NCBI GenBank assembly: GCA_963555705.1 | Contig: OY743169.1 | Coordinates: 8,804,014 to 8,868,013, forward strand | Length of the DNA: 64,000 bases | Direction of reading: 5' to 3' | DNA from: Ligustrum vulgare | Lineage: Eukaryota; Streptophyta; Magnoliopsida; Lamiales; Oleaceae | Part shown: positions 1 to 64,000 of the stretch, piece after piece | Layout: each line of letters opens with the position of its first letter | Numbering within the stretch: the first letter of the stretch is position 1 | Made by a program: the position numbers and the translations under genes | The notes under the pieces: model-generated | Databases searched by the model: none | What the model saw: only the letters and a program-made list of their open reading frames with translations | What the model was told of the DNA's origin: nothing

Positions 1-336
1 CCATGTGTCATCTTTATTGTATAAAAAGAATAATATCATCGAATATGCCCAAGTTAATAAGGTTTTTTTAGTATCTATTTTACAATCCAAATCTAGTTTT
101 GTTCTTCCATGATTAATAGGTTTATCGTAATTATTATTTGGTTCAAATCTATCTTTATATTTATTTCCTTTAGGTGGTTGTCTATCTCTGATTCTATCAA
201 AATATTGTCGGTGTGGTTTACTATATAAGGGTGCATAACTTTCATCCAGATTTTGTAATTCTTGTTTGGAAGTTCCTATTGGAGCTGAGTTAGGTGCTTC
301 TCTAGTATTCATTAAAGCTTGATATTCATTAAAGTT
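1..336 (-). pseudogene. Polyprotein-like N-terminal fragment, cut by the window edge
   Basis: This minus-strand frame stays open for 112 codons, from just after a stop at 337-339 to the window edge. It has no clear start codon, so it is probably the middle of a longer broken frame. The product is polar and rich in Asn, Lys, Arg and Tyr. In position and composition it resembles the beginning of a caulimovirid polyprotein, but I see no catalytic motif. The 340-860 stretch upstream, also minus, is Lys/Glu-rich with several stops and is probably the decayed continuation. A search of residues from positions 1-336 against Caulimoviridae proteins would settle the family. Confidence 0.35.
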
Positions 337-860
337 TTATAGGCTTAATTGATCAAAATTTTCTATAAGCAAATCTAATTCTTAATTCATTTTTATCTTG
401 TTTTTCTTCAATTTTTTCTTCAGCTTTTAGTTTTCCTAAAGTTTTTTCTATGGATTTTTGTAATTATAACTCTTTTTCGAGTATTTTTGGTAATATATTT
501 TTTCTAAATTCATTATCCATACTTCATGCTTCTATTATAATTTTTTCTTGTTCAAAGTATTTCTTTCGTATTCTAAGTATTTCTTTTTCTATTAGTTTTT
601 TGTCTATTTTCTTATCTTTGCTTTTATTATTATCTTTGAATTCTCTAATTTCTAGTTTTAGTATATTATATCATTCCTTACTTCTTTTAATTCTTTTTTA
701 CTTCTTGAACATCACTTATTGATGATTTTATTAATATTTTAGATCTTCAATATATTCACCTATTGACATTTTATACTCTTGGTTTAATAGTTTGAGCTTT
801 TTGTACCTTAAATAGTCTGTCATACATATCATCTATTTTTATTTCTAATTTTTTTATCAT

Positions 861-1244
861 TTATTCTATTGATATGATTCTTTCATTCTTCCTTATTTTC
901 TCATTTAGCTTATCTATTTTTTCTATAATTATTTCAATTTTATCTTGGTTAATTAATTCTACTGATTTTCTTTGGGATTCTTTTAAAATTTCTTCATTTA
1001 TATTTTTAACTTCTCCTATCATATCTTTTAATTCTTTAAATTGTATTGTTAGTTTATTTTGAATATTCTGTAATTTTTCTTTGATATTCATATCTTGTAT
1101 ATTTAACTGTTGTAATTCTTCAATAGCTAATTTATCTTGTAAATTGATATTTTTATATGTTTGCCATAAAAAGACACTTATCCAATTTAATTGCATATTG
1201 AGAAATCCATCGGATTCTCCCCATGAGCTTAATGGTTGAAACAT
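861..1244 (-). pseudogene. Coiled-coil protein of the pararetrovirus-like element
   Basis: A 127-codon frame. Residues 1-30 are mixed and aromatic. From about residue 33 to the end the protein is a nearly continuous string of Leu/Ile heptads with Lys, Glu and Gln, predicting a long parallel coiled coil. Short coiled-coil proteins that tetramerise and bind virions lie upstream of the polyprotein in several Caulimoviridae genera, which fits the location between the primer site and the polyprotein-like frame. No catalytic or metal-binding motif is visible. Because neighbouring frames are broken, I treat it as a viral fossil rather than a working gene. Confidence 0.35.
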
Positions 1245-1339
1245 AGTTGTATTAGCTCATTTTATTTGATAAGATCCAACTGGAAGTCTTATATTTTTTA
1301 TTATTTGTTTTTCAAATTTTATTTCTGGGAACTCTGTCA

Positions 1340-1567
1340 TTAATTTCTTCCTTTGATATGTTCAATTTCTAGAATAAGTTCTGTTTCATATTTTGCTTCT
1401 TTATAATTCATTATTTGATATTCACAATATTCTTCTATTGATCTAAGTATTAATTTTCTATGATATATTCTATAATATTTTAGATAGTCTTCCAATCTAT
1501 TTGTTTCATCATATTTTTCTTTTCTAATTTTTTCTTTATTTTCTATAATCATTTGTATTTTCGGCAA
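1340..1567 (-). pseudogene. Small Lys/Glu/Tyr-rich ORF of the pararetrovirus-like element
   Basis: A 75-codon minus-strand frame between the ORF at 1751-1933 and the coiled-coil frame. It is highly charged, with alternating Lys/Arg and Glu and many Tyr residues, and is probably helical. No domain was recognised. It lies where a second small ORF would be expected in a badnavirus/tungrovirus-like layout, but it could be part of a single longer ORF broken by mutation. Confidence 0.3.
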
Positions 1568-1750
1568 TTACTTCAAAATTTTATTAAAATATTCTTTCTT
1601 TTTCTCTAATAATTTTAATCTTAATTTTTTTGTCGTTTTATATTTCTTTCTTCTCTTATTTGATCCATTAAATTTATTCTTTATTCTATTATTAAATCTA
1701 ATTTTTCATTTGTTTCTATATCTAGATATCTAATTAATTGAGGATCTGCT

Positions 1751-1933
1751 CTATGATAATTTTTCTAGTATATCTTTATAGATTAAATCTAATATTTCGT
1801 TTATGATAAAATCTTCCTTTATTATATCGAAATTTATTAGATCATAAATATTTCTTCTTATCTCTTTGTCTAAATCTTTTAGAGTTATCAAGATTTCTAT
1901 TTTATAATTATTAGGTAGTACTAATGTATGCAT
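1751..1933 (-). pseudogene. First small ORF after the primer site
   Basis: A 60-codon minus-strand frame starting 73 bases downstream of the tRNA-Met primer site. It is rich in Ile, Leu, Asp, Glu and Lys and likely helical. No conserved motif is recognised. Position suggests ORF1 of the pararetrovirus-like element, truncated by an early stop. Confidence 0.3.
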
Positions 1934-2005
1934 AATTATAAATCTTGATGTATATTTTTATTTTTATTTTTTTCATATAATATTTATCCTTTAGATCTGT
2001 CATAT

Positions 2006-2018
2006 GACTCTGATACCA
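2006..2018 (-). promoter_or_regulatory. tRNA-Met primer-binding site
   Basis: The minus strand reads TGGTATCAGAGTC, which matches the consensus complementary to the 3' end of initiator tRNA-Met (TGGTATCAGAGC) except for the last bases. It marks the start of minus-strand DNA synthesis in Caulimoviridae and many LTR retrotransposons. Confidence 0.6.
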
Positions 2019-3373
2019 ATTGAGGGGGTGCTACTATGAGCGAACAAAAATCAAATAAAATCATATTAATAAAAGTATATAAATATAAAGTTTTAAGGGC
2101 TAGGTTGTAACTTTTTTAAATTCTAATGGGTTTAGTTGAAATATGATATTTAAGGGTATTTTTGGTAGTTTCTAGTATTTAAGGCTATTTTTAAAAAGTA
2201 TAAAATTGTTTAAGTATTTTCAAAAATGGTAAGTTTTTAAGGGTATTTTCCCTATATTTCCCCGGAGAAATGGAATATAGGGGAATCATTCTGAAGATTA
2301 GTAGTATTAGTAGTATTTACCACATGCAAGGTTCATTTCAACAAGTATTTGTAACATTTTAATGCTTTTATATATATAAGGGTGGCTATAATACTATATT
2401 ACCACCACAAAACTTATTTTCTACATCACATTTTTTAAAATAGTCTTTATTTACAAATATAGACATTGATAAAATGACAAACAACCTTTTAAATTTATCT
2501 AACCAATTGTTTTTTGAAAAGATCTCTTCTTAATTTCTACCTACACCACAACCCTCCTCCTCACTGGCGAAAGATCCTGCCATCACAACTTTCAACAACA
2601 AATACAATTAAACTATGACTATATGTAACATGTAATGCATTAACTGTGATTAGTTCTATATGAATTGTAACTATTCGTGAACAATTCTATCTTAGGTGTA
2701 ACTGGGTCTATATGAGTTGTGACTATTTATGACAAGATCTGTAAAAATTATGACTGTTTATGACCCACAATGCACTGATTGTGATCAGATCCGTGTGAGT
2801 TGTTACTATTTGTGACCAATTACTTCATCTCCTCCACCTAACCTCAACATATCGTACTCCACCACAATCAGCAAAACTTCACACAAGCACCACCTCCGAC
2901 GCACAACCACCTCAAACTAATTACCACAACACCAATACCAACACCAACACAACCTCCAACCAAAAACACAATTATTTCATCTCCACCCTCTGCTGATTAT
3001 CATGGGCCTCCACGACGGAAAAAGAACTTCCCGACGAAGGTAGAAGACGAGAGAGAAAGAGAGTAAAAAAATAGAAAATAATTTAGGGCTAGTCAGATTG
3101 AGACTGAAATTGGGAAGACAAGAACCGAAAAATTCCATGAATCGGGATCCTGATGCATCAGTTGGGTGAAAGATCCAAGCCACCGTTATACCCCTGTTTT
3201 TTAGAGAGAGAGTGGAAAGGGGTTGGAAACGTGTATTTTGCAAGTTTATAATGTAGGGGAATTCATAATACACGTGCTACATCCTGCAACATTTACATAC
3301 AAGCGATCGTGCACACACACACATATATTTTTTTTTCTCTATTTACATATCTAATTTTCTTCGTGGTTGAATA
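2019..3373. other. Intergenic, no gene recognised
   Basis: AT-rich DNA with a TATA-like stretch near 2370-2383 and a CA-rich patch at 2540-2990. The minus frame at 2977-3273 (98 codons) has no recognisable motif and I do not call it a gene. If the pararetrovirus assignment is right, the first few hundred bases next to 2018 would be its promoter and leader. Confidence 0.5.
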
Positions 3374-3526
3374 AGAGCCTGTTTGGTAATATGATTTTTT
3401 TTTTTTTTAGATGTGCGGTTTAAAAATGTTTAAAAAATATAAAATTGTGAACTTGACTACGAATGGATGGTTAAAATTGAGTTTGAAAAATTGAGATGAA
3501 AATTTTTCCGTTACCAAACGAGCTCT
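3374..3526. mobile_element. 153-bp MITE with AGAGC...TTTGGTAA termini
   Basis: The ends AGAGCCTGTTTGGTAA and TTACCAAACGAGCTCT are inverted repeats with one or two mismatches. The interior contains a motif (near 3450-3495, ending in a GAGTTTGAAAA core) that recurs in the elements at 48516-48684 and, inverted, at 18150-18320. It is too short to code and needs a transposase in trans. No clean target duplication was seen. Confidence 0.6.
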
Positions 3527-3702
3527 AAAGAGAAAGGGATTAATTTAAATTCTAAATAGGTTCAGACATTGAACTGCTTTAATTAAAATTTATATGCAGA
3601 GTTTTGTTTAATTTTCCCCTTTTTTTTTGGAAGAATGTCCAAGTTTTTTGGCCAATTTGATGTCATTTTAAGTTTACTGGCCCATTTGAAACCCTCAGTC
3701 CA

Positions 3703-4482
3703 GAGCATCTTCAATGCCCACCGTCAATTAGGAAAAAAGACTTAATACGTTAGCAATTTGAAGAAATGGGTTAAAAATATCTCTCCAATGCACAATTTCA
3801 ATTATAATGTTAAGCAATATATCTGGAAAAATATTGACAATGTCAATTGCTCCATCTACATATTGACACTCCGTCTGACTGAATGAGACAACATTAATTT
3901 ATTTTATTTTATAATTATTTTAACTATATTAAAAAGGGACGTGGGCGTCATGACATGACATGAAAAATTTCGATGAAAATTATCTCTGATCAAACACTTT
4001 TTAATTACTTTCATTCAGAATTTTCATGATTATATTAAATTTAAGATTAATAGTTAAAAAAAAATATGCATTTTAATAAATTTAATTTATCAATAAAATA
4101 TTATATAAAATATTAGTCATTGAAATATATTAACAAAATAGCAATAAAAATATTAATTTAAGATTAATAAATATTTTTTGTCTATAATAATTAAAAAATT
4201 TCCATAATAAACTAACTACAAAATAAAATATAAAAATGTGATATAGTCCAAAAAATTTATATTTATAGTTTATAATAACGAAAAGTTTAATATTATTAAT
4301 CATTTTGTGAATAAGTTATTTTAAATTTAATAAAATGCCACGTAATCAAAAATATTTAAAAGTAGACGAAATCATTAGAAATGAAATTTAAGACTTCTCC
4401 GTTAATTTATTCACATTCTCTGGAAGTCCGTCAATTTCATTGTCTCGTCAGCGTCAATTGACATAGTGCATTGGAGATGCTC
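3703..4482. mobile_element. 780-bp MITE-like element with GAGCATC termini
   Basis: Terminal inverted repeats GAGCATCTTCAATGC and GCATTGGAGATGCTC differ at one base. The right flank is TAA, the usual PIF/Harbinger-type target triplet; the left flank is CCA, so one target copy is mutated or the family differs. The interior is AT-rich and non-coding. The element at 17463-17986 has the same terminal motif with an intact TAA duplication. Confidence 0.6.
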
Positions 4483-4492
4483 TAATGGGTCT

Positions 4493-5181
4493 TGTTGAGA
4501 CTGTGCCTAAAATGTAGTACATTAAACCACCAGCGAAGACCCAATAAGGGTCCAATGGACCTTAGCCCATGATTAAAGTCTAGGATATCACCTTGGGCCA
4601 ACTTCCGAGGTGGAATAGCACGCGAACTTCTTTGGCCGAACTGATTTACGTCTAACCGATGTGCTTTATGCTTAGTCGAGGTACTTTACGGTGACATCCC
4701 AGATGAGTGATGGGACAAGGGATGGAGTCAGAAATGTGACACCGCCTTTACCAAAAAGTGACAGGCGCCCATCATCTACCAAACGTAGTAATGATTACTG
4801 TCAAAAAGCAAGATTTTCCTCTCCAACAACTAGGGTAAATATACGTGTAAAGCCCACCACGTGTCGCCATCCAAGACCACATATTTCTCTATAAATAGGA
4901 CGCTCCTCCCACCTTATAAGGGGTTAACATTTTCACTCTCTTAACAAAATATTTTTACTCTCACTCCCCTTTCTCTCTTTTACACACTTATATTAATTTC
5001 CCGCACTCAATTTATATTTGCTTGAAATGAGCACTGACTTTGGCATCGGAGTGTAAATGGGAGCCACCTCGGCCTTCTTTGCAAACTGATTGTTTGTCAC
5101 AGTGCGCAGGAGATCTACGTGTTCAAGAGGGAGGAGCTGAGATGTGTTGGTTCAAGGTTCAGCCGGATTTTGTGGTCAACA
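4493..5181 (+). mobile_element. Solo LTR (689 bp), TSD GGTCT
   Basis: The sequence starts TGTTGAGACTG and ends GTGGTCAACA, and is flanked by perfect 5-bp duplications GGTCT (4488-4492 and 5182-5186). A TATA box (TATAAATA, 4891-4898) lies in the LTR and a pyrimidine-rich leader follows. A diverged copy is at about 49775-50466. No internal region is present, so the full element was probably removed by LTR-LTR recombination. LTRs of this style occur in Tat-like Ty3/gypsy elements (family assignment by recall). Confidence 0.8.
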
Positions 5182-5286
5182 GGTCTCATTTTAAATCTTC
5201 GAAAAATTTTCTTCAAAGCTTCTGTTTTGTGGTCAACAGGTCTCATTTTAAATCTTTGAAAAATTGTCTTCAAAGCTTCTGTAATT
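5171..5286. repeat. 58-bp tandem duplication across the solo-LTR edge
   Basis: Two copies, 5171-5228 and 5229-5286, each contain the last bases of the LTR, the GGTCT target and about 40 bases of flank ending in CAAAGCTTCTG. They differ at few positions. The duplication must be younger than the LTR insertion because it includes the junction. Confidence 0.8.
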
Positions 5287-5338
5287 GTTGCAGTGACGCG
5301 TTAAGGTCTTAAGGATCGAGCATTAACTTATTTGGAGG

Positions 5339-7023
5339 TGTTCGTTAAAATCGTATACCGCAAGTGCACGGTTCACGTTCAAGTAGTAAAGTGGACTAGA
5401 GAAGTCCGGGTTATCGTACTCACGAGGATTGATTGATTTGTAACTAAAGTTATTGATTTCATTTTTAAAGAAAAGTCAAGTAACATAAAAATATGGTTTG
5501 GTGGTGAATTACTAACTAAGTGATACAAATAAGAAATATGGCAATATGTAAATTAGTTAACTAAAGAAAATAGATAGCAATATGAAACTTAGAATAAAAC
5601 TAATTAATCTAAATACTTTGATGACAATATAAACTTGATAATTAAAACAAGTTACATAACATAAAACAAAGTGAATTTAGTTTTCATAACTATAATATTT
5701 TCTTATTTTCAAAAATCAATTAGTGGTAGTTAATTAATCAACCAAATTACATGGGAAAATTTTAAAATTACCTAACTTGTGTAGTAAATTCCAATTACAA
5801 CTAAAAATAATAACACACATTTAAAAGTTACAAAAACCTAAAACAACATTCATAATCACAAAAACATAAGCATAAATGCCCAACATCCATAAACAACCTA
5901 AAATACTTAATAAGAAATAAACTAGTCAACAATTCCAACACAATAATATTAATCCATAATAAACTAACAATAACATTTAACAAACAACATAAACATATAA
6001 ATAATACTCAACATAAAGATTAAAAACAAAAGAATAAAGAAAACTCCCCCTTTTTGAATAGTTCTTGAAGTAAAAATCCAAGATTTCTTCACTTCAACAC
6101 AAGTTCTTCATCAACCATTAATGTCTTCAACAACCCAAGTACAAAACATTAAATGCATAAGAAATAAATGACATTCTTGATGAAAATGTGAGAAAATAAC
6201 AATACTCAAAACTTTAAACAACAACAAAATACTTAAATATAAGAAAACATTACTAAATCATAAAAACATTACTTGAAAATTTCATTAAATTAGTAAAATG
6301 TCAAGAAAAATACAAGAGAAATTGCAAATGGGGCAAGACTTACTTGGTAACCCTAAAAAGAGGATTTTTCCTATTTAAACCCCCCAAAAATCACCCAAAA
6401 AAAATCTAAAAACGCACTAGATCCGCGAAATTTAGCATATGGGCCGAACCGGGTCGGCCGGTTGACCCGGTCCGCCCCCGACATTTTTTTTTTGTTTTTA
6501 AAGCCGCGCGATCGCTCGCGGTAAACAGCGCACGATCGCGCGGTTGATTTCCCGGCGGCAACTTAGTCTCGGGTCCGTTTTGAGGTCCAAGTCGCGTTCT
6601 CGACTTGGTTCGAGCCACGCGATCGAGTGACTCAGCTGGAGGGTGGTTTTGCGGCTAAGTCCCTTCAGTAATTGCCATTAAGTCCTCCATCTTTTAACCT
6701 CGAGCAATTTAGTCCCCAACTTTTCAGATTTCTTTCAAATATGTCCTTCTAAAATTGCACTTTAGGCCCTTCAACTTTAAAAATCTTGCAATTTAGTCCC
6801 TCGGTTAATTGCGCGGCTTGTCCAAAACTTCCCGGAAGTGACAAAATGGTCCCCAAACTTCCAATATCAGCGTAATTTGTACTTCTTTTGTGGTTTTTGA
6901 CCTCAAACTTGGATATTAACCTATTTAAACACAAAATATGCATAAATTAGTAGATATTTGCTCAAGATGTTCCAAAATATGCTAATTTAAAGGTATAAAA
7001 AGTGTATAAAAATGCATTTAACA
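5339..7023 (-). repeat. Athila 3' LTR
   Basis: A 1685-bp repeat beginning TGTTCGTTAAAATCG and ending ATTTAACA on the plus strand. It aligns along its whole length with 14334-16025. A GC-rich block at about 6420-6660 with repeated GCGATCG motifs stands out from AT-rich surroundings and recurs at 15430-15645 in the other LTR. Confidence 0.93.
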
Positions 7024-8820
7024 AATGCCCCAAAACTTAAACTTTTGCTCGTCTCGAGCAAGAATATCTAATAACACAAAAAGCAAATGAATGAATGATC
7101 AACAACGCTAGATAACTTGTAAATTCTTACTTGAGTGTAAAATTGCATGATTAATTCACAATTGTGTTTTCAAAATAATACTACAAAAAGAAGTTGAGCT
7201 TATCTCATGTTTGATCGGTATGTGTGTGCATAGTCACTTCCAATTATCACTAAGGTTCAAAGAAACATTGTAGGAAGGATAAATTTTAAAATAATACTAT
7301 CCACCCTTACTGGTCAATTTCATTCCTTACCCTCTCGTGACATTCATCCCGCCTATATTATTTCTTTTCTCTCCCGAAATGCAATCCTAGGGGTGACTCT
7401 CAATTCACACATTTCTTTTTCCACTAAAGTTTGGTTATGACTTACCAGCAATCTGAACAATCTAGATATGCAGTGACTCTCGACTAGATGAGTGTTTCAA
7501 CATTAAAGTTTATACCAAGCAATTTAAACCCACTATTAATCTAAGCCCTTGTGCAAATACAAATGCATGATTTCTACAAACTAATGTGATGATTGTTCGT
7601 GACTTCCTCACTCCCTTAAGCATTCTAATTGATCCATGTAGCGAGCTTTAGGTCGGCAACTCCCCGATTATTTTAAGATCAAAGGGTACCAGGTTTCAAA
7701 ATACCCCTACGGACTTACTAACTCCAGTCAAAAAGGCTACGAAGTGAGGCAGACTTATTAAGCAAATGCAATGATAATGATGATTTTTTTTTTACAAGTG
7801 TGTGTGTGTACCCTACTCATTAAACTTTCTAATTGACCCATGTAGCGAGCTTTAGGCCGATGACTCCCAAGTTTCAAACTTAAGGCACCAAGTTTCAAGA
7901 TACTCCTACGGGGGGTTTAATTACTCGAGTCAAAAAGGCTACAAGATAGGGTAATGCAATAACTAAAATGGGCTTAGATCTCTAGCATTTGATCATTACT
8001 TAGCTTATACTAACGTCAACAACACTCCACACAAATTTAGATCAAGCATGCATGGAATCACTATACATCTAGACCGTCTCCTTTACCGGCTCGACCACCC
8101 CCAAACTTGTCTTACAAAGGATCAAGAGATTAATAGCATTGACAAAAAATTTGATAGGTTGATAAAAATTGAAAATACAAGCTCACAACCTAATGAAGTC
8201 TACTTCACGAATTTTTCTAACCTTCAATAGATTCCAAATCTCAACAACAATTAGTTATGACTATTGTGCTCAAGAGAACTTAGGATCACTCATAGATAAG
8301 CAATTTATAAAAATAGGCACAAGTAGCATATTCGATCATGATTCGTGAATTAATCAGCAATCTCAAACATCAAATCATTTGAGCCGACAAGGCTATCTAG
8401 CATGTCAATATCCACAAAAAAATGAACAAAATCAAACATCACAATATCTTAAGCCGGCAAGGCTATCTAACATGATAAAATGCAAAATGAAGTCAACACC
8501 CCCAAACTTGAATTACACATTGTCCTCAATGTGAAAATAGAAACAATATGTAAAGAAGAAAAGAGGTAGTGAAACTTCCCTGATTCAATGCTTGGTTGTA
8601 ATGTTGAAATTGACTTAAGCTTTCGTCGAATGTAGTTCACCCCCAAACTTGTTGAGGACAATGACTCTTAGGATTTTCAAAAAAAATTGTTACCTACAAA
8701 AGTTTGACAATTAATTAAAAAGGAAGTAAAGTAAATAAATACAAGTAATTAAAAGAGAAGAAATTTGAGTTTCCACCCAAAAAGCGCTTGGTTAAAGTCA
8801 TAAGCTCGACTTTTGGATTT
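7024..8820 (-). other. Athila 3' non-coding region with repeated polypurine-tract-like motifs
   Basis: There is no ORF of substance between the integrase end and the 3' LTR. Minus-strand motifs of type CAAGTTTGGGGGT occur near 8096, 8499 and 8639; the functional polypurine tract next to the LTR is at about 7024-7040 (minus AAGTTTTGGGGCATT). A direct duplication of about 140 bp is centred on 7620-7770 and 7828-7965 (shared cores ATGTAGCGAGCTTTAGG and GTCAAAAAGGCTAC). The env-like gene of some Athila elements would lie here, but none is visible. Confidence 0.7.
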
Positions 8821-10277
8821 TTATTCGGGAGCATTGAGGAGAAATGATGACTTTTCCTTCGGGGGTTCTCCTTCCAAGAATGGTTTCAACCTTTGCCTGT
8901 TGACTTTGAAATGTCCCTTGTCAGGATGATATAGCTCAATAGCTCCATGGGGAAAATTTTGAGAAATTGTGAATGGCCCCCACCAACGGGATCGAAGCTT
9001 TTCGGGGAATAATCGAAGTCGGGAGTTGAATAGAAGAACTTGTTGCCCAACTTTGAAGTCTCTCTTCACAAGGTGGTTATCATGCAATTTCTTGGTCGTC
9101 TCCTTATATATGCGAGCATTTTCATATGAGTCGAGGCAAAATTCATCAAGTTCATTAAGTTGAAGCAACCTCTTCGCACCAATTAATTTTGCATCAAAGT
9201 TTAATACCCGTGTAGCCCAAAATGCTCGATGCTCAAGTTCAACGGGGAGATGACATGATTTTCCAAAAACAAGACAAAATGGAGACATACCAATAGGAGT
9301 CTTGAATGCGGTGCGGTAAGCCCATAATGCATCATCTAGCTTCCTCGGCCAATCTTTCCTTGATGTATTCACCGTCATCTCAAGAATTCTTTTCAATTCT
9401 CGGTTTGAGATCTCCACTTGGCCACTTGTTTGGGGATGTTAAGGTGTGGCTACTCGGTGCTTCACTCCATACTTTGACAAAAGTGAGTCAAGGAGGCGAT
9501 TGCAAAAGTGTTTGCCTCCATCACTAATGATGAGTCGGGGGGTTCCAAAGCGTGTAAAAATGTTCTTTTTGAGAAATTAACAACCACCCGAACATCATTA
9601 GTAGGCAGTGCCACCGCCTCTACCCATTTAGAAACATAGTCCACCGCTACCAAAATATATTGATTTGAGAATGAGGATGGAAATGGCCCCACGAAATCAA
9701 TTCCCCAAACATCAAAAATCTCCACTTCCAAGATTGAAGTCAATGGAATTTCATTACGCCGAGAGATATTCCCACTCCTTTGGCATCTATCACATTTGGA
9801 TACTAAGGTATAAGCATCCTTGAACAAAGTTGGTCAATAGAACCCCGATTGAAGAACCTTTGAGGCGGTTTTGGAAGCTCCAAAATGATCCCCATAAGGC
9901 GATGAATGACACCTATAAAGAATTGCTTCCATTTCTTCCTCGGGAACACATCTTCTAATAATTTTGTCCGACCCCCTCTTGAATAAATATGGCTCATCCC
10001 AAAAATAATGTTTCACATCGGTAAAGAATTTCTTCTTTTATTGATAAGAGAAATCCGGGGGAAGAATACCACTTACAAGGAAATTCACGAAGTCCGCATA
10101 CCATGGTGCTTCGAACACTTGGAGAAGATGTTTGGCATAGAATAGTTGTTCATCCGGAAAGGCTTCATTGATTTTCTCTACTCCCACTTCTTTAGGTTGA
10201 TCAAGCCTAGATAGATGATCGGACACAAGATTATCCGCTCCCTTTTTATCACGGATTTCCAAATCAAATTCTTGCAA
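8821..10277 (-). pseudogene. Athila integrase, broken
   Basis: The frame starts with the RNase H/integrase linker, then an HHCC zinc-binding region (His pair near 9910-9940, CDRC at about 9780-9790), and the catalytic core with the first Asp in WGIDFVGPF (near 9700), the second in a shifted frame (ISDGG-like, near 9530) and the Glu in [10 protein letters not shown] (near 9400). The C-terminal part (9417-8821) is open for 198 codons and includes the GPFTI region. Breaks: TAA at 10038, TGA at 9834 replacing a Trp, a frameshift near 9575 and a TAA near 9441. The family normally inserts LTR-element cDNA into chromosomes; this copy cannot. Confidence 0.9.
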
Positions 10278-10286
10278 GAGAATGAC

Positions 10287-11394
10287 TCATCTAATCAATC
10301 TTGGCTTTGCATCCTTCTTAGCAAGCAAGTATTTTAGAGCGGAGTGATTGGTATAGACAATTACCTTTGAGCCTATGAGATAAGATCGAAATTTGTCAAA
10401 GGCAAAGACCACGGCAAGCATCTCTTTTTCGGTTGTGGCATAATTCAATTGATCATCACTCAATGTTCGGCTTGCATAGTAGATCACATGCAACACTTTA
10501 CCTCTCCTTTGCCCCAAAACCGCTCCCACGGCATAATCACTAGCATCGCACATGAGCTCAAATGGTAAGCTCCAATCTGGGGCCACAATAATAGGAGCCG
10601 AGATAAGCCTCTCCTTAAGAGTGTTGAAAGCCAATAGGCACTCTTGAGAGAAATGGAAAGTGTTGTTCTTCTCAAGTAGAGAACAAAGATGGTTAGTAAT
10701 TTTAGAGAAATCCTTGATGAATCTCCTGTGGAAGCTCGCATGCCCCAATAAACTCCTTATGCCTTTCACTGAAGTAGGAGGAGGCAGTTTCTCAATAACT
10801 TGTATTTTGGCTTTATCAACCTCAATCCCCCCTTGTAAAATCCGGTGACCAAGTACAATGCCCTCTCTCACCATAAAATGGCATTTCTCCCAATTAAGTA
10901 CTAAATTGGTTTCTTCACATCTTTTCAACACTAAATCAAGATTATCCAAGCATTCATTGAAAGAAGAACTAAAAACTGAAAAATCATCCATAAATACCTC
11001 GATGAATTTTTCCACCATGTCGGGGAATATGGCCATCATACAACGTTGAAAGGTAGCCGGTGCATTGCAATGACCAAACAGCATCCTCCTATAAGCAAAA
11101 GTCTCATATGGACATGTGAAGGTGGTCTTCTCTTGATCTTCGGGGGTTATTAAAATTTGATTGTAGCCCGAGTATCCATCCAAGAAACAATAATGAGAAT
11201 GCCCCCGCCAACCTCTCAAGCATTTGGTCAATAAAGGGGAGATGAAAGTGATCTTTTCGAGTGACATTGTTCAACTTCTGGTAGTCAATGTACACTCTCC
11301 ATCCCGTCACGGGCCTTGTAGGAATAAGCTCGTTGTTCTCATTTTCAACCACCGTGACACCTCCTTTCTTTGGAACACATTGGACAAGACTCAC
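10287..11394 (-). pseudogene. Athila reverse transcriptase and RNase H, broken
   Basis: RT motifs are plain: QCVPKKGG near the start, [23 protein letters not shown], then [10 protein letters not shown], the YXDD-box equivalent with the catalytic Asp pair. RNase H follows, with [14 protein letters not shown] and the [11 protein letters not shown] helix carrying the catalytic Glu. Just before the end the motif reads [11 protein letters not shown] where family members usually have VYTDH, so a catalytic Asp has become Asn, a GAC-to-AAC type change. A one-base insertion near 11205 shifts the frame after [11 protein letters not shown] replaces a Trp at 11395-11397 and a TGA replaces a Trp at 10287-10289. 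Confidence 0.92.
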
Positions 11395-12603
11395 CTATGC
11401 ACCATCCGAGATTGGATAGATAATTCCCGCATCCAACCCCTTCAATACCTCAACTTTTACCACTTCTTTCATGTTTGGATTTAGACGGCGTTGGTGCTCC
11501 ACTGTTGGTCTGAAGTCATCCTCCATGAGGATTTTATGCATGCATAAGGTAGGGCTAATACCCTTGATATCCGTCATAGTCCACACAATAGCCATTTTAT
11601 GCATTTTCAACACCTCAAGTAGTTTTTCTTCCTCCACTTCATTCAACAAATTAGAGATAACAACCCAAAGGGTAGAAGAATCGCCCAAGTATGCATACCT
11701 CAAATGTGATGGAAGAGGTTTGAGCTCAAGAGTTGGGACTTGTTGAATGGAGGGTAGTGAAGGAGAAGAGCTCTCTCCCAATTCTTCAAAATATGGCCTC
11801 TTCCTGAAGGGATAAAATTTGGAAGCATCCAAGTGTTGTGACATCCTTCTAATGTCTAAAGCATCCTCTCCCTTGGTGGTTATAGAGTGAACAATGCAAG
11901 TCTCAAGGGGATCCTTAGATGACCCATAGATGAATGATGTAGCCACTTCTTGATCAATGATGTCTACTCGGGAGCATAAATTTACTTCGGTGGGATACTT
12001 AATGGATTTCATGATGTCGAATGTGATTTGCTCATCTTGAACCCTCAATATCAATTTGCCTCCTTGCACATCTATTAAAGCTCGACCGGTTGTTAGGAAG
12101 GGTCTTCCCAAGATGATTGGGATATCAAGGTCTTCCTCCATATCAAGAATGATAAAATCGGCAGGGAAGATGAATTTGTCCACCTTGATTAGCACATCCT
12201 CAACAATACCACGCAGATGCTTAATAGAACGATCCGCCAATTGCAACGAAACTGTGGTTGGCTTCACCTCTCCCATGCCCAATCTCCTGAAAATAGACAA
12301 AGACATTAAATTAATACTAGCACCAAGATCACATAATACTTTACCAAAAGTTAAATCACCAATAGTACAAGGAATAGTAAAATTCCCTGGATCTTTGATT
12401 TTTGGAGGCAATTTGTTTTGTAATATGGTACTACACCCTTCCGTGAGCATCACAGTTTCATGATCTTCTAGCCTCCTTTTGTTTGAAAGTATGTCTTTCA
12501 CAAACTTTGCATAGTTAGGCATTTGTGCTAATGCATCGGCAAATGGTATGTTGATGTGAAGTTTCTTGAAGACTTCAAGAAATTTACCAAACTGTGCATC
12601 CAC
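11395..12603 (-). pseudogene. Athila protease region and gag-pol linker
   Basis: A 402-codon frame. Residues 1-60 are the end of the Athila gag-linker (FGKFLEVFKKLHINIPF). The aspartic protease is at about residues 85-185: VLCDLGASINLM is the active-site motif (DLGA in this lineage instead of DSGA/DTGA) and IPIILGRPFL is the downstream flap/helix signature. The remainder is a spacer leading into RT and ends at YPISDGA, where a TAG replaces the following Trp. It sits in the gag-pol polyprotein and would normally release the mature proteins. Confidence 0.88.
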
Positions 12604-12621
12604 TTTGTGCTTTTGGAGTCT

Positions 12622-14202
12622 TTAAGGAAAAGCAATGGGGGGCACATAAGCTTTCACTGGAGTAGGCACCTTTGTTGAAGTCTCCCGACTTTTCTTCAAT
12701 GTTGCATCATTTTCATTTGCCTCCTCAACATGCTCATTACCTTTTTCTTTCACCTCGGGTTGTGCCATATGTTGCTTTACCGTGATTTCCGGTAATTGAA
12801 TTCCACTTCTTGTAGTGATGGCTTGCACATCTTCCCTTGGATTAATCTCGGTATTTCCTGACAAGGCTCCTTATTGTCTCTCCGTTATCATTTTTGCCAA
12901 TTGCCCAACTTGAGTCTCAAGATTTTTGATAGAAGCCGCTTGATTTTGGAGAATAATATTGGTTTTGTTCATGAATTGCATGAGTATCTCCTCAATGGAA
13001 GACTTCTTCTCTTGGGGTGGTAGAGGTTGAATAAAACCAGGAGGTTGAACAAAATCGAGAGGCTTTACTTGATTTTGATTGTTGGACCAAGAAAATTTTG
13101 GATGATTCCTCCAACCCGGATTGTATGTGTTGGAGTAAGGATTTTCTTGTGGTCGGTTGAAATTTTGAGCATAATTCACTTGCTCATTTGAAGTAGAAGT
13201 CATTTTTAGCATGGGACATTCCTCAACCTTGTGTGTTGCTCCACATACATCACAAATAGAAATAGGAGGGTAGATTTCTTTTACCGTATGTTGAGAAGAC
13301 AAATCATCACACTTCTTGAATAGAAGGTCCATCTTTGCCGATAAAGCCGCATATGTATCAATTTCATGAATTCCCGCGGCTTTCTTTGGTACCATGCGGT
13401 CGGTTGGCCAAGTAGAATTGTGACTAGCCATCCTTTCAAAGAGCTCAATTGCCTCATTAGGTGATTTTGTAGTGATAACTCCATTGGAGGCCGAATCAAC
13501 CGTCACTCGACTAGATGGATTCATCCCAAGATAGAAATATTAAACTTGCATTTGCTTGGTGAACCCATGATTTGGACATTTCCTCAACATCTCCTTGAAT
13601 CTTTCCCATGTCTCATAGAAACATTCGGTGTCAAGTTGTCGAAATGTGGAGATATCTGTCTTCAATTTAGCCACTTTTGACGGAGGAAAGTATTTTGTAG
13701 TGAACTTTTGAGCAAGATCATTCCATGTTGTAATACTTCCAACCGGGTTGACATCTAACCATTCACAAGCTCCATCTCTAAGGGTATGTGGAAATAACCG
13801 CATGTTGATAGCCTCCTTGCTAATTCCCGGATAGTCAAAGTTACTACACATCTCAAAAAATCGCGAGATGTGAGTAAATGGATTCTCCTCGATCATTCCA
13901 TAGAATTGTAGATGCCCCTTAAAGAGATTTATCACATCTGGCTTTAGATGAAAGTCCGGACGTCCAAATGGGGGATATGTGATGCTTCCTCGATTTTGAG
14001 TGATGAGAGGGACCATGAATTGCCCCATTCGTCTATCATCTTCATCAATAGCGGGATTGGCACCACCTTGATTGTTGTCCCCAATATTGCCTTGTATTCT
14101 TTGTTGTTCAACTTGTTCTCTTCTTTTCCTAATCCTCCTCCTAAAAGTTCGTTCGGGTTCGGGATCAATTGGAAGAATGTCCCAAGTCGGACGTTGTTGC
14201 AT
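12622..14202 (-). pseudogene. Athila gag, broken by two internal stops
   Basis: I place the start at 14202 (MQQRPTWDILPID), because sequence further upstream in frame runs through the primer site. The retrotransposon gag core (ATTWNDLAQKF-like, with WERFKEMLRKCPNHG) lies at 13900-13550. A knuckle-like CDVCGATHKVEECP (C-x2-C-x4-H-x4-C) is near 13215-13260. Stops at 13540-13542 and 12871-12873 break a single reading frame; both would be CAA/CAG in an intact copy. A third TAA at 12622-12624 separates it from the protease frame. The protein would form the particle that encloses element RNA. Confidence 0.9.
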
Positions 14203-14307
14203 AAACAAGGCAAAAGTACCTAGAAAGTGAAAATAAAAAGAAGAAAGAAATGAGAATGATAAGACAATTGAATAAAAAAAATCAATGCATTTAGTACAAA
14301 TAAAATC

Positions 14308-14327
14308 AATCCCCGCCAACGGCACCA
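14308..14327 (-). promoter_or_regulatory. Athila primer-binding site
   Basis: The minus strand reads TGGTGCCGTTGGCGGGGATT, six bases after the 5' LTR. It matches the usual Athila primer site (TGGCGCCGTTGCCGGGGA) apart from two substitutions, one of them a C-to-T type change. Confidence 0.85.
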
Positions 14328-14333
14328 AAAACT

Positions 14334-16025
14334 TGTTCGCTAAAATCGTATTCCGCAAGTGCAAGGTTCGCGTTCAAGTAGTAAAGTGGACTAGAGAAGT
14401 CCGGTTTATCGTACCCACGAGGATTGATTGATTTGTAACTAAAGTTATTGATTTCATTTTAAAAGAAAAGTCAAATAACATAAAAATATGGTGTGGTGGT
14501 GAATTACTAACTAAGTGAAACAAATAAGAAACATGACAATATGTAAACTAGTTAACTAAAGAAAATAGATAACAACATGAAACTTAGAATAAAACTAATT
14601 AATATAAATACTTTGATGACAATATAAACTTGATAATTAAAACAAGTTACATGACATAAAACAAAGTGAATTTAGTTTTCATAACTATACTATACTAATT
14701 TCTTCTTTTCAAAAATCAATTAGTGGTAGTTAATTAATCAACCAAATTACAAGGAAATTTTTTAAAATTACCTAACTTGTGTAGTAAATTCCAATTACAA
14801 CTTAAAATAATAACACACATTTAAAAGTTACTAAAACCTAAAACAACATTCATAATCACAAAAATATAAACATAAATGCCCAACATCTATAAACAACCTA
14901 AAATACTTAATAAGAAATAAACTAGTCAAAAATTCCAACACAATGATATTAACCCATAATAAACTAACAACAACATTTAATAAACAACATAAACGTATGA
15001 ATAATACTCAACATAAAGATTAAAAACAAGAGAATAAAGAAAACTCCCCCTTTTTTAATAGTTTTTGAAGTAAAAACCCAAGATTTCTTCACTTCAAATT
15101 TTTTTTTTCATCAACCATTAATGTCTTCAACAACCCAAGCACAAAACATTAAATGCATAAAAAATAAATGACATTCTTGACGAAAATGTGAGAAAATAAC
15201 AATACTCAAAAGTTTAAACAACAACAAAATACTTAAATATAAGAAAACATTACTAAATCATAAAAACATTAATTGAAAATTTCATTAAATGAGTAAAATG
15301 TTAAGAAAAATACAAGAGAAATTGCAAAAGGGGGAAGACTTACTTGGTAACCCTAAAAAGTGAGGATTTTTCCTATTTAAACCTCCCAAAAATCACCCAA
15401 AAAAATCTAAAAACGCACTAGATCCGCGAAATTCAGCATATGGGCCGAACTGGGTCGGCCGGGTTGACCCGGTCCGGCCCGGACATTTTTTTTTTGTTTT
15501 TAAAGCCGCGCGATCGCTCGCCGTAAACAGCGCGCGATCGCGCTGTTGATTTCCTGGCGACAGCTAAGTCTCGGGTCCGTTTTGAGGTCTAAGTCACGTT
15601 CGTGACTTGGTTCGAGCCACGCGATCGCGTGGCTCAGCTGGAGGGTGGTTTTGCGGCTAAGTCCCTTCCGTAATTGCCATTAAGTCCTCCATCTTTTAAT
15701 CCTGAGCAATTTAGTCCCCAATTTTTCAGATTTCTTTCAAATATGTTATTCTAAAATTGCACTTTAGGCCCTTCAAATTTTGAAATCTTGCAATTTGGTC
15801 CCTTGGTTAATTGCGCGGCTTCTCCAAAACTTCCCGGAAGTGACAAAATGGTCCCCAAACTTCCAATTTCAGTGTAATTTGCACTTCTTTTGTGGTTTTT
15901 GGCCTCAAACTTGGATATTAACCTATTTAAACACAAAATATGCATAAATTAGTAGATATTTGCTCAATATGTTCCAAAATATGCTAATTTAAAGGTATAA
16001 AAAGTGTATAAAAATGCACTTATCA
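14334..16025 (-). repeat. Athila 5' LTR
   Basis: A 1692-bp repeat from TGTTCGCTAAAATCG to CACTTATCA, homologous throughout to 5339-7023 with scattered substitutions and small indels. On the minus strand it starts TGATAAGTGCA and ends GCGAACA. Confidence 0.93.
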
Positions 16026-16030
16026 GGAGG

Positions 16031-16670
16031 CTTGGGATCGTTCGATTTCAAAGAAACGGACATAGAATTCGCATACGGACTCCGTTTTGGACCCAAAATA
16101 TGTTTTCGAAATCATCTCGACGAGCCGGATTGGACGAGCCGCTTTGCTGCTATAGATTATGGATTTTGGGCTTTTGAAATCATCTAGACAGTAAAAAACA
16201 AGAATATTTGAGTTTTTGTGGCTCTTTTCATCTTTTCCTATATTTTATGTTTAGGGTTAGGGTTTATTATTTAAGTTACTTTGTTTGATGTGTTGGATAG
16301 TTGTTTTTGAGATTAAAAACTTTGTTCTTCATTGGAGTTTCTCCAATTCATTCAATCCAAGTCGGTATTCCTTTGAATTAAGAAGTTGAATTTGTATTGT
16401 TCTTCATTGATATACGTTTTTGTCTGCGTCATGCAGCCTACCGTTCTACTCAGCTACTCTGCTGGAAAAATGAGAAGAATTTGTTTAAAATAAATGCAGA
16501 GTTTGTTTGAGGAATATGCATCAATGCAATTATGAATTGATGAATTAATAAAAATGCAAATATATGTGGTCTATATATAATTGTTGAAAAGTTATCTCAC
16601 ACAATAGTTGGAAGTGACACATCTATTGAATTTGGTTTCTACATGAAGAGAAGTACTTATTGAGATATAC
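16031..16670. other. Flank of the Athila insertion, no gene recognised
   Basis: Joined to 5287-5333 this is the pre-insertion site of the Athila element. It has a GC-richer patch at 16031-16190 and then AT-rich DNA containing AGGGTTAGGGTT (near 16253). It could be part of another old LTR, but I found no partner repeat. Confidence 0.4.
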
Positions 16671-17346
16671 TAGAGATGAGCAAAAAAATCGGAATCGATA
16701 TAATCGAATCGGAACCGAATCGAAAAAATCGAAATTGTATGGTTTAAAAAAAATAAAATCGAAGTTAGAACCGGTCTTTGATCATTGTTCATTTTTTTGA
16801 TGGTCTTAATTGGTTATCCTAAAACTAAAAATCAAAAGAATTTGTAAATTTTTTTAGGTGAAGTGAAAATGATTAATTTTTTTTTTTTATAAAATTTGTT
16901 ACGTTTCTACCTCATTGTAAACTTTAACTTCACACTTGGACTGAAATTCTTAGTAAATGAAAATAGAATGAGACTACGAAAAACATTATAGGCAATTTGT
17001 TTCTTATTTTGGTTAATAAATATAATCTGTTTCATGGAAAATCCTATACTTTCTTCGGGGTGAAAGGATTTTCGAAATCCTTGATCTTGGTATATTATGT
17101 AAAAGTTTATTTCAAGTTATCGGCTCACATCCCAAGGTCTGATACTCCTCGATAAGGCCCCCGAAAAATAATTATTATTGTAAAATCAAATTAAAATCGA
17201 AACCAAACCAAAATCGAATGGTTTTGTTCTGGTTTGGTTCTTGCAATTCAATGGAACCGAATGGTTCCATTTTACAAGAGCCGAAAAGTATGGTTCAGTT
17301 TCAGTTCTTAAGATACCCAAACCGAATCACTCGACGCCCACCCCTA
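16671..17346. mobile_element. Degraded hAT-like element with AATCGGAACCGAA-type subterminal repeats
   Basis: The ends TAGAGATGAGC and GCCCACCCCTA are imperfect inverted repeats, flanked by AGATATAC and AAAAATAC (6 of 8 match). The interior ends are packed with AATCGAAACC/GGTTTGGTTC motifs. The element at 38115-47545 has the same termini and subterminal motif and a perfect 8-bp TSD, which supports a hAT-type origin. It is non-coding. Confidence 0.55.
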
Positions 17347-17462
17347 AAAAATACTAATACCAAAAGTCATGACATTTTATTTAAAATGATATATCTTTTC
17401 CCTAAGATAAAATCAAGAATATTTCATAACATTCTAATTTCTCAACATTTTGTGGTAATTAA

Positions 17463-17986
17463 GAGCATCCGTGTTGAATGTCTTAAATTTAGTTAGTCAC
17501 ATAGGCAAAAAATAAATGTTAAATGACATGTGTACATATTAAAATTAACACATCGATTATTGCTACAATGAATGCGTTAATTTCTAGTTAAATCCAAGAA
17601 TATGATAAGTACTTATTTTTTTAAAAGCGAAATTTATATATCAATATGGTATTCATTTTAAAGATTTCATTAAATCATATAATATCAAATCATTAAAAAA
17701 ATTATTTTTTTATGAATGTTAAAAAATTTAAGAAAAAAGATTGGAAGACAAAGAAATGAATAAATAAGGATTGAGTGTGTGAGTTGTATTTATGTTATTG
17801 GAGAATCTTAATACAAAAGTGCCACGTCGAATGTTAAAATGTTAGCTACATTTAACAAGAAAGTTAACTTCTTCTTAAAAATATTCCTTTAGCAAACAAG
17901 TTAACATATTCAATGTAAATATAAAACTGACTATTATTTAACATTTCATACTAACAAATACTTTAATATATTCAATGTAAATGCTC
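17463..17986. mobile_element. 524-bp MITE, TSD TAA, GAGCATC termini
   Basis: Termini GAGCATCCGTGTTGAATG and TTCAATGTAAATGCTC are imperfect inverted repeats, flanked on both sides by TAA (17460-17462, 17987-17989). The three-base TAA/TTA target is typical of PIF/Harbinger-type MITEs. AT-rich and non-coding. Confidence 0.7.
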
Positions 17987-18149
17987 TAAACGGCTTAAAT
18001 CTAACTTAATTTCTCAAACACCAACAGTTCTACTTAAATAATCACATAAAATTCACCTATACAAAACTCCAACAATATATGTTGATTGAATTTCAATCCT
18101 TCATATATTTACATATCTAGACACATCCACAAATAGCAGTGGGAAGCGA

Positions 18150-18320
18150 GGTATAGACATTGTTTGGTAAAATGAAAATTTATCACACTTTTACAATCTC
18201 AATCTCAATCATTCATTCTTAGTCAAGCCAATTATTTTTGACTTTTCTAATATTTTTAAACCACACAAAAAAAAAAAAAAATCACAAAAACTTTTATAAA
18301 TTGCATTACTAAACAAGTTC
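18150..18320. mobile_element. Degraded MITE of the family at 3374 and 48516, inverted
   Basis: Contains TTGTTTGGTAA near 18160 and TTACTAAACAAG near 18307, plus the family's interior motif in reverse (CTCAATCATTCATTC..AGTCAAGCC). Boundaries are approximate. Confidence 0.45.
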
Positions 18321-18572
18321 ATAATCTCTTGAATTTTCGTGGCATGTAGGCAAAAAAAGAATAAAAAGATGTCCTCCAGATTTTTCGAGCATGCCGATAA
18401 GCTAGCTATTCTAGACTTTTCCAAGTTAGTGTTGCATAACATTTGCTTTATTTCTGGGAGGCAGCGGAAAGCTGCCCTTTTGTTTTGTAAAGCATTTTGC
18501 TTGGTCGGACCGTTGGAGTAATTTGTTCGATTGCAATTGCAATGATACAACAAACTTTATAAGGAAGCAGTA

Positions 18573-18797
18573 TGTCACGGACCTGCCGTCCGGCACCCGA
18601 GATGCTCGCAAGAATACGGGTCAGCCTTCCCCAACACACGAGCCAGCAAGCTAATAAGTATGCATAACAAAACTTTGAAAAGGGCCTATTGATATTACCT
18701 GCAATTGCATAGGCCATGTTAGTGCACATCCTGAATAATATGACAATGTATGATCATTGTCGTGCCACATGAGTAGGGGAAAAACCAGGTCGTGACA
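18573..18797 (-). repeat. TRIM 3' LTR
   Basis: Nearly identical to 19361-19585; I counted fewer than ten differences by eye, for example AAGAATACG against AAGCATACG. Confidence 0.9.
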
Positions 18798-19360
18798 TGC
18801 TCCCCCACCCAATCCGCTAGCGACCTCGCAGCGGTGCGCTTGCCTCGCGTCCACACATGGCCTTCCTCTTCAATCAATCTTCCACCGCAAAGGACTTGCC
18901 CAAATTCTCCACATTTACGGTACCACCCTCTAGTGAACGAGAGTCCACAGTGCCCCCTGCACCTCGTCTCGCAGTGCCCCCTGCACTTACCGCCTTCGAC
19001 ACCAACCTTCACCCTATGCCCTCTGCACTAGTCCCTCGGTTGGACGGCACTCCTCACGGCCGCAGCTACTCCGACATGTCGAAGCATACTCAATGTATTG
19101 CCCTCTTTTGGTGGATTCCCCTCAATACACTGCCATGCTCAACGAAACAAACGTGCAACACGACTGCACTAACCATGCCTTTTCCTGCGCCATCCCAAAG
19201 TTTTCCTCCCTCAATGATTTAGCTTACTGACGCCGTTTCTCCATTTTGCTCTTTGGCAAAGTCACGCATTTCATGGCCCAAAACCATTGCCGAAGAATGC
19301 ACGCCATTGGTCTGCCACTCCAACAACGCAACATTCAAACGGTTCCGCTCTGATACCACT

Positions 19361-19585
19361 TGTCACGGACCTGCCGTCCGGCACCCGAGATGCTCGCAAG
19401 CATACGGGTCAGCCTTCCCCAACACACGGGCCAGCAAGCTAATAAGTATGCATAACAGAACTTTGGAAAGGGCCTATTGATATTACCTGCAATTGCATAG
19501 GCCATGTTAGTGCACATCCTGAATAATATGACAATGTATGATCCTTGTCGTGCCACATGAGTAGGGGAAAAACCAGGCCGTGACA
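19361..19585 (-). repeat. TRIM 5' LTR
   Basis: Preceded on the plus strand by the reverse complement of the tRNA-Met primer site, which fixes the orientation as minus. Confidence 0.9.
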
Positions 19586-19589
19586 AGTA

Positions 19590-20463
19590 GCTAGCATAGA
19601 GGGGCTTGAGGAATAGTACTAAGATTTGTTAAATACAGTCAGAAGTTTGAAAATTAGACGTAACATATTTAGTAGGGAGGTTGAGTCAGGATTGCACGGA
19701 CACGCGATACGAATATGGACGGACACAACAACACGTCATTTTTCAAAAAGATAGAATACGACTCGTCGGAGACATGTAAATTAATTTTTCTAGTTTATTA
19801 TTATTTTAATTTTATATACAAACTACACTTTGTTGCATCAAAATGAGCATATCAAATAAAAACAAACTTGTAACTCAAATTTATCATTTTTTATAATTAT
19901 CGGCATTTCTTCTCTTCCCTTTTCATTTTGATACATAGAGCGTAGCTCTAACACGTGTTGAAGAATGTCCGGAGTGTCGGACACCGATAAGCTGACCCTC
20001 CCTGGCAAAGTGTTTGTGTGACCTTGGGTTGAGTGGTTCTTGACAAATTATTTCTATTATAAACTAAATTTCATCCAGTATTCAACATGCACTTGGTTTT
20101 AAAAGATCAGCTTGTGTATATGAATCTATGTTATCCGAATATATATAGCTATGTATTTCTACATAAGGTTTGGACTAACCATTCACATGGATATTCTTGA
20201 AGTTGAACATTATTATGTGTATGCACATAGACATAGCTCAGACAACGCTTCTGGGCTCGTATTTATGTAGGTTTCTGACACAGAGATAAAGAGGTAGAGC
20301 ATTAATCTTACACCCAACTCCCACTGTACCAATTTAAATTTGATAAATATAATTTATACGACAAATTCATTTCCTGGCTATCTCCCACTGTCCCAATTCA
20401 TTTCCATAATCAATTAAATGCAGCTTTAAATAAACACACATGGCCTTATCTCTCTCTCAAACA
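19590..20463. other. Upstream region of the peroxidase gene
   Basis: No gene seen. AT-rich spacer, expected to include the peroxidase promoter. No mobile element with clear ends was found. Confidence 0.5.
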
Positions 20464-20472
20464 CTATATATA
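20464..20472 (+). promoter_or_regulatory. TATA box of the peroxidase gene
   Basis: TATATATAA about 62-70 bases before the ATG, a normal distance for a plant gene with a short leader. The CTCTCTCAAACAC just upstream is a common plant core-promoter context. Confidence 0.6.
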
Positions 20473-20533
20473 ACTATGTACGTAGAGATTGACTGAAGAA
20501 AGTTTGAGTGGAGGACTTGTTCTTTCTAAAAAC

Positions 20534-22501
<1,968 letters not shown>

Positions 22502-24739
22502 GGTAATGCAATAGAATACAATGAAACGGAAATGTTTGTTCACAATATATCGTCGTTGTTGAATGTTACTTTGGAATCAATCTTCATTTTTCATGTTCGT
22601 TTTCGTATGTATTGTATGCAACGAATATTTTTGTAAGATTTGATTAAATTTTTATTGAATTTTTTTTTTTTCCACTTTGATTCAAATATATCAATCTTGA
22701 TCCGGTGCCAACGGTTGGTAATTGAACTAGAAACTTCTCAAATTATTGTTGTTAATTAAGGAGTAATTGACCACGTTAAATCTCATGAAACTCCTTGTTT
22801 ATAGCAATTAATTAAGAATTAAGGTGCCCTTTAATAGTGAATTTATTTTGTAACTCCATTATCTTAAGTGCATGCTATTTAAACTCATTCCCACCAACAT
22901 TTTGGAGACATACGGTTATCACACTTGCTTTGGTCCAAGTACTGGTGAGTCCATATTTTATCTTTGTCCATTTTATTGTGTCATGTTTTTGGTTATTGTT
23001 AATACATAAATTTAGTTTGTTGGAGTGGTAATTTTGTACTACATTAATTACTCAACCTTCATTTTATCTTGAGAAACAGATCCTCGAAAAAACATCAAGC
23101 ACAGAATAGTGAGGGGTGAATCTGTTTTAAGGAAATTGTGCTCGCACAGGTCTCGGTTCTAGATTCTGCTCGAATCTGCAGTTTTAATTTTCATCAATAT
23201 TTATATTACTAATAATCGCACCCGTGATTGAATAAGTTGTATAAATACAATGTCCGATAAAAATAACACAATAAAAAAATAATAATAATAACTTGCATAC
23301 ACAAATTGTAAATAATTTGTAATTTCATTTCTCCATATAAGATTTCTTACTTTAATGCATAAATTGTATATTCAATATACAATCAAAATATCAAAAAAGA
23401 AAAGAAAAGTTATGAATTGCATTTTTTTAACAGTTAATTGTTCATTATCTAGTTTCCTTAGTTTATTTATTCATATAGAATTGATTATTCAAAAATAATT
23501 TTTTTTAATGTTCATTTACAACCACATATTATTTAAAAACTAATTTTTCACAATTGCACATACTACCTTTTAACCACACATTTTAAAAAAAGAAAATCAA
23601 TTTTTAACCACTCAATTGATTGATTTGACAATTATTTTATTTTTTATACTAACTTCTTTCACTTTCAATCACACATTTAAAACAATTTTTATAGTTTATA
23701 TCAAATTTACTCATATTCAATGGTTTTAAATACAACGTGACATTTTATTTTTCACCAACTATTGAAAATGGCCATGTTACGCACACACACACAAAAACTA
23801 TTTTTTGTGCATGTTAAATAAATGTATGGACTATCTTTTATTTTTAAATAGAATAAGTTTGATAAAACCTTATGTTTTTATTTTCTATAGAATTAATTGT
23901 TAAAGTCTGTATTATATATTTTACAAATTGGTGTTATTTTAAATTTATAAAAATTAAAAAATAGATAAATGAACAAAATGAGTAAATTTATAAAATTAAT
24001 TTCAAAATTACTAAAGAGTTTATCGAAACCTGAAGTTGTAGAAATTAAAATGATTCAATTGAATTTACTTAGAAAGATCAGATATCATTATTTCTTTTAA
24101 TTTGATAAGAAAAAAGATTTGAAATTAATCATTTATGTCAAATTGAAGTTAGGTAAGAAATGATAATTATCATTTTATGTCTTAGATGAGATAAATTAAA
24201 AAGATTAGATATTGAAAAAAGTAAAAAGTATAAGTAAAACTTTTACCTTTATTATTTGAGGCAATTTTAAGAATGATATATTTAGAGTTTGCTCTCATTT
24301 GTTAACTTGTATTGAACTTCTCGTTAAGATCATGAATTTGACACCTATATTGCATATTTTTTGACGAAAAAATATTACAATAATTATCAAAAGAATAAAA
24401 ATAATATACAATTTGATCTTTTTATAGATTTTTTTATTTTTTATAATCAATAAGTCATTTATTACATGTCACTTATAATTAATTTTGCATTAATTGAAGT
24501 TTCCTAATTCAATTATTAAAATAATTAATAAAATTACAAAGTTTTCTAAAATAGCAAAGAAAAATGGCGGGAAACTATGTGTGGGTTTTTTTGACGGCTA
24601 TACTATTATTATATATATTAAGATTAAGATTAAGATTGCGTTTTATTTTATTGTTTGTTCTTTTATCAATCAAATTCGATAATTATTTTTCTGCAGGCTG
24701 TTCATTCATTCCTAAGCTAGTTATTATAATAATTAGTAA
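22502..24739. other. Peroxidase 3' flank and AT-rich spacer
   Basis: The first 150 bases or so should hold the 3' UTR and poly(A) site. The rest is AT-rich with no gene or clearly bounded element. Confidence 0.5.
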
Positions 24740-24886
24740 GGATATGGTGCCCACAATGAAGACCATAATCTTTACCTACTTTGTATGTGGGTCTGTCATG
24801 TAGCAAAAATAATTTTTTCTTGCCACATGTCAATCCCACATGTAAAGTGGGTAAGGATTATGGTGCCCACAATGGGCACCATATCC
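24740..24886. mobile_element. Foldback MITE, 147 bp
   Basis: Starts GGATATGGTGCCCACAATG and ends CAATGGGCACCATATCC. The two halves pair over most of their length (the 5' CATAATCTTTACCTACTTTG against the 3' GTAAAGTGGGTAAGGATTATG), making a long imperfect hairpin. ATTATAAT occurs on both sides but not directly adjacent, so the target duplication is uncertain. Confidence 0.6.
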
Positions 24887-24899
24887 CCCATATTATAAT

Positions 24900-25601
24900 G
24901 ATATAGAGTGAGGATAGCCCTCATAATCCGTCATTTCGCCTAGCTTAGCCAAGACAATACAATCTAAAGGTAAGGGCCCGACTTTCATAGATTCAGACAC
25001 TTGGCGCATTATCATTGGTGGGTGGGCAACATAACGTTGCCCACTTCTAACAACGGAGCGGACCTGCATATAATTATTTAACTCTAAAGGTAAGGGCCCG
25101 ACTTTCATAACCCTCTTTGGTAAATACAGTTGCCTCCAATTTCGGTTCATCTAGAGACCAATAGACAACGGGACAAATTCAAGCACACAAACATCTTCAA
25201 ATGAATCAAAATTCATACCCACCTATATCCAACATCTAGTTTCTCTTGTAAATATTTTGAACCCCTCCTTGACAAAAGACCAATGTGATGAATGAAGACT
25301 AAATCATCGGCACATTTCGGAGTAAGATTATTCCATTTAAGTGAATGCAGAAAGGAATAAATACTCCAATTACACTCAGAACACACGATGAAGACGATGA
25401 TTGTGCCAATAGCTTCTAAGGCAAAATTTTGAAGATTAGGGGCACAAGAACCATGGATGACCCACCGAGTCTTTGGGTGCAAGCGTTAATGATCGTGGGA
25501 CGTGGATCAACAAAGGCAAAAGTCTTCTTCCATAGTTGAAAAGTCTGCATACTTTTTATTGTTTCGGCTAAACGGGTAACTAGAGTAAGCAATTTGTCCA
25601 T
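24900..25601 (-). pseudogene. hAT transposase C-terminal remnant
   Basis: The minus frame 25482-25213 contains the hAT dimerisation-domain pattern: RWVIHGSCAPNLQNFAL (usual WW..G...P.LQ..A), then CSECNWSIYSFLHS (usual C.RNWS.F..IH) and DDLVFIHH (usual LV(F/Y)V). The frame 25601-25416 upstream overlaps it and holds the preceding residues, so a frameshift separates them. The 25150-24893 frame downstream has two direct repeats of a CTAAAGGTAAGGGCCCGACT core and is probably the tail. No N-terminal zinc finger or DDE residues are present nearby; this is a truncated fossil. Confidence 0.65.
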
Positions 25602-27045
25602 TAGCTAAATCCATCGACATATTTCATGTAAGAATTATGCCTAATATGTAGTTTGGTTGATCTAATTAGGGTCATGTCATTTGTACTTTATTACAAAAGT
25701 ATATAAAGTAATTATCAAAATCAGACCAATTGTAATTTATTACATTAATTTATAAATTGTAATTTATTACATAAGTGTATATATTTGTAATTGAGCATTA
25801 GGATATCTAACCAGTTGAATCTAGTAATGCAATTATCAAGAAGCAAGAAATAAGCAACTAGCTATTACAGGCATATATGTTTTGCTTTGCGTATGGCATC
25901 ACATTTGCTTGGGCTTGTATTTTTGGATGATTAATAACTTCACTCAAAAAAGGGCATTCGTGTACACCTTCGGTAATGAAAAAATAAACAAATAAATAAT
26001 ATATATATAAAATTCTCAAGTGGTAGGCGACAAGTCAAGAACCAGTTGTGCAACTTGAGTAAAATTTACCTTATTAACTTAAAATTAGTATATATGTCCT
26101 ATTAAACAAGATTGAGTGACTAAAAAATAATAATGTGAATATGTGTTATTTTAGAGGAAAAGTACGTTAACAATTCATTTTGTAATGTCATGTACGAGTA
26201 AAGAATTCTTGTTTGTTGTAGGGGGATAAAGAATTCTTGTTTGTTGAAGAGGGAATATAATTCTTTTTACGATTTTGCTAATAGGACATCTTAAATTATT
26301 ACATCTTGAAAATTCAATTCTAGAGGTTGTATCTTTTGTAACAATGTTAGTTAAACGCATATTTTATCGAATTCCATATACTTGGCACAATGTGCGATTC
26401 AAGCAAATTGAACTTATTATTTGGGCAACTTTTAATATTTTGAAAATTGATATTGTTCTGGTCCATTCTGTTGTGAATTAGGAACTCTGACTCTATTTTA
26501 TCGAGAGCAATTAATATCAAAAAAGAGAAAAAACAATCAAGAAATATAAGATTTATAAAGATGCGAATGTGAGACTACATCCTCTTCCACTACTGCACAA
26601 ATTCACCATAATGAAAATAATGTTTACAAGAGAAAACATATGTACACATGTCTTCTCTCCATTTTGATGGATAATAAAAATATATGTATTATGCCTTATT
26701 TATAAGATTGAATTGGAGCGAATTCGATTTCTAGGACTCCAATTTTGTAATAAAATTTTACAAAAACATGATCTCCTAAGTAGTCATTAACTAGTATTTT
26801 CGTCCGGGGTTTGCCCCTAACCCTTGAAAGGGGGCTGCCTGTCCCCTTCAAACCCCCAAGGCAACCTTAACGGGGAGGTGAACCCCATCTTGTTCCGCGA
26901 AGTGGAAATAATTAGTGTCGACATTATTTAGACTTGATAAATAATTATGCTCAACAACTTAACACATTCAACTGAGGTTTAGGAAGAATTAATATGTAAC
27001 AACTTTTTTTTTTTTTTTTTCATTTCTGATTTGGTTCAAATGATT
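25602..27045. other. Intergenic; includes a GC-rich hairpin
   Basis: Mostly AT-rich with no supported gene. A short tandem duplication is at about 26199-26249 (TAAAGAATTCTTGTTTGTTG twice). At 26806-26856 a GC-rich inverted repeat (GGGGTTTG ... CAAACCCC, with inner TTGAAAGGGG/CCCCTTCAA pairing) breaks the composition. A poly-T run of about 18 lies near 27005-27022. Confidence 0.5.
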
Positions 27046-27129
27046 AAAGTTTAAAAATTGCAACTTGCCAATCGTGCGATGTCTACTATAAATTTTTTTA
27101 AAAAAATTTATGATAGTTACTTGTTTACT

Positions 27130-27362
27130 TCACATTTATTGACACTGGATTATGGTTTGCAGTTCACGCCAAAATTCCTTGTGTGGAACGTTTGCTGCCA
27201 TGTGAAATGGATTTGGAATGGCATAGGTTTTTGTAATTATTGAGATAAATTGATTGTGATCGATCATTTTAATGCGGAGTCTTTGTTTAGATGTTATCAT
27301 CATACTATGAGTCGAGCGTTTTGTCCCCAAGCAAAGACAACTTGTTAATTGCTTTTACTCAT
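27130..27362. repeat. Duplicated segment A, left part
   Basis: 27170-27360 is similar to 36020-36143 plus 37808-37860 (for example GTTTGCTGCCATGTGAAAT, then ACTATGAGTCGAG, then AATTGCTTTTACTC). Segment A continues after the Tat-like element at 35764-35815. The two segments are paralogous copies, each later hit by a different transposon. Confidence 0.65.
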
Positions 27363-28220
27363 TGATCGGTATATTTTTTGTCATTCCATTATTAAAATAT
27401 TACTTTTCACCTTTATACGTGAGGTCCAAGGTCATGCTTTGGGCCGGCCTTCTATCTTACCTGATCGATACAGATTCACGACGTCTTACAATAATTTAGG
27501 GGTTCGGTTTATAATAGGTCGGGATTACCTTGATCAATGGGTCGATCACATCCAGGACCAACAACCAAATAAGCACATGGTCGGGCAAGAATGTCCCGGC
27601 CATGCATAGATCGGGATTGATACCCGACCTTATTAGGTTACGAAATTCGTTCATGTACAATTCAACATATTTGCCCGGGCTTATCCTATCACTACATAGG
27701 TCGGTCACTCCCGACCTTATCAAAAATCTCATTGATGATAAGATATATGGTCGGCATGTCCCGGTCACATCACGCTTAGAAGCCCAGCACAGATAGGACT
27801 TCGAACCTTCTTCATTAATGGGCTTCATTCATGGACCTCCTTCTTGTGCCTCCATAACAAGACATATCCTATAAGGAAACGTCCTAAAAAAGAGGAAGTA
27901 CAATTCTTATAAGATTAAAACTCCTCTTAAAAGGTAAGTTTATACCAAAATGACTAATTCTTTAGTTAAAACAGGCTATGTGCTTTTCAGCCCTATAAAT
28001 ACGTCTCTTTTGATCGCATATTATTCATTCATAATTCTTTACATATATTCCAGTTATATATTTTCTGCTTCTTTCCAGAATACTAATTCCACACTGTAGG
28101 GGCGACGAGGGCATCCCTCGTTGCCTTTTTTGCAGGTTTCTTGGAAGAGTGGATCATCATCTTCAAATAAATATCAGTCTTTGATCTTGCCACGTCAAGG
28201 TCAGAAAAATTACCGAAACA
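27363..28220 (+). repeat. Tat-like 5' LTR
   Basis: Contains several GGTCGG...CCCGACC palindromes (near 27515, 27610, 27700), a TATAAATA at about 27992-27999 as the likely TATA box, and GCGACGAGGGCATCCCTCGTTGC near the 3' end, an inverted repeat. Confidence 0.9.
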
Positions 28221-28222
28221 AT

Positions 28223-28240
28223 TGGCGCCGTCTGTGGGAA
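28223..28240 (+). promoter_or_regulatory. Tat-type primer-binding site
   Basis: TGGCGCCGTCTGTGGGAA, two bases after the LTR. This is the primer site common in plant Tat/Ogre/Retand-type Ty3/gypsy elements. Confidence 0.85.
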
Positions 28241-29205
28241 TTCGATCTAAAAACCATGTTGTCCAAAGATCGATTTCAAAATAAATAAAATCTCAAAAAA
28301 TTAAAGTCTTCCAGCCGTCCTCTCCAAATTGCCCAGTGAACAGGAGAAAATCGTGAGCTGCTATTTTTTCCCCAACGTCATACTGCCAAAGAAGATGACT
28401 TAATACCAGCTGCCATAAATCTGTAAATCCTTGATGAACGCAGCAACAAGGACTCATCTCACAACCGCCGCAAAAAAAAAAAAAAAGAGACTCAACCCGA
28501 CCAACGTAGTCAAGACCTCGTCGAGGATTCACCTTGTCATAACTTTCGATTACCGCCGTCAAAATGGCTAGCAGAGCTCACCCTGACGACCACCGTCAAG
28601 GCTGTGGCTCAAAATTTTGAAGAACATCTCATTCCTTCGATTTCGTTGGTTATTTGAATTGGAAACGAGGAAATTTCCAATGAATTTATGAATTATGAAC
28701 TCCATCATCATGGCGTAAACCTCCAACTGTCACTGTTAAATTAATCCAACAACCCCTATGTTCAATTGAAGCTTTGAACTTGAAGTAAGTTTTAGCACCA
28801 GCGTCAAAGCCAATGCAAATTCTCAACTCTGTCAGGATGCGCATGACTCCGTCTCCATGAATTTGGTTGAACGTTCCAAAGAAGAAGGGCTGGTGGGTTT
28901 ATTGAACCACAAAAATTCTTGGGCCAGATTAATGTGTTAGCGAAACATTGAGGTCAGTTATTTATATGTGCGCTTGCAAAAGCAGAAATTTCTGTTCACA
29001 CCACAGTAGTGCTTTGTGTGTTTGGAACTGGAAGACCTACGTATATGCTAACTGATTTTGGCACCTTATGAGTTATACTTGAAAAACTCTATATACTGAA
29101 AATTGGAAAAACTAAAGGCCAGTTCACTCATCTGAATTGTGAACCTTGCATGGCACACATTGCTAATGGTAACTAGGGCGTGCCCTTACGGTGGACACAT
29201 GGTGA

Positions 29206-29439
29206 TTAAGTTTTAAGCCTCTAATTAAATCGGCCAAAACTCTAGCAGATAAAATTGATAAAGTCAAAGTACGTTGTCTCTTTCATTGGGGCGAGTCACA
29301 TCAGGAAGATAACCTATTTGAATATATGAATAATGATCGTGCTTGGGGTCGTCCTGAGCATATCAATCACACCAGACATTGGCTTGTGTCCAGGGTGCAA
29401 GTAGCTCGGGTCCCACCTCTCCTACGACTACTGAAATAA
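29206..29439 (+). pseudogene. Unrecognised exon-like open frame inside the LARD-like element
   Basis: An open frame of about 77 codons without ATG, reading through FHWGESHQEDNLFEYMN and ending RVPPLLRLLK before a stop. Its amino-acid mix looks like real coding sequence, unlike the AT-rich surroundings. A GGTGTAC donor-like site overlaps the end. I do not recognise the family. It may be a host gene piece captured by the retrotransposon, or a decayed element gene. Confidence 0.3.
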
Positions 29440-30927
29440 GGTGTACTCTTACCCTACTTGTCAATTCTTGTGCAATTTGGTAGAAATTTGGTGAAAGAAA
29501 AATTAACCAAATTCTGTGTGATACCATTGCATCAAATATATTTTGACAAGCAACTAAATTAGTCAAAATTGTTGCCAGCAATTAAAAAGGGGTAGTGGAA
29601 ATCAAAGTTATTATATGCGGCTAATTGCTAAATTGCTTGTCAAGTCAATTTCCTTATATATTTTCTTGAATTGGATAGGCTGCAATTCGAAAGTCCTTCA
29701 TGTTAGGAAACCTCTTTTGTACCTAATTTTAGATCCATGGTACCAAATAATTATTTAAACACTGCAGGAAGCTGTAGCACACCCCATTCCCAGCTTATAC
29801 ACATTTAAAACTTACGAAGGCCTTGGCCTTCTACACTATTGTTGTGACTAAAGGCATACAGGAAACCACTATGTTCCTATCAGCAGGATTTCTGCAAATA
29901 TTTGAGACAAGTCCATTCTCATTCCGTGGCCAGTTGACAGCACCAGTTGCAAAGACTGTCAAAGTGGACAAAATTGAATCACAAATCTATTGCCAAGGTA
30001 CAATTGAGAGTAGTCGAAACGAGCAGAAAAGGAAGTAACCATTTTACCTATTCCATCTTCCTTCCTATTCTTATTTACATAGCTGCAATTCTCTTCTATC
30101 AACTGCTGTTGCTCATTACATTTGCAAAGTTTCTCGCTTGTGACTCACTTCATCTCCTGTCAGTCACTACAATGTTCTCAATTAAAAATTTTCAAATATA
30201 AAGAAAATATAGGCTGATTACCGAAGTTATTATTGATAAGTAAAATTGAATTTAACAAATTTAGAATAATGATGTGCAAATGTTATACATTACCATCTGA
30301 TTTAATTTTCATGATATATCCTGGGCACTGTATATATGAACAAAAAAGGGTGGATGCGTAATATATAAAAAAGCCCAATTCGATTATTTTGCTTGATGTC
30401 TTTGACTTAGTAACTTTAGAACACAGGTCATCAGCCTTGTTTTCTTTATTTTAATTCACACCTTCCATAGATAGGAACCCATCAAGCACCGAAATTTGTT
30501 TTCTTTTATTTCCATTCGAGTCAATATCATTGCATTAGCATACATTTCACTATCATAATTCCGATCTATAATTTAGCTAGGATGGGTGCAAGATGACTCC
30601 GAATACAAAGACTTTGTGCCACATGCTGCACTTCTACTAAGTACCATTTTTGTGTCATTCACTCGACTTGTTCATCTCATTTTGTAAAATTTTGCACTTG
30701 AGACTTACCTAGTTGAACCTCTAGTCACTCTTTTATTACTTCCTTGCTGACATTAGTAAACAAGGGAGATATTGAGATATTTTCATTCATTTGCTTCCGT
30801 CAAAGAATGGAAAGCTTTTAAAGTCATATCATTAGTTACTGGACATTTTATTGATAAAGTTGTATTAACCTCAATTTAACTTCAGTTTATGTTCCTTATG
30901 CGAGATTTGGATAAAGCACCTCAACGG

Positions 30928-31082
30928 GATCTCCTATCAATTATGGTGCAATATGGCTTCCAATTGTAATTGCTGAGCCTTTTGATCAAAGCCGTCGAAG
31001 CAACTACTACTTAACGATGAGTAAGGATTTCCTCAAGTTCTGGGTCATTTTTGGATCTACCCGAGGAATTGCAAAAACGAGG
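30928..31082 (+). pseudogene. Second unrecognised exon-like open frame inside the LARD-like element
   Basis: After a stop near 30930 the frame is open for about 50 codons, including GAIWLPIVIAEPFDQSRR and SKDFLKFWVIFGS, and ends at AAAACGAG followed by GTGTACTC, a plausible splice donor. The fragment at 29206 ends at the same GGTGTACTC string. I do not recognise the family. It may be an exon of the same captured host gene. Confidence 0.3.
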
Positions 31083-31879
31083 TGTACTCTAACACTCTTT
31101 AATTCAACAATCATTGCATAATGTTGATCATATGTTAGAGCTCAAAAAATTAACAATTCCATATTATCTGTTGCTACTGCTAAATAATGAGCTAATCAAC
31201 TCTAAATAGGATTACTTATCTTTGCTCAAATTGCTAATCTAATCGGTAAGTTAAGGTTAATTTATTAGATCTGCAATAGCTTGTGATATGTGATTCAAGA
31301 AATATGCTTTTCGATCATAAGATATTTATTTCTTATTACAAGTCGAGAGTTGCGACCAAGACTCAAAATGGAATGTTCTTGGTACAATTATGACAAAACA
31401 ATTATGATCTATGAGCAATGTGCCTAAATGATTACAATCAATTAATTATTGATCTTTGAAAGCCTCATAATCTGTTAATGTGCTAATTTAATGAAATCCA
31501 ATTGTAATTTTGGTCACGTTATTTACAAATATGATCAGATTAATAACACACTAGTTGAATTCAATTGCTTGCTAAGTTTGAAGTTATTTGATTCATTCCC
31601 ATGATGATTCATGCTATTTTTTGTGATCTAAAGTTTGTATAACTTGGAAATTGGCTGAGTTAAGTAGCGACATATAAAGTGACTCACACAGTGATCAATT
31701 ATATAAAACATCATATTTCTATGTGATCACCAATAGAAACACTTAATATATTTTAGCATGACCTTCCTGGGTACAATCTACATTGATTAAAACGCTCCAA
31801 CCGCTTTCTTCAATAGCTAATCATATTAATTGAAAAAATGTTTGCTTTGGATCAATTAAATTCCCGCTAAAATAAGACT

Positions 31880-32340
31880 CGGCTTATTACTTAACATAAG
31901 CTCGGCTTAGTCCTTGCCTAACATAAGCTCGAGCTCATTAATTAGCATGAGCTCAGCTTATCATTCCTTAACATTAACTTGAGCTCATTATTTAAACATG
32001 AGCTCGACCTATTATTTCCTAACACAAGCTCGGTCTTATGTGCTAACATGAGCTCGGCCTATAACTCCCGCTAAAACAAGCTTAGGCTTATTACTCAACA
32101 TAAGCTCGACTTGTTCTTTTCCTAAACATAAACTCGAGCTCATTACTTAACATAAGGTTGGCTTATTACTTCTTAGCATAAGCTCAAGCTTATTATTTCT
32201 TAACATAAGCTCAGCTTATTGTTTCTCGACATGAATTAAAGATTATTAATTAATATAATCTCGGCTTACTCCTTGCTTAAACATATCAATAAGCTCTATT
32301 ATCAATGCAAGCCATAATCCCTCGTCAATCTGAGCTTAAC
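31880..32340 (+). repeat. Diverged short tandem repeats, AACATAAGCTCGGCTTATT type
   Basis: About fifteen imperfect copies of a roughly 30-base unit around (A)ACATAAGCTCG(A/G)(G)CT(T/C)ATTA. A second block of the same unit is at about 34005-34385. AAGCTCGAGCTC cores are locally palindromic. Confidence 0.75.
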
Positions 32341-32472
32341 TTCTATGCCCTCCAGTCATCGAACGAAAACAACTGTGATAATTAAAGAAAACCTACCATA
32401 CCACATTGGGAGTGATTTACAACGTCGACCACAAAGCATGACTTTATAAATATCTCCCAAAAACACAAGGTC

Positions 32473-33040
32473 AAATAATTTACAATGTTTCATATGGTAA
32501 GACGTTACAAATTATTTCCTCGCAAATAATTTACAATGTCTCATATGGCAAGACGTTACAAATTATTTCCTTACAAATAATTTACAATGTCTCATATGGT
32601 AAGGCGTTACAAATTATTTCCTCGCAAATAATTTACAATGTCTCATATAGTAAGGCGTTACAAATTATTTCCTTACAAATAATTTACAATATCTCATATG
32701 GTAAGGCGTTACAAATTATTTCATTACAAATAATTTACAATGTCTCATATGGCAAGGTGTTACAAATTATTTTCCTACAAATAATTTACAGTGTCTCATA
32801 TGGCAAGGCGTTACAAATTATTTCCTCGCAAATAATTTACAATGTCTCATATGGTAAGGCGTTACAAATTATTTCCTTACAAATAATTTACAATGTCTCA
32901 TATGGCGAGGCGTTACAAATTATTTTCTCTCAAATAATTTACAATGTCTCATATGGCAAGGCGTTACAAATTATTTCCTTACAAATAATTTACAATGTCT
33001 CATATGGCAAGGCGTTACAAATTATTTCCTCATAAATAAA
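32473..33040 (+). repeat. 51-bp tandem array, about 11 copies
   Basis: The unit runs AAATAATTTACAATGTCTCA, TATGGCAAGGCGTTACAAAT, TATTTCCTTAC with few changes. Because 51 is a multiple of three it makes an open frame encoding a 17-residue repeat (YNVSYGKALQIIS-type) over part of the array. Each unit has AAATAATTT and AAATTATTT, which can pair. I regard the open frame as a by-product of the unit length. Confidence 0.9.
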
Positions 33041-34004
33041 TTATAAGGTCGACCAAAATATCCGACCTGACGAATTATTTCAACACAAATAATGTACAGG
33101 ATCAACCATCATGCCCGGCCTCACAGATTGCTTCCCTATGAAGAGTCTATAAGGTCGACCTACATGTCCGACATATTTCCTTAAATTACGCAAAGTCAAG
33201 GGTTTGACCCTTCTTTGTGCAAAGGGCTTACTGTTTACAAGGTCGGCTTAAATGCCCGACCTGTCTAACCATTCCCTTAAAACTACACAAAGTCAAATAA
33301 TTTACAAGGTGGGTCACATGGCACGAATTTATAAACTATTTCCTCAAAAACACGAAGTCGAGGACCTGACCATTTCTTTGTGTAAATCCTATACAAGATC
33401 GACCTTGATCGACCTTACAAATTTTTTTCCATGAATTCACAAATTCAATAGCTTGATCACTTCTTTGTGTAAATTATTTACAAGGTCGGTCTTGATCGAC
33501 AATACAAATTATTTTTCATAAACTCACGAAAGGGCAGGGCTTGACCCCTCATTTGCGTAAAGTCCATAAGGTTGGCCATGATCGACCTGTATAACTATAC
33601 TTCAAAATTATAAAGGGTTTCTAGTTCAAAGCACGAGCTCACTGCCATATTCAAAATACCCAACCTATCAACCATTCTTGTAAATTACACAAAATCAAGG
33701 ACTTGGCCCATTCTCTGTGCGGAAATTTACAAGGTCGGCCACAATACCCGACCTTACAATTAAATTCCCAAAAATCACAAAGTGAAGGGCTTGACCCTTT
33801 CTTTATTAAAAATAATTTACAGGGCCAGTCACATAGCACGACCTTCACAAGTTATTGGTGACACTACCTAGCTAAGTTGTTTCTTGCCCACACGCAAGCG
33901 CTCAAAGCCTTAAATCACGAGCAAACAATTAGATACTTGCTCATGCAAGTACACATGGTCATTCTCAAGCAGTCAAGTAATCAAATCACATAATGAAGTC
34001 CCCG
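33041..34004 (+). repeat. Loose repeats with AGGTCGACC / GCCCGACCT motifs
   Basis: Irregular repetition of TTTACAAGGTCG(A/G)CC, (A)TGCCCGACCT and AAAGTCAAGGGCTTGACCC, sharing the GGTCGG/CCGACC words of the LTRs. No gene. Confidence 0.6.
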
Positions 34005-34890
34005 GATCTACATAAGCTCAGGTTTATTACTTTACATGCTCGGGCTTATTTACATTCTGCATAATGCTCGGGTTTATTACATAACATAAACTCATGCTTA
34101 ATTCTTGCTAACATATGCTCGAGCTCATTACTTAACATAAGTCCAAGCTTATTCCTTGATATAAGTTGGGCTTATTCTTGCTTAACAAAAGCTCGAGCTC
34201 ATTACTTGACATAAGCTCGTGCTTAATTCTTTCCAACATAAACCAAAGCTCATTCCTTAACATAACATCGGCTTATTCTTGCATGACATAAGCTCGAGCT
34301 CATTACTTAACATAAGTTCAGCTTTTTATTCCTTAAACATAAGTTCGGACTCAATCCTTACCTAACATACGCTCTTGTTATTTTCCCAATACATAACCAT
34401 CGCATCACATCCTACCAAAACCACGATGTCTCATTATTTCATATCCATCTCTCCCCGGGTTGATAAGGGATGCACGGGGGCTTACAATTAGTCCAAATTC
34501 TGTCTTGCATGGACAGCTGAAAAATCCTACTTCGATATTGCAACTGGAGATTATATAACCTTATCCAAATACTGCCATCAAGAGTCCAAGACTCCAACGT
34601 CTCCAAACCATCCGAATAACCTAATTCTACCTGGAATGTGCTAATTCCTCCATAAATACCGGGTCTTCAACCACTGTCCGATTCATAAAAGACAAGACCT
34701 CTACGTGTGAATTAGTGAAACTCATGAGATGGGACGAATGTAAGAATACTCTTAGTTGTTCTCAAGATTTGGTAAGTGAAAGTCTTTTGCTAGAAGTAAG
34801 ATCCATGTTTCATAGCACTACCTCAACCTTACTATAGCAATAATTAAACTTGATATGACATACGTCTAGAGGCCGGAGCTCGACCTCTGA

Positions 34891-34904
34891 CGCACGGGGG
34901 CTGA
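34891..34904 (+). promoter_or_regulatory. Polypurine tract of the Tat-like element
   Basis: CGCACGGGGGCTGA directly before the 3' LTR. A related CGCACGGGGGCTTAC, not followed by an LTR, is near 34472. Confidence 0.7.
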
Positions 34905-35763
34905 TGATCGGTATATTTTTGGTCATTCCATTATTAAAATATTACTTTTCACCTTTATACGTGAGGCCCAAGGTCATGCTTTGGGCCGGCCTTCTATTTT
35001 GCCTGATCGATACAGATTCACGACGTCTTACAATAATTTAGGGGTTCGGTTTATAATAGGTCGGGATTATCTTGATCAATGGGTCGATCACATCCAGAAC
35101 CAACAACCAAATAAGCACATGGTCAGGCAAGAATGCCCCGGCCATGCATAGATCGGGATTGATGCCCGACCTTATTAGGTTACGAAATTCGTTCATGTAC
35201 AATTCAACATATTTGCCCGGGCTTATCCTATCACTACATAGGTCGGTCACTCCCGACCTTATCAAAAATCTCATTGATGATAAGATATATGGTCGGCCTG
35301 TCCCGGTCACATCACGCTTAGAAGCCCAGCACAGATAGGACTTCGAACCTTCTTCATTAATGGGCTTCATTCATGGACCTCCTTCTTGGGCCTCCATAAC
35401 AAGACATATCCTATAAGGAAACGTCCTAAAAAAGAGGAAGTACAATTCTTATAAGATTAAAACTCCTCTTAAAAGGTAAGTTTACACCAAAAGGACTCAT
35501 TCTTTAGTTAAAACAGGCTATGTGCTTTTCAGCCCTATAAATACGTCTCTTTTGATCGCATATTATTCATTCATAATTCTTTACATATATTCCAGTTATA
35601 TATTTTCTGCTTCTCTTCAGAATACTAATTCTCACACTGGAGGGGCGACGAGGGCATCCCTCGTTGCCTTTTTTGCAGGTTTCTTGGAAGCGTGGATTAT
35701 CATCTTCAACAAAATATCAGCCTTTGATCTTGCCACGTCAAGGTCAGAAAAATTACCGAAACA
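34905..35763 (+). repeat. Tat-like 3' LTR
   Basis: Partner of 27363-28220, same length within one base. Followed by CTCAC, the right-hand target copy. Confidence 0.9.
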
Positions 35764-36019
35764 CTCACTTTATTTGTAACTAACTTTTTAGATTGCTTCC
35801 AAGAGTGGTTGAAAATTGGAGAAAGAAAATCTGTGCGATTAAAAAAAATTTGAGAAATTGCATAATTTATAAATAAAATAGTTTATAAAGCATTTTTTTA
35901 TAGTTTACATATTGAACAATAATGACATGTCAAATCATGGTAATGTCCCAAAATCAAATTTGATTCACAAATTAAACCATTGGAGTCGCAGTACCTATCA
36001 AATACCAATTATCATGATA

Positions 36020-36143
36020 ATGCAATTTGTTGTGTGGACTGTTTGCTGCCATGTGAAATAGGTTTGGAATGGAATAGGTTTTGTAATTATAGAGATAAAT
36101 TGATTGCAATGTTATTACGGATATTATACCATCGTACTATGAG
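36020..36143. repeat. Duplicated segment B, left part
   Basis: Homologous to 27170-27310. It continues at 37808-37905 after the hAT insertion and keeps the uninterrupted TTTTACTCGCTTTAACC that corresponds to the Tat-like element's target in segment A. Confidence 0.65.
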
Positions 36144-37807
36144 CAGGGGCGGATCCACCTATATGCGAGATAGCGCGGTCGAGCTACCTCGTCGTCGGTG
36201 ATCCGCCACTGGCGCTGCGAAGGTGGCGCTGATGCTTCCGACTGGTTTGAATTTTTTTTTTTTTTTTTACCCAAAGTAGTACCCAACTCCTAAGCCCAAA
36301 CCAAACCAGAATCACCAGATACAAATCGATCTCCATTTGGTCCAACAAGCCAAATCTGAAAATTTAATCCCTAACCTTGGTCCTTGGCACTTTCTCAATT
36401 CTCTCAATCACCAACGTAAGTGCAACAGCGTTGCCCCACCGCCGTCGACCACCACTGTTGATGACAACGCCAGTTGCCGCCTACCATCGTCATCGCCGGT
36501 CACTCTCTAGTCCAGGCCAGCACCTTCCGCCACTGGTGACTGACTGCATCTGCTACCTGCTGCTGACGGTAATAGTTGTTAATTTAATTGTTATGTTTTT
36601 ATTATTATTATTTTATTTTTTTTGATTTTGTAATTTTCAGATTTTGTAATGTTATTATGTTAATGTCTAAGTCTTAAACATTTTAATAAATATTATTGAT
36701 GTTTGATTTCTCAATTTTTTGGTTAGGTTAGACTATCAATTGCCCATTGTCATTCCCCAAGTTTTTATCCATTTGTGATTTCTCACTAAGGTTAAACCTT
36801 AATTCGTTATAAACTTATAATTGATTTGAAAATTATGCATAAATGTTACATTTAAGTTTTTGTAATGTGGTTAGTTTTGTAAATTGTTTGTGATTTCTCA
36901 CTAAGGCTAAACCTTAATTCGTTATAAACTTATAATTGATTTGAGAATTATGCATAAATGTTACATTTAAGTTTTTGCAATGTGATTAGTTTTGTAAATT
37001 GTGATTATTGTGATAAAAATATGATATGATTTGATTTGTGAATTGTGATTATTGATTTATAGGTTGTAAATTGAGATTTAGTGAATATTTGATTTCATTT
37101 GTGATTATTTATTTACAGATTATGGAATTTTTTTCCACCCTAAATGAAAGTCTCAATTTCAAGTGATAACTCAATTTCTCATCGTTTGAATATCAGGTAT
37201 GTGAGGCTTGCCTTATTTTAGTTTTGAATTTGAAATGTTATTTGGAAATTTTGCGTCAATGTTAAGTTTTTAGAATGTGTTCACTGGTGAGCCCGTATTC
37301 CCCTTATGTGAAATAAATTATATAGTGAATTGTGTTTTGTGATTAGGATTTTGATGAATATTTCACTTTTAAATTGTGATTATGTTTATTGGGATCACAA
37401 ATTTGTTGAGTATTTGATTTGATTTATGCATTGTGATCGTTGATTTACAGATAATGGAACATTTTTTTTTAACCTAAACGGAATTCTCAACCTAGTAATT
37501 CTAGTTCTAATGGTCCCACCACTACTTCTAGTATACCACAAGAGTTATTAGACTTTGATAAGAAAACAAAATTTCACACTACATTCAATATGAATGATCT
37601 TGTGTCAAATCCAGGAAAAATATCCCAATCGATTCGTATGATCCTAACATTAGAGATGATGTTAGGATGATATACTTATTGATTAGTTTTTAATATTATT
37701 TAATTAAATATTAAATAAAAAATTTAGCTACTGTACCGTCATCGATCAACGGTCCACGATCAACCGCTGACCGCTCTAACTGGATTTTAGTCCTAGATCC
37801 GCCACTG
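36144..37807 (+). mobile_element. hAT element, 1664 bp, perfect 8-bp TSD ACTATGAG
   Basis: The ends CAGGGGCGGATCCAC and GATCCGCCACTG are hAT-type inverted repeats, flanked by ACTATGAG at 36136-36143 and 37808-37815. Inside are a GC-rich block (36420-36560), a direct duplication of about 118 bases (near 36772-36889 and 36890-37007), and the remnant of a hAT-type coding start. Much of the transposase is missing, so it is non-autonomous. Confidence 0.93.
37455..37690 (+). pseudogene. N-terminal hAT (TTF-type zinc finger) transposase remnant
   Basis: From the ATG in ATAATGGAACATTTT (near 37452) the reading includes NDLVSNPGK and, after a one-base shift, PIDSYDPNIRDDVRMIYLL. This resembles the DLVSDPG..PI..Y.PN.RD.VRR.YL pattern at the start of TTF-zinc-finger hAT transposases. 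The finger and catalytic domain that should follow are absent. A TTTACAG acceptor-like sequence precedes both this ATG and a similar one near 37123, suggesting a duplicated exon start. Confidence 0.6.
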
Positions 37808-38093
37808 ACTATGAGTCGAGTGTTTTGTCTCCAAGCAAATTAAGATAACTCGTTAATTGCTTTTACTCGCTTTAACCTTTTAGATTGCTTCCAAGAAGAT
37901 GTCATTGAAACTTCTTGTGGGATTATGAACCTGTATGGCCCTTGGATAAATGCAAGTGTACAAGTAGCTTTTCACCCTGTACCTTTGGATGCACAATCTA
38001 CGATTTACATCCTTCACCAAGGCTCAGGGCATGGCAGGTGGAGACCGTCAAGGTTGCGGCTCAACTTTTTTTTTGAGAATGTAGAATGTCTTG

Positions 38094-38114
38094 CCTCCCG
38101 GGCATAGCTCAGTT
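38094..38114 (+). mobile_element. SINE, left part (split by a hAT element)
   Basis: CCTCCCGGGCATAGCTCAGTT contains the start of a tRNA-type box A (TAGCTCAGTT). The continuation is at 47554-47763. About 23-base target duplications (38071-38093 and 47764-47786, core TGTAGAATGTC) with two mismatches flank the joined unit. Confidence 0.6.
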
Positions 38115-38841
38115 TAGGGGTGGGCGTTTCGATTTTCGGTCCGGTTATTGAAGGAACCGAAATCGAATAGAAAATTTCGGTTCGGTTTCTGTTCTCAAAA
38201 CTCAAGAACCGAACGATTCCGGTTCTGATTCGGTTTCGATTATTTTTCGGTTCTTTGTTCGGTTTTTTTATTAAAAAAATCAACTTTGAGTAAACGTGAA
38301 AATGTGTGCGAAAAACAAATAAGTGTTGAGTCAAAATTTTCCAAATAAATCCATCAATGTGGCAAAATATTCAAATTGAATATATTCTTGTTCTGAAGAC
38401 ACTAAATATAGTTATAATATTCTGTATATTCCCATTAGCAATTAGAATTGTAGGATCTTCGTCTTCTGTTGTTCTATCTGTTGCTTATGCTGGAATGCTT
38501 AGATCACCCGAACTAAAAAAATGATAATAATGGCATATAGATATATTTATGTAGCGACCAAGAATTTTTACGCGATTAATAATTATTTTAATAGAAAATC
38601 GTGTCGCTACTATTTCACCCATTTTTATTAAGTTAACGCCACGACGTATTCGTATAGCCAAATCAAGAAATAATCAAGATCGTTCGATTTTAAATTAAAT
38701 TCCGAATTTCTAAAAATATCTCCATTCTCTTGATTTAAAGTATATTAAGTCCAAGTACTTAATTCAATGTTATCCCAATATTTATTTATACAAAAATTAT
38801 TTTTATTGAAATTAAGAAAATATATGCAATCATGGGAGGTT

Positions 38842-39330
38842 CCATTATATGTAATCATGAAGAGCATAATATTTGTATAAATATGGAAAAGTATATGAAT
38901 GATTTATATACTCCATTATATATAATCATGAAGAGCATAATATTTGTATAAATATGGAAAAGTATATGAATGATTTATATACTCCATTATATATAATCAT
39001 GAAGAGCATAATATTTGTATAAATATGGAAAAGTATATGAATGATTGATAAGACTCCATTATATGTAATCATGAAGAGCATAATATTTGTATAAATATGG
39101 AAAAGTATATGAATGATTTATATACTCCATTATATATAATCATGAAGAGCATAATATTTGTATAAATATGGAAAAGTATATGAATGATTGATAAGACTCC
39201 ATTATATATAATCATGAAGAGCATAATATTTGTATAAATATGGAAAAGTATATGAATGATTGATAAGACTCCATTATATATAATCATGAAGAGCATATTA
39301 TTTGTATAAATATGGAAAAGTATATGAATG
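38842..39330 (+). repeat. 71/72-bp minisatellite in E1 U3, 7 copies
   Basis: The unit begins CCATTATATATAATCATGAA and contains GAGCATAATATTTGTATAAA and TATGGAAAAGTATATGAATG. Two variants differ at the unit end (TTTATATACT or TGATAAGACT). It is placed upstream of the TATA box, so it could act on the promoter. Confidence 0.92.
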
Positions 39331-39554
39331 GTGCTTTACTTTAAGAAAAGGATGTGTTAAAATTAATAGAATTGAATGATTATGTTTACAATATGCCAAC
39401 TTTATACATCTATTTAAACCCATCTCTTTTACACACAACTCTACACATATACACTTATTTCCAATCTCATGACAAAATCCACAAGTAAGAGAAATTCAAG
39501 GTGGTCAAGAAAGTTTTGGTCCATTTACTACTACACTTCATTTTAATCTTTTAA

Positions 39555-40665
39555 AAGGTAAGTATATCTTATGTTTTTATGAAAAGTAAGTATGTTTTTA
39601 TGACAAGTATATCTTATGTTTTTATGAAAAGTAAGTATGTTTTTATGAAAGGTAAATACACCTTATGTTTTTATGAAAAGTAAGTATGTTTTTATGACAA
39701 GTAAGTATATCTTATGTTTTTATGAAAAGTAAGTATGTTTTTATGAAAGGTAAATACACCTTATGTTTTTATGACAAGTAAGTATATCTTATGTTTTTAT
39801 GAAAAGTAAGTATGTTTTTATGAAAGGTAAATACACCTTATGTTTTTATGAAAAGTAAGTATGTTTTTATGACAAGTAAGTATATCTTATGTTTTTATGA
39901 AAAGTAAGTATGTTTTTATGAAAGGTAAATACACCTTATGTTTTTATGAAAAGTAAGTATGTTTTTATGACAAGTAAGTATATCTTATGTTTTTATGAAA
40001 AGTAAGTATGTTTTTATGAAAGGTAAATACACCTTATGTTTTTATGACAAGTAAGTATATCTTATGTTTTTATGAAAAGTAATTATGTTTTTATGAAAGG
40101 TAAATACACCTTATGTTTTTATGAAAAGTAAGTATGTTTTTATGACAAGTAAGTATATCTTATGTTTTTATGAAAAGTAAGTATGTTTTTATGAAAGGTA
40201 AATACACCTTATGTTTTTATGAAAAGTAAGTATGTTTTTATGGCAAGTAAGTATATCTTATGTTTTTATGAAAAGTAAGTATGTTTTTATGAAAGGTAAA
40301 TACACCTTATGTTTTTATGAAAAGTAAGTATGTTTTTATGACAAGTAAGTATATCTTATGTTTTTATGAAAAGTAAGTATGTTTTTATGAAAGGTAAATA
40401 CACCTTATGTTTTTATGAAAAGTAAGTATGTTTTTATGACAAGTAAGTATATCTTATGTTTTTATGAAAAGTAAGTATGTTTTTATGAAAGGTAAATACA
40501 CCTTATGTTTTTATGAAAAGTAAGTATGTTTTTATGACAAGTAAGTATATCTTATGTTTTTATGAAAAGTAAGTATGTTTTTATGAAAGGTAAATACACC
40601 TTATGTTTTTATGAAAAGTAAGTATGTTTTTATGACAAGTAAGTATATCTTATGTTTTTATGAAA
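39555..40665 (+). repeat. 98-bp higher-order repeat in E1 5' LTR, about 11 copies
   Basis: Each 98-bp unit is four sub-units of 28, 21, 28 and 21 bases, all of the form GAxAxGTAAxTA...TATGTTTTTAT. The sub-units repeat GTAAGT or GTAAAT, so the array offers dozens of splice-donor-like words. It lies downstream of the TATA box and would be transcribed. Confidence 0.92.
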
Positions 40666-41180
40666 ATGTTTGGATCATTGCTATGAAATCAATCTCACAA
40701 GATTGTTATGGGTTCCATATGATATGTTTATGATTATGCTAAGGGGACCGGAGTTTAGTAGCGCTACACATAAGAATTCTTGCCATTTAAGTTCGGTAAA
40801 ATTCTTGTGTCTCCCTATGTTTATGAATATTTCAATCCTATCCTATGTTATGATGAAAATGATCCATATGCTTTCAAAAGAAAATTTATGCTTGGTATAC
40901 TTACTGGGATTTTATAAATCTCACTCCACGATATTTACCATTTTCAGATAATTGAAGGTTCGAGGCGGTCAACATGGAAGTGGCAAAAGTGGTTAAGATT
41001 GATGAGATAATTATGTTGAACTTTATGTAAGAAAATTATGTTCTATTTTTATTCACAAATAAAATTATGGGATTCTAATTATTCTTTTGAATAATTTTAC
41101 ATTACTATTTAAGTCTCGATAATATGATATGAGTCACTTTTTGTGGCACTCGAATGGTCGAGAATTCGGGTCGTCACAGT

Positions 41181-41192
41181 TGGTATCAGAGC
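41181..41192 (+). promoter_or_regulatory. E1 primer-binding site (tRNA-Met)
   Basis: TGGTATCAGAGC two bases after the LTR, a perfect initiator tRNA-Met match. Confidence 0.9.
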
Positions 41193-43100
41193 AAAGAGTT
41201 TTAAAAACGATTCTGTAGATTTTTGAAATTTTATTTCTTTAAAAAAAAAAAAAAAAAAAAATCACTATTCACGTGAACAGTAAAACGACGTGCTATTCAT
41301 GATGAACAGTGAACGAAATCACTATTCATTATAAAAATAAAAAAAAAAAGTTGAATTTTCACATGTCAAGTATGGTTATGATTTTGAAAAGCATGATGAA
41401 ATTTGATGTGCAAATTTCAAGGACAAAATTCATTTTAAGTAAGGGAGTTTGTAATGTCCTGAAAATTTTATGGAATATAATTAGTTAGTGATATGATGTT
41501 TATATTGATGTCTTTGATAAATTTCTAGAAGTTCGGGGACTAAAGGAAAAATAAGATTTGACGATAAATTTTATTTGGGTTAAGTTATTAATTATTGATG
41601 GGGAGATAATTACTATATCGATATTAGATTTGTTTTGAAGACTGTGATTAATTAGGAATTATGATTCAAGAAAATGTTGATTTGGATACAACCACATTAA
41701 ATTATTGTTGATTAAAGGAAAATAAGATTATATGAAATATTTTAACTCATCACTCTACTATGTCACTCTCCACGTATTGACTCCTCGAACCAGGTATGTT
41801 ATATGCTTTGCAAGTCATTTACGATTTTATTAAGACATGTTAAGTATGAAATCTTCATATGTTATGAATCTTTAAGTGAAATATACATGTTGAGTATGAT
41901 ATGAATTGATAGAAGCCTGAATTTTAATTTATTCCTTTTTATGTAGAATCATGAGACATAGAGGATATTGATATGAATTTTGGTTCATATTAAGCTTAGT
42001 AAGATTGACTCAATTAGAAATTAAGTTGGGTTGTAACTTTTGCCCAAAATATATGGAATAATATATTAAACAAACAAAATTAATAATGAATTCGTACAAT
42101 AATTTATCCCTTTATCACTACCTTTGTGTAAAAACAAGGGAAAAACTGTGGATGGTTATTAGTACTTCCTCTTCAAGTTTCAATTTTCGGTTCAATAATT
42201 TATCCCTTTATCACTACCTTTGCTTAAAAGTAAGGAAAAACTGTGGATGATTATTGGTACCACTCTTCAAGTTTCAATTCTGAAAAAAAATTCGGAAAGA
42301 AAGAAAGAGAACGGGTGTTGAGCATAATGGGAATAATATGACTTAAGAATGATTTTCAAAATAATTGTTGTCCTTGAGTTTAGAAATGATGAACCTTAAA
42401 TGGACTTTGCATAATTGATTTTAGACATGACACTAAGTATGAGAAGTCAACAGAAATGATTAGAAATATGTTCAGATTATCTATCATTTAGATTTAATGA
42501 GAAATAGCGAGCCAATTTTATGAAGTTTTATGAGATGTTAAGATTATAAGTGGTTTTAATGAGACTTTTATGAGAAGCATTATGAAGTTAGAGATTTAAA
42601 GATTTGGTTATTGGGAATTAAGTAATGGATATTATGTTGAGTAAGTGAATTATGCCTCTATATTGAAGAGAAATTTATTATGAACTTTGGCCTTGTGATT
42701 AAATTTTGGGAATATGATTTATGACTTATAAATATAAGTATGAGTAATCTTTTGAGCCAATTAAGGTATGGAAGGAAGTGATATTGTGATATTGAAAAAT
42801 ATGATTTGAAATTGTTATGTTGAGGAATTATGAATTGAATTATGGGATTTTTTTTTTGATATATTGAAGTGTTGGAATCGTTTTCAATATTTTTAGATCG
42901 TTGTGATCAAATGTGGAGATATTTATTATTGTGAGTTATGAAGTATGCTTATGGTTTGGGATAAGTCCAAATTACAAGGGAGACTTTGTCCAGAATTTTA
43001 TCATTTGGAATTAAGAGCATGATATGATAAGCATCCACTAAAGGAATTAAGGTTAGACATGCAAGTTCATTTACATCACAAACGAGATTTAGTAGATGAT
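41193..43100 (+). other. E1 non-coding interior, left part
   Basis: No ORF with recognisable motifs. Poly-A of about 21 at 41240-41260. Two sequences, 41280-41300 and 41305-41325, repeat GTTCACGTGAACAGT/CATGATGAACAGTG words. A tandem duplication of about 90 bases (42100-42250) is present once in E2 (63150-63230). Confidence 0.6.
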
Positions 43101-43204
43101 AGCAGAGATTTTATTATTTTCTCATAAGGAGAACATACAAAGAGTCACACTGGAAAAGAAATACATGAAACACGCAAAAGCAAAAGAAAGCAACATGGGA
43201 AATT

Positions 43205-43436
43205 CCTCAAATTGAGAGATGTGTTTCCGGAGTAGCCGTATCCTACCACCTCTGACCTTTTGAGGAAATAAAGAAACCTTCAAAGAGGTGTGTTTCGAGA
43301 GTAAGAATACTCCGTAATCTACCACCTGGAACCTTTGAGGTACACACAAGATTTAAACATTAAGGAAAATCCTAGGAAATTAGAGGGGTGTCTCGAGAGT
43401 AAGAATACTCCGTACTCTACCCCCACCTATTCTAAG
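43205..43436 (-). ncRNA. Three hairpin-motif copies, E1 counterpart
   Basis: Antisense to E1, this block matches 61981-62196 of E2 with only a few changes. It contains all three copies of the GGTGGTAG...TACGG...ACAC motif. See the E2 entry for the structure. Confidence 0.4.
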
Positions 43437-43438
43437 AT

Positions 43439-43772
43439 TCATAAAGTTAAGTTTACATTAACCGGACTCCATTTTCGCTTGATTCCCCTTCCTTGCGACC
43501 AATCTATCTTAACCCCTGCTGGATCTTGTATTGAGAAATATGACTGCAGCTTATCCAGTAGTTCATCAATAGTAGGAGCAGAAATAAGGAGCCTTCTGGA
43601 AAATGGAGAGATGAATCCCTGTTCCACAGCATAATCAAGAAAGGTTAACAAACCATCAAAGAAATTGTTAACATTCAGAAGCCCAATAGGCTTAGTATGG
43701 AGACCTAGTTGAGCCCACGAGGTAATGTTAAAGATTTCTTCTAAGGTACCAAAACCTCCGGGCAGGGCTATA
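43439..43772 (-). pseudogene. LOG gene remnant in E1 (3' half)
   Basis: Matches codons from about 106 to 217 of the E2 LOG gene. It keeps PGGFGTLEE and the C-terminal part. The 5' half is lost in a deletion whose edge is at about 43772-43780. At two sites E1 keeps residues closer to ordinary plant LOG proteins: LGLHTKP where E2 has LDLHTKP, and DYAVEQ where E2 has DYVVEQ. Confidence 0.85.
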
Positions 43773-43938
43773 AAGCCATCAGCAACCTCAATCTTTCGAG
43801 TCTTATTCGATAAATTTTCCTCAGATCATTCATTGGAAGACTGGAATAATACTTGCGAATGTTTGTAAGAATGATATCCATGATTTTGATGGATCTAACC
43901 TCTTCCCAGCATGAACTATTTAAAAGCATTAAGGATCG
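43773..43938 (-). pseudogene. Zinc-finger gene remnant in E1 (5' end)
   Basis: Matches the first ~51 codons of the 199-aa E2 gene, from its ATG to RLRLLM. It then joins the LOG remnant out of frame and meets a stop within a few codons. The zinc-finger core is absent. Confidence 0.8.
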
Positions 43939-44287
43939 GAGGGAATCCGCGTGATATTGATTCCAGCAAGAAAGCGCGGAATAGAATAATGGAAAAGAGG
44001 GAACAAGGGTTTATGCGCCGTTTACTTTCTTGATAAAAGGAAGATATGATGAAATATCACATACGATTGGAAATTTTCATTTTGAGTTAGAATTTATGAG
44101 TAGACACATATGTCTATTATTGATAAGAAAAATACATGTTCTTAAGAAAACAAAGAGATGATTTAGTAAAAGTCCAGTGGGTTAGATATTATAATGATGA
44201 GATTACTAAGAGAAAGAAGAGAAGAGATTCTGATTAAGTGTTCAGAAATCATAAGATCAAGTAAGATTAATTTCGAGGACGAAATTA

Positions 44288-44304
44288 TTTTAAGGGGGTA
44301 AGTT
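44288..44304 (+). promoter_or_regulatory. E1 polypurine tract
   Basis: TTTTAAGGGGGTAAGTT directly before the 3' LTR, preceded by GAGGACGAAATTA, a context familiar from Ty3/gypsy chromoviruses such as Tekay/Del (by recall). Confidence 0.8.
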
Positions 44305-46937
44305 TGTAGCGACCAAGAATTTTTACGCGATTAATAATTATTTTAATAGAAAATCGTGTCGCTACTATTTCACCCATTTTTATTAAGTTAACGCCACGAC
44401 GTATTCGTATAGCCAAATCAAGAAATAATCAAGATCGTTCGATTTTAAATTAAATTCCGAATTTCTAAAAATATCTCCATTCTCTTGATTTAAAGTATAT
44501 TAAGTCCAAGTACTTAATTCAATGTTATCCCAATATTTATTTATACAAAAATTATTTTTATTGAAATTAAGAAAATATATGCAATCATGGGAGGTTCCAT
44601 TATATGTAATCATGAAGAGCATAATATTTGTATAAATATGGAAAAGTATATGAATGATTTATATACTCCATTATATATAATCATGAAGAGCATAATATTT
44701 GTATAAATATGGAAAAGTATATGAATGATTTATATACTCCATTATATATAATCATGAAGAGCATAATATTTGTATAAATATGGAAAAGTATATGAATGAT
44801 TGATAAGACTCCATTATATGTAATCATGAAGAGCATAATATTTGTATAAATATGGAAAAGTATATGAATGATTTATATACTCCATTATATATAATCATGA
44901 AGAGCATAATATTTGTATAAATATGGAAAAGTATATGAATGATTGATAAGACTCCATTATATATAATCATGAAGAGCATAATATTTGTATAAATATGGAA
45001 AAGTATATGAATGATTGATAAGACTCCATTATATATAATCATGAAGAGCATATTATTTGTATAAATATGGAAAAGTATATGAATGGTGCTTTACTTTAAG
45101 AAAAGGATGTGTTAAAATTAATAGAATTGAATGATTATGTTTACAATATGCCAACTTTATACATCTATTTAAACCCATCTCTTTTACACACAACTCTACA
45201 CATATACACTTATTTCCAATCTCATGACAAAATCCACAAGTAAGAGAAATTCAAGGTGGTCAAGAAAGTTTTGGTCCATTTACTACTACACTTCATTTTA
45301 ATCTTTTAAAAGGTAAGTATATCTTATGTTTTTATGAAAAGTAAGTATGTTTTTATGACAAGTAAGTATATCTTATGTTTTTATGAAAAGTAAGTATGTT
45401 TTTATGAAAGGTAAATACACCTTATGTTTTTATGAAAAGTAAGTATGTTTTTATGACAAGTAAGTATATCTTATGTTTTTATGAAAAGTAAGTATGTTTT
45501 TATGAAAGGTAAATACACCTTATGTTTTTATGACAAGTAAGTATATCTTATGTTTTTATGAAGAGTAAGTATATTTTTATGAAAGGTAAATACACCTTAT
45601 GTTTTTATGAAAAGTAAGTATGTTTTTATGACAAGTAAGTATATCTTATGTTTTTATGAAAAGTAAGTATGTTTTTATGAAAGGTAAATACACCTTATGT
45701 TTTTATGAAAAATAAGTATGTTTTTATGACAAGTAAGTATATCTTATGTTTTTATGAAAAGTAAGTATGTTTTTATGAAAGGTAAATACACCTTATGTTT
45801 TTATGACAAGTAAGTATATCTTATGTTTTTATGAAAAGTAAGTATGTTTTTATGAAAGGTAAATACACCTTATGTTTTTATGAAAAGTAAGTATGTTTTT
45901 ATGACAAGTAAGTATATCTTATGTTTTTATGAAAAGTAAGTATGTTTTTATGAAAGGTAAATACACCTTATGTTTTTATGAAAAATAAGTATGTTTTTAT
46001 GACAAGTAAGTATATCTTATGTTTTTATGAAAAGTAAGTATGTTTTTATGAAAGGTAAATACACCTTATGTTTTTATGAAAAGTAAGTATGTTTTTATGA
46101 CAAGTAAGTATATCTTATGTTTTTATGAAAAGTAAGTATGTTTTTATGAAAGGTAAATACACCTTATGTTTTTATGAAAAGTAAGTATGTTTTTATGACA
46201 AGTAAGTATATCTTATGTTTTTATGAAAAGTAAGTATGTTTTTATGAAAGGTAAATACACCTTATGTTTTTATGAAAAGTAAGTATGTTTTTATGACAAG
46301 TAAGTATATCTTATGTTTTTATGAAAAGTAAGTATGTTTTTATGAAAGGTAAATACACCTTATGTTTTTATGAAAAGTAAGTATGTTTTTATGACAAGTA
46401 AGTATATCTTATGTTTTTATGAAAATGTTTGGATCATTGCTATGAAATCAATCTCACAAGATTGTTATGGGTTCCATATGATATGTTTATGATTATGCTA
46501 AGGGGACCGGAGTTTAGTAGCGCTACACATAAGAATTCTTGCCATTTAAGTTCGGTAAAATTCTTGTGTCTCCCTATGTTTATGAATATTTCAATCCTAT
46601 CCTATGTTATGATGAAAATGATCCATATGCTTTCAAAAGAAAATTTATGCTTGGTATACTTACTGGGATTTTATAAATCTCACTCCACGATATTTACCAT
46701 TTTCAGATAATTGAAGGTTCGAGGCGGTCAACATGGAAGTGGCAAAAGTGGTTAAGATTGATGAGATAATTATGTTGAACTTTATGTAAGAAAATTATGT
46801 TCTATTTTTATTCACAAATAAAATTATGGGATTCTAATTATTCTTTTGAATAATTTTACATTACTATTTAAGTCTCGATAATATGATATGAGTCACTTTT
46901 TGTGGCACTCGAATGGTCGAGAATTCGGGTCGTCACA
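44305..46937 (+). repeat. E1 3' LTR (2633 bp)
   Basis: Near-identical to 38550-41178, with the same two arrays (44597-45085 and 45310-46421), TATTTAAA at 45166-45173 and the 93-codon frame at 46429-46710. Confidence 0.93.
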
Positions 46938-47553
46938 ATTTATCATAACATAAAATCATTTAGGTCATTTGAACCTAAGTATATTTCGAAGATAACAAAC
47001 GATTTTTAATGAACTCTTATCTCGGACTTCAATATAAAATCACAATTCACTAATGCACCTCCACAAAAGTCACATACATGTCAAACCACACATTCTTCCT
47101 ATAATTAATTTAATACATATTAACATAACAGTCATTATCTTAATTTGTAAATACTATATCCAAAAAATTCACTGAACCAATGCGAGTGAGAGACTAGACA
47201 TCCAATCTTCTAAAATTGGTGCAAAGAATTTCATGTAAGATGCAACATGATATGAACAATTCAACAATTATCATAATACATCAAAGTAAGTTTGATTTGT
47301 ACACTCTATCATGTAAAGCAACACAGAAAACATCAAAAGTGTCACTTGGACTTAATTTTTAAATTAAGAATGTTCGGTTCTTGGTTCTGTTTTGGGTTTT
47401 CAAATAGGAACCGATCGGTTTTCGGTTCTTCATTTTTCGGTTCGGTTTCGATTATTATTTCTCATCTAAAGAACCGACCGGTTTCGATTTTTTTTGTTCG
47501 GTTCCGATTTGGTTCTTTCGGTTCCGATTTTTTTGTCCACCCCTAGCTCAGTT

Positions 47554-47763
47554 AGGTGAAAAGTAAGAGTGAGAAATTTCAGCTGAGCTGGCAGCTGCAG
47601 GGTGAGAATTTGAATCTTACATTTGATATGGATGAGGCTCCTTGCAAGTACAATTAAATAGCAAGCTCACAACCCTACTCCACTTAAACACATCATGTGA
47701 TTTGTATCATCTACAAATCTTCAAAATATGAGCTGTAAGGACTCCTAAAGTTGGACTTCAACC
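47554..47763 (+). mobile_element. SINE, right part
   Basis: Continues box A (AGGTGAAAAG) after the split, then GCAGGGTGAGAATTTGAATCTTAC, which looks like a degraded box B. The joined SINE would be about 231 bases. No poly(A) tail is visible, so the 3' end is set by the target duplication at 47764-47786. Confidence 0.55.
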
Positions 47764-47786
47764 TTTTGAGATTGTAGAATGTCCTG

Positions 47787-48250
47787 AGTAGGGGTGTGAA
47801 TTGCATTAATTTATGTCTTTTTCCATGTATACGAGTAATGTGCTGTGTCACATAAAGTGATTATGATTGGCCGCGTAACATTGTCATCTAACAATCAATC
47901 AATATTCCAAGTGGTTCCTTTTTCCAGCTATGTTACACCATTAAGAAATATCTAAAACTGGTAATCAGCAAGCAAGATTTCAAGCATTAAGTGAAATAAA
48001 TGGATCAAATTCAATTGACAAATTGTGAAACCCACCATTTACTCAAGAAAAGCGTTTGAGTTAGCCTAATGCGCTTCAATTATTAAGTGACAATGATGCC
48101 ATTACCCCAAAAAAAGGGTGATTTTTAGGATAAAATCTTTTTAACTGATTGTAAATTAGGAACACTATATCTGAACTCCATACCTAACTTCAAGCAAGAA
48201 AATAAAAGAAATAAAGTCCCACAAATAATTAAGTACGCACTTTTTATATA
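47787..48250. other. Intergenic, nothing recognised
   Basis: AT-rich with no ORF, repeat or element boundary that I can support. Confidence 0.5.
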
Positions 48251-48509
48251 CTTCATCTGTCTCACAAAGATAGACTCACTTTCCTTTTTTGTTTATTCCA
48301 AATTATATGTCATTTTCGATTTTTCTTGTTGAGAGTATATTATCCTTATTTAATATGTATTGTTATCAACATATATGAACTATTTATTATTTAATGTAGA
48401 GTATATTAGATTAAATGTAAATAACTTTATATTTTTAACATATATTAATTAAGTTTTGTGAATCTATGTGAAAATGAAAAACGAACATATCATTATGGGA
48501 CGGAGGGAG
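48251..48509. mobile_element. Stowaway-like MITE, 259 bp
   Basis: Starts CTTCATCTGTCTCACAAAGATAG and ends CATTATGGGACGGAGGGAG, matching the plant Stowaway terminus CTCCCTCCGTCCCA...AAGATAG (Tc1/mariner type). TA precedes the left end; the right-hand TA is not preserved. Confidence 0.75.
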
Positions 48510-48515
48510 ACAATG

Positions 48516-48684
48516 AGAGTCTGTTTGGTACATGAAAAAGTTTTGATTTTTGTGGATTTTTTTTTATGGATGTGTGGTTCAGATTGGTTTGAAAAATCAA
48601 AAATTGTAGGCTTGACTAAGGATGGATGGTTGAAATTGAGTTTGAAAAGTTGTGGTAAAAATTTTAATAGACCAAACAGATTCT
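48516..48684. mobile_element. 169-bp MITE of the 3374 family
   Basis: AGAGTCTGTTTGGT and ACCAAACAGATTCT are inverted repeats. The interior shares AGGATGGATGGTTGAAATTG with the 3374-3526 element. It sits only six bases from the Stowaway MITE. Confidence 0.65.
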
Positions 48685-48689
48685 GAGTA

Positions 48690-49770
48690 GAAATATAAGT
48701 ATATGCAATGCATGCCGGAAATTTATTTCCAATGTATTGATCGAATATTAATCATGAAAGAAAAAATCCATATAAAGGGACCAAAAAATATTTTGAATCT
48801 TTATCAACATGAAACAAGTGAAATGGAGGAATCTGGATCACTCGAAACAATAATGGAGTTGCTTAAAAAAAACCTTGGAAGCTGCTCAGAAAATTGCCTG
48901 GGCGACTGCTTGGTTTTTTAGCCAGGCGGTCTCCTGGTTAACTCCAGGGACACCTGGGGGAAATCCAATTGTCTGAGGCTCTGAGCTATTGCCTAGAATT
49001 TTTTTGGGCGGACACCCAGGCATAATTTGAACACTTAATTAGTTTTTCATTTCAAGCACATTTTGACACGTTTGGACACTTCTTCACTTATATTTTGCAC
49101 CCATTCATGTATAAACTACCAAGTACATAGAAATGTTGATAAAGATAAATAACATCCCAAATCATATTCATAACAAGCATTGATCAAAAATCAAAGAAAT
49201 TCAACTTATATTCTTTATTAGTTCATTGTTCCTCTTCAATGTATTCCTTGTACTTAATGAATACTTAGTTTGTAGGCTTGTTTAATCCGCTTAAACCATT
49301 TGCTATCAAATCCTTTAGCATCTCGTTCGAGATGGGGCAAATATATTTTTAGGACAGCGTTCAATCATGTGTTCAAGCCTCTCATTTCATTCCATATTTC
49401 GATATTTTTCCATTCATTTCCAAGTTTCAAGTGGATGTTTCAATGTGATTTAGTTCGTGATTCTTCATGTGACTCAGTTAATTAAGTCTTTAACTCCCGT
49501 GGTAAGAAATTATTCATCGATGTCTTCTTTCCATGACTTTGTGAGAGTCCTTTTTAGGTGAAGGAGCTTCGATTTATTACATGGTGTTGTTAATGCATTT
49601 GGCCGGCATCAACTTCATCCCATAATGGAACCATTAAAAGATAATGAATTCCTAATTTAGAATTATACTCATTAATTCTTGAAATGTCCATAAACGTCAT
49701 GTTTACATAATGTTAGATAGTATAATATATAGAGTAATATTATGTGTACATACTCTGTTACGATCATGTC
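48690..49770. other. Intergenic, nothing recognised
   Basis: Contains a short patch of repeated GGCGACTGCTTGG / CCAGGCGGTCTCCTGG / ACACCTGGGG words (48900-48965) that can pair with itself. No gene or element ends were found. Confidence 0.4.
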
Positions 49771-49774
49771 TAAT

Positions 49775-50466
49775 TGGACGTGACACGTCATCCATAAGGG
49801 CCCACCAGGAGGATCCACAAAAACATTCAGTCTCCTAATCAAGACCCACAAGTCAAATTGTAGATGCCAACATTGCTGGACTCTTTATGTGCCGGGGTGA
49901 TGCTATGTCGAGGTAACCCTATGCGGGGTGACCTTATGTCGGGGTGATGCTATGTCAAGGCAACCTTACGTCGGGATGACCCTATGTCGGGGTGAGTATC
50001 CTGGAAAGATGACAAGACGGCTTGGTGTAACATCTTTAAAGGGATTTGATGATTACTTTAACCCTATGACATGTAGTAATGATTATAACCAAAGAAATTG
50101 TTTACCTCATGAAGGGTTAGGATCAGGTCACGTGTAAAGCATAATACATGTCACAATCCGCGATGACTACTTCTTCTATAAATAGATCATCACTTGTGTC
50201 TCCAAGTAAGAGGTTTGTAATTCATTACTTGAACTTTACTTATAAATCTCACTCACTTTTCTCTCTTTTACACAATTATATTTCTCGCATCCAAAATATA
50301 TTTACTTGAAATGAGTATTGACTTAAGTATCAGAGTGTAATCGGGAGTCACCTCGGTCCCAGTTGCATACTGATTGTTGATCCTAGTGCGCAGGAAGTCT
50401 ACGTGTTCAAGAGGGAGGAGCTGAAACGAGTTGATACAAGATTCTACCAGATTTTGTGATCAACGA
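49775..50466 (+). mobile_element. Diverged LTR, same family as 4493-5181
   Basis: From about 50070 onward it aligns with the solo LTR: shared CACGTGTAAAG, TATAAATA (50177-50184), CTCTCTTTTACAC, CTTGAAATGAG and CTACGTGTTCAAGAGGGAGG. The right end reads GATCAACG against GGTCAACA. The left boundary is uncertain and replaced by TATGTCGGGGTGA-type short repeats (49890-49995). No partner LTR in the window. Confidence 0.65.
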
Positions 50467-50622
50467 CTGAATTATAGATTGTTAAACAGATTTATGTGTC
50501 TATTTTTTTCACACATTTCATCATCTCCAATATCAACAACCTCAAAATCATCAACATACCATTTGTAAACTAATATGGACAAAAATATATACAAACATCA
50601 TTTTCCTAATATATAATATTTT

Positions 50623-50781
50623 GCCTCTATTTGGTAAATTGTTTTTAAACAAATTTATAAAAAATAAATTTTTCCTAAACACTTTTTAACCACATATATT
50701 TTCTAAGATCACTTTTTAACCATATTTTTACCTCAAAAATCAAATTTTTTTATAAACAATTTTTTTTAACCAAACTGAGGC
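50623..50781. mobile_element. 159-bp MITE
   Basis: GCCTCTATTTGGTAAATTG and TTAACCAAACTGAGGC are imperfect inverted repeats; the interior is nearly pure AT. Confidence 0.5.
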
Positions 50782-51187
50782 TTTTGGTTAGTGATTATGG
50801 CATGGTTACCTCGATATTAGAATATTGAATGCACATTAACCAATTATCTTACCGAGCTCTTTTACATGAACATGAAATTGAGACATGAAATGAAATATAA
50901 TTGAGACATGAAAATGTGATATGTCAATGTGGCCCCTCAACATTGAATGATGAAGAGTGGACCATCATATGGGTACCTCTTCATTATCCAAACATTAGAT
51001 GTCACGTTGATAATATTGTTTTATTTTTATGTTCACGTAGAATTTTTATTACCAAAGATTCTTGACGAGTGAGCACGTGATTGTCCAGATCGAGAGAAGT
51101 AAATGCCTTTGTTGACTCTTAAGTCTATCAATCACATTGAGAAAATCCTGCTTCGACCATTTTTTTTCTTGTAGCCAACAACCAGTT

Positions 51188-51188
<1 letters not shown>

Positions 51189-51278
<90 letters not shown>
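51189..51278. repeat. Compound microsatellite (GT)n(GA)n
   Basis: About 9 GT followed by about 36 GA repeats. The repeat-encoded frames on both strands are not genes. Confidence 0.97.
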
Positions 51279-51281
<3 letters not shown>

Positions 51282-52390
51282 GGAGGCTGCACAGCCTGCA
51301 CTGCCTTTGGTTGACTTATTTGCAACTTTTTTCTTGACTTGTCTTCGGAAGCTTCTAATACAATGTACCAAGTAGCTGGACAGGGACAAAAGTTAAAATA
51401 AAATAACTACGAACACATAAATTTCACCACCTATTAATTTTATTACGATTTTGCTTACAAAAGTATATACTGGAAAAAAAAACATAATCATCGAAATTGT
51501 GGAGGCATGTGTCCCAAAGTTATGTCAGATAAGAAATATCTTAAACTATAATGGTCTGTTCGGCTTTTGGATTTTTTGTATTTTTTAGGTAAAATGTGTG
51601 ATTAAAAATTAGAGAGAGAAAATATATATAATTAAAAAGTTATTTAAAAAATTATGTAGTTTAAGAAATGATTTATAAATCATTTCTTGCACCACCGCCG
51701 AACACACTTTTTCCAATTCATCTAAAAGTATTAAATTCGTCGATTTTGATTCAATTTCGGAAACCTATCTCTCTCTTTTTATACGAAATGAGTTTAATTA
51801 ACCATTTTTGACGTAATCGAAGAACAGTTATAGAAAAGAAAAAAATGGCTTCTCTCTCTTTCTATATAGACTTTGACTTGTTCACATGCATTTGTTACAA
51901 TAAAATTTGTTTGTTTCCTTTGTTTGAAGCTCCACCAACCGACCCACTTCAAACACCAATCACGGGGACTCAAACGCGTTTTAATTTATAGTGCCTCCAC
52001 ACACACACAGAGATTATCTTAAACTTAATCTTAATTTTAATTGCATTGTCATCCGTCTTATGCTATTAATAACATCAAAATTTTATTTTTTCTATTTTAT
52101 TATTATTATTTTAATAATTATTGTATTATTTTGAAATCAAAAAATATGTAATATGTGTGTTAAATTAAAGATCACATTAAGAAGTTTAATGCAATCTAAC
52201 AAGTGAGAACAAATTGTAAATATATTGTCCGTAAAATCATAAAAAAATTAAATGTAAAGTTTTATATTATATTTTTTTATTTATCCTCAATATCTAATTC
52301 ATTTTAAATTATATCATTTAAGTCAAATAATAATTATACGAATTTTTAAGGCAAATCCAATTAAGTTGGGATAATTTTACAAACTTAAAA

Positions 52391-53498
52391 GGGTTTATTC
52401 AATGTGAATTTGGAAAGACTTTTAAAAATTTTAAAGGATTTGAAAATTTGGGTGTATTCAATTTAGATTATAGAGATTCCTTAAAAATATTGAGGTATTT
52501 AATATAGATTTTAATGAACTTTCTAAAAGTCCATAAAAGTAATGGTGTATTAGATAAAGACTTTTAAAAGCCTTTAAAAGTTATGTGTAAAATGTCAATA
52601 ATTTTTAAATACCCATACGAAATCATCTATTTACTAACTTCTAAAAAGAAAGTACAACTACAATATTTTTTTATTTGTCTCTCATTAATCTCCAAGATTT
52701 TGAAAGACTTTAATAAAAAAAAAAAAATCTTTTACATTATAAATATGTTTCTTCTATATTTATTTCCTTCTTTCATGTTTTTTTTTTAGAAACTTTAAAC
52801 CTACGACTAAATAAATCATTGTTTTTATTCCCTTCAACTTGTTAATTTTTTTTCTTTATATTTTGGCTCTCTTCTTTTTTTTTTTTTTTATCATTTTCTT
52901 CAATTTTTCAATGAAAATAAATTCAATTAAAATTTTATAAGATCTTATAGAAAAATAATAATTAAATTATATCAAAACAACTAATAATTAAGTAAAGTAA
53001 TTCTACAATTTTTTCCAGAAAGATTTGTATATTCAAAAATATTAATTAAAAGTCAATCAAAATCTATAAAAAATTGTATATTAAAAAAATTTACGAACAT
53101 AGTACAATTTTTATGTCAATATCAAAAGTGATTTCATTTTTCTCTCATTTTTATCACAAATATTTCTCTTTATTAAATCTATTTATCTTTCAAACCGCGT
53201 TTTTTAATTCACTTGACATATAATTATTATTAAAAATTAACATTCACGTTTTAGGAAAATTAAACTATTAATATTCAAATTTTTAAATTGAAAAAATAAA
53301 AGTCTGTAAAATTTTTTGAAAGTCTATGAAACTCTTTTAAATAAAAGTCTACGAAAGTCTTTAGAAGTTTATAAAAGTCTGCAAAAATTTTTGAAAGTCT
53401 ATACAAATCCATAAAATTTAATAAAATCCAATGAAATTCATTAGAAAAAGTCCATTAAAAAGTCATTAAATATCTTTCAAAATCTACAATGAATAAGC
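52391..53498. mobile_element. Probable non-autonomous DNA element with AAAGTCT subterminal repeats
   Basis: GGGTTTATTCAATGTGAATTT at the left and AATCTACAATGAATAAGCTA at the right are imperfect inverted repeats. Next to each end are many AAAGTC(T)/AGACTTT words in opposite orientations (52415-52580 and 53300-53470). The interior is AT-rich and non-coding. No target duplication is clear. Confidence 0.5.
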
Positions 53499-54841
53499 TA
53501 AGATTTCTTCAATTCATTCATCATTTTAACATTATTTTTATTTATTTACTGATTTTGTTCATTTTTCTATTTTTCAATATAAAATTAAATAACTAAAATA
53601 TGCAAAAATATATTACAGATTTTAACAATTAGTACATATATTTTCTATTATACAATTGATCGATCAGTAATTTTTATTAAAATAATAATATAACAATATG
53701 AATAAAGAAATTATCGGCATGAAAAAAGAAGAATCAATTAATGTAACAATAATTATTAAAATTAATGACTATTTTTTTAGAAAAACGCTTGAAATTAATA
53801 ATTAATGCTTAAAAAATCAAATTATACCAAAAAGTATATCCTACACCTCTTTTTGGGAAGAATATAATGAAAAACAACATATGAAAAGAAAAGCGTCGAT
53901 CTTAAGAAAAATACGTAAGTTGAGTTTTGCACACGTATTGTATGAGCCTAATTTTGTAGTTCAAAAGTTTTTTTAAAAAAGAAAATTTCATTTATTGAAC
54001 GTTAATTTCAGAAATGGGGTTGATATGTTCACGGTACGATCTCTAAAACACTTAATTCATAGTATGTTTTCCAGTAAAGAGATAAAACAATTCAATGGTT
54101 TACAATTTTATTAAAATATTAAAAAAAAATAATTATATGCCGTAAAAATGGAGGAACTTTATTTCTTAATTTTATTTACATATATATAGAAAAAACGACT
54201 TACTATATATATTTTATTTATATTTTCATTAATAATTTTTTTATTGGCAAATAATTAAATATGCATTTAATTATGTTCAATTAAATGCATCGCATTTAAA
54301 AATTAAAATTTATTAATCATGCGAATGATCTCTTAAGTTGAATTTCACGTTAATGTACCACAAATTTTAAGGTTGATTTTTACTTTCGTGCATCGTTAAT
54401 ATTACTTAATTTGTTACATTTATTTATATATAAGACCTCATATATTTAATTTGTTAAAATTACTTTATTTTATATAAATTATAATATTTTTTAAGGTTAT
54501 TATTTTTATTTACATTAGTTAAAAATATTTGGACGAAATTTTTTATTTATTCTATACAATATATATTTTAAAAATTGCATTATTTAATTTAAATTTGAGC
54601 ATTTGTTTAAATATGTTTTGTCTATAGTAACTTTCGTGTATCACATGGGTGTGAGCAACTACAATATGTACAAACAATGCATTATTTAAAGAGGTTTTCC
54701 AAAATTAATGAGAATTGTAATATATTTTTATTTTGAGCATTCGTTGACATTCTGTATCATTAATCAAAGCAAATTATGTGCTCCAGTTTTTTTTCCTATT
54801 TTGTAATGATATTTACAATAAAATCATTAAACATTGTTCTT
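53499..54841. other. AT-rich DNA, presumably Helitron interior
   Basis: No ORF. It lies left of a Helitron 3' end (54868), so part of it should belong to that Helitron, but I could not find a TC start. CGTGTATCACATGGGTG near 54651 resembles a decayed second Helitron hairpin. Confidence 0.35.
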
Positions 54842-54868
54842 CCGTGCAACGCACGGGTGTGATACTAG
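54842..54868 (+). mobile_element. Helitron 3' terminus (plus strand)
   Basis: CCGTGCAACGCACGG forms a 6-bp hairpin, followed after 8 bases by CTAG and then T. This is the classic plant Helitron end (hairpin plus CTRR, insertion before T). Confidence 0.75.
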
Positions 54869-56412
54869 TATATATAAAAATAAAGTAGCTGTCAAAAAAA
54901 ATACAAACACTTTCCCTCTTAAAATTACTTGTTTAATTTAGAAAGTTTTTGCATAAAAAAAAAAAAAAGAAAAAAGACCCATTAAAGTGCAAAAAGAATT
55001 GGAACTATTTCAAAATATAATAATTGAACAATACAAACTCAAAAGTTTAATAATTGCAAATTTGAATTACACTTTTGTGGTAGTTAATTTTTTTTTAAAA
55101 AAAAAATAACGAATATGATGTTTTCAAAGTAAAAATTAGTGGTTGAAAAATTGAGAGAAAAATGTATAATTAAAAAGTAGTTTTAAATGTTTTGTTTAAA
55201 AATATTTTGTCAAACGGAGATGCTTCGTTCCAATTCAAAAAAAGGACAATTTGAAATTATTTTTTGTATTTTCTTTAAAAAAAACAAATGTGTTTTTAAT
55301 TGTTAAATAGAGATGCTTCATTCTTTTTTTTGTGTGAAAAAAGGTGAAAAATTTACATCAAAAGCATCGTAAATCTAATTTAAAAAATAAATAAATAATT
55401 TTCAAATATTATAAAAATGTATTTGAAACCCGTAATTTAGAGATTTTGTTAAATTTATAAAAAAAAAAAAAGATTATTAAAAATTATTCTGCTTAATCAT
55501 AGTGTAACTAATTTGGTAAAGTAATATTAAATTATTTCCAGAAATATATAAAATTATATTATAAATCTGTTGAAAAACATTTAAATAACTCGAAAATATT
55601 TTAGTTTAAAGAAGTTAAGAACATTCTTTATATTTTGTATTTTTTTATAAGTTTTCAATTAGATTATATGGGGGAGGGGGGAATAAATGACTAATTCATA
55701 AATTTTCTTCCAAATCAAATAATCTCATACTTGATTGAATATAATTTTCTTTCAGATCAAATAATTTCATACTTGATTGAATATATATATATATATATTG
55801 AAATACAATGTTCATTTATGTTATTCTCGATTTTTTTTTATTATTTTTTTATGTAATGACAATGTTTTAATTTGGAAAACACTATTAAAAATTCTATAAA
55901 ATTACAAAATTATATCTAAGCAATACATTAAAAAATGAACTTCATCAAAAATTAAAATATATTTTGTTCAAAATCAAATTAACTAAAAATTTGTTTTTTT
56001 TCTTCTTTTTTTTTCATTGTTATTAAAAATATACTTTGATTGCGTCATATGTAATGACAATTAACGAGAAGTTTAATACAAGATAACAAGTGAGAGCAAA
56101 CTATAAACATTTTGTCGGTAAAAAGTTACAAAGATCAAATGTAAAAATTTATTATATATTTTTTACTTTTCCTTAATATCTCATTCATTTTAAATTATAT
56201 CATTTAAGTTATATAATACTCAGTATTTAGAAAACCTAAAATCGATTTGATCAAAAAAAATGCAAAATATCAAGGATCGAAGGTTGAGTTAGATCGAACC
56301 GATTTTAATTAAAAAATTAATAATTGTTTCAAATATCACAAAATTTTCTAAAAAAAAAAAAAAATATTTTAGAAATAAAGCAAGATTTACACATTTGGAG
56401 ATAAAATTAAAT

Positions 56413-56464
<52 letters not shown>

Positions 56465-57149
56465 TGTTAATTTTATTTATTATATTATATTATATTATAT
56501 TTCAAAACAAAATAATTTAACATACAAAAAAATAAGTTAAAAATAACTTACTTAGAAGAAAAAAGTCAAACAAACAAACAATTTATAAATAAAAATAATT
56601 TTTAAAAGAAAAATCTCATAAAGATCATGATTTCTTAATTTTGATTAGTTTTGTAGATGTTGCATTTCCTATTTTGATTAATTTTCTTTTTTTAAAAGTT
56701 TTGAATTCGATAATATTTTGTATTAAAATGTTATTGTATTATGTTTTTATCCGATAAGATTGTATAATTAACATGTTTTCATAAATTTTGATCTAAATCA
56801 CTATTATAAACATATTTTTTTATATCTTACTGGTGAAAATACTAATATATATACTCACACATTCAAGCAGTGAGTCTCAAAAGAATCGGGCCGGAGTTAA
56901 AATGATGATTAAAATAATAACTAAAAGACATAAAGTGTAATTTTTGAGCTTCTATGATTATAATCCACGCGTGTACAATGGGCTCGTTGTACAAAAACTA
57001 TATGTAAACATCGAATTGTATCTTGTATTGGAAGTAAAATTTCTTGGCGATTAAATGAAAGTAATAACAATATATAAAAATTTGGATGACTCGTTTTAAT
57101 AAGGTTGAGATTTTTTAAGATGGAACCCTCAATAGATTTTATATGTGCA
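54869..57149. other. AT-rich spacer between two Helitron ends
   Basis: No gene found. Contains a (TA)n run at about 56418-56461 followed by TATAT repeats, several poly-A/T tracts, and a short GC-richer patch at 56880-56900. Confidence 0.5.
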
Positions 57150-57546
57150 CTAGTGAATTACTCGTGCGATGCACGAAAAGAAATGTCTGGATAAAAATAA
57201 TTCAATGTGAAATCAAACGAATTCTTTAGATAAAATAAATAAATTTCGCAAATAAGAGATAAGATAATCATTTATTGATTTTATATGACTAAAAATTCTG
57301 AAATAGTTCTTTGTATACAACATTATTTTTTTATTTTGTTGATCTTCCATTCCTATCACAAATCAACGTCTTTAATCCGGAACGATTTGTTACCCTAGAA
57401 ATCGCAACATAAAGTTGTTCATGTGTAAACACCAGTCGTTTAAGAAAAAAGGAAAATGAAAATAAGATGCGCATGCAACAAAGATTGTTTCTTTATTTCA
57501 AAAAAGTTATGTACATTCGCAACACAAAAGGAGCCAACAGGACCTC
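57150..57546 (-). mobile_element. Helitron 3' part (minus strand), interrupted by E2
   Basis: On the minus strand the end reads TCGTGCATCGCACGA (hairpin, 57162-57176), then GTAATTCACTAG, with T as the next base. A helicase C-terminus lies upstream at 57331-57450. The rest of the Helitron should lie beyond E2, outside the window. Confidence 0.75.
57331..57450 (-). pseudogene. Helitron RepHel helicase, C-terminal fragment
   Basis: The minus-strand frame reads VFTHEQLYVAISRVTNRS then GLKTLICD and ends at a TAA at 57331-57333. The QLYVAISRV block is helicase motif VI of PIF1-like Helitron helicases. Upstream sequence loses similarity before the E2 insertion at 57547. It is a fragment of the enzyme that normally drives rolling-circle transposition. 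Confidence 0.85.
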
Positions 57547-59535
57547 TGTGACGACCCGAATTCTCGACCATTCGAGTGCCACTAAAAGTGACTCATATCA
57601 TATTATCGAGACTTAAATAGTAATGTAAAATTATTCAAAAGAATAATTAGAATCCCATAATTTTATTTGTGAATAAAAATAGAACATAATTTTCTTACAT
57701 AAAGTTCAACATAATTATCTCATCAATCTTAACCACTTTTGCCACTTCCATGTTGACCGCCTCGAACCTTCAATTATCTGAAAATGGTAAATATCGTGGA
57801 GTGAGATTTATAAAATCCCAGTAAGTATACCAAGCATAAATTTTCTTTTGAAAGCATATGGATCATTTTCATCATAACATAGGATAGGATCGAAATACTC
57901 ATAAACATAGGGAGACACAAGAATTTTACCGAACTTAAATGGCAAGAATTCTTATGTGTAGCGCTACTAAACTCCGGTCCCCTTAGCATAATCATAAACA
58001 TATCATATGGGACCCATAGCAATCTTGTGAGATTGATTTCATAGCAATGATCCAAACATTTTCGTAAAAACATAATGTATATTTACTTTTCATAAAAACA
58101 TACTTACTTTTCTTAAAAACATAAGGTATTTTACTTTTCATAAAAACATACTTACTTTTCTTAAAAACATAAGGTGTATTTACCTTTCATAAAAACATAC
58201 TTACTTTTCATAAAAATATAAGGTATACTTACTTTTCATAAAAACATAAGGTAATACCTTTCATAAAAACATACTTACTTTTCATAAAAACATAAGGTAT
58301 ATTTACCTTTCATAAAAACATACTTACTTTTCTTAAAAACATAAGATATACTTACTTGTCATAAAAACATACTTACTTTTCATAAAAACATAAGGTGTAT
58401 TTACCTTTCATAAAAACATACTTACTTTTCATAAAAACATAAGATATACTTACCTTTTAAAAGATTAAAATGAAGTGTAGTAGTAAATGGACCAAAACTT
58501 TCTTGACCACCTTGAATTTCTCTTACTTGTGGATTTTGTCAAGAGATTGGAAATAAGTGTATATGTGTAGAGTTGTGTGTAAAAGAGATGGGTTTAAATA
58601 GATGTATAAAGTTGGCATATTGTAAACATAATCATTCAATTCTATTAATTTTAACACATCATTTTCTTAAAGTAAAGCACCATTCATATACTTTTCCATA
58701 TTTATACAAATAATATGCTCTTCATGATTATATATAATGGAGTATACAAATCATTCATATACTTTTCCATATTTATACAAATATTATGCTCTTCATGATT
58801 ACATATAATGGAGTCTTATCAATCATTCATATACTTTTCCATATTTATACAAATATTATGCTCTTCATGATTATTTATAATGGAGTATATAAATCATTCA
58901 TATACTTTTCCATATTTATACAAATATTATGCTCTTCATGATTACATATAATGGAGTCTTATCAATCATTCATATACTTTTCCATATTTATACAAATATT
59001 ATGCTCTTCATGATTACATATAATGGAGTATATAAATCATTCATATACTTTTCCATATTTATACAAATATTATGCTCTTCATGATTACATATAATGGAGT
59101 CTTATCAATCATTCATATACTTTTCCATATTTATACAAATATTATGCTCTTCATGATTATATATAATGGAGTATATAAATCATTCATATACTTTTCCATA
59201 TTTATACAAATATTATGCTCTTCATGATTACATATAATGGAACCTCCCATGCTTGCATATATTTTCTTAATTTCAATAATAAAAGTAATTTTTGTATAAA
59301 TAAATATTGGGATAACATTGAATTAAGTACTTGGACTTAATATACTTTAAATCAAGAGAATGGAGATATTTTTAGAAATTCGGAATTTAATTTAAAATCG
59401 AACGATCTCGATTATTTCTTGACTTGGCTATACGAATACGTCGTGGCGTTAACTTAATAAAAATGGGTGAAATAGTAGCGACACGATTTTCTATTAAAAT
59501 AATTATTAATCGCGTAAAATTTCTTGGTCGCTACA
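57547..59535 (-). repeat. E2 3' LTR (1989 bp)
   Basis: Reverse complement of the E1 LTR: TGTGACGACCCG ... GGTCGCTACA. The 98-bp array is shortened to about 400 bases (58061-58455), while the 71-bp minisatellite has 8 copies (58681-59241). TATA equivalent TTTAAATA at 58593-58600. The 93-codon frame of E1 is here at 57774-58073. Confidence 0.93.
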
Positions 59536-59555
59536 AACTTACCCCCTTAAAATAA
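59536..59555 (-). promoter_or_regulatory. E2 polypurine tract
   Basis: Plus AACTTACCCCCTTAAAATAA is the complement of the E1 tract, directly next to the LTR. Confidence 0.8.
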
Positions 59556-60420
59556 TTTCGTCCTCGAAATTAATCTTACTTGATCTTATGATTTCTGAAC
59601 ACTTAATCAGAATCTCTTCTTCTTCTTCTTATGTAGCATCATCGCTACCATATTTAACCCAACCATATATTAACCCACTGGACTTTGACTAAATGCATCA
59701 ATTTGTTTTCTTAAGACATGGACTTTTCTATCAATAATAGACATATGTCTACTCATAAATTCTTCTGAATCAAAATGAAAATTCCCAATCGTATGTGATA
59801 TTTCATCATATCTTGTAGTATTCATGTAACTTGTCATTTATCATCGTATCATGTGACCTCAAATATTAGTATTAATATCTCTAAAATTTCAATAAATCTT
59901 TACTAACATATCATACCATAATAATTTGTCATTTCTTCTTATCACCAAATATCCCAAAATAATTAAAACGATTACCTGAATATTCTCTATGTAATATACC
60001 CAAACATGTTATTCACATATCAACATAATCATCAGTTTATCTTTCCAATATTTGTAACCCAAAATTTCTGCAAAATTCAATAAACAAATATCTCCCAAAT
60101 AATTAAAATTCTTAACTCAAATATCATAACATTTCCCGTAAGGTATTCCTTTCACTTGCACAAACTTATTAATCCTGATTCAATACAGTCCTTATTTCAC
60201 TTTCACGTATCCCCGTATTATTTCTATACCTTGATTATTATATCAAAATATCAGTACCCAAAATCCAAGAAAATATTCCATATCTCAAATCCCGTCATCA
60301 TCAAATCTTCCTTTTATCAAGAAAGTAAACGGCGCATAAACTCTTGTTCCCTCTTTTCCATTATTCTATTCCGCGCTTTCTTGCTGGAATCAATATCACG
60401 CAGATTCCCTCCGATCCTTA
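59556..60420. other. E2 interior left of the genes
   Basis: 59556-59809 and 60303-60420 match E1. The 59810-60303 stretch is missing from E1. No ORF of note. The last part (60330-60420) should contain the start region for the zinc-finger gene; no strong TATA box is seen. Confidence 0.5.
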
Positions 60421-61020
60421 ATGCTTTTAAATAGTTCATGCTGGGAAGAGGTTAGATCCATCAAAAACATGGATATCCTTCTTACAAACATTCGCAAGTA
60501 TTATTCCAGTCTTCCAATGAATGATCTGAGGAAAATTTATCGAATAAGACTCGAAAGATTGAGGTTGCTGATGGCTCATGGTGTTTCAGAAGATGTTCGC
60601 TGGTTGATCGAAGCAAAGGTTCGACTATCTGGTGAATTACCTATGACATTTCCAAAGCACATGCCTGGTTTAGGCAAAAGCATCTTCGCAAAGAAACGAA
60701 GAGCAAAAAGGCTGAATGGTTGCTACAAATGTGCTCGTTGGAACTGTGATACTCGTTGCAAAACAGTAGGATATTCTTCTACTAATCGGGATGATAAAAT
60801 CAAATTCATAAAGGGTGGACTGAGTAAGGAGTCTTTGGATGATATTCGACTGACTCTTGAGACGCACCCAAGTGGTTATGTGCAACGTGAACTTCTCTCC
60901 TTATACGCTCAGTTTAACGAGGACAAAAATCGTTATAGTCTCCAAAATATAATAGCAAAAGATCCTGTTTGCCAGTCTGTTTTACAAAATGAGGCTTCTG
61001 GCAGTTCAACAATGATATAA
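60421..61020 (+). CDS. Cysteine-rich basic zinc-finger protein, resembling betaflexivirus (carlavirus-type) nucleic-acid-binding protein
   Basis: 199 codons, uninterrupted and intronless. Residues 1-80 are helical and charged. The core is GKSIFAKKRRAKR (85-97), then C101-x2-C104, C109 and C113 with TRC, then GYSSTN and KFIKGG (128-133). The order G-S-x-A-RRA, C-x-x-C, TRC, G-S-N, FI-x-x-G is the pattern I know from carlavirus/allexivirus C4 nucleic-acid-binding proteins, many of which suppress RNA silencing. The Cys spacing is shorter than in carlaviruses, and residues 134-199 have no counterpart I recognise. Start: ATG at 60421; M17 at 60469 is an alternative. It lies 296 bases upstream of LOG in the same orientation and antisense to E2. 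A host zinc-finger protein remains possible. Confidence 0.6.
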   Translation: MLLNSSCWEEVRSIKNMDILLTNIRKYYSSLPMNDLRKIYRIRLERLRLLMAHGVSEDVRWLIEAKVRLSGELPMTFPKHMPGLGKSIFAKKRRAKRLNGCYKCARWNCDTRCKTVGYSSTNRDDKIKFIKGGLSKESLDDIRLTLETHPSGYVQRELLSLYAQFNEDKNRYSLQNIIAKDPVCQSVLQNEASGSSTMI

Positions 61021-61125
61021 GGTAAATCTCTTGATACACATTTAAAATATTTTGCTGTTTTCTTTCACGCGTTTTGGAAATAAAATATATTTTCCTTTCT
61101 CGAGTTTTGATAAAGCTGGAAATAA

Positions 61126-61141
61126 ATCACCGAAAGGTGAT
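61126..61141 (+). promoter_or_regulatory. Hairpin with GAAA tetraloop between the two genes
   Basis: ATCACC-GAAA-GGTGAT is a perfect 6-bp stem with a GNRA-type loop, about 105 bases after the zinc-finger stop codon. It could stabilise an RNA 3' end or be chance. It is absent from E1 because of the deletion. Confidence 0.35.
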
Positions 61142-61233
61142 ATCTTTGGTAAAACAGTCAAAAGTTGGCCGATTTTGTCAAAAGTAAATCTTTACTTTTT
61201 CATAATCAATCAAAAACAGTAAATTTTTTCGGC

Positions 61234-61241
61234 TTTAAATA
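61234..61241 (+). promoter_or_regulatory. Possible TATA box of the LOG gene
   Basis: TTTAAATA in GGCTTTAAATAGCC, 76-83 bases before the LOG ATG, with CATCTTCTTTGTAAG as a leader. Distance and context fit a plant core promoter, so LOG may have its own promoter inside the retroelement. Confidence 0.45.
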
Positions 61242-61316
61242 GCCAAACATATTTCATAGTTCAGGCATCCCAAAATCACATCTTCTTTGTAAGTTTTCTC
61301 TTGTATACTATCAAAG

Positions 61317-61970
61317 ATGGAAGCACCAAAACCTCGACAGATCAAAACTATTTGTGTATTTTGTGGATCAAAAGTGGGGAAAGGCTTCAGTTATCTAGAA
61401 GCGGCCGTAGATCTTGGAAAGAAACTGGGGGAAAAAGGTATCACTCTTGTGTATGGGGGTGGTAGCAGTGGTCTAATGGGTTGTGTTTCCCAATCTGCTC
61501 TTGCAGAGAAATCAAAAGTAATCGGTGTCATACCTGTCCCTTTGGTAGATGTTGCAGGCAAAACACGAGGGCATGAAGTTCAAACCTTATCCATCCATGA
61601 ACGCATAACTTGTATGCTATATGGTTCTGATGCCTTTATAGCCCTGCCCGGAGGTTTTGGTACCTTAGAAGAAATCTTTAACATTACCTCGTGGGCTCAA
61701 CTAGATCTCCATACTAAGCCTATTGGGCTTCTGAATGTTAACAATTTCTTTGATGGTTTGTTAACCTTTCTTGATTATGTTGTGGAACAGGGATTCATCT
61801 CTCCATTTTCCAGAAGGCTTCTTATTTCTGCTCCTACTATTGATGAACTACTGGATAAACTGCAGTCATATATCTCAATACAAGATCCAGCAGGGGTTAA
61901 GATAGATTGGTCGCAAGGAAGGGGAATCAAGCGAAAATGGAGTCCGGTTAATGTAAACTTAACTTTATGA
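61317..61970 (+). CDS. LOG-like: LONELY GUY-type cytokinin riboside 5'-monophosphate phosphoribohydrolase
   Basis: 217 residues, close to normal plant LOG length. LOG enzymes split ribose 5-phosphate from cytokinin nucleotides to release the active hormone, usually in cytosol and nucleus. Visible motifs: TICVFCGS at 11-18, VYGGGSSGLMG at 45-55, the conserved Arg at R96 (IHERI), SDAFIALPGGFGTLEE at 104-119 with the catalytic Glu of PGGxGTxxE, then KPIGLLNV and VEQGFIS. The usual Lys after the Arg is Ile here. Ordinary plant LOG genes have several introns; this copy has none, which suggests it passed through RNA. It is intact, antisense to E2, and follows the zinc-finger gene. A broken copy is in E1 (43439-43772). 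Confidence 0.92.
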   Translation: MEAPKPRQIKTICVFCGSKVGKGFSYLEAAVDLGKKLGEKGITLVYGGGSSGLMGCVSQSALAEKSKVIGVIPVPLVDVAGKTRGHEVQTLSIHERITCMLYGSDAFIALPGGFGTLEEIFNITSWAQLDLHTKPIGLLNVNNFFDGLLTFLDYVVEQGFISPFSRRLLISAPTIDELLDKLQSYISIQDPAGVKIDWSQGRGIKRKWSPVNVNLTL

Positions 61971-61980
61971 ATCTTAGAAT

Positions 61981-62196
61981 AGGTGGGGGTAGAGTACGGA
62001 GTATTCTTACTCTCGAGACACCCCTCTAATTTCCTAGGATTTTCCTTAATGTTTAAATCTTGTGTGTACCTCAAAGGTTCCAGGTGGTAGATTACGGAGT
62101 ATTCTTACTCTCGAAACACACCTCTTTGAAGGTTTCTTTATTTCCTCAAAAGGTCAGAGGTGGTAGGATACGGCTACTCCGGAAACACATCTCTCA
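61981..62196 (+). ncRNA. Three hairpin-forming motif copies downstream of LOG
   Basis: Copies at 61981-62027, 62082-62124 and 62157-62196 share GGTGG(GGG)TAG(A/G)nTACGG...CGnnACAC. In copies 1 and 2 the inner stem is GAGTA/TACTC around TTCT; in copy 3 it is CGG/CCG. Outer stems: AGGTG/CACCT in copy 2, AGAGGTG/CATCTCT in copy 3. Different sequences keep pairing, which argues for a structured RNA, probably in the LOG 3' UTR. Copies 2 and 3 are each preceded by a CCTCAAAnGGT stretch. The block also survives in E1. Confidence 0.45.
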
Positions 62197-62334
62197 ATTT
62201 GAGGAATTTCCCATGTTGCTTTCTTTTGCTTTTGCGTGTTTCATGTATTTCCTTTCTAGGGTGACTCTTGTGTGTTCTCCTTATGAGAAAATAATAATAT
62301 TTCTGTTATCATCTACTAAATCTCGTTTGTGATG

Positions 62335-63958
62335 TAAATGAACTTGTATGTCTAACCTCAATTCTCTTAGTGATTGCATACCATACTATGCTCTTAACTC
62401 CAAACGATAAAATTCTAGGCAGAGTTTTCCTTTGAAATTTGGACTTAATCCAAATCGTAAGCATACTTCATAACTCACAATTATAAATAATTCCACATTT
62501 GATCACAACGATCTAAAAATTGACCACAATTTCATCAAACTTCAATATCATAAAAAAATATTCCAGAAAATCAATTCATAATTCCTCAACATAGAAATTT
62601 CAAATCATAGTCGTCAATATCACAATATCACTTCCTTCAATACCTTAATTGGCTCAAAAGATTACTCATACTTATATTTATAAGTCATAAATCATATTCC
62701 CAAAATTTAATCACAAGGCCAAAGTTCATAATAAATTTCTCTTCAATATAGAGGCATAATTCACTTACTCAACATAATATCCATTACTTAATTCCCAATA
62801 ACCAAATCTTTAAATCTCTAACTTCATAATGCTTCTCATAAAAGTCTCATTAAAATCATATCACTTATAATCTTAACATCTCATAAAAATTCATAAAATT
62901 GGCTCGCTATTTCTCATTAAATCTAAATGATAGATAATCTGAACATATTTCTAGTCCTTTCTGTTGACTTCTCATACTTAGTGCCATGTCTAAAATCAAT
63001 TATGCAAAGTCCATTTAGGGCTCATCATTTCTAACCTTGACGACAAAGATTATTTTGAAAATCATTCGTAAATCATATTTTTTTTTTCATTATACTAAAC
63101 ACTCGTTTTCTTTCTGAAATTTTTTTTTTTTTTTTTTTTTCAGAATTGAAATTTGAAGAGTGGTACCAATAATCATCCACAGTTTTTCCTTACTTTTAAG
63201 CAAAGGTAGTGATAAAGGGATAAATTATTGTACGAATTCATTATTAATTTTGTTTGTTTAATATATTATTCCATATATTTTTTTTTTGGCAAAAATTACG
63301 AACCAACTTAATTTCTAATTGAGTCAATCTTACTAAGCTTAATATGCACCAAAATTCATATAAATATCCTCTCTGTCTCATGATTCTACATTGAAAAGAA
63401 TAAAAAAATTGAGTCTTCTATCAATTTATATCATACTCAACATGTATATTTCACTTAAAGATTCATAACATATGAATATTTCATACTTAACATGTCTTAA
63501 TAAAATCGTAAATGACTTGCAAAGCATATAACATACCTGGTTCGAGGAGTCAATACGTGGAGAGTGACATAGTAGAGTGATGAGTTAAAATATTTCATAA
63601 AAAAATAATTATTAATCATTTCGCATCTTTACATAAGATTGGGCCTAATTAACCCAAATAAAAATTTATCGTCAAATCTTATTTTCCTTTAGTCCTCGAA
63701 CTTCTAGAAATTTATCAAAGACATCAATATAACATCATATCACTAACTAATTATATTCCATAAAATTTTCAGGACATTACAAGCTCCCTTGCTTAAAATG
63801 AATTTTGTCCTTGAAATTCGCGCATCAAATTTCATCATGCTTTTCAAAATCATAACCATACTTGACATGTGAAAATTCAACTTTTTTTTTTTTTTGAATA
63901 GTGATTTCGTTCACTGTTCATCATGAATAGCACGTCGTTTTACTGTTCACGTGAATAG

Positions 63959-64000
<42 letters not shown>
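62335..64000 (-). other. E2 non-coding interior, right part
   Basis: Matches E1 41240-43100 in reverse complement. No ORF. Poly-T runs at about 63119-63139 and 63962-64000; the last one is at the window edge and may be an assembly-sensitive homopolymer. Confidence 0.6.

Follow-up and report, generated by a model that had tools for sequence, protein, structure and literature searches.

The window analysed in this study, a stretch of 64,000 nucleotides from Ligustrum vulgare, contains a young LTR retrotransposon (E2) with a two-gene cassette on its antisense strand, namely, a LOG gene and a zinc-finger gene (NABP). Comparison of cassette copies showed that both genes are under constraint between subfamilies, with dN/dS below 1. 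Because both genes show signs of selective preservation, E2 may represent a genomic parasite that acts on host growth and defence. The features of E2 and of a second family member, E1, are listed in Table 1.

Table 1. Positions of the features of E1, E2 and the antisense cassette in window coordinates
Feature	Position	Strand	Remarks
E1, whole element	38550-46937	+	Complete insertion, target-site duplication (TSD) ATTTA on each side
E1 5' LTR	38550-41178	+	TSD ATTTA at 38545-38549
E1 PBS TGGTATCAGAGC	41181-41192	+	
E1 LOG remnant	43442-43783	-	Residues 104-217 only; 96% identical
E1 NABP remnant	43810-43881	-	Residues 1-24
E1 polypurine tract	44290-44304	+	
E1 3' LTR	44305-46937	+	TSD ATTTA at 46938-46942
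E2 left TSD, ACCTC	57542-57546	.	Partner after the last LTR of the array, from 79109 (past the window end)
E2 LTR	57547-59535	-	TG...CA on the minus strand; LTR 1 of four in a three-unit array
E2 polypurine tract CGAAATTATTTTAAGGGGGTAAGTT (minus strand)	59536-59560	-	Adjoins the LTR
E2 internal region	59536-64000 in the window	-	72 bases more beyond the window end; gag/pol not found
Largest extent of the cassette common to the short-LTR copies L038, L039, L043 and L044	60150-62239	+	L044 in two pieces
TATA-like box TTTAAATAG upstream of NABP	60426-60434	+	TAAATAG retained in 38/39 copies
NABP gene	60469-61020	+	183 aa; Viral_NABP/Carla_C4 family (carlavirus-type zinc-finger proteins)
TATA-like box TTTAAATAG upstream of LOG	61234-61242	+	TAAATAG retained in 37/39 copies
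LOG gene	61317-61970	+	217 aa; motif PGGFGTLEE, single unbroken frame
LOG C-terminal end	61905-61967	+	Basic patch, final VNVNLTL; pLDDT <50 from residue 201

E2 (from 57547) is the first unit of an array of three units that have four LTRs in common, and the array shows the TG...CA LTRs, PBS, polypurine tract and 5-bp TSD (ACCTC) of an LTR retrotransposon. Tandem repeats of 49 and 71 bp lie inside the first LTR; the next LTR begins at 64073, just beyond the window end, and is preceded by TCTGATACCAAC, the PBS as read on the + strand. The element carries two antisense ORFs, which lie on the + strand (60421-61020 and 61317-61970), and no further stop-free frame of at least 130 codons was present in the in-window part of E2. 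The same part gave no match in tblastn searches for gag, protease, RT and integrase of the Ty3/gypsy type, and the gag and pol that an autonomous LTR retrotransposon encodes were not found there. An LTR with a polypurine tract and two intact opposite-strand ORFs in the absence of gag or pol had been predicted originally, and the LTR at 57547-59535, the profile matches of the ORFs and tblastn bear this out. The order of an Athila-type element (pol upstream, extra ORF in sense) is not that of E2, in which pol was not found and the ORFs are antisense. Membership in Retand was rejected, with TRP28 (PF04195) absent from the Pfam matches of both ORFs up to E 1.

E1 retains the same cassette in broken form, as originally predicted, and approximately 1 kb is deleted between its LOG and NABP remnants. 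Its PBS is one that we take to be of the initiator-Met type. The two LTRs differ by 6 mismatches and 5 gap columns over 2627 positions compared (0.2% apart; the coordinates used deviated by 2 bases at the start of both LTRs and by 1 base at the end of the 5' LTR). The module is dispensable in cis, because E1 inserted recently with a broken cassette. An autonomous partner of the E1/E2 family was not found. LARD-type non-autonomous LTR elements likewise have LTRs, a PBS and a polypurine tract without gag-pol, and are recently mobile elements moved in trans. They are usually non-coding, whereas the E1/E2 family has two ORFs under constraint.

The window LOG matched the Lysine_decarbox/LOG profile with 116.4 bits (cut-off 27). 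Its predicted model resembled Arabidopsis 2a33 (TM 0.77/0.96, 51% identity), and it has both the LOG fold and the PGGxGTxxE motif, here PGGFGTLEE. Two lists were compared, namely, 120 'element-type' LOGs, which are the best matches of the window LOG, labelled by likeness and not by transposon location and including some truncated or fused gene models, and 120 'plant-type' LOGs, which are the best matches of Arabidopsis LOG3 and hence only LOG1/LOG3-like. PGGYGTLEE occurred in 108 of the plant-type LOGs, and the pattern was unmatched in the other 12. A final, EAR-like LxLxL was present in 94/120 element-type vs 0/120 plant-type LOGs, which is a contrast and not a test on independent data because both lists consist of related sequences; the basic patch together with LxLxL at the end was found in 91/120 vs 0/120. 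For the tree, 31 and 25 rows were chosen. The EAR motif is described as LxLxL or DLNxxP (PMC9956375), and the VNVNLTL ending of the window LOG is not a strict match to LxLxL.

The NABP finger has the form C-x2-C-x4-C-x3-C and is preceded by a basic patch. The ORF matched the Viral_NABP profile with 31.3 bits (cut-off 23) and the Carla_C4 profile with 20.9 bits (cut-off 20.9), and the members scanned (n = 40, E 0.01) matched these profiles in 40/40 and 38/40 cases, respectively. A start at 60421, which would add 16 residues, was rejected; Met17 at 60469 is most likely the start because most aligned relatives begin there, several copies that have lost the frame upstream stay open from Met17, and the upstream ATG sits just before the TATA-like box. 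The protein matches a carlavirus-type family, some members of which are silencing suppressors, and to this extent the original prediction of a silencing-suppressor-like partner is supported. Betaflexivirus cysteine-rich/nucleic-acid-binding proteins, such as p12 of chrysanthemum virus B (CVB), belong to the same Pfam families (PMC7588395); in contrast to these, the element proteins are mostly approximately 182 aa, form a large set of their own (120 listed, with 51-82% identity to the window protein) and lie inside a retrotransposon. The predicted NABP model was weak (pLDDT 72, pTM 0.38). Its best match among BFVD folds was a viral nucleic acid-binding protein at E 0.021, with none at E 0.001, and many betaflexivirus NABPs or suppressors were among the top ranks. 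The NABP profile matched no PDB chain at E values of up to 1, and 20 pattern stretches in IMG/VR yielded 0 confirmed relatives. Some NABP and LOG relatives lie on contigs of equal size (8723; 4511), which suggests, without proof, the same contig.

Cassette copies are numerous in the L. vulgare genome (1.385 Gb). LOG was open in all 150 places scored, nearly all on contigs C1-C4, these being the best 150 of 9408 first-look places; the best 40 of 225 candidates were scored in the LOG DNA search and the best 150 of 7081 in the NABP search, and these first-look numbers are not copy numbers. Among 39 copies read, which include that of the window (L003), LOG was open in 32, NABP in 31 and both in 28, fractions that are biased upward because the copies had been selected for similarity to the LOG query. 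The genes travel with the element, as the original prediction held, and the genome-wide copies led us to reject a one-off host insertion. Chance ORFs can be ruled out from the profile matches, the copies across the genome and the codon pattern. Active spread is marked by tandem units and near-identical LTRs, and at least 11 tandem pairs were picked by eye among the best 150 LOG places.

Constraint was evident in several comparisons. When 91 pairs, formed by 14 copies chosen from the 39, were pooled, pN/pS was 0.17 for LOG and 0.30 for NABP; the single pairs printed ranged over 0.06-0.49 and 0.16-1.12, respectively, with two NABP pairs undefined for want of synonymous change. In four non-overlapping pairs, chosen to have no copies in common and with stop or gap codons skipped, dN/dS was 0.24 for LOG (p 9e-17) and 0.39 for NABP (p 1e-8). 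A functional system had been considered unlikely should all other copies lack the cassette, or should dN/dS among copies equal 1 with no sense transcripts; the genome search and dN/dS check did not refute the prediction, as the cassette was kept in other copies and dN/dS was far under 1 in comparisons between subfamilies.

In 2011, Steinbauerova et al. reportedly located LOGL4-like ORFs in a pair of Athila-like elements. In agreement with their report, which it cites, a later study detected a domain of LOG type (YgdH) in the consensus sequences of Gypsy elements from Citrus sinensis, C. clementina and Populus trichocarpa (PMC9289625). LOG-type domains in plant Gypsy elements are thus already known, and the original view that LOG was unheard of in plant LTR elements does not hold in that form. 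Like E1 and E2, the Citrus and Populus elements are plant LTR elements with a LOG-family domain; their consensus sequences are centred on reverse transcriptase, whereas E1 and E2 were found without gag-pol and with LOG in antisense, and the passages of that source on YgdH elements make no mention of an NABP partner, a selection test or the LOG tail. In our literature search, no report was found of an NABP partner for LOG, of such an antisense pair in an element without gag-pol, of selection on the pair or of the LOG tail. Coding antisense ORFs similar to those of E2 occur in Retand/Tat, Grande, RIRE2 and PvRetro13, some of which are non-autonomous and many of which have tandem repeats; the domains, where the accounts available give them, are TRP28, Smc and similar, and not LOG with Viral_NABP (PMC11963269, PMC7264820). 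Phalaenopsis Gypsy elements with AlkB (2-ODD) also carry a captured enzyme, with reported in vitro activity, but are 25 kbp long with one extra enzyme ORF, whereas E2 carries a gene pair without gag-pol (PMC9289625); AlkB domains are also described in Betaflexiviridae. What antisense ORFs do in plant retrotransposons has been left open (PMC7264820); the question is now testable because both domains are recognisable, both proteins are constrained and many copies are young.

We give roughly an even chance to the explanation that E1 and E2 are members of a non-autonomous family of LTR retrotransposons whose antisense LOG and NABP module favours cell division and weakens silencing, and is kept by selection on element lineages. 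The sense RNA would presumably be copied and integrated by the gag-pol proteins of a partner, and the antisense strand would constitute a two-gene accessory module with a promoter-like box for each gene. LOG phosphoribohydrolases release the cytokinin base from its riboside monophosphate, and the window LOG may likewise release active cytokinin. NABP may resemble the cysteine-rich proteins of carlaviruses in its action, as a nuclear regulator, a silencing suppressor or both; the carlavirus protein CVB p12 is both a transcriptional activator and a silencing suppressor (PMC7588395). Jointly, the two products could make meristem cells divide more and silence less, and new insertions would then be likelier to be inherited. 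Selection would act on the lineages that supply the products and not on each copy, so that broken copies such as E1 could still be mobile.

A bolder version, which is tentative and in our judgement rather unlikely to hold in full, is that a 'grow and do not silence' module of two genes, partly of RNA-virus kin, occurs across unrelated LTR retrotransposons of plants and is maintained by parasite-level selection. LOG would have gained a basic, EAR-like tail that directs it into the nucleus and onto TOPLESS co-repressors, such that one enzyme would raise cytokinin and rewire transcription, and the gag-pol-less carriers would be helpers of the whole mobile family instead of freeloaders. Should the module function as supposed, a transposon would influence the hormone and defence pathways of its host in a manner better known from viruses and gall-forming microbes. 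Some 'LOG' gene models in plant annotations might then be genes of transposons, with consequences for cytokinin gene counts.

The cassette was also found in an unrelated short-LTR family, again in antisense (L043, L044), as well as in antisense in L031-L034. L043 and L044 also contain short frames of 110-159 codons. The long-LTR and short-LTR families have little in common beyond the 2-kb cassette, which would fit the strongest alternative, a possible but doubtful one: the genes would belong to an autonomous element of the Athila kind, situated in the usual sense position after pol and under selection there, and non-autonomous elements would repeatedly pick up the cassette, with the constraint therefore accumulated outside them. 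The LOG-type domains in RT-based Gypsy consensus sequences favour such a source (PMC9289625), as does the contig L042, which is catalogued under a bacterial MAG but is probably of plant origin, and in which a Ty3/gypsy integrase is followed by an intact NABP on the same strand. L042 shows the order of an Athila-type element (pol, then sense NABP). However, NABP stands there without LOG nearby, none being present in the 983 bases after it; 11 contexts of 9-10 kb (L031-L039, L043, L044) were negative with gag, protease, RT and integrase queries, all of the Ty3/gypsy and none of the copia type; and dN/dS was 0.21-0.43 for pairs inside the short-LTR family.

Some close relatives are named ordinary LOG genes in public gene models, as expected if some copies were domesticated LOG or NABP genes kept by host-level selection; we consider this very improbable, given that constraint is seen across dispersed copies and subfamilies, not shown at a single conserved locus, and that tandem units and near-identical LTRs indicate active spread. 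About as little credit goes to a role of the RNA or DNA alone, in which the element is controlled by an antisense transcript or is protected from silencing by homology to host LOG, and the proteins are irrelevant. Such roles have been proposed for antisense ORFs (PMC7264820) and captured genes (PMC13317346), but the amino-acid constraint lies on both frames, and approximately 51% identity to Arabidopsis 2a33 is far from close host homology. Neutral passengers in a recently amplified family, which would accommodate the broken LOG (7/39) and NABP (8/39) frames, the open frames, most of which need no selection because the LTRs are nearly identical, and the mostly nonsynonymous NABP changes of the youngest copies (3-5 nonsynonymous vs 0-1 synonymous for L001 against L004, L010 and L018, as expected for unselected fresh insertions), were rejected as the whole story and are the least probable reading of all, since subfamily comparisons contradict them, with dN/dS of 0.10-0.27 between copies at dS 0.31-0.52, and relatives of the same length occur in distant eudicots.

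The window (C2:8804014-8868013 of a 1.385-Gb genome in 51 contigs) is plant-like in content and carries E1 and E2, two LTR retrotransposons of one non-autonomous family. Beyond its polypurine tract, E2 has plus-strand ORFs of 199 aa and 217 aa, an antisense cassette of a Viral_NABP-family zinc-finger gene (NABP) and a LOG cytokinin-activation gene. The E1 cassette lacks approximately 1 kb, and only NABP residues 1-24 and LOG residues 104-217 are left. No gag or pol was found in either element by a stop-free frame scan of E2 inside the window and tblastn with Ty3/gypsy queries. The original prediction of an LTR, a polypurine tract, two opposite-strand ORFs, no gag/pol and a broken cassette in E1 was thus borne out by the anatomy of the elements. 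E2 is the first unit of three that have four LTRs in common, and the 5-bp duplication ACCTC lies on both sides of the whole array. Across 1987 compared bases, LTRs one to three show no difference from each other, and 3 positions differ in the fourth; together with the one outer duplication, this indicates either a single insertion that turned tandem or an array that arrived whole. The E1 LTR pair has 6 mismatches in 2627 compared positions.

Positions of features in the window (E2 array includes DNA beyond the window end, in window coordinates)
Feature	Position	Strand	Remarks
Direct repeats around Ty3/gypsy element	within 5339-6759 and 14334-15761		
Degraded Ty3/gypsy element	8824-14373	-	gag, protease, RT, integrase
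Peroxidase gene fragment	22022-22498	+	Pfam peroxidase
51-bp unit in tandem	32472-33050		about 11 copies
E1	38550-46937	opposite to E2	complete element, TSD ATTTA, PBS TGGTATCAGAGC
71-bp and 49-bp tandem arrays in LTRs of E1 and E2	38841-40666, 44596-46425, 58059-59241		copy number unequal between elements
E2 LTR, element start	57547-59535	-	LTR read on minus strand
E2 array	57547-79108		
E2 polypurine tract	59536-59560		adjoins LTR
NABP start (likely)	60469		Met17
AAGGTAAATC	61010-61030		at NABP end, resembles 5' splice site

The cassette is abundant in this genome, and the search counts are best-first samples and hence lower bounds. The LOG DNA search scored 40 places of 225 candidates, with 90-100% identity (rounded) across the gene. 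The best 150 of 9408 first-look places in the LOG protein search were all full length and stop-free, nearly all with equal score, and at least 11 neighbouring pairs among them were 6.5-7.1 kb apart, indicating that tandem units are frequent. The best 150 of 7081 places in the Viral_NABP profile search were all above the cut-off and in the majority stop-free, and the same search gave no match in any of 14 control genomes. Among 39 cassette copies (L001-L039, with L003 the copy in the window), 32 had an open LOG, 31 an open NABP and 28 had both open.

LOG copies differed from the window copy chiefly at third codon positions. With 91 pairs drawn from 14 chosen copies, pooled pN/pS was 0.17 for LOG and 0.30 for NABP; four non-overlapping pairs gave dN/dS of 0.24 (p 9e-17) and 0.39 (p 1e-8), respectively, by a binomial test with substitutions taken as independent and a transition weight of 2 assumed. 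Between the window's genes and copies of a short-LTR family, the values were 0.10-0.13 for LOG and 0.26-0.27 for NABP at dS 0.41-0.52. Counted against selection, NABP of the youngest copies (L001 versus L004, L010 and L018) had 0-1 synonymous and 3-5 nonsynonymous differences, an excess that would be as in fresh unselected insertions.

Judged from its sequence and structure model, the downstream ORF of the cassette is a LOG. It matched Lysine_decarbox at 116.4 bits and has the motif PGGFGTLEE, and its closest solved relatives are two Arabidopsis proteins, 2a33 and 1ydh, presumably LOG3 and LOG8. The AlphaFold2 model (pLDDT 86, pTM 0.83) aligned to 2a33 with TM 0.77/0.96 and 51% identity. Relatives numbered 7183 at 1e-5, including host genes, and in a tree built from 56 chosen rows a 100/100 branch split element-type LOGs, the window's included, from plant-type LOGs (best matches of Arabidopsis LOG3). 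An LxLxL ending was present in 94/120 element-type LOGs (best 120 relatives of the window LOG) versus 0/120 plant-type LOGs; 91 of these 94 also had a basic cluster, which occurred in 2/120 plant-type LOGs. The EAR repression motif has two consensus forms, of which LxLxL is one (PMC9956375). The window family itself ends in VNVNLTL or near variants in the copies read, which is not strict LxLxL. The tail of the window LOG has pLDDT <50 in the model, which would suit a linear motif.

The upstream ORF matched Viral_NABP at 31.3 bits (cut-off 23) and Carla_C4 right at its cut-off; aligned members matched the two profiles in 40/40 and 38/40 cases, respectively, at E 0.01. There were 375 relatives at E 0.01, and the finger C-x2-C-x4-C-x3-C was present in 108/120. 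The structure model was weak and no viral model matched at E 0.001 or better; the top ranks of the fold search, none at E 0.001, included many betaflexivirus nucleic-acid-binding proteins and silencing suppressors. A TATA-like TTTAAATAG begins 43 bases upstream of the NABP start and 83 upstream of LOG, and TAAATAG is retained upstream of NABP in 38/39 copies and of LOG in 37/39. The splice-site-like sequence at the NABP end was invariant in 15 printed copies of 39, some with the reading frame ending at another codon.

We propose that the element would be moved in trans and that its antisense two-gene module would act on the host cell. LOG enzymes release active cytokinin, and NABP and LOG together may favour cell division and counter silencing. 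What speaks most strongly against this is E1, because its module was already broken when it moved recently. The main rival explanation puts the selection in a source that has gag-pol and would have supplied the cassette to repeated captures.

Other LTR contexts bear the same cassette. LTRs of L034 are E2-like (88-89%), and the long LTR of L031-L033 is diverged (one stretch at about 67%, others at 83-90%), with the cassette antisense too because the PBS is on the same side. Short LTRs bound L043 (266 bases, 95% identical, TSD ATTTC) and L044 (208 bases, 100% identical, TSD GTTGC), with which L038 and L039 are grouped. In L043 and L044 a purine tract adjoins one LTR, so the cassette is again antisense, and Ty3/gypsy queries found no gag-pol. 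Short-LTR copies have little in common with E2 beyond 60150-62239. Comparison of these contexts therefore shows the cassette, always in one orientation, in two LTR families that are unrelated and also in a diverged variant of one of them.

In the contig L042, an intact NABP lies downstream of a Ty3/gypsy integrase, which we take to be Athila, on the same strand and in the position of env-like ORFs; no LOG was found within the remaining 983 bases after NABP. This arrangement is a hint to the origin of the NABP gene. The Ty3/gypsy contig (L042:260-2347, DAIEQH010000041.1) is assigned to a Candidatus Nomurabacteria MAG and is probably plant DNA despite this. The integrase of the degraded element in the window has 53-59% identity to that of L042, and tblastn found neither NABP nor LOG in this element.

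A published study describes a LOG-type domain in consensus sequences of Gypsy elements from Citrus and Populus (PMC9289625); LOG inside an LTR element is therefore not new. Antisense ORFs of plant LTR elements are likewise well known (PMC7264820, PMC11963269). A search of the accessible literature, with subscription papers mostly outside coverage, found no description of retrotransposons with a Viral_NABP gene, of the NABP-LOG pair or of the LOG tail. Both domains occur in one gene model in four Orobanche models (P0018, P0020-P0022). Named matches came from Orobanche, Populus, Acer, Xanthoceras, Reevesia, Diplodiscus, Diospyros, Primulina and Parasponia, which we take to be rosids and asterids, and Reevesia accounted for >30 of the best 120 LOG matches.
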